From positions 1 through 23,209 of the IMG/VR virus record IMGVR_UViG_3300015263_000249: DNA of 23,209 bases; one strand, 5' to 3'. Position 1 is the first letter of the stretch, and each line of letters opens with the position of its first letter. Origin of the DNA: a virus. Positions 1 through 23,209 of this stretch are shown piece by piece. Below the pieces are notes generated by a model. That model ran no database searches, was not told the origin of the DNA, and worked only from the letters and a program-made list of their open reading frames with translations. The translations under genes were made by a program, and so were the position numbers.

Positions 1-1452
1 AAGAGAAACGTCGGTCCCATTGACAGAATATGCGCCTGATGCAGCAGCAAGAGTCTTCCCTGTATAAAGGGAAGCATCCGTACCTGTAATAGCGTAGGAC
101 CCTGCCGTAGCATCTATCAGCCTATCATAAAGAAGGGCTGTACCATGCTGCATTCCGCTGCCGAAGCCGGGGCCAAAAGCATCGCTTGGCCCATCTACTG
201 CATAACTTCCGCTGCTTGCAGCGACTACCCTCGCCGTTATGGAAAGGCCTGCCGCTGTCCCTGTTACCGTATAGGAACCACCAGAAGCAACAAGCGTTCT
301 GGTCTGCTCAAGTGTGGCTACTGTTCCTGTGATTGCATAGGAACCACCAGAAGCAACAAGTGTTTTCCCTGTCGATCCAGACCAGTCAAGTACGGCATCT
401 GTACCGGTAACTGTATAGCTTCCGCTCGTTGCATCGATCAGGAAGTCATGTAAAAGCGAAGCAGCGGTTCCGCTAATTGCGTAGCTGCCGTTTGCCGCAG
501 AGACTTCATAACCATGCAGGAGAGAGGCGGCGGTGCCAGTGATCGTATATGATCCGGCAGTTGCCGTTACGGTTCTTGACTGCTCAAGGAGAGCATCGAC
601 ACCGGATATGGTATAGCTTCCGCTGGTTGCGGAGACTACAAACCCATGCTCCAATGTAGCATCGGTTCCACTGATTGTATAGGCACCACCAAGAGCATCG
701 ATGGTCTTGTTTCCACCGGCCCTTGTGAGCGTCGCATCAGTACCTGTTACGGTATATGAACTGGTAGTGGCATCGATCAGGAAGCCATGAAGAAGCGAAG
801 CGGCTGTACCGTTTATCGCGTAGGAGCCAGCCGTGGTGGCGTCTATTACATAACCGATTTGAAGGGTAGCATCGGTTCCAGTGATCGCATATGCGCCAGA
901 TGTAGCGTCTATTACATGGTTGTGAAGTAATGAAGCAGCAGTTCCTGCAACCGAATAGGAACCTGTCGTAGCATCTACAGAGTACCCATAAAGGAACGTG
1001 GCATCTGTTCCGGTAACAGAATAACTACCGGCTGTCGTTGCATCCAGCGTGCGTCCAGCCTGAAGGTAGACGTTATCGCCTGTATCGCCAGAAAGAAGAA
1101 GCCTGTCGGTCCCGCTTTGGGCGTCGCCCGAGAGGAGTAGGTATCCAGTTGTTCCCGAAAGGTTGAGAAGGTCCGTTCCACCAAACGTGTAATTGGTTGG
1201 CGATATGTTGTATTGCCCGCTTGTTCCAGTTCCAAAAGGAAGGCGGTACGTCTTGGTCAAAGTGGCCGCTGTGCCGCTTACAGAATACGATCCAGCATTG
1301 GCAGTGATGACAGAACCAACGGTCAAAGTGGCCGCTGTTCCAGTCATGGCGTAGGAACCAGCGGTCGTAGCGTCTATCGTTCTTGCTTGTTCAAGATTGG
1401 CTGCGGTTCCGGTGATTGCATAGGAACCGGCTGTGGTGGCGTCGAGGGTGTA
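1..1452 (-). repeat. In-frame array of 18 degenerate 66-69 bp repeats
   Basis: Three units lie at 1243-1452. After a unique linker at about 1051-1242, fifteen more run to the left edge. Each encodes a Gly-Ser-Tyr strand, an (I/V)TGT turn and a short hydrophobic end. Many unit ends alternate between GTDATL and GTAASLLHG, so part of the array may have grown by copying two-unit blocks. The units are diverged at the DNA level but keep frame and length, which points to selection on a protein fold. The array continues past the window. Confidence 0.85.
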
Positions 1453-2565
1453 TCCAGTAGAAAGACTGTATTCGTTGTAGTAATAAGTGCTGCTGCTTGA
1501 GTAAAGGTATGCTATTACATCAGAAGAACCTCTAGTGTAGGAATTAGCACTATAAATATTTGTTACTGAATGTCCAAGAGTTGCTGGAGTTCCCCAAGTA
1601 TCATCACCGGCACCAGTGCTGTTTATATAGGCTGTGCCGCCAGAGTGATAATTGACACAGTATTGCGTTGTACCGTTAACAGCACTGCCATGACCGGACG
1701 TTCCTGAATCACTCGTACTGACGCCCGTGTATATTGTCGGGGTTCCGGGGGAGTCCGCATCGTTAAACCCGGCTGTAGCATAATTTGAACCACTATCGGG
1801 GTAGAAAAACCGTATCTTTCTTGTTGAACCGTCGAGGAACGAAACACCAGTATATCCTGTGACACCTGAACCATATGACGACAGTATTGATGTATCTATT
1901 GTGGTTCCTTGGTGACCAAAGCTATTATCTGAAAGAAGCGTTGAATACCAAAGGGTGGCAGTGCTGGACCCTCGATAACTAATGTGAACCCTGTCATTCG
2001 TGTCGTCTGCGTGAACAGCAAAGCTGTGCTGCTCACTTATCGTGTTCTTGCCAGCATTGCTGATCGAAGTGTCGATTGATCCCCAAGTGCCACCTGAACT
2101 CCTGATGGCAAGGCAGACGCGGGCATAATTGGTGCCCATGTTGGATTCTGGCGGGCCGTCATAGGTAACGACAACCGATCCGTCGGAGCGGACGGCAATG
2201 GAGCAATAAGTAACTCCTGTGCCGGTAGTGGCGTTGCCAACGCTTTCGTTGGTGGTTCCCCACGTATTGGTTGATGTGTTGAATGTATGATATTCAACGG
2301 TCCTTGTAGAACCATCAATCTGCGTAACTATATGTATTGTTGTTCCGCGTACAACAGCGTGAATACCTCCAACACCACTAACACTTGGCCTGTTGGAACT
2401 ATCCTGCTCCGTCCATCCAGACGATGGGTCGTCGCTATTGGCTTTAAGAACTACTAAATTTACGCCGCTTGCCTGTGCCACGATATAAAAAGATGATCCA
2501 ACCTTAAAAGGACCGCCACAGGGTTCGGCAAAAATATATGAACCAACGCTAATGGGCAGGGCCAT
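1..2565 (-). CDS. Giant repeat-containing phage surface protein (C-terminus beyond window)
   Basis: The minus-strand frame is open for 855 codons from the ATG at 2565 to the left edge with no stop, so the protein is truncated by the window. I read every codon on the minus strand. The ATG overlaps the stop of the upstream methyltransferase-like gene (TAATG). Residues 1 to about 370 are rich in Ser, Thr, Gly and Tyr with recurring short beta segments (for example IHIVTQIDGSTRTVEYHTF and VHISYRGSS), which look like beta-propeller or BNR-type blades. Residues about 372-441 and 506-855 are 18 copies of a 22-23-residue repeat of the form DATxGSYxITGTxAxL. A linker at about 442-505 holds two LLLSGDxxSGTD-like segments, a pattern I have seen in phage structural proteins. 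There is no signal peptide or membrane segment. Its place in the structural operon suggests a tail or capsid surface fibre; the function is inferred. Confidence 0.85.
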   Translation of the reverse strand, partial: MALPISVGSYIFAEPCGGPFKVGSSFYIVAQASGVNLVVLKANSDDPSSGWTEQDSSNRPSVSGVGGIHAVVRGTTIHIVTQIDGSTRTVEYHTFNTSTNTWGTTNESVGNATTGTGVTYCSIAVRSDGSVVVTYDGPPESNMGTNYARVCLAIRSSGGTWGSIDTSISNAGKNTISEQHSFAVHADDTNDRVHISYRGSSTATLWYSTLLSDNSFGHQGTTIDTSILSSYGSGVTGYTGVSFLDGSTRKIRFFYPDSGSNYATAGFNDADSPGTPTIYTGVSTSDSGTSGHGSAVNGTTQYCVNYHSGGTAYINSTGAGDDTWGTPATLGHSVTNIYSANSYTRGSSDVIAYLYSSSSTYYYNEYSLSTGYTLDATTAGSYAITGTAANLEQARTIDATTAGSYAMTGTAATLTVGSVITANAGSYSVSGTAATLTKTYRLPFGTGTSGQYNISPTNYTFGGTDLLNLSGTTGYLLLSGDAQSGTDRLLLSGDTGDNVYLQAGRTLDATTAGSYSVTGTDATFLYGYSVDATTGSYSVAGTAASLLHNHVIDATSGAYAITGTDATLQIGYVIDATTAGSYAINGTAASLLHGFLIDATTSSYTVTGTDATLTRAGGNKTIDALGGAYTISGTDATLEHGFVVSATSGSYTISGVDALLEQSRTVTATAGSYTITGTAASLLHGYEVSAANGSYAISGTAASLLHDFLIDATSGSYTVTGTDAVLDWSGSTGKTLVASGGSYAITGTVATLEQTRTLVASGGSYTVTGTAAGLSITARVVAASSGSYAVDGPSDAFGPGFGSGMQHGTALLYDRLIDATAGSYAITGTDASLYTGKTLAAASGAYSVNGTDVSL

Positions 2566-3383
2566 TACAGAAGCCCTCCGTAAGCCGTCATACCGCCATA
2601 CGTCACTGACGGTATGATCTTGTGGGTGGTGAACCCGTTAGCATCGAGAAACGTGCGCCAGTCAGCGTAGGACTTCCAGTTCAGATCGGGCTGCTGGAAT
2701 GCTTCTTCCTGCAAGGGAGACAGGATGTGAATAACCTGTGTCTGTGCATTCCCTTTCTGTGCCACGAATCGATCAATGGATTCGCATATCTTGAGTGCCG
2801 TTGCGTCATCGACGGAGTTCAATGTCTCCTCTGTGATTACATATGCCGGTGTATTTGAGAGAGTGTTGGCAACAGCGCGGATTGACTTGTTCGAGGACAT
2901 ATCCTCGCCAATTAGCCTGCCCCATCCCCTGTTGGCCGGGGCAGCACGACCGCCTTCCATGAAGTAGTCGAGCCAGTTCATGCCAGCTACGCCACGCGAT
3001 CTGGTAAGGCCCGTGTCATGAATCACATCGGTATCTGGATTGATGCCGACTTCTGCAAGGCATTCGCGGATTTCAGCTTCCTCGCTGGTATCCTTGTTGC
3101 CAAGAATGTAACTGGATGTGTCTATGCCGGTAACATCGATACCGAGGTCTGCAAGTCCGCGACCGGTCCAATTGAAACCACAGCCGACAACGACAGCCGA
3201 CTGACCAGACTGCATTCCTGCGCAATTGAAAAGGAGGGGGGAGAAGTGGGAGCGTTGATACCGGCCTACTGGCCAGTGATGATAATGAAGGCGAATGCCG
3301 GGACGATCAGCGGGATGACCGAACTCTCTTTCGGCATTGAAACTGTAGAAGCGTTTGAAATCTGCTTTGTCCCAGACCGGCAT
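2565..3383 (-). CDS. Rossmann-fold SAM-dependent methyltransferase-like protein
   Basis: The 272-aa protein has a class I methyltransferase-like motif I at residues 64-77 (VVVGCGFNWTGRGL), followed by the acidic residue expected to hold the SAM ribose in VTGIDTS (D88). That is the usual Gly-rich loop, strand and acid order of the family. The second half has no motif I can assign to a substrate class, so protein, lipid or DNA targets cannot be told apart. The ATG overlaps the stop of the upstream small gene (TGATG), and its own stop overlaps the start of the giant repeat protein (TAATG), so the three are probably translated together. The nearness suggests that it could modify a tail component, but that is inference. 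Confidence 0.6.
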   Translation of the reverse strand: MPVWDKADFKRFYSFNAEREFGHPADRPGIRLHYHHWPVGRYQRSHFSPLLFNCAGMQSGQSAVVVGCGFNWTGRGLADLGIDVTGIDTSSYILGNKDTSEEAEIRECLAEVGINPDTDVIHDTGLTRSRGVAGMNWLDYFMEGGRAAPANRGWGRLIGEDMSSNKSIRAVANTLSNTPAYVITEETLNSVDDATALKICESIDRFVAQKGNAQTQVIHILSPLQEEAFQQPDLNWKSYADWRTFLDANGFTTHKIIPSVTYGGMTAYGGLL

Positions 3384-3625
3384 CAGGCTTCCTCCCCGAT
3401 ATGGAAAACATCGCAGACCATGGCTTCCCCTATGTCATGATTAACGAGAAGGATTTCCTCATCCCACAAGCCGTTGCCGATAACATACGCTTCCGATGGT
3501 ATCTTGCCACTTGGGAAGGGGAGATGTTTCTGGACCCACATGCGAAACAGCGGGCCTACCCAAAGCCTGATGATCTTGTGTTCAAGCTGTGCCTTCTTGA
3601 TCTGGAAGATAAGACGGCCACACAT
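3383..3625 (-). CDS. Small hypothetical protein (start uncertain)
   Basis: This 80-aa reading starts at the ATG at 3625 and begins MCGRLIFQIKKAQLEHKI. It has no motif I recognise. The stop overlaps the ATG of the methyltransferase-like gene as TGATG, a junction used throughout this genome, which supports translation of this frame. The frame stays open upstream to a TTG at 3721, giving 112 aa and an overlap with the preceding gene; neither start has a good ribosome binding site. The plus strand is also open here but lacks such context. Confidence 0.5.
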   Translation of the reverse strand: MCGRLIFQIKKAQLEHKIIRLWVGPLFRMWVQKHLPFPSGKIPSEAYVIGNGLWDEEILLVNHDIGEAMVCDVFHIGEEA

Positions 3626-3680
3626 CTTGTACGAGCCGAAAGGCGTTGAATGTGGTGCAGGAGATGGGAGGGGATTTGCT

Positions 3681-4016
3681 CTAGCGGGATTCCCAGAAAG
3701 GCCGAGGATCGTCACCACCAATGCAGAACTGGCGATGCTTGCGACCGCATGTGCAATGGAAGATATAGATGTCAGGGGCCGTTTCCTTTGGGCTAGAATA
3801 GCGGGCTTCTATCTGGTGATTCTCCGGGTGACGGCAGCAGGAGGCAATCTTCTGGTTATGCTCCAGTGCCTCCGTCATACGTGCCGGGAGAAGATGATGT
3901 ACCCGCGCCACAGGAACCTTTGGGCACGCCTGTACATGGGTGCCTTCAAGTTTCTGCGGTTGTGGCTTCATGACGCCAAGGTCAGCCATGACCTTGGCTA
4001 CAGATGAAGTAGACAT
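3681..4016 (-). CDS. Small Cys/His-rich hypothetical protein
   Basis: The 111-aa protein starts at the ATG at 4016, 7 nt after the previous stop, with GAGGT as a close ribosome binding site. The C-terminal third holds CC, HCTCGRKHRQFC and nearby His residues, which could bind a zinc ion; no known finger spacing is matched. The frame is open upstream to about 4115, but that would run back into the preceding structural gene, so the internal ATG is preferred. It lies between beta-rich structural proteins and the methyltransferase-like gene. The function is unknown. Confidence 0.55.
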   Translation of the reverse strand: MSTSSVAKVMADLGVMKPQPQKLEGTHVQACPKVPVARVHHLLPARMTEALEHNQKIASCCRHPENHQIEARYSSPKETAPDIYIFHCTCGRKHRQFCIGGDDPRPFWESR

Positions 4017-4023
4017 ACAGACC

Positions 4024-4449
4024 TCATGCCATGGTGAAGATGCTGGCACCGAAGTTGACGGTGAACGTCTCGCCGTTGCCGAGCGTAAACGAAGAACCGT
4101 AATCCCAATACGCAATCAGGATGTCTGCGGTCGGGGTGGTTGGCGTGTCGTCATAGAGCGATACATACTGACCGGAAGTCCAGTCGGCAGCGGTAGCCGT
4201 CCATACAACGTCAGTTCCGCCAATGGTTTCCGTGCCAGCCGAATATGTGCCGGTGTTGAGGGTGTCTTCACCGCCAGCCGTGTAGCCGGTTCCGGTCACC
4301 TGTGTCAGGTTGGCAAGGGTTTCGTCCGTTGCCACGACCGGGGCATCGGAATGGAACACGACTTTCAGCGTGTCTGTGCCGCCATGAAGATCAATCTCCT
4401 TGTTGGCAAAATGCTGAATGAACAGGTTGTATTTGGTGTAAGTTGCCAT
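4024..4449 (-). CDS. Beta-rich phage structural protein, paralogue of the next gene upstream
   Basis: The 141-aa protein has a good ribosome binding site (AGGAG, 7 nt before the ATG). It shares a layout with the 138-aa product just upstream: an N-terminal helix, a DTLKVVFHSDA-type strand, the signature VTGTGYTAGG near the middle, then a Trp-containing strand, an LYDD turn and a DYGSSF segment near the end. Short beta-rich Thr/Gly proteins of this kind occur in tail and neck regions of phages, but I cannot say whether this one is a tail, neck or decoration protein. Its place after the adaptor genes fits the virion. Confidence 0.65.
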   Translation of the reverse strand: MATYTKYNLFIQHFANKEIDLHGGTDTLKVVFHSDAPVVATDETLANLTQVTGTGYTAGGEDTLNTGTYSAGTETIGGTDVVWTATAADWTSGQYVSLYDDTPTTPTADILIAYWDYGSSFTLGNGETFTVNFGASIFTMA

Positions 4450-4463
4450 TTTCGTCTCCTAAA

Positions 4464-4880
4464 TTAGGCAAGCCTTATAAGGGCGTCGTTCGCCGTCGCA
4501 GCCGGGAAGGTTACAACGAACGGGCTTGCCGAGGATGTGCGGTCGGAACCGAAATCCAAGACAATGACGGCCTTGTTCGATTTGGATGAATTGTAGATGA
4601 GCGCACCGCGAGCGGTGATTGTCGATGAAGCCCATGTCACATCAGAGAAATCGACGTAGGCCACTCCACTTGCGAAGGCTATCGCCGCCCCGGTGAGCGT
4701 TGCCCCACCCGCTGTATAGCCTGTTCCCGATACCTCGTTCGACGTTGTATAGACAGTTGTCGAATTTCCGAGTGAAGCATCGGAAGTGTACAGGGCGATC
4801 TTGAAAGTATCGCTCGTGAAGTCATGGGTGCCGGACAGGAGTTCTTCCTTGAAGCTGTCTGTCAGGCCCTGAACAATCAT
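4464..4880 (-). CDS. Beta-rich phage structural protein
   Basis: This 138-aa protein starts at an ATG overlapping the stop of the adaptor gene (ATGA). It reads DTFKIALYTSDASLGN, then VSGTGYTAGG, a short Ala/Gly segment, VTWASSTITARGALIYN and a final DFGSDRTSSASPFVVTFP. The YTAGG core and order of strands match the 141-aa downstream protein, so the two are probably tandem duplicates that diverged. I recognise the SGTGYTAGG pattern from small structural proteins of other tailed phages, without a firm functional name. Confidence 0.7.
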   Translation of the reverse strand: MIVQGLTDSFKEELLSGTHDFTSDTFKIALYTSDASLGNSTTVYTTSNEVSGTGYTAGGATLTGAAIAFASGVAYVDFSDVTWASSTITARGALIYNSSKSNKAVIVLDFGSDRTSSASPFVVTFPAATANDALIRLA

Positions 4881-5509
4881 ACCGGTATCCTCGCATCAGG
4901 CGTCCTGTACGTATCCTTCGGCACACGGCCTTCGCAGATAAGCTTGAGGTCCGTCACGGCCTTTTGGAACAGGGACGTATATTGCTTGAACACATCCTGA
5001 TCGCCCTTCAGGAATGCATATCCATGTATGAGCGATCCGTAGAGAAGAGCGTTTTCCGCGTTTTCCGAGAGCCAAGTCGTACCACTCGACGCTCCGTCAG
5101 CAAGGGAGGCTGGTTTGTAATAATAGTGAAGTTCCACTTCATATGTATCGTCAGGAGTTGGTCCAACAATGAAGTTCGCGTCATCCCATTGTGCAAAGTA
5201 TCTTGGCCTTCCGGTTGATGTTGACGGAAATGCTTCGCGGATAAAGTTCACATCCTTGTTCTCAAGGAAGTACATATCCGTGTCGGTAATGGCGAAGGAG
5301 TAGCTGGACAGGAAATCCGTTGGCAGTCCTACGTACCTGATGCCGACAGCACAGTTAGTGGTCGAGTTCTTGCGAAGGTCAGGTATCTGGACCTGCCTGT
5401 ATATATCTTCTTCGGCACCTTTGATGAACTGCGCGATGTTGGAATTGAAAGTCGTTTCATCGACCTCCAAGAAATCCTTCAACATCTGCTGGAGTTCAGC
5501 GTAAGTCAT
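4877..5509 (-). CDS. Phage neck or adaptor protein
   Basis: The 210-aa protein begins MTYAELQQMLKDFLE. I chose this ATG because it overlaps the preceding stop as ATGA; the frame is open for 23 more codons, but those lie inside the upstream gene. The N-terminal helix followed by FIKGAEEDIYRQVQIPDLR resembles head-to-tail adaptor proteins of podovirus-like phages, which bind below the portal. The middle is beta-rich (VELHYYYKPASL), and the helical C-terminus includes ENALLYGSLIHGYAFLKG, common in this family. It sits beside the 223-aa gp4-like protein, so the two may form successive rings. The family call is from pattern memory. Confidence 0.65.
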   Translation of the reverse strand: MTYAELQQMLKDFLEVDETTFNSNIAQFIKGAEEDIYRQVQIPDLRKNSTTNCAVGIRYVGLPTDFLSSYSFAITDTDMYFLENKDVNFIREAFPSTSTGRPRYFAQWDDANFIVGPTPDDTYEVELHYYYKPASLADGASSGTTWLSENAENALLYGSLIHGYAFLKGDQDVFKQYTSLFQKAVTDLKLICEGRVPKDTYRTPDARIPV

Positions 5510-5817
5510 GTCGTTACTGTCACCCTTCCAGAGGAAGTATCGATTACGCCGGAGCCTGAAGCACCGACAGGGTTCCATCCAAACAGCCGCCTGCTGTCAA
5601 CCAGTTCCGGGCTATCGGAACGGGAGTTCTTTACAGACTGCTTGTCATTCGTCTTGATCCCCCGCGTATCCAGTTGGGGATGAGACACATCCCAACACTT
5701 GCGACAGACGAGGCGTCCGGTCGGCTTGCCAATATAATACTCCTCGCGGAGCGTATTGAGCCGATACCGTTGCCCGCACCGGTCACAGATACCGGGGACA
5801 CGATTTGAAAAATTCAT
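5506..5817 (-). CDS. Small zinc-ribbon protein
   Basis: The 103-aa protein has two CxxC pairs, C11-DR-C14 and C38-RK-C41, separated by 23 residues: the usual spacing of a zinc ribbon. The ribbon begins GICDRCGQRYR and ends LVCRKCWDV, close to small phage zinc-ribbon proteins I have seen next to adaptor genes. The tail after residue 50 is Ser/Asp/Arg-rich and likely disordered. Both junctions are coupled: its ATG overlaps the upstream stop and its stop overlaps the downstream ATG, each as ATGA. The role is unknown; a structural or nucleic-acid-binding part in assembly is possible. Confidence 0.7.
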   Translation of the reverse strand: MNFSNRVPGICDRCGQRYRLNTLREEYYIGKPTGRLVCRKCWDVSHPQLDTRGIKTNDKQSVKNSRSDSPELVDSRRLFGWNPVGASGSGVIDTSSGRVTVTT

Positions 5818-6485
5818 CTTAAATCAGGAACGAGCCAGAGAGAGGCCTTTTCCCTGTCCTCCTGTGATGCAAGATTGAACTGGCGTTCGTACTCCATCTG
5901 AAGCATCTGTATGCGGTCGCTTGCCTGCGGTGTCTTCATGGACAGGTAATAGGCAAGACCGCTTGTGAGTGCCGGATAGAAACGGGGAGGGATGTCCATC
6001 GTGTTCGTGTAGTTTCCGCCGTCTTCAATCCTGCGCACCTTGTAATAGACAAGTGTTCCTGCTTCTGTTGGTACAGGCCAGATATGCACCACCGGACCTG
6101 TCAAAAGCCTGTTCACCCAGAACTGGCTTGGGTCACCTGTCTGGTTCTTGTTGGCGATAGAAGACCATTGCGACACGGAGATGCGCGTCATCTGCCTGTC
6201 GTTTTGAGATGAACCACTACCAGTTCGCCATGTGGCATCCAGTACATCAATCGTGTCCGTTTCCAGCGAAACACTCGTGTCACCGGCAGCAACAGAAGCG
6301 GTCGTCTCTTCGATTGCCCACATGTTGATGCCACGGTTTGCCCACTCCTTCGTCAAAAGATCAAGGGATCGTCTGGCCGTTTTCAAGTGGTATCCAGACC
6401 GGACTTCCACACCGACCATTTCGTAAGCTTCTTCAATAATATCAAGCAGATCGAGGCTAAACGAAGTAGTCCCAGAAGTAGTCAT
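5814..6485 (-). CDS. Head-completion or packaged-DNA stabilisation protein, gp4-like
   Basis: The 223-aa protein begins MTTSGTTSFSLDLLDIIEEA, followed by EMVGVEVRSGYHLKTARRSLDLLTKEWANRG. This N-terminus is typical of phage neck proteins of the P22 gp4 type, which sit under the portal and keep DNA inside. The middle is a beta domain (DATWRTGSGSSQNDRQMTRI), and PPRFYPALTSGLAYYLSMKTP followed by a helical end completes the pattern. The ATG at 6485 overlaps the preceding stop as TGATG; a TTG one codon earlier is possible but unneeded. It pairs with the 210-aa adaptor 300 bp downstream. Confidence 0.75.
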   Translation of the reverse strand: MTTSGTTSFSLDLLDIIEEAYEMVGVEVRSGYHLKTARRSLDLLTKEWANRGINMWAIEETTASVAAGDTSVSLETDTIDVLDATWRTGSGSSQNDRQMTRISVSQWSSIANKNQTGDPSQFWVNRLLTGPVVHIWPVPTEAGTLVYYKVRRIEDGGNYTNTMDIPPRFYPALTSGLAYYLSMKTPQASDRIQMLQMEYERQFNLASQEDREKASLWLVPDLR

Positions 6486-6643
6486 CAACCTTTAACTTTC
6501 TTCAGACGAGGATTCTTTTTCTTGGCCGCTGTACTTGCCTTGCGTGTCTTGGAAGCAAGGATCGCATCAGCAGCTTTCTTCGAATATCCCTCACTCTGGA
6601 TTTTCTTGGACACGGCCTTGAAGCCGGGATGCTTGCGTTTCAC
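6485..6643 (-). CDS. Lys-rich 52-aa phage mini-protein
   Basis: The 52-aa basic protein starts at a GTG preceded by AGGAGAAG. It reads MKRKHPGFKAVSKKI, then a GYSKKAADAILASKTRKAS core and a KKKNPRLKK tail. I recognise the HPGFKAV start, the ILAS-TRKAS core and the NPRLKK end as a small conserved phage protein without a known function. The net charge is strongly positive, so it probably binds nucleic acid. It starts 1 nt after the sulfotransferase-like stop and its own stop overlaps the neck gene start, so it is coupled to both. Confidence 0.8.
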   Translation of the reverse strand: MKRKHPGFKAVSKKIQSEGYSKKAADAILASKTRKASTAAKKKNPRLKKVKG

Positions 6644-6644
6644 T

Positions 6645-7112
6645 TCAACTTCTCCTGTAAAACCGCCTCACGTAATCGTATCCGTAGATTTCAGAGAAAT
6701 CGATATACGGAATCTCGTCTGGTATCGGTGCAGAACTTCCATTCACCTTCGGCCAGTCTGTCTTCAGTTCTTTCCCGACAAGCTGCCCCATCTTCGCCAG
6801 CCATTCTTCTCTTCTTTCCACATCAACCGGAAGAAAGTGGATCGTGTAAGTCATTGAAAAATGGTTCATTCTTTCCCAACAGTTCAGGAAAGCAGCGCCT
6901 CTCTTGATGTGTTCGTTCGGCGTTGTGTTGAAGCGCCTTACCCATGACTTCCAGACGTCTTCAGGCTTCCGAAGCGGAGCGACAATCAAGTCGGCCTTCT
7001 TCAGATGTTCCTCTATATTGGCGTCGAAGACGTGGATGAATTTATCAAGGGAGAGAAGATGTTGCAGGAAATGCGATCCTGTATGCGGGATTGAAGTGAG
7101 GAATATGTTCAC
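6645..7112 (-). CDS. Short sulfotransferase-like protein
   Basis: The 155-aa product starts at a GTG overlapping the stop of the Lys-rich gene (GTGA). Its N-terminus, [16 protein letters not shown], fits the PAPS 5'-phosphosulfate-binding loop of sulfotransferases (P-x-S/T-G-S/T-x-F/W-L). A second element, [17 protein letters not shown] at about residue 45-61, fits the 3'-phosphate-binding Arg...Ser motif. The rest is shorter than typical enzymes of 250 residues or more, so it may be a minimal or non-canonical member. A plausible role is sulfating a surface glycan or virion protein; that is inference. Confidence 0.6.
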
Positions 7113-7255
7113 TTCTTCTTTTTCTTCTTCTTGCGGGCTTTACCTGCGACAGAATACGCAATGGCAATAGCCTGCTTCTGCGGCTTACCTGCCTTCATCT
7201 CCGTCCGAATGTTCTCGCTTATCACTTTCCGTGACCGACCCTTCTTCAGAGGCAT
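7109..7255 (-). CDS. Lys-rich 48-aa phage mini-protein
   Basis: The 48-aa protein starts at an ATG preceded by GGAG at good spacing. It reads [20 protein letters not shown], then [20 protein letters not shown] and a run of Lys. The MPLKKG start, (K/R)PQKQAIAIA core and poly-Lys end are a very common small phage protein of unknown function. It overlaps the 3' end of the upstream gene by 71 nt in another frame, so that gene's acidic C-terminus is encoded in the same DNA. Its stop overlaps the GTG of the sulfotransferase-like gene. Basic charge suggests nucleic-acid binding. Confidence 0.85.
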
Positions 7256-7415
7256 CGTTTTTCTCCAAAGGATTTGACCAACCGGGGGGAGCCATCAGAA
7301 CCGCCCATCCATTCCGATGGTCAACATCGTGGTGGTTCTCGTCGTAAACCCGTATCCATCCCTTATCAGCCCATTCCTTCTGGTGCTTCCTTGGGACGTA
7401 AACGAGTTCGGTCAT
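7185..7415 (-). CDS. Small hypothetical protein with acidic tail
   Basis: The 76-aa protein reads [20 protein letters not shown], then a Trp-rich centre with [17 protein letters not shown] and a tail rich in Glu, Ser and Asp. I know no family. The ATG overlaps the preceding stop as TGATG. The last 24 codons are overlapped by the start of the Lys-rich mini-protein in another frame, so the acidic tail is constrained by that gene and may not matter functionally. Confidence 0.55.
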
Positions 7416-7735
7416 CAGAATCCCCTGTTCGGTACGTACAAGCAGTATATGTGTGTGCCGTCTTTACCACCGGCAGTGCATAAATGGTAGAACTCATCCT
7501 TCGACATGTGGATGCGGTTGTCCCCGTAACCGATTATTTCCGGCTTGTCTCCGTTCTGGACAAGGTAACCATCGGGGGTAACCTTGACACGGTTCGTGAC
7601 AATCTGCCGACAATCAACTCCAGAGCAGCACTTGAAATCGTATTTCCAGCCAGTGGGCGCATCATGAGAATACGCTATCGTTGACAAGATTAAAACCCAT
7701 GTGACGCAAGCAGGTATCAGTTTCCAGTTACCCAT
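7415..7735 (-). CDS. Secreted Cys-containing small protein
   Basis: The 106-aa protein has a clear signal peptide: MGNWKLIPACVTWVLILSTI followed by AYS, with likely cleavage before HDAPTGW. The mature part has KCCSGVDCRQI, a GYLVQNGDKPEIIGYGDNRI segment and an LCTAGGKDGTHIYCLYVP end, suggesting disulfide-linked secreted protein. Proteins with DAPTGW, CCSG-DCR and CLYVP blocks are familiar to me from Rhizobiales genomes, so this may hint at the host and may be host-acquired. The start lies 19 nt inside the tailspike gene end, and its stop overlaps the next start. It could act at the cell envelope during late infection, but the role is unknown. Confidence 0.7.
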   Translation of the reverse strand: MGNWKLIPACVTWVLILSTIAYSHDAPTGWKYDFKCCSGVDCRQIVTNRVKVTPDGYLVQNGDKPEIIGYGDNRIHMSKDEFYHLCTAGGKDGTHIYCLYVPNRGF

Positions 7736-9576
7736 TTCTCTTCCAATTCTTTAACCCTTGCCGATAGTTCCTTTATAGCGCCAACAAGATGAGCAACAAG
7801 CTTCGATGGATCGATACCTTGCATCGTATCCCCATCCTTTTCCCCGGATACCGCGAACGGAATATGTTCCTGAACTTCATGAGCCAAGAAACCTATGTAT
7901 GGCGTACCGTCAGATTTCCATGTGAAAGATACAGGATTAAGCTGCTCAACGACATTAAGAGCGCCATGATATGGGGTAATATTATCTTTCAGTCTGTAAT
8001 CTGAAGATGTGTTGTATGCTGTTGCCGATCCACTGGTGTGAATCGATCCGACTTCACCATTGCCGTTGACAAAGGATGCTATCGCAGTGTCGGCTGTTCC
8101 AGCCGTGGTGATCCTCCAGCTTGTATCTGCGTAGAAAGAACCTGACGTGCCACTGTTGGGGTAGAAAATTGTTTGCGTCCCATTCGTCTTTATTGTCCCT
8201 ACAGTGCCATTGGTATTATAGAATACTGCTTGGGTCGATTCTGACGCGCTGGCTAGGTTACCAACCTTGAAGGAGTCCTGTCCATAGTATCCATCGGTAG
8301 AATTTGCCTGTGTATAAAATACAGATTTGCTGCCGCTAGTGTTTATATGGCCAACCTTTGTTCCGCTATTATTCATCAACTGGAACGTTTCGTGATCCGC
8401 CGTTCCTGTATGACTAACAACGAGACCGTCCTCTGAAAGTACGGTTCCATATGATCCAACAGTGTATCGTATGGGTCCAGTTACATATTGCGTTTGCGTA
8501 TCAAGACGGAATTTCTCGACCCTGTTATTTGCTCCGTCTGTAGAGCAGAAACAGATAATACCATTCAGTGGCACTGCTATTCCTACGCCGGGAGCCATAT
8601 TGCCGAAGAAACCACCTCTGTAATCCCACCCGACAGTGGAACACGCAAGCATAATGCTCCCGTCATCAAGAGACGTGTTGGCTGTCGCCCCCGATTCCAC
8701 GTAACATCCGATCAATATAAGCCCTTGATAATCAGCGCCGGGATCATAGAAGGCTCCAGATGTATTTCCTGAACTTTGGCATCCAATAAATATGTTGGTG
8801 TAATAAGCCTCGTTCTTGACACCCCACCCACCGTTATTCAGAAACTGGCAGTTTATGGCAGTGCCAACCTGTGCGTCCGGTCCATGAACATAAAAGCCAT
8901 CACCCAAACAGTCGCGCACAAAGACATTTGTCATCCACCAGTTGTCTGCAATGCCGTTGGTGGTGTCTCCGTAAAATTCTATTCCAATTCCTGAAAAACT
9001 TCTAACACTTACATATTCAAGATGAATCGTTGTCGTCGCGTATATACCTCTTCCAGAAACACCCGCAGCGTTGCAGTACAGCGCGACATTTCTGATTATT
9101 GTGTGCGTTCCTTCTTGCGGCGTACTCGGACTATCATTCCCATTATAAACTCTTATGCCATCAGTATTTGACGGAAAGATAAGTTCTGCGGCAGAACCTA
9201 AATGGTGGTCTGTTCCATTGTTACCTTCAATTAAAACGTCCTTGTCTATTCCCCATGTTCCATTGAGAAAATATCTTCCAAATGGAATGATAATCCTGTT
9301 TCCTTGGGAAGTGGAAGAACCGGCACATGCGACTGCATTCTGGAAAGCGGTCAAATCATCGGTCACACCGTCCCCGACTGCGCCGTACCTCTTTACATTG
9401 CAAACAGGATAACGGTAATCGGTTGGCGTGACACCAGCCGCCGTTTCTTCTGCCGTCAGTTCATAAAACGCGATTGATACAACGAAGTCGCGCAAATCCT
9501 GCGGGGAAATATCCCCCGTTGTATTGTCAGCAAACAGAGAAAGGATCGATGATCTTGTTCGTGGAGTATCAACCAT
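7717..9576 (-). CDS. Tailspike or tail fibre with pectate-lyase-like domain and S74 autocleaving chaperone
   Basis: The 619-aa protein has three recognisable parts. The N-terminal 35 residues (TRSSILSLFADNTTGDISPQ) match the virion-attachment leader of many phage fibres. Residues about 60-380 form a pectate-lyase-3-like beta-helix, starting NVKRYGAVGDGVTDD. Residues about 390-520 have three repeats of a G-x-VG-x-I-x-TSG pattern before FY or AY, fitting an intertwined beta stalk. From about 521 the Peptidase_S74 domain starts SSDYRLKDNI, holding the Ser-Lys dyad (S525, K530), and ends in a leucine-zipper-like helix. By family precedent the S74 domain folds the trimer and cuts itself off. The ATG overlaps the stop of the upstream gene (TAATG). 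Confidence 0.9.
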   Translation of the reverse strand: MVDTPRTRSSILSLFADNTTGDISPQDLRDFVVSIAFYELTAEETAAGVTPTDYRYPVCNVKRYGAVGDGVTDDLTAFQNAVACAGSSTSQGNRIIIPFGRYFLNGTWGIDKDVLIEGNNGTDHHLGSAAELIFPSNTDGIRVYNGNDSPSTPQEGTHTIIRNVALYCNAAGVSGRGIYATTTIHLEYVSVRSFSGIGIEFYGDTTNGIADNWWMTNVFVRDCLGDGFYVHGPDAQVGTAINCQFLNNGGWGVKNEAYYTNIFIGCQSSGNTSGAFYDPGADYQGLILIGCYVESGATANTSLDDGSIMLACSTVGWDYRGGFFGNMAPGVGIAVPLNGIICFCSTDGANNRVEKFRLDTQTQYVTGPIRYTVGSYGTVLSEDGLVVSHTGTADHETFQLMNNSGTKVGHINTSGSKSVFYTQANSTDGYYGQDSFKVGNLASASESTQAVFYNTNGTVGTIKTNGTQTIFYPNSGTSGSFYADTSWRITTAGTADTAIASFVNGNGEVGSIHTSGSATAYNTSSDYRLKDNITPYHGALNVVEQLNPVSFTWKSDGTPYIGFLAHEVQEHIPFAVSGEKDGDTMQGIDPSKLVAHLVGAIKELSARVKELEEKWVTGN

Positions 9577-10733
9577 TAAATTCCACCACCGTCAGATATT
9601 GACCATGAGTAAGTTGTTGCGAGGTCTGATCGTGCTGTAGCAGCCGCACCACCAAGAGTGTAGACAGAAGTTCCAAAGTTCGCCGTTACAGTTGATTTGA
9701 CGGCTTGTGCATCCCAAGCGATCAACGTGGCATCATAGTTAGCCGTTGATAAAGCCGCACCATTAAGAAAATTCGTCAAATCTGTAATCTTGGTCACATT
9801 GAATCCCGATGGATTTATGTCTGTTGCCCCGCAGTTCTGGAACATCAGGCGCATATCTGTCACGTTTGATGTATTGAACCCCGTTACATCCAGAGAAGAA
9901 AGTCCAGTAGTTCCACTAAACATGGCATACATATCTGTGACGTTGGCTGTTACAAACCCCGAAACGTCAAGAGTGGAGAGAGCCGAGCAGCCATCAAACA
10001 TACTGGTCATTGTCTGGGCAGACGAAGTATTTAGAACAGTTGCGTCAAAGGAAGCCAACGATGTACACCCAAGGAGTAAATATGCGAATGCCGCAATATT
10101 TGATGTATCCCACCCTGTTATGTTAAGACTTGTCATAGACGAACAATCAGTCAATAAATACTGGAGACTTGTATTATTAGGAAATTTCCAGCGGGAAAGA
10201 TCAAGACTGACGATTGAACTGCAACCACGAAAAAAGTTTCCAAGATTTACCGCTGCGCGGGTATTGAGTGTGCTTACATCTATTGTTGATATGCTCGAAC
10301 AATTGTTCAAGCATCCATACCATTCCGTTACAGCAGATGTGTCACAATATCCAGCAGTGAACTCCGTCATGTTGGAGCATCCTTGAAATGCATAATCCAT
10401 CCTGCCCCATCCAACCACTCCAAGATTGGTAACCTTCAACACCTTTAGCCTGTCTCCAGCACCATTGAAGAAGATGTTGGCAAATTGACCACTTATGGAA
10501 ACGTTGTAAGTTCCAGCAGACGCATAAGTATGGGCAAGATTTGCGTCATCGTATGCGGTTACAGATGACGAGTTCGTGTCTCCCCAATCAATCGTGCAAT
10601 TGAACGTTCCAGAATTTTGGCACGGAATAGTGAAAGTTTCACTTGCTGTTGTCGTCTGGACTTGGAAGTCGAAGGTCGTGCTTCCAGCGCCAGCGCCAAA
10701 TAGACCACCAGCGTTTACAATACCGCCAACCAT
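9576..10733 (-). CDS. PKD-like plus BspA-type leucine-rich-repeat surface protein
   Basis: The 385-aa protein starts with a Gly/Ala-rich segment and a PKD-like domain at about residues 20-90 (CTIDWGDTNSSSVTAY then LAHTYASAGTYNVSISG). It continues as BspA-type (DUF285) leucine-rich repeats of the form F-x-G-C-S-x-(L/M)-x-x-(L/F)-D-(V/L)-(S/T)-x-(L/F/W)-x-T-S-N/A-V, at least eight units, with the FNTSNVTDM pattern typical of the family. The C-terminal YDATLIAWDAQAVKS and YSWSISDGGGI are the usual end cap. BspA repeats bind host ligands in bacteria. In a phage, beside the tailspike, it is probably an accessory host-binding or capsid-surface protein. Both starts and stops overlap neighbours (TGATG, TAATG). 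Confidence 0.85.
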   Translation of the reverse strand: MVGGIVNAGGLFGAGAGSTTFDFQVQTTTASETFTIPCQNSGTFNCTIDWGDTNSSSVTAYDDANLAHTYASAGTYNVSISGQFANIFFNGAGDRLKVLKVTNLGVVGWGRMDYAFQGCSNMTEFTAGYCDTSAVTEWYGCLNNCSSISTIDVSTLNTRAAVNLGNFFRGCSSIVSLDLSRWKFPNNTSLQYLLTDCSSMTSLNITGWDTSNIAAFAYLLLGCTSLASFDATVLNTSSAQTMTSMFDGCSALSTLDVSGFVTANVTDMYAMFSGTTGLSSLDVTGFNTSNVTDMRLMFQNCGATDINPSGFNVTKITDLTNFLNGAALSTANYDATLIAWDAQAVKSTVTANFGTSVYTLGGAAATARSDLATTYSWSISDGGGI

Positions 10734-11173
10734 CAGGCCACCAAACCTAATGTACCATTACCTGCTACCCACGTATCGGTGCCAATCTTCAAGAGGGATA
10801 CACCGCCATATTGAGTATTCATCGTTCCAGAGCCAGCGGATATGCCATTGAGGGTGACGCCAGTGTCTGCCGTGATCGTAGTTGCTCCTGCGCCCAACTG
10901 ATACACAAGGATGATTGTGCCAGTGGGGAAAGCGACGGATGCATTGGTCGGGATAGTGAGGGTGTTGGCGGAAGCATTGGACATGGTGACAACGTTTCCG
11001 CCGTCAGCCAGTGCAAGCGTATAAGTTGTTCCTGTCTGGGCGTTGACAGTCAGCTTGAATGCATTCTGGATCGTGATCTTTCTGGAGTTTGCCGCTCCAT
11101 CGAGAAGATACAGAAGATCGTCATATGTAACCGCCGTTACAGCAGTCAGGCCTTCCAGTGCTGTATCAGCCAT
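10733..11173 (-). CDS. Beta-rich phage fibre or decoration protein
   Basis: The 146-aa protein starts with an AAGGA site before the ATG. It opens with a short N-terminal peptide (MADTALEGLTAVTAVTYDDL), then YTLALADGGNVVTMSN, TLTIPTNASVAFPTGTIILV and a GATTITADTGVTLNG segment. This TLTIP-FP-GT motif series is common in phage fibre and decoration proteins, where it forms a small beta-barrel. It lies between two structural genes and overlaps the BspA-like gene as TGATG. The exact virion position is not shown. Confidence 0.7.
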   Translation of the reverse strand: MADTALEGLTAVTAVTYDDLLYLLDGAANSRKITIQNAFKLTVNAQTGTTYTLALADGGNVVTMSNASANTLTIPTNASVAFPTGTIILVYQLGAGATTITADTGVTLNGISAGSGTMNTQYGGVSLLKIGTDTWVAGNGTLGLVA

Positions 11174-11182
11174 GTGTCATCC

Positions 11183-11584
11183 TTACGGGACGTTGGGGTA
11201 TTCTTTAACCATGGTCAAGACAATAGTGTATGAATCGTTCGCCACGGCACCGACAGTCGAGAAGGCAATGTCGCCTGTCTTGCCAGCACCAGCGGTGTTG
11301 TGAAGACCGCCATATTCGCACAGGTCAAATTCGCCATGGCCGTTGACAACCAAGGCGTTGACGTTTGCGGTAGCGTCCCATTCGATCTTGACCGGCATCG
11401 TGGTGTTGAACTCTACCTCATCGATACGAACACCAGTGCAGGTCTGCCCCTTGTAGGTTGCCAAAGTTGAAACATCGACCTTGACAACACTCGATTCGCC
11501 AGTGGCATCGGAAATGTTCGTGAAGACCATGACAACCTTGCGGGCACCGTCCACCAATGTTTGCGATGTTACGGTATCAGCCAT
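11183..11584 (-). CDS. Phage structural protein, possible decoration protein
   Basis: The 133-aa protein starts MADTVTSQTLVDGARKVVMV and has a beta-rich body with VEFNTTMPVKIEWDA, LVVNGHGEFDLCEYGGLHN and a C-terminal SYTIVLTMVKEYPNV. The pattern, including the Trp-Asp strand and a Gly-Gly-Leu loop, is one I recognise from small structural proteins of unassigned function in tailed phages. Its ATG overlaps the stop of the glycosyltransferase gene by 8 nt. A capsid or tail decoration role is inferred from the neighbourhood. Confidence 0.6.
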   Translation of the reverse strand: MADTVTSQTLVDGARKVVMVFTNISDATGESSVVKVDVSTLATYKGQTCTGVRIDEVEFNTTMPVKIEWDATANVNALVVNGHGEFDLCEYGGLHNTAGAGKTGDIAFSTVGAVANDSYTIVLTMVKEYPNVP

Positions 11585-12278
11585 ATTTCTTCTCCTTGGA
11601 AGGTGCCGAGAAAGTATCCATCAACTTTCCGCGCCATTCTTTGTCGCCTACGTGACCGAGTTCAATGTCGGGGTCACACCAGATTTTATAACCAAGATCA
11701 CGAATATCAGAGAAGAATGCCATATCTTCTGTACGGCGCTTTCCTTCCCACATATCGATCCTGAAGACGGAAGCCAGAGACCTTCCATCGTTGACATCCT
11801 GAATTGTCGGCTTGGTAGCCGCCAGTTCTTCGCAGACTTTCCTGTCCATGATAGTGAACCCGAGGCCAAGGCCAAGAACCTCTATAAGGCCGTAATCGCC
11901 AATACGCGGCTGTCCGGCAAAGTCGAGGTAATAGGTGGGATTATCGACGCCCCTTGCCGGATAAGCAGCAGAGACAACATCGACCTTGGTGGAAAGGGCA
12001 ACCATTTTCATGAAGTCCTGAATTGACCAGACCATATCCGAATCAATCCAGAAAAGCTTTTGCGCCTTTGAGCGGAGGAAGTCATCGAAGACGGCATCCC
12101 TTGCAGCAGTGACAACACCTGAAACTTCCATTGCGAAGTCCAGATGCATACCGTGCCTGCCACAGATGTATGTCGTCTCGATGATGCTCCTGACAGTGCG
12201 ATGATTGACAGCCTTGTAAGCAGGCATACCAATCATCACACTGACGTCTTTTATGGAAATGTCTTCCTGTTCAGTCAT
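11577..12278 (-). CDS. Glycosyltransferase, GT-A fold, family 2-like
   Basis: The 233-aa enzyme starts at the ATG at 12278, overlapping the preceding stop as TAATG; the frame is open upstream but only inside the previous gene. The first strand is SVMIGMPAYKAV. The metal- and sugar-nucleotide-binding DxD is D79-S-D81 in KLFWIDSDMVW. An ED pair (184-185) in RRTEDMAFFSDIRDLGYKIW fits the general base, and a GH pair (208-209) sits where many GT-A enzymes bind metal. Placement between structural genes suggests glycosylation of virion proteins or alteration of the host surface. The sugar donor cannot be read from sequence. Confidence 0.85.
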   Translation of the reverse strand: MTEQEDISIKDVSVMIGMPAYKAVNHRTVRSIIETTYICGRHGMHLDFAMEVSGVVTAARDAVFDDFLRSKAQKLFWIDSDMVWSIQDFMKMVALSTKVDVVSAAYPARGVDNPTYYLDFAGQPRIGDYGLIEVLGLGLGFTIMDRKVCEELAATKPTIQDVNDGRSLASVFRIDMWEGKRRTEDMAFFSDIRDLGYKIWCDPDIELGHVGDKEWRGKLMDTFSAPSKEKKYG

Positions 12279-12769
12279 TAGACAGAAGCAGAGAGAGACG
12301 TTGCAAGAGCGCCGGAGCCTACGAGGAATGCACTGACGAGCCACTTTCCTGAAGCGTAGTCGGTGAACTCAAGATAGGAACCGACAATGCCGCCTGTCGT
12401 GGTGCCGTTCATGGTGATTGTATCGTCTGTCCCACCGGCAGCTTCATGCAAACCTGCACCAGCCGTGGTCGTTGCGGTAGAAACCCAACCAACCATCGTA
12501 TCGGATGCGCTTGCAACCTTGATGGTGGACGAAGCGCCTACAGTGGTGCCAATGAGAATACGGTAAACATTTTCTGTCCCCGTAGCAGCGGGAAGAGTGA
12601 CCGCTACGCCAGCAGCAGGATTAAGCACGACAAGAGCGCCGCCATGGGTGGCGGGATCGAGCGTCAGTGAAGCTGCGGTGGAGGTGACCATCGGCTGCGC
12701 CACAAAGGACGTGCCGGATTTGAAGCCATAGGTCGAAGTGACCGGCCCCGAAAACGTGGTGGAAGCCAT
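12278..12769 (-). CDS. Phage structural protein, possible head fibre or decoration protein
   Basis: The 163-aa protein reads MASTTFSGPVTSTYGFKSGT, then SLTLDPATHGGALVVLN, AVTLPAATGTENVYRI, a TVGASSTIKVASASDTMVGW stretch and YLEFTDYASGKWLVSA near the end. The TLPAATG and YRIL-GTTV blocks are common in small phage structural proteins. It is the first gene after the strong terminator behind the major capsid gene, with an AAAGG site before the ATG. It probably decorates the head or tail. Confidence 0.7.
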   Translation of the reverse strand: MASTTFSGPVTSTYGFKSGTSFVAQPMVTSTAASLTLDPATHGGALVVLNPAAGVAVTLPAATGTENVYRILIGTTVGASSTIKVASASDTMVGWVSTATTTAGAGLHEAAGGTDDTITMNGTTTGGIVGSYLEFTDYASGKWLVSAFLVGSGALATSLSASV

Positions 12770-12797
12770 ATCATGTACCTTTCACATGAAGGATTTT

Positions 12798-12838
12798 CCC
12801 GACCGTCGCATGTGCGTCTGCCTGACCAGTCTGTCGGG
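12798..12838 (-). other. Long inverted repeat in 5' leader
   Basis: CCCGAC and GTCGGG bracket about 29 nt, including the self-complementary GCAxxTGC block. No T-tract follows, so it is not a simple terminator; it could be a stem in the leader of the 163-aa gene, or a processing site. Confidence 0.35.
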
Positions 12839-12860
12839 ATGATTAATTCAGGATGAAGAG

Positions 12861-12884
12861 AAAAGGGGGGCTTTCGCCCCCCTT
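12861..12884 (-). terminator. Strong intrinsic terminator behind the major capsid gene
   Basis: On the minus strand the DNA reads AAGGGGGGC, loop GAAA, GCCCCCCTT, then TTCTC: a 9-bp GC-rich stem with a stable tetraloop and a short U tract. It starts 4 nt after the capsid stop. It probably lowers expression of downstream genes relative to the capsid. Confidence 0.85.
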
Positions 12885-12888
12885 CTTA

Positions 12889-13797
12889 TCAGGCTCCGGG
12901 TGAGCCGTAGATGCCGAGCGGATCGGACCATCCGAACGAATAACGTTCGCGGGCCTTGTACCGAGCATTGCCGGTATCGAAGTCAACATCCATGCCCGTC
13001 TTGAGAGGGGCGCGGGTGAAGTGCTTCAGGCCGTTGGGTACGTCAGTCGTCAGGAACCAAGCGTCAGCGTCAGTCAGGTGATGCATGATACCGTAGCCAC
13101 CGGGGACAGCCCCGTTATTCTTGACTGCGTTAATATCATTATCAGCCGTTCCGACACGTTGCTGTGTTTCCAGCAAACGAGTTGCGGTGAACTGGAGTGC
13201 CGGAGGAATGATAAGCTTCATCGGGCGAGCCGCGATGAGAAGCCCACGTTCATCCGTCCACGCAGCGATTTCAATCACTGCATTTTCCAGAGCCGTCTCG
13301 TTCAGGTCAGTAGCCGTGGTCGGTTCGTTTGCATTCGTTCCGCCCGAAACCAGCGGGTGATTGGTGGCAATAAGTTCCTTGCCGTCACCACCGGGATAGT
13401 TCGAATCGAATGCGTTGTTGAGGATCGCCGCAGCTTTCACCTGCTTGGTGTAGGCCATACCGCGAGCCAGTGCCTTGGTATAACGAGCAGAAAGAGAATC
13501 GTAGAGGTTGTCCTCCACGGCTTCTTCCGTGATCGCAAAGCCCATTGCAATGGTTTCGTGGGTGTAGCGAGCGGTCCATGCTTCCTGCGCAGTGTCATAC
13601 GCAATCGCAGCCCCCTCACGCTTGACGGGTGCAGCACCGAAGCCGGAAAGTTTCTGTTCCTCTTCAAAGGAACGGTCAGAACTCTCCACGTCAAACACCA
13701 TGAGGTGTTCATCCGCATACTTCTTGTACTCCAGACCGAACAGCTTGTTGAGGCCGGGAAGCAGTTCCTTGAAGAGTTGAGCGCGTGAAATAGCCAT
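12889..13797 (-). CDS. Major capsid protein, Mu gpT-like (HK97 fold)
   Basis: The 302-aa protein starts with MAISRAQLFKELLPGLNKLF, and its order of segments (MVFDVESSDRSFEEE, AVEDNLYDSLSARYTKALAR, then NHPLVSGGTNANEPTTATDL and MKLIIPPALQFTATRLLET) fits the Mu gpT-like head family: N-arm, spine helix, P-domain and A-domain. A good AGGAG site precedes the ATG. The terminator immediately after the stop fits high late expression. There is no fused protease or obvious cleaved delta domain; the separate scaffold gene 2 kb upstream fills that role. Confidence 0.85.
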   Translation of the reverse strand: MAISRAQLFKELLPGLNKLFGLEYKKYADEHLMVFDVESSDRSFEEEQKLSGFGAAPVKREGAAIAYDTAQEAWTARYTHETIAMGFAITEEAVEDNLYDSLSARYTKALARGMAYTKQVKAAAILNNAFDSNYPGGDGKELIATNHPLVSGGTNANEPTTATDLNETALENAVIEIAAWTDERGLLIAARPMKLIIPPALQFTATRLLETQQRVGTADNDINAVKNNGAVPGGYGIMHHLTDADAWFLTTDVPNGLKHFTRAPLKTGMDVDFDTGNARYKARERYSFGWSDPLGIYGSPGA

Positions 13798-13812
13798 GTG
13801 TTCAACTCCTCA

Positions 13813-14394
13813 TCAAATGCCAGCTATGGCACGATTGAAGTGCGTGTTAAGGCGCACAATCATGTCAGTATAGCTGTCTCCGAGCGCACTGAATCCTTCT
13901 TTGTCAACGTAATCAACAATGCGCAGAGGCAGGGTGTTGGTCGTGTTGACAGAGGCAGAAGCCAGAGACACAGCGGAGTTTCCGGTTATTGTGGAGCCAG
14001 AACCTTGCACCACAGCAGCGTTTGCACCCAAGGCAGTCTGGTCGAGAGACCCGTCTGCTTGGATTTCAAACAGCATGTCAGGGTCATCGCATACGTATGC
14101 CCAAGCTGTCGTACCGGTTTTGACGGCGGTAGATGCAGTCCAGAACTGCTTGTGCGTCAGGCCATAGTCGGCCAGTTCGTACTCGCAGCCCATGAATACA
14201 CCTATAGGCGTTCCGGTGTTCGTCGTGGTAACTTTCTCGATAGTGCCGCCAGCAACCATCTGGACCAGATCGCCATTGAAGATGCTGGTGCCATAGGCAG
14301 CAGTGATCTTGTAAAGGCGAATCGATCCGCTGTTAGGCTGACCGCCGAGAACGTTAATGGGACGAAGGCCGTAGGGAGAGGCGGTTGATGCCAT
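13813..14394 (-). CDS. Phage head structural or decoration protein
   Basis: The 193-aa protein reads MASTASPYGLRPINVLGGQP, IRLYKITAAYGTSIFNGDLV, TPIGVFMGCEYEL, WAYVCDDPDMLFEIQADGSL and finally DMIVRLNTHFNRAIAGI. The order and wording of these blocks match a conserved protein that sits just before the capsid gene in many podovirus-like phages and marine metagenome phages. A GGAG site lies before the ATG. A head-stabilising or decoration function is inferred from location. Confidence 0.75.
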   Translation of the reverse strand: MASTASPYGLRPINVLGGQPNSGSIRLYKITAAYGTSIFNGDLVQMVAGGTIEKVTTTNTGTPIGVFMGCEYELADYGLTHKQFWTASTAVKTGTTAWAYVCDDPDMLFEIQADGSLDQTALGANAAVVQGSGSTITGNSAVSLASASVNTTNTLPLRIVDYVDKEGFSALGDSYTDMIVRLNTHFNRAIAGI

Positions 14395-14405
14395 CTTTAT
14401 CTCCG

Positions 14406-14873
14406 TTAGGTTTCTTCGTTACGTTTTCCAAGTTCAGTGCGTGTGCGCCGTTCCGGTTTCAGAAGGGGCATACGAGGATCGTTGGTGCGGAGATATGCGT
14501 TATCTACCGATTCTATTTGTCTTTCAGACAGTTCCTTGTAGTAGCGATTACGCTCCTTGACTGTCTCATTGGAGATTTTGCAGAGAAGAAGACCTCCAAC
14601 TTCCACGCCATCCGGCCACTTCGAATCCTTGTCGGTTTCGATTTCCAGTTCCGGGTGGTCTTTTGCGCGGACAGGAACCCATCCTTCACGAAAGCGGGCT
14701 GAAGCATTCTTCGTGTCGCCTTCGCCAAAGGAGGAAACTCTAATCCAGCGAAACTGATAGCCTTCCTGCGGAAGCGGAGTCGGAAGGTGGGAAGGAGGAC
14801 GCCATTGCTTGCGTGTTTCCTTCTCCCTCGTCTCCAGATTACGAGGAATGCGTGAACTCTGATCTGTTACCAT
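14406..14873 (-). CDS. Hypothetical protein between scaffold and capsid genes
   Basis: The 155-aa, highly charged protein has a Pro-rich N-terminus, a central GWVPVRAKDHPELEIETDK block, VGGLLLCKISNETVKERNRY and a basic C-terminus. I recognise the GWVPV-KDHPEL-GGLLLCKI pattern from phage proteins next to scaffold genes, with no known function. The ATG has a GGAG site and lies 35 nt inside the scaffold gene. A role in head assembly fits the position. Confidence 0.65.
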   Translation of the reverse strand: MVTDQSSRIPRNLETREKETRKQWRPPSHLPTPLPQEGYQFRWIRVSSFGEGDTKNASARFREGWVPVRAKDHPELEIETDKDSKWPDGVEVGGLLLCKISNETVKERNRYYKELSERQIESVDNAYLRTNDPRMPLLKPERRTRTELGKRNEET

Positions 14874-15912
14874 TTGTCTGCTCCAAGATAAGTTGTTCTG
14901 CGTATTGCTGCGGGGTCAGTCCCAACCGTTTGGCGATTCGAACCTGACTCTCTGTCAGCCTCACCTTCCTGCCGGGGGTACGCTGGCTGCTCCGGTTTGC
15001 CGGAGCGACAACCGTATCTTGTCTGCGCGAAGCTTCTCTCTTGAAGCGTTCGGGGAAACGGGAGCGGACTTCCTTGTCGATGGCCTTGTAGTAATCCGGC
15101 GTATCAACTTCGACGCCGTTATCCACAAGCTGACGATGTACACCAAGCGCAAAGGCCTGCATTGTTACATCGTTATCGAACCAAGGATTGCGCTTGCGCC
15201 ATTCGAGCGCCTGCTCTGATGGCCCAACTCTTTGATTCTGTTGATCTTTCTGCTCCTGTTGAGGAGCGTACCTGTTAAAGTATTCAGGGTCGGATCGCGG
15301 GAGTGTCTGCGGCTGGTGACCTGTCAGGCGCTCCATCTGGGCTACGGCGCGGGAGATTTCCTCCTGCGCGGCAATTATGCCATCTGTGTCACCGGCCTCT
15401 GTGGCTTCACGGTAACGGGCCTTTGCCGCTGAAAGCTGTCCTTCGAGGCGACCCTTGTGTTCATCGAGAAGAACTTTCTCCCCGCCCTCGACCAACTCCT
15501 TCAACCGATTGTTCTCGTCAAGAATGCGCTTGCCGAAATCTATGGCTTCATTGAACTGGCGTTCGCGTTCTTCACGCGCCCTGCGTTCAGCGTGCATCCT
15601 TGCAGTAAGCTTTGAGATGCGATCCTGAACGTTCTTGGAATATTCCTTGACCTCATCTTCATCCGGTATATCCGGCTCGCCGTCCCGCTCGTCGTCTGCT
15701 ACCCACTTGTTCTTGTCTTCTTCAGGGGTATCATCGACAATTTCGACTTCAAAGCCGTCTTTCTCTTTAGCGGCCTTCTTGTCCTCTACGAACAATTCCT
15801 TGTCGTTAAAGGGGGCACGGTCTTCTTCGTGATCGTCCTTGAAGGGATCGAACTGATCTTCATCCCCTTCCTCGATAAAATCGTTGTCGATCAGGGAGTT
15901 ATTCTTCGGCAT
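14839..15912 (-). CDS. Probable capsid scaffolding protein
   Basis: The 357-aa protein has the usual scaffold layout: an acidic disordered N-terminus (first about 90 residues), a long helical, probably coiled-coil middle (residues about 90-200: RISKLTARMHAERRAREERE), a Gln-rich spacer, EWRKRNPWFDNDVTMQAFAL, and a short basic C-terminus with helix-turn-helix-like LTESQVRIAKRLGLTPQQYA. It is encoded just before the capsid cluster and overlaps the GroES-like stop as TGATG. A short basic C-terminal helix in P22 scaffold binds the coat; the same is inferred here. No protease motif is visible. Confidence 0.75.
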   Translation of the reverse strand: MPKNNSLIDNDFIEEGDEDQFDPFKDDHEEDRAPFNDKELFVEDKKAAKEKDGFEVEIVDDTPEEDKNKWVADDERDGEPDIPDEDEVKEYSKNVQDRISKLTARMHAERRAREERERQFNEAIDFGKRILDENNRLKELVEGGEKVLLDEHKGRLEGQLSAAKARYREATEAGDTDGIIAAQEEISRAVAQMERLTGHQPQTLPRSDPEYFNRYAPQQEQKDQQNQRVGPSEQALEWRKRNPWFDNDVTMQAFALGVHRQLVDNGVEVDTPDYYKAIDKEVRSRFPERFKREASRRQDTVVAPANRSSQRTPGRKVRLTESQVRIAKRLGLTPQQYAEQLILEQTNGNRSEFTHSS

Positions 15913-16280
15913 CAGTAGGCCCTCATGATTTTGCGCGGATCGGCAACAACGGCTTCAACACTGTCATCATCGATCAGTCTGTATTCCTGTTCCCCTACTT
16001 TTATTCGGGTGCCGGAATAGGATCGGAAGACAACGTAGTCTCCCTTCTTGCACCAAGCCCCTGACGGGAACTTGTTTTCAGATACGTATGCTTCCGGTCC
16101 AAGCTGAATGACATAGCCAACAACAGTTGCCGTTTGCTCTGCGTCTTTCAGTTTGTCTGGAAGAAAAACACCGCCCTTGGATGTTTCCTGAACCTTCGGG
16201 ATTGCTACAAGAATCTTGTAACCCTTTGGTTTTGGTAGATGATTTGCGTTCTCGTCATCAATGGCGAGTTCCGAATACAT
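15912..16280 (-). CDS. GroES-like co-chaperonin
   Basis: The 122-aa protein starts at the ATG at 16280 with a GGAG site; the frame is open for 13 more codons, but they lack a site and fall in the terminator stem. It follows the GroES fold order: strand GYKILVAIPKVQE, mobile loop TSKGGVFLPD with the hydrophobic tripeptide that inserts into GroEL (V38-F39-L40), GYVIQLGPEAYV, CKKGDYVVF and a C-terminal EAVVAD strand. The GGVFLP motif is the functional counterpart of GGIVL in GroES. Phage co-chaperonins such as T4 gp31 adapt host GroEL to fold a capsid protein; a place directly before scaffold and capsid genes supports that here. Confidence 0.85.
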   Translation of the reverse strand: MYSELAIDDENANHLPKPKGYKILVAIPKVQETSKGGVFLPDKLKDAEQTATVVGYVIQLGPEAYVSENKFPSGAWCKKGDYVVFRSYSGTRIKVGEQEYRLIDDDSVEAVVADPRKIMRAY

Positions 16281-16304
16281 GCGTGTTCTCCACGGATTGC
16301 ACAA

Positions 16305-16348
16305 CAAAAAACCCCCCAAGCGACTGTCAATAACGCTTGGGAGGTTTT
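16305..16348 (-). terminator. Intrinsic terminator in the leader of the GroES-scaffold-capsid operon
   Basis: Minus-strand arms CTCCCAAGCG and CGCTTGGGGGG pair around an 11-nt loop with one mismatch, flanked by TTTTTT. It sits about 30-70 nt downstream of a promoter-like element and ends 24 nt before the GroES start. It also has a weaker U tract on the plus strand. Confidence 0.75.
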
Positions 16349-16369
16349 CTCGTCAGTGGGTGATCGTAG

Positions 16370-16383
16370 TACCCTATTGGGTA
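16370..16383. promoter_or_regulatory. 14-bp inverted repeat, possible operator
   Basis: TACCC and GGGTA flank TATT as a perfect inverted repeat. It lies at or just downstream of the likely transcription start of the second leader cassette, where a repressor could block initiation. Confidence 0.4.
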
Positions 16384-16388
16384 TTTAT

Positions 16389-16417
16389 AAACTACGTATA
16401 GTCTTGACGGCTGTCAA
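16389..16417 (-). promoter_or_regulatory. Promoter with -35 box inside a palindrome
   Basis: A perfect TTGACA (minus, 16417-16412), a 17-nt spacer and a weak -10, TAGTTT (16394-16389), suit an alphaproteobacterial sigma70 promoter. The -35 lies within TTGAC-N4-GTCAA (16404-16417), overlapping the stop of the 60-aa gene. The same palindrome type covers the -35 before the terminase leader. Confidence 0.55.
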
Positions 16418-16596
16418 TCCCCTTCGAAATCTTCTTCCATTTCATAATCTTGGGCGATAAGAGATATGTCTTTCAACAGCTTAATCTCTGCCGCAAGTAC
16501 CTTGTACTGCGTGTAATCAGTACATTTTCCTTCTTCCAGCATAGCCCTGCGGACGCGGGCTTCCTCTGAAAGCTTGGCAAGTAATCTATCCAGCAT
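16414..16596 (-). CDS. Small helical hypothetical protein
   Basis: The 60-aa protein starts 11 nt inside the portal gene end. It is almost all helical (MLDRLLAKLSEEARVRRAML, then a short linker and AAEIKLLKDISLIAQDYEME). I know no family. Its stop codon lies inside the palindrome of the next promoter. It could be a head-assembly helper or a portal accessory protein. Confidence 0.6.
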   Translation of the reverse strand: MLDRLLAKLSEEARVRRAMLEEGKCTDYTQYKVLAAEIKLLKDISLIAQDYEMEEDFEGD

Positions 16597-19090
16597 TGTT
16601 CACAGGCTTCTTCAGTTGCGCTTCTCTCAAGGAAGCTAACCTATCCCGCTCGCGCTGGAAAGCCTCATGCCACATCTCTTTGTCTTTCTGCTGGTAATTG
16701 GCAATGGAATCAGTGACTTCCTTGCCAAGCTTGACGCCTGACTGCCGTTCCTCTGCGGAAAGCTTGGCCCCGAATGTGACGAGGTTCGCTCCAACCTTGG
16801 CACCTTCGACGGCCTCGCGTCCCTGCATCTCGCGGAGTTGTAGCTGTTCCTTGTCTGCGGTCTTCGCAATATCGACCTGAATCTTCGTCTGATCCGTTTC
16901 GATCTTGTGCTGAAGTTCACGGTTCTTGAGATTGAGTTCGCCAAGCTTGATGAGGTAATCAGGGTTCTTCCACATCTCATCGTTAAGGCTGGCCTGTGCT
17001 TCGCCATCATGCCTGTCACGCAGCTTGACGGCAGCTTGTGCCACCATGCGAGACAGGGCTGCTTCCACTTCCGGTGGGAGTTCCTTGTCCGGTGGAGGAA
17101 GAGGACGGCCAATCAACTGTTCTATTTCCGATCTGTACTGGAAGGCAAGATGCTGCGCGATATGTGCTTCCATGGCACCCTGAAGGACATTGGCGTTCGG
17201 TGACTGGCCGACAAGTTCCTGTGTCTTGGGATCGGTGAACCACGACAGGTGAGCCTGAATGTGGGCCGTATGATCCTGCTCCATGTACACCTTGATTGGC
17301 TGCTGTGTCAGGATGTGCATGTTTTCCGATACGGGGTCGAGGCGTGGCGGAGGCTGGTCAACCGGCAGGAACTTCTCGTCGTTCTTGATACCGATGGCTT
17401 GGAGTGCCGCACGGTGGAGTTCCTTCATGTTGTACAGTTCAGGATTCATCTGCGCCAATTGCTGGACAGCCTGCATCTGCACAATCTTCTGAGCCTGTGT
17501 CGCTGCGTTCGGGTCAGATACTGGCAGCACATCGACGCGGGCATCGAAATCCTTCTTCCGGTCAAAATGGCCGGTGTCATCCCACTCATAATGAGGTCCC
17601 ATATAATCAGTGATGACTTCCGCAATCATCTTCAGTTCCCTGCGGAGGGACGCATGAAGACGGGCGTGGACAGCCGTCATGACTTTCAGGTTGCGCTCAA
17701 GAAGAGCCATGGTCGTGCCGACAGGAGCATTCTGGGACGTCGAATCAATCTTCACATCAGCGATTGAGCCGATCCTGCGGCCCTCATCGACAAGCATCTG
17801 GAGGAGAGTGACCAGAGTTGCGCTTGGTTCCTGATATGGCAGAGGATAAAGGTTGTCCCTGATTGCCCCTGCCGGAACATCGACATCTCGCCATTCTCCC
17901 GGCTGGATAGGTACATCGTCTCCCTTGGCAGTGCGAAGACCTCTTGTCTTCAAGCCGCCCGGAAGATTGGAGAGTGTACCTGCATCGAGAAGCTGGCGGA
18001 GGATCGATGTGGAAGCCTTGGCGATTGATCCGAGGAGATGAATCAATCCGGTGCCGTAGAAGCCAAGCCCCGGCATGTATTGGTAATGAACGAAGTAGGT
18101 TTCCTTGTTCCGGTTCTGGTTGTCTTCAGGTTTCCAGTTCCGGTAGATGGACAGGACTTCCTGTGAATCCTTGTCGATAGTGATGATGTAGGGATCGGCT
18201 ATATCGTTCGGGTCTGAAAAAGGTTCGGGGAGATTGTAATGGACGTGGAACTCAAGAAGGGTGTGCCTCTCGTCCTTGGAGAGCGGAGGCTCCATGCCCA
18301 TCAGTTCGTCTTCCCGCTCCTTGCCTTCGGACGTCTGCGGGGTCGTGGCCTGAAGATTTACCTTGCGATAAAGACCGGCACGCATCATCTTCCTGACTTC
18401 GTTCGGGGAACGCTTCATGACATGCGTATAGCGTTCAGCCGAATCTATATCGGAAGCATAGTAATCGATGACGAAATCTTCTGCCGTTACCATGTGGGCA
18501 CAGGGACGGTCCTTCATCGGGTCATAGTAGACCTTCTTGAAGACGGAACCCGCCAGAGGAAGACGGAACAGAAGCTGCTCCATTTCAGAGCGGTATTCGC
18601 TCATCTTCTCGGTCAACTGGTAATTCAGTTCTTCCTTGATGCGTTGGGCTTGCTGCATCTTTTCAGGGGTCTCATCGCCAACCACCTTGGTCATCACAGG
18701 ACCAGCGGCGGGGAATATCTCCATGATGGCGTTTGACTGGAAGCGAACGACCGCCTCCGAAAGGACGGGATGGAATACACCGCTTGCGCCCTTGAACGGC
18801 TTCTCCCTGTCTTCCATGGAAAAGCCAAGGTAATCGAGGCCCTTGATGTAGGTCTCTATCCATTCTTCCCGGCTTGAAAGGTCCGACAAGTATAGTTCAA
18901 GTAGTTCTGAAGCTATTTCGGATAGATCGCCATCTTCAAGATACGTCGCAAGATTATCACGATGGGATGGATTTGGCTCGATGCCTTCCGGCTGCGGGTC
19001 AAAGCTGGAGCCTTCACTGTCTGGCACTACCTCTATATCGAGCGGTTCACTTGGCTGCTGAAAGGGGACAATGTTTGGATTAAGCGCCAT
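16586..19090 (-). CDS. Portal protein, long P22-like class
   Basis: The 834-aa protein begins with an acidic Pro/Ser-rich segment, then LELYLSDLSSREEWIETYIK and DREKPFKGASGVFHPVLSEA, the usual opening of this portal class. The conserved centre includes FFVHYQ-like and SAERYTHVMKRSPNEVRKMM blocks, a crown-forming middle, and a C-terminal coiled coil of about 150 residues rich in Glu, Lys and Gln (KNRELQHKIETDQTKIQVDI). The length exceeds P22 gp1 (about 725) and Mu-like portals, suggesting extra C-terminal helices. It starts 2 nt after the terminase stop, so the two are cotranslated. The portal forms the dodecameric DNA channel. Confidence 0.9.
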   Translation of the reverse strand: MALNPNIVPFQQPSEPLDIEVVPDSEGSSFDPQPEGIEPNPSHRDNLATYLEDGDLSEIASELLELYLSDLSSREEWIETYIKGLDYLGFSMEDREKPFKGASGVFHPVLSEAVVRFQSNAIMEIFPAAGPVMTKVVGDETPEKMQQAQRIKEELNYQLTEKMSEYRSEMEQLLFRLPLAGSVFKKVYYDPMKDRPCAHMVTAEDFVIDYYASDIDSAERYTHVMKRSPNEVRKMMRAGLYRKVNLQATTPQTSEGKEREDELMGMEPPLSKDERHTLLEFHVHYNLPEPFSDPNDIADPYIITIDKDSQEVLSIYRNWKPEDNQNRNKETYFVHYQYMPGLGFYGTGLIHLLGSIAKASTSILRQLLDAGTLSNLPGGLKTRGLRTAKGDDVPIQPGEWRDVDVPAGAIRDNLYPLPYQEPSATLVTLLQMLVDEGRRIGSIADVKIDSTSQNAPVGTTMALLERNLKVMTAVHARLHASLRRELKMIAEVITDYMGPHYEWDDTGHFDRKKDFDARVDVLPVSDPNAATQAQKIVQMQAVQQLAQMNPELYNMKELHRAALQAIGIKNDEKFLPVDQPPPRLDPVSENMHILTQQPIKVYMEQDHTAHIQAHLSWFTDPKTQELVGQSPNANVLQGAMEAHIAQHLAFQYRSEIEQLIGRPLPPPDKELPPEVEAALSRMVAQAAVKLRDRHDGEAQASLNDEMWKNPDYLIKLGELNLKNRELQHKIETDQTKIQVDIAKTADKEQLQLREMQGREAVEGAKVGANLVTFGAKLSAEERQSGVKLGKEVTDSIANYQQKDKEMWHEAFQRERDRLASLREAQLKKPVNNAG

Positions 19091-19092
19091 GG

Positions 19093-20565
19093 TTAATAAT
19101 ACTCATATGACGAGTACCTTCTCTCTTCATCGTCATCTTCATCGTAGTCATGCTCCGTCCTTACCCATCCTCCCTGACGAAAACGGGTGAGTGCCATGGT
19201 TACAGTGTCAACATAGTCATCATGCTCGCCTGCGGGGAACGCAGCACATTCCTCGATGACTTCCTGATGTGCCGCCCTGACCTTGCGGGCATACACCATC
19301 TTGGATGCGAATATGTCGGTGACAGCATTCACGCGGGCGATCTTGTCGTTATCCCCGCGCTTGGTCCCGCGTCCTACCACCACGTCCTGTACAGGTATGC
19401 CCATCTTCCTCAACTCGAATATGAGGGGATGGCCTGCCGCCCTTGCCTCGATCAGGCATATGTCAGGTTCGTAATCTTGGTAGAGTTCGAGAACATTTCT
19501 CTTCAGTTCAGGAAATTCCCATTTCCCCCTGACAGCATCGATCAGCATTGCACAGTTCTGGTCTGTCTCCTCATTGAAGAAGATGCCCCATATCGTGCAG
19601 GCAGAGTAGTCAGAGCGTGTCGATGCAGTGAAGGCCGTGTCCCAAGACATGATGACGGCTTCGAAGGGAGGAAGCTTTGCATCCCAATCCTGCCAGTATT
19701 CACGCTTGATAAGAGCGCCTTCTTCGGAAACGGGGTTCTGCTGGTACTGTGCATTCCACCGTGCCACAGGAATAGAGGCGCGGGTCTTTCTCAACTCCTC
19801 TATCTTCCAATACTCCGGCCAAATTGGCCGCTCGGGCTTGTCGTCCTCCGGTGGAAGGATGGCTGGCAGTTCCACAATCTCCCATTGGTCAGAGTCCGGT
19901 TCGTTCATCTGCTTCTTGATAAGCTGTCCTGTCAGATCAAGAAGGCTCCATCGGGTCATGACCACGACCACAGCCGCCCCCGGCTGAAGGCGCTGGCGAG
20001 GTCCTGTCTCGTACCACTCCATGACCTTGTGATAAATGTCGGGGTTTGATTCCCCCAATATGCCTTCCTGCTCCGATACCGGATCATCGATCACGAAAAG
20101 ATCGGCACCCTTACCGGCAACAGCACCGCCAACACCAATAGCGAAGTATTCCCCACCCAAGTTCGTTGACCACCTGCCAGCAGCCTTTGAATCCTGCGAC
20201 AGGTTAACTTCTGGGAATATGGTATTGAAATCCTTGGAGTTTATGATGTTACGCACACGACGACCGAAACCGACAGCCAGTTCGGAAGTGTGGGATGCCT
20301 CGATGATCTTTTTCTTGGGATACCTTCCAAGGAAATACGCCGGAAGAAACACCGAGGCAAACTCTGATTTTGTGTGGCGTGGAGGCATATTGATAATGAC
20401 ACGCTTCTTGCGCCCCTCGATCACGTCATCGAACAGCTTGGCGATGATCTTGTGATGCGACCCCTCCACGAAATCGGGCCACATGTACTTGATGAAGGGG
20501 AGAAATCCGGTTCGCGCACTTTCGAGAGTGTTGGCTTTTTCCAACTCTGTAAGGAGGCCAAGCAA
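19093..20565 (-). CDS. terL: Terminase large subunit (packaging ATPase and nuclease)
   Basis: The 490-aa reading starts at a TTG. Walker A-like MPPRHTKSEF spans residues 60-69; Walker B ADLFVIDD spans 154-161 with the catalytic acid; VVMTRW (about 201-206) fits the coupling motif. The C-terminal RNase H-like nuclease has the acids of MSWDTAF (D309), CLIEARA (E373) and EHDDYVDT (D450, D453). The frame stays open upstream to a TAA at 20643-20641, and the 25 extra codons encode a helical segment (ISFNLEDIAKHIDKIPVDRQ) that looks like a true N-terminus, but contain no ATG, GTG or TTG. The TTG itself has no ribosome site. The start is therefore unresolved. No small terminase subunit is identified nearby. 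Confidence 0.9.
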   Translation of the reverse strand: MLGLLTELEKANTLESARTGFLPFIKYMWPDFVEGSHHKIIAKLFDDVIEGRKKRVIINMPPRHTKSEFASVFLPAYFLGRYPKKKIIEASHTSELAVGFGRRVRNIINSKDFNTIFPEVNLSQDSKAAGRWSTNLGGEYFAIGVGGAVAGKGADLFVIDDPVSEQEGILGESNPDIYHKVMEWYETGPRQRLQPGAAVVVVMTRWSLLDLTGQLIKKQMNEPDSDQWEIVELPAILPPEDDKPERPIWPEYWKIEELRKTRASIPVARWNAQYQQNPVSEEGALIKREYWQDWDAKLPPFEAVIMSWDTAFTASTRSDYSACTIWGIFFNEETDQNCAMLIDAVRGKWEFPELKRNVLELYQDYEPDICLIEARAAGHPLIFELRKMGIPVQDVVVGRGTKRGDNDKIARVNAVTDIFASKMVYARKVRAAHQEVIEECAAFPAGEHDDYVDTVTMALTRFRQGGWVRTEHDYDEDDDEERRYSSYEYY

Positions 20566-20642
20566 TTCAGCTTGTCGGTCTACAGGTATTTTGTCGATAT
20601 GTTTTGCGATGTCTTCCAGATTGAAAGAGATTGTCGTGCCTT

Positions 20643-20672
20643 AAAAAAAAGGCAGGGACCGAAGTCCCTGCC
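20643..20672 (-). terminator. Near-perfect intrinsic terminator at the terminase start
   Basis: The minus-strand arms GGCAGGGAC and GTCCCTGCC pair perfectly over 9 bp around a TTCG loop, followed by eight T. The terminase reading frame begins at once after it. Confidence 0.9.
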
Positions 20673-20702
20673 ACAACAAGAAAGGAGGATACCTATTAGG
20701 CA
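20643..20702 (-). ncRNA. Predicted 60-nt leader RNA of the late operon
   Basis: From the likely start at about 20702 to the end of the T tract, the transcript is about 60 nt: an unpaired 5' part containing CCUCCUUUCU and a terminal hairpin. Unless termination is suppressed, terminase and portal would not be transcribed from this promoter. The layout resembles the terminated leaders of Q- or put-type antitermination systems. The CCUCCUUUCU block (plus-strand complement 20679-20688) equals the usual anti-Shine-Dalgarno end of alphaproteobacterial 16S rRNA. Confidence 0.5.
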
Positions 20703-20708
20703 GTTTTC

Positions 20709-20737
20709 AATATACGGGTTGTTGACTGTGCAGTCAA
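20709..20737 (-). promoter_or_regulatory. Late promoter with -35 box inside a palindrome
   Basis: TTGACT (20737-20732), an exact 17-nt spacer and TATATT (20714-20709) make a strong sigma70-type promoter, preceded by C as in alphaproteobacteria. The -35 forms one arm of a perfect inverted repeat, TTGACT-N4-AGTCAA (20722-20737), so a regulator could compete with or recruit RNA polymerase. Confidence 0.75.
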
Positions 20738-20738
20738 G

Positions 20739-20771
20739 TCACAGTGAAATGCACCACGTATTCTCGAATAC
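20739..20771. promoter_or_regulatory. Upstream palindromes, possible activator or repressor sites
   Basis: Two further perfect inverted repeats lie just upstream of the -35: TCAC-A-GTGA (20739-20747) and GTATTC-N2-GAATAC (20758-20771). Their spacing from the promoter fits activator or second operator sites. The 37 bp to the stop of the Gly/His-rich gene holds nothing else I can support. Confidence 0.5.
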
Positions 20772-20808
20772 TGCTGATCTTCTCCACGCCCTGCTTGCGG
20801 TCATTTCT

Positions 20809-21222
20809 TTACTTGCCGCCATTACCGGGATTAGAAAAGCCACCCTCGTTCCCGTGACCACCGGGGTTGGTGTCGTCACCGCCACCGGAATGGTTTTGGT
20901 GCCCTTCGTGGCCATGTCCATGACCGTGGCCGTGGCCTCCACCGCCGCCGCCATTGCCAGACCCGCCATCATCACCAGAGCCAGAACCAGAACCACCGGA
21001 ACCGCCGCCGCCAGAACCACCAAAGCTTGGGCCGCCACCAGAATCATCTTCGCTCGATCCATTATCAATCCCCGCCCCGTCATGCTCCCAATTGTTGGGG
21101 GTTGCCATGGAAGGATCATTGCACAGGAATGTCATATTGAACAGTTTGCAGTGAAGGGCTTCTGCTTTCGCAGGAACCGTCAGAAAGGCGGCAAGTGCCA
21201 CCGTAGTCAACAAAGTTTTCAT
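20809..21222 (-). CDS. Secreted Gly/His-rich low-complexity protein
   Basis: The 137-aa product starts at the ATG at 21222, with an excellent AAGGAG site. It has a signal peptide (MKTLLTTVALAAFLTVPAKA) with likely cleavage before EALHC. The mature protein has two Cys (24 and 33), an acidic Ser/Gly stretch, then about 60 residues of Gly, Ser, Asp and His. Residues 97-111 hold a GHGHGH-type cluster that could bind Ni, Zn or Cu. No family is recognised. The length suits a small secreted or periplasmic factor; a role in lysis, metal capture or adhesion is speculation. Its ATG overlaps the stop of the 38-aa micro-ORF (ATGA). GC skew and low complexity make it unlike its neighbours. Confidence 0.75.
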   Translation of the reverse strand: MKTLLTTVALAAFLTVPAKAEALHCKLFNMTFLCNDPSMATPNNWEHDGAGIDNGSSEDDSGGGPSFGGSGGGGSGGSGSGSGDDGGSGNGGGGGGHGHGHGHGHEGHQNHSGGGDDTNPGGHGNEGGFSNPGNGGK

Positions 21223-21335
21223 TTCTCTCTCCTTGCTATCGCCCCGCCGATTATACACAAGACGGGGGATTCTTCATAGGCGTCGCGTGAAAAGATACGC
21301 CCGTCCTTTGTTTCACAGTATTCTCCAGCCTGCAT
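21219..21335 (-). CDS. Micro-ORF, 38 aa
   Basis: Reading from the ATG at 21335, the product begins MQAGEYCETKDGRIFSRDAY and ends IIGGAIARREK. The start lies inside the preceding micro-ORF and the stop overlaps the secreted gene (ATGA), which supports translation. The preceding GWRIL junction instead points to a GTG at about 21316, which would give a different 21-aa product; both are possible. Confidence 0.45.
   Translation of the reverse strand: MQAGEYCETKDGRIFSRDAYEESPVLCIIGGAIARREK
21250..21255 (-). promoter_or_regulatory. Perfect -10 hexamer before the secreted gene
   Basis: TATAAT lies 28 nt upstream of the secreted gene's ATG. No convincing -35 box is found at 16-18 nt, so it is only a weak promoter candidate. 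Confidence 0.25.
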
Positions 21336-21450
21336 GTCTTCTAAGCATCCTGTATCGATTTTCCACGGCAAACTGTATGGAAAAAGGATTGTTTACCCAC
21401 TTCTCCAACGGGACACAGAAGATTGAGTGTGGGAAGCCCAAGGTCCACAT
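21313..21450 (-). CDS. Micro-ORF, 45 aa, tandem copy 2
   Basis: The product begins MWTLGFPHSIFCVPLEKWVN, continues NPFSIQFAVENRYR and ends RRHAGWRIL. It is the same length as the 45-aa copy just upstream and matches it at MWT, the VPL(E/D)xW core, SIQFAVENR and the GWRIL end, so it is a tandem duplicate. The ATG overlaps the previous stop (TAATG). The family is unknown; no signal or membrane segment is seen. Confidence 0.75.
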   Translation of the reverse strand: MWTLGFPHSIFCVPLEKWVNNPFSIQFAVENRYRMLRRHAGWRIL

Positions 21451-21587
21451 TAAAGTATTCTCCAACCAGTTTGTTCCGTTAGCAACCTTCTTCTGTTCTC
21501 CACTGCAAACTGTATAGATACAAAGTTGCCCCACCACTCATCTAAAGGGACAGCGAAACTTACTTTCGGGAAATAGTAAGTCCACAT
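21450..21587 (-). CDS. Micro-ORF, 45 aa, tandem copy 1
   Basis: The product begins MWTYYFPKVSFAVPLDEWWG, continues NFVSIQFAVENRRR and ends TEQTGWRIL. It has two adjacent Trp and is paralogous to the next ORF downstream. The ATG overlaps the previous stop and is served by the GGAGGA sequence in the GWRRL codons of the ORF upstream. I recognise no family. Confidence 0.75.
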   Translation of the reverse strand: MWTYYFPKVSFAVPLDEWWGNFVSIQFAVENRRRLLTEQTGWRIL

Positions 21588-21799
21588 TAAAGTCTCCTCC
21601 ATCCTGTGTGGAACATGGTGGTGGCATAAGCAACTATGTACTTCGTCTCTACACGTTCATGGATATTCATTGTCGGCACATGAAAGCTGAAGTCCTTGCT
21701 TAACTCGATCCGTGGGTATGACTTGCGTGTCTCGGAGTCGTACACCCAAGGCTGGTTTCCTATCAGTATGGCATCATATCTACCCAATGGCCCTGCCAC
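21587..21799 (-). CDS. Micro-ORF, 70 aa
   Basis: The 70-aa product starts at a GTG one base after the preceding stop and includes GRYDAILIGNQPWVYDSETR, ELSKDFSFHVPTMNIHE and a final TTMFHTGWRRL. The GWRRL end overlaps the ribosome binding site of the next ORF. It carries the FxVP and GWR features of the array. The function is unknown. Confidence 0.65.
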   Translation of the reverse strand: MAGPLGRYDAILIGNQPWVYDSETRKSYPRIELSKDFSFHVPTMNIHERVETKYIVAYATTMFHTGWRRL

Positions 21800-21800
21800 T

Positions 21801-21953
21801 TTACGCCCTTACAAAGTTTGTTCCCGACATGCTCCAATAGAAAGCCGGGAATGATCCACCTACTTTCTTGAACCCATTCCCGTAACGGGTTGCCATGTAG
21901 TACAAGCCTGACCCGTAACGGTCAAAATCACGGAGAATGAACTGTTCTCTCAT
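21801..21953 (-). CDS. Micro-ORF, 50 aa
   Basis: The product begins MREQFILRDFDRYGSGLYYM and ends GGSFPAFYWSMSGTNFVRA. AAAGAG precedes the ATG. The frame is open for 12 more codons, but that ATG has no binding site and lies within the upstream ORF. It is aromatic-rich with no known domain. Confidence 0.6.
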   Translation of the reverse strand: MREQFILRDFDRYGSGLYYMATRYGNGFKKVGGSFPAFYWSMSGTNFVRA

Positions 21954-21964
21954 GAATTGCTCTT

Positions 21965-22081
21965 TCAAAATTCGGCCCACCAAATCCATTTGTACCGGAG
22001 TTTAGTCTCCCAATAATAGAAGCAAGTGAAGCCTTTCCAAGGGATGAAACGATGTCTTCGTTCCAAGCAGTCTATTTTCAC
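21965..22081 (-). CDS. Micro-ORF, 38 aa, very aromatic
   Basis: The product begins with a GTG-encoded Met and reads KIDCLERRHRFIPWKGFTCF, then YYWETKLRYKWIWWAEF. Twelve of 38 residues are Trp, Tyr or Phe. The GTG overlaps the previous stop (GTGA). It could insert into or bind a membrane or an aromatic-binding groove; this is speculation. Confidence 0.55.
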   Translation of the reverse strand: MKIDCLERRHRFIPWKGFTCFYYWETKLRYKWIWWAEF

Positions 22082-22251
22082 AGTACCCATACCCACATCC
22101 TTTCATCTACTGCCCACTTGGGAAACTTGCTCCCAAATCTCTTGGATGGCGGCGTTTTCATTGTTTTGTCTGGGATGAAGAATGGGACGCGCTCACCCCA
22201 TTCCATCTCAACTCTCCTGACTTCGTACTCGATTATAAGAGTACGGCCCAT
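22078..22251 (-). CDS. Micro-ORF, 57 aa
   Basis: The product begins MGRTLIIEYEVRRVEMEWGE, continues RVPFFIPDKTMK and ends WAVDERMWVWVL. The ATG overlaps the stop of the 96-aa gene (TAATG). It holds the VP-x-IP variant of the array motif. No family is recognised. Confidence 0.65.
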   Translation of the reverse strand: MGRTLIIEYEVRRVEMEWGERVPFFIPDKTMKTPPSKRFGSKFPKWAVDERMWVWVL

Positions 22252-22541
22252 TAAAGCACCAGCGCCCTCTTGATAAGTTCGATGGCCTTGTCGGAAGTGA
22301 TGGGGCCAAGTTCCTCATCCTTCACCTTCGAACGATCAATGAGCGCCAGTGCATTACCTGACGGCTCCTCACCGCAGATAACAAAGACGAGGGAGCCAAT
22401 GGCCTTGCCCCTCATCTCGATCCCTCCTGAAAGGACGGCGCAATAAAGGTTCTCACCCTTTACAGCGAGGTTCATGACCGCATCGATAGCTGCATCATAG
22501 AACGGGTTCTTGTATTCAGTCTTTTCTTCAGTCTTGGTCAT
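22251..22541 (-). CDS. Hypothetical protein, 96 aa
   Basis: The 96-aa product begins MTKTEEKTEYKNPFYDAAID and reads AVMNLAVKGENLYCAVLSGG, IGSLVFVICGEEPSG and ends SDKAIELIKRALVL. The ATG at 22541 is preceded by an AAGG site and follows a promoter at 22.6 kb; an upstream start at 22619 is open but would span that promoter. It is larger and less aromatic than the array members and may be an unrelated regulatory or structural early protein. Confidence 0.65.
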   Translation of the reverse strand: MTKTEEKTEYKNPFYDAAIDAVMNLAVKGENLYCAVLSGGIEMRGKAIGSLVFVICGEEPSGNALALIDRSKVKDEELGPITSDKAIELIKRALVL

Positions 22542-22574
22542 TGACCCTTCCTTTCTGGTTTCTTCGTTTTTGCA

Positions 22575-22585
22575 GACAAATTGTC
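22575..22585. promoter_or_regulatory. Operator-like palindrome at the start site
   Basis: GACAA-A-TTGTC is a perfect 11-bp palindrome lying on the predicted +1 of the 22.6-kb promoter, a common place for repressor binding. Confidence 0.45.
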
Positions 22586-22591
22586 GCCCCA

Positions 22592-22619
22592 ATACTACCC
22601 CGCCGCTGGCCGGTGTCAA
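22592..22619 (-). promoter_or_regulatory. Internal early promoter
   Basis: TTGACA (22619-22614, preceded by C), a 16-nt spacer and TAGTAT (22597-22592) fit an alphaproteobacterial sigma70 promoter. It lies over the end of the 71-aa ORF and drives the 96-aa gene and the micro-ORFs behind it. Confidence 0.65.
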
Positions 22620-22831
22620 GGGCTTCCGGGCCTCGTGAAACCCTCTATCATGTCGCCGGGATAATAAATTCCGTACTTGTTTCTCCCGTTGAACGGGACG
22701 CAGAAATCAGCCCAAGAAAATACGAGCGTGTATTCCGGGTCATAATGATTGCGTGACTCTGGATGATAGAACCTTGCACTGACCGTGCTGAATATTTCCA
22801 TGCCAAGGGCTTCTACGTATCGTTCAGCCAC
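22616..22831 (-). CDS. Micro-ORF, 71 aa
   Basis: The product starts at a GTG with a full AGGAGGT site, which lies inside the DPKEVG codons of the ORF upstream. It reads MAERYVEALGMEIFSTVSAR, then FSWADFCVPFNGRNKYGIYY and ends GFTRPGSP. The FCVP block is shared with the 45-aa copies. The function is unknown. Confidence 0.7.
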   Translation of the reverse strand: MAERYVEALGMEIFSTVSARFYHPESRNHYDPEYTLVFSWADFCVPFNGRNKYGIYYPGDMIEGFTRPGSP

Positions 22832-22991
22832 AGCCCACCTCCTTCGGGTCTTCCCCCTTGAAAATATAAAATCTCATCGTGTGACAGACGAAAACGGGAC
22901 GTCTCTCGTTCTTTCTGAACGTGGAAATGATTGTCGTGTAGTAGTTCCTGTTCTTCACAGGAACTTCATATCGTCCTGTCGGCAGTGTCAT
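22824..22991 (-). CDS. Micro-ORF, 55 aa
   Basis: The product begins MTLPTGRYEVPVKNRNYYTT and ends YIFKGEDPKEVGCG. The ATG overlaps the preceding stop (ATGA) with an AAGGA site in the previous ORF's DPKE codons. The C-terminal DPKE motif repeats that of its neighbour. Confidence 0.7.
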   Translation of the reverse strand: MTLPTGRYEVPVKNRNYYTTIISTFRKNERRPVFVCHTMRFYIFKGEDPKEVGCG

Positions 22992-23173
22992 CTTATTTCC
23001 TTCGGGTCTGCTCTGACCTCGTTCTTTTCTATTGCGTAGAACTTCCACCCGGAACTGAAGAAAGAGGGAACCGTTCTGCCGAAGTCGGGTATGTATTTTG
23101 TGATAAATTCCGAATAGAAGCCGGTGTGGTAGTCGTAGTTGTGGACCCGTATGACTTTCGATTTCTGGATCAT
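22988..23173 (-). CDS. Micro-ORF, 61 aa
   Basis: The product begins MIQKSKVIRVHNYDYHTGFY, continues SFFSSGWKFYAIEKN and ends RADPKEIR. The ATG overlaps the preceding stop (ATGA) and is served by GGAGG inside that ORF's GWRHL codons. It is aromatic-rich and unlike any family I know. Confidence 0.7.
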   Translation of the reverse strand: MIQKSKVIRVHNYDYHTGFYSEFITKYIPDFGRTVPSFFSSGWKFYAIEKNEVRADPKEIR

Positions 23174-23209
23174 AAGTGCCTCCACCCCTTGCGTGTTTCG
23201 AGAGGGACG
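23170..23209 (-). CDS. Micro-ORF, 3' end only
   Basis: The final 12 codons read VPLETRKGWRHL-stop, so the array continues to the right. It has both the VPLE and GWRxL features of the 45-aa copies. Confidence 0.6.
   Translation of the reverse strand, partial: VPLETRKGWRHL

Follow-up and report, generated by a model that had tools for sequence, protein, structure and literature searches.

A string of tiny ORFs on the minus strand of the window, a 23,209-nucleotide fragment of an uncultured tailed phage (IMG/VR record IMGVR_UViG_3300015263_000249), was found on the sequence evidence to consist of real protein-coding genes. As annotated here, these coding ORFs are tightly tiled, the Shine-Dalgarno sequence of each usually lies in the end of the gene upstream, and the string is closed by a terminator before the terminase gene. 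We give an even chance to the reading in which the array is a genuine polycistronic unit of very small phage accessory genes that arose in part by tandem duplication and in part through rapid divergence from a small protein type of the form FxVP...GWRxL. Such an array is ordinary in kind for phages and is unusual in its density, its aromatic content and its internal duplication.

The array lies upstream of terL, which encodes the terminase large subunit (19093-20565, minus strand). Judged by the terminase, the closest phages are the Pelagibacter phages HTVC027P and HTVC023P, phage DSL-LC04 and Planktothrix phage Pag-Yong1, with 46-52% identity. In the direction of transcription the order on the minus strand is Z, A, B, C, a 74-nt gap, D, E, F, G, H, I, J, K', the gene of a 137-aa protein and a hairpin, followed by terL. 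A second contig, G001 (IMGVR_UViG_3300015263_000508; 69,002 bases), shows eight differences from the window over 10,576 bases, all of them at or below position 19396 and none in the array. This independent contig carries window positions 20800-21671, ORF J included, without any change; as it stops at window position 21671, it confirms the array independently only as far as the middle of ORF H.

The about twelve tiny ORFs reported in the preliminary description were recovered as ten complete ORFs of 41-96 codons together with Z, which is cut by the contig edge, and K', a weaker candidate; all have the small sizes at which gene finders with length cut-offs would miss them, as had been suggested for many of them. 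The tight junctions described earlier were also found, as overlaps of 1-13 nt or gaps of 1-11 nt, with the exception of the 74-nt gap between C and D. The preserved tail of Z (23173-23208; this and all following ORFs are on the minus strand) ends in VPLETRKGWRHL followed by the stop, and it has VPL and the GWRxL-stop block as in H, I and J. Its TGA (23170-23172) forms an ATGA overlap with the ATG of ORF A (22988-23173, 61 aa), which has a positive codon score in its frame and a Shine-Dalgarno sequence, GGAGG at a spacing of 5, within Z. The C-terminus of A is DPKEIR, where AAGGA is the Shine-Dalgarno sequence, at a spacing of 6, of ORF B (22824-22991, 55 aa), which overlaps A by 4 nt. ORF B in turn ends with DPKEVGCG, and AAGGAGGT at this end is the Shine-Dalgarno sequence, at a spacing of 5, of ORF C (22616-22831, 71 aa), which starts with GTG, overlaps B by 8 nt and contains FCVPF.

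On the other side of the gap, ORF D (22251-22541, 96 aa) has the highest codon score of the array and is not rich in aromatics. It is joined through a TAATG junction to ORF E (22078-22251, 57 aa), whose own ATG has a stop-start overlap and no Shine-Dalgarno sequence. The 38-residue ORF with 12 Phe, Trp or Tyr residues that had been described at 21965-22081 holds up; the ATG at 22090 has a better Shine-Dalgarno sequence (AAGGA at a spacing of 7) than the alternative GTG start at 22081 and extends it to 41 aa (ORF F, 21965-22090). ORF G (21801-21953, 50 aa) follows after an 11-nt gap with a weak Shine-Dalgarno sequence, and ORF H (21587-21799, 70 aa) contains FHVP, has the C-terminus HTGWRRL before its stop and carries the Shine-Dalgarno sequence of ORF I in its end, GGATGGAGGAGACTTTAATG. 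The paralogues I (21450-21587) and J (21313-21450) are 45 aa each. The uncertain K' (21219-21335, 38 aa; score 3.4) lacks a Shine-Dalgarno sequence of its own, it shares 23 nt with the end of J, and its TGA overlaps the ATG of the next gene (ATGA). This downstream gene of the same unit (20809-21222) has AAGGAG at a spacing of 6 and encodes the 137-aa protein, which looks secreted, with a signal-peptide-like N-terminus and a Gly/Ser/His-rich tail, and which has no match in PHROGs.

Counted as ORFs of 36 codons or more on one strand whose junctions fall between -20 and +15 nt, the chain fills 1860 of 1861 nt, whereas 300 dinucleotide shuffles gave a mean of 391 nt and a maximum of 877 nt, and none of the 300 reached an equal tiling. 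In the same test the opposite strand of the two sub-blocks reached 159 and 255 nt. A Shine-Dalgarno 4-mer is present in register (spacing 4-10) at eight of the ten starts, compared with 13.6% of 59 other ATG or GTG codons in the region (binomial p = 4e-6, a value slightly flattered as the alternative starts of F and G were partly chosen from their context). ORFs I and J are 60% identical in a gap-free alignment of 45 codons (z = 24), and their differences fall 14, 11 and 23 at the first, second and third codon positions, respectively. With dN of 0.34 and dS of 1.69, the dN/dS ratio is about 0.2, which is rough because dS is near saturation. These values and the differences by codon position are those expected of two proteins under purifying selection, and the adjacent I and J are a tandem duplication subject to such selection.

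We consider it hardly credible that the ORFs arose by chance in non-coding or RNA-coding DNA. The codon scores of several members are indeed low: a model trained on the long genes of the same phage gives no positive score to F, I or J, and for F the codon score by itself gives no support. The tiling, the placed Shine-Dalgarno sequences and the selection on I and J all speak against chance, as does the array having no match in Rfam. A second alternative, slightly less remote and still very improbable, is that frameshifts broke up one long gene or several and left the array behind, since successive ORFs in changing frames could arise in this way. Against such decay, every ORF begins with a start of its own, in most cases behind a placed Shine-Dalgarno sequence, the GWRxL stop is kept in four copies, I and J are under purifying selection, and two of the three frames, when read through with X at the stops, found no match in PHROGs.

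The array shows traits of a translationally coupled operon, with stop-start overlaps or gaps of a few nucleotides at nine of the ten junctions from Z to J and with Shine-Dalgarno sequences that lie within or at the end of the upstream gene, whereas that of D lies in the gap. A recognised signature of termination-reinitiation is a Shine-Dalgarno sequence within the 3' end of the preceding gene (Huber et al., PMC6728339). A ribosome ending one ORF meets a Shine-Dalgarno sequence and a start codon at once and probably re-initiates, and termination-reinitiation from gene to gene would yield many short proteins in matched amounts. Termination-reinitiation gene pairs in bacteria and archaea show the same ATGA and TAATG overlaps and intragenic Shine-Dalgarno sequences; the array differs from them in having about ten successive junctions between genes of about 50 codons.

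A candidate sigma-70-like promoter (TTGACA-16 bp-TAGTAT, 22592-22619, minus strand; 10 of 12 consensus positions) is found before D, in the one sizeable gap of the array. The region has about as many promoter-like sites as the shuffles have on average, and it is the position of this site, rather than their count, that supports it. At the other end, an intrinsic terminator (20651-20672, minus strand) with a 9-bp stem, a UUCG loop and a following T8 stands between the unit and terL. The earlier placement of the array before the late region is correct in that it lies directly upstream of terL on the same strand, whereas a position at the head of the late region does not fit with the intervening terminator. 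The strength of this terminator implies an insulated, separate unit instead of the head of a late operon. The unit would then be driven by its own promoter or promoters and switched apart from the structural genes, and the terminator would make it independent of terL transcription. Small structural, lysis or virion-associated proteins, expressed late together with the terminase, are an unlikely identity for the products: the strand shared with the late genes and the site directly upstream of terL would suit them, but the terminator parts the unit from terL, and no phage structural or lysis family was matched.

The recurrent FxVP and GWRxL-stop blocks that had been noticed earlier are present in the translated ORFs. 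The codons of the GWRxL ends are GGG TGG AGG CAC TTA TGA in Z, GGA TGG AGG AGA CTT TAA in H, GGT TGG AGA ATA CTT TAA in I and GGC TGG AGA ATA CTG TGA in J, so that the Trp-Arg block, TGGAGG/A, is also the Shine-Dalgarno sequence of the following gene read in frame. The Lys-Glu block (AAGGAG/A) is a Shine-Dalgarno sequence in another register, as in the ends of A (GAC CCG AAG GAA) and B (GAC CCG AAG GAG). Taken as protein motifs, the C-terminal blocks therefore stand only in part: GWRxL and DPKE are partly the Shine-Dalgarno sequence of the next gene, whereas GWRxL is kept at the protein level too, since its constant Gly uses all four codons (GGG, GGA, GGT and GGC in Z, H, I and J) and its constant Leu uses three (TTA, CTT, CTT and CTG, respectively). 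In I and J, GWR is retained although the Shine-Dalgarno sequence is weaker (TGGAGA). The F.[VI]P motif occurs in five of nine ORFs against 0.30 expected, or in four of eight against 0.26 when I and J are counted as one (p = 5e-5, a value that carries selection because the motif was first named from the same data), and in most members it is far from the Shine-Dalgarno sequence.

I and J are the only pair in the array whose kinship, as judged by alignment, is certain. Among 45 pairs tested, A/B (p 0.003), A/H (0.009), C/J (0.015) and H/J (0.025) are suggestive; when the last eight residues are removed, A/B rises to 0.125 and H/J to 0.54, A/H also loses significance and C/J keeps it. A single ancestry for all members is unproved because the similarity outside I and J is weak and mostly confined to those last eight residues. 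The array may instead hold orphan accessory genes with no common theme, which accumulated by the transcription boundary and were packed by the compactness of the genome, the blocks being Shine-Dalgarno read-through plus one recent duplication. We regard this as a real possibility, though short of an even one. It would explain why Trp-Arg and Lys-Glu exactly match in-frame TGGAGG/A and AAGGAG/A and why the similarity outside I and J is mostly C-terminal, and such genes are common in this phage type; the pan-genome of HTVC023P-type phages has 2,007 genes with a core of 13 (PMC9599517). It does not account for the synonymous variation of the Gly and Leu codons of GWRxL, which goes beyond a Shine-Dalgarno explanation, for the enrichment of F.[VI]P upstream of the Shine-Dalgarno region, or for an aromatic content twice that of the genome. 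The aromatic richness noted earlier amounts to 19.2% Phe, Trp and Tyr over nine ORFs (without D), compared with 8.6% in the whole genome, and the other reading frames of the array DNA are below 19.2% except frame 0 of A-C, which holds A and C themselves. This content is a fourth line of evidence, in agreement with the tiling, the Shine-Dalgarno sequences and the selection on I and J, that the ORFs are genes.

Somewhat doubtful, in our estimation, is a stronger form of the shared-type reading, namely that the array represents a new family of aromatic-rich effectors of about 45-70 residues with an FxVP core and a GWRxL end, which would grow by tandem duplication. The C-terminal motif would then also serve the following copy as its ribosome-binding site, and each duplication would automatically add a coupled gene. 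When the last codons of a gene form the ribosome-binding site for the one that follows, that gene is a self-contained duplicable unit, which gives a simple reason why such strings can grow. By the same token, recurrent C-terminal motifs in arrays of this kind should be read with caution as they may partly represent translated Shine-Dalgarno sites.

No homologue was found in the family libraries Pfam, PHROGs and NCBIfam, and PADLOC, which lists defence proteins and not counter-defence proteins, gave no match. No relative was recovered by tblastn of I, C and H against phages or by blastn of the region. IMG/VR scans with I/J, D, A, C, H and E matched only contig 3300015263_000508, and in GTDB no relative was accepted for H and I/J; both sets of scans used exact short peptide patterns, which detect close relatives only. 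Two Lachnospiraceae hits in GTDB with the I/J query fall within genes PKVGFAVPLDKW, which we take to be asparagine-synthase-like; they were judged to be chance, I and J having no Pfam match. A weak match in L019 was discarded as it is antisense to a long gene. Extension by exact DNA yielded no array DNA beyond the contig edge, and the predicted structure of I/J (pLDDT 62) is unusable. No comparable array was found near the terminase in about 50 terminase-bearing relatives, many of them on short contigs, and their ORF chains have at most three aromatic-rich ORFs, compared with six here. The HTVC023P- and HTVC027P-type podoviruses and the freshwater phages DSL-LC04 and Pag-Yong1 that were inspected have no such array upstream of terL.

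The products may be small binding proteins that act on the host, in host takeover or counter-defence. This is the weakest part of our interpretation, and we infer it by analogy with phage SPO1 and because exposed aromatics, small size, orphan status and the turnover of paralogues would fit such a role. Accessory genes of this size can also have a part in the virion or in lysis, or do nothing of importance. The SPO1 host-takeover genes are described as mostly small and early and as equipped with strong promoters and ribosome-binding sites (PMC6873191). The array has the small-gene cluster with strong ribosome-binding sites that marks such modules, and it resembles the 26-gene module of this Bacillus phage in its mostly small genes, its ribosome-binding sites, its own promoter-like signals and the lack of recognisable domains. 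The SPO1 module, however, lies in a terminal repeat and was shown to be early and host-acting, whereas the array is known here from its sequence; no sequence relation was found between the two, and the paralogous FxVP/GWRxL blocks are a feature of the array. Anti-CRISPR and counter-defence clusters are likewise co-transcribed strings of small orphan proteins; the array differs in that no match to such a family was found and no Aca-type regulator was seen. Among the main sources of host-directed and counter-defence proteins are the tiny genes of phages, which are under-annotated, and in the array the sequence gives good evidence for the reality of an entire string of them.

By its sequence and predicted structure, ORF D is a protein of a different kind from the other members. 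A Foldseek search with the predicted fold of D returned no match at E <= 0.001 (nothing below 0.04), and thus no likeness to a counter-defence protein or another characterised family. The fold of D is predicted as alpha-beta-beta-beta-alpha by a single-sequence model (mean pLDDT 75), and D resembles an early-region gene of the same phage, at positions 1630-2019 of G001 (z = 7.0, 200 shuffles).

The array is followed downstream by a gene for a 137-aa protein (20809-21222, minus strand), which has a start resembling a signal peptide and a Gly/Ser tail containing HGHGHGHGHEGHQNH. The protein may bind metal; it had no matches in PHROGs. The terL start was placed at a TTG (20565, minus strand), where both an ATG and a Shine-Dalgarno sequence are absent. 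Since the frame upstream of this TTG is open as far as a TAA in the terminator tail, translation of terL from a non-standard start farther upstream is possible.

A protein with a hydrophobic N-terminus, encoded at 1630-2019 (plus strand) of the nearly identical contig G001, is similar in its C-terminal half to the array member ORF D, and ORF D-like domains may be spread across the phage. Positions 1-10000 of G001 contain many small genes on the plus strand, divergent from the late genes, and include a putative gene that is ATPase-like by impression (4372-5475, plus strand) and an ORF at 6646-7863 (plus strand). Comparable genes, named by impression, are likewise divergent to terL in the relative L019.

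Two repetitive proteins are encoded on the minus strand of the window. The large product of 1-2565, in which an (I/A)DATxGSYxxxGTxAxL unit recurs many times, is probably a tail or surface protein, and the repeat-rich product of 9576-10733, with LDVSxxxTxxVTxMxxMF-like units, appears to resemble bacterial surface repeat proteins.
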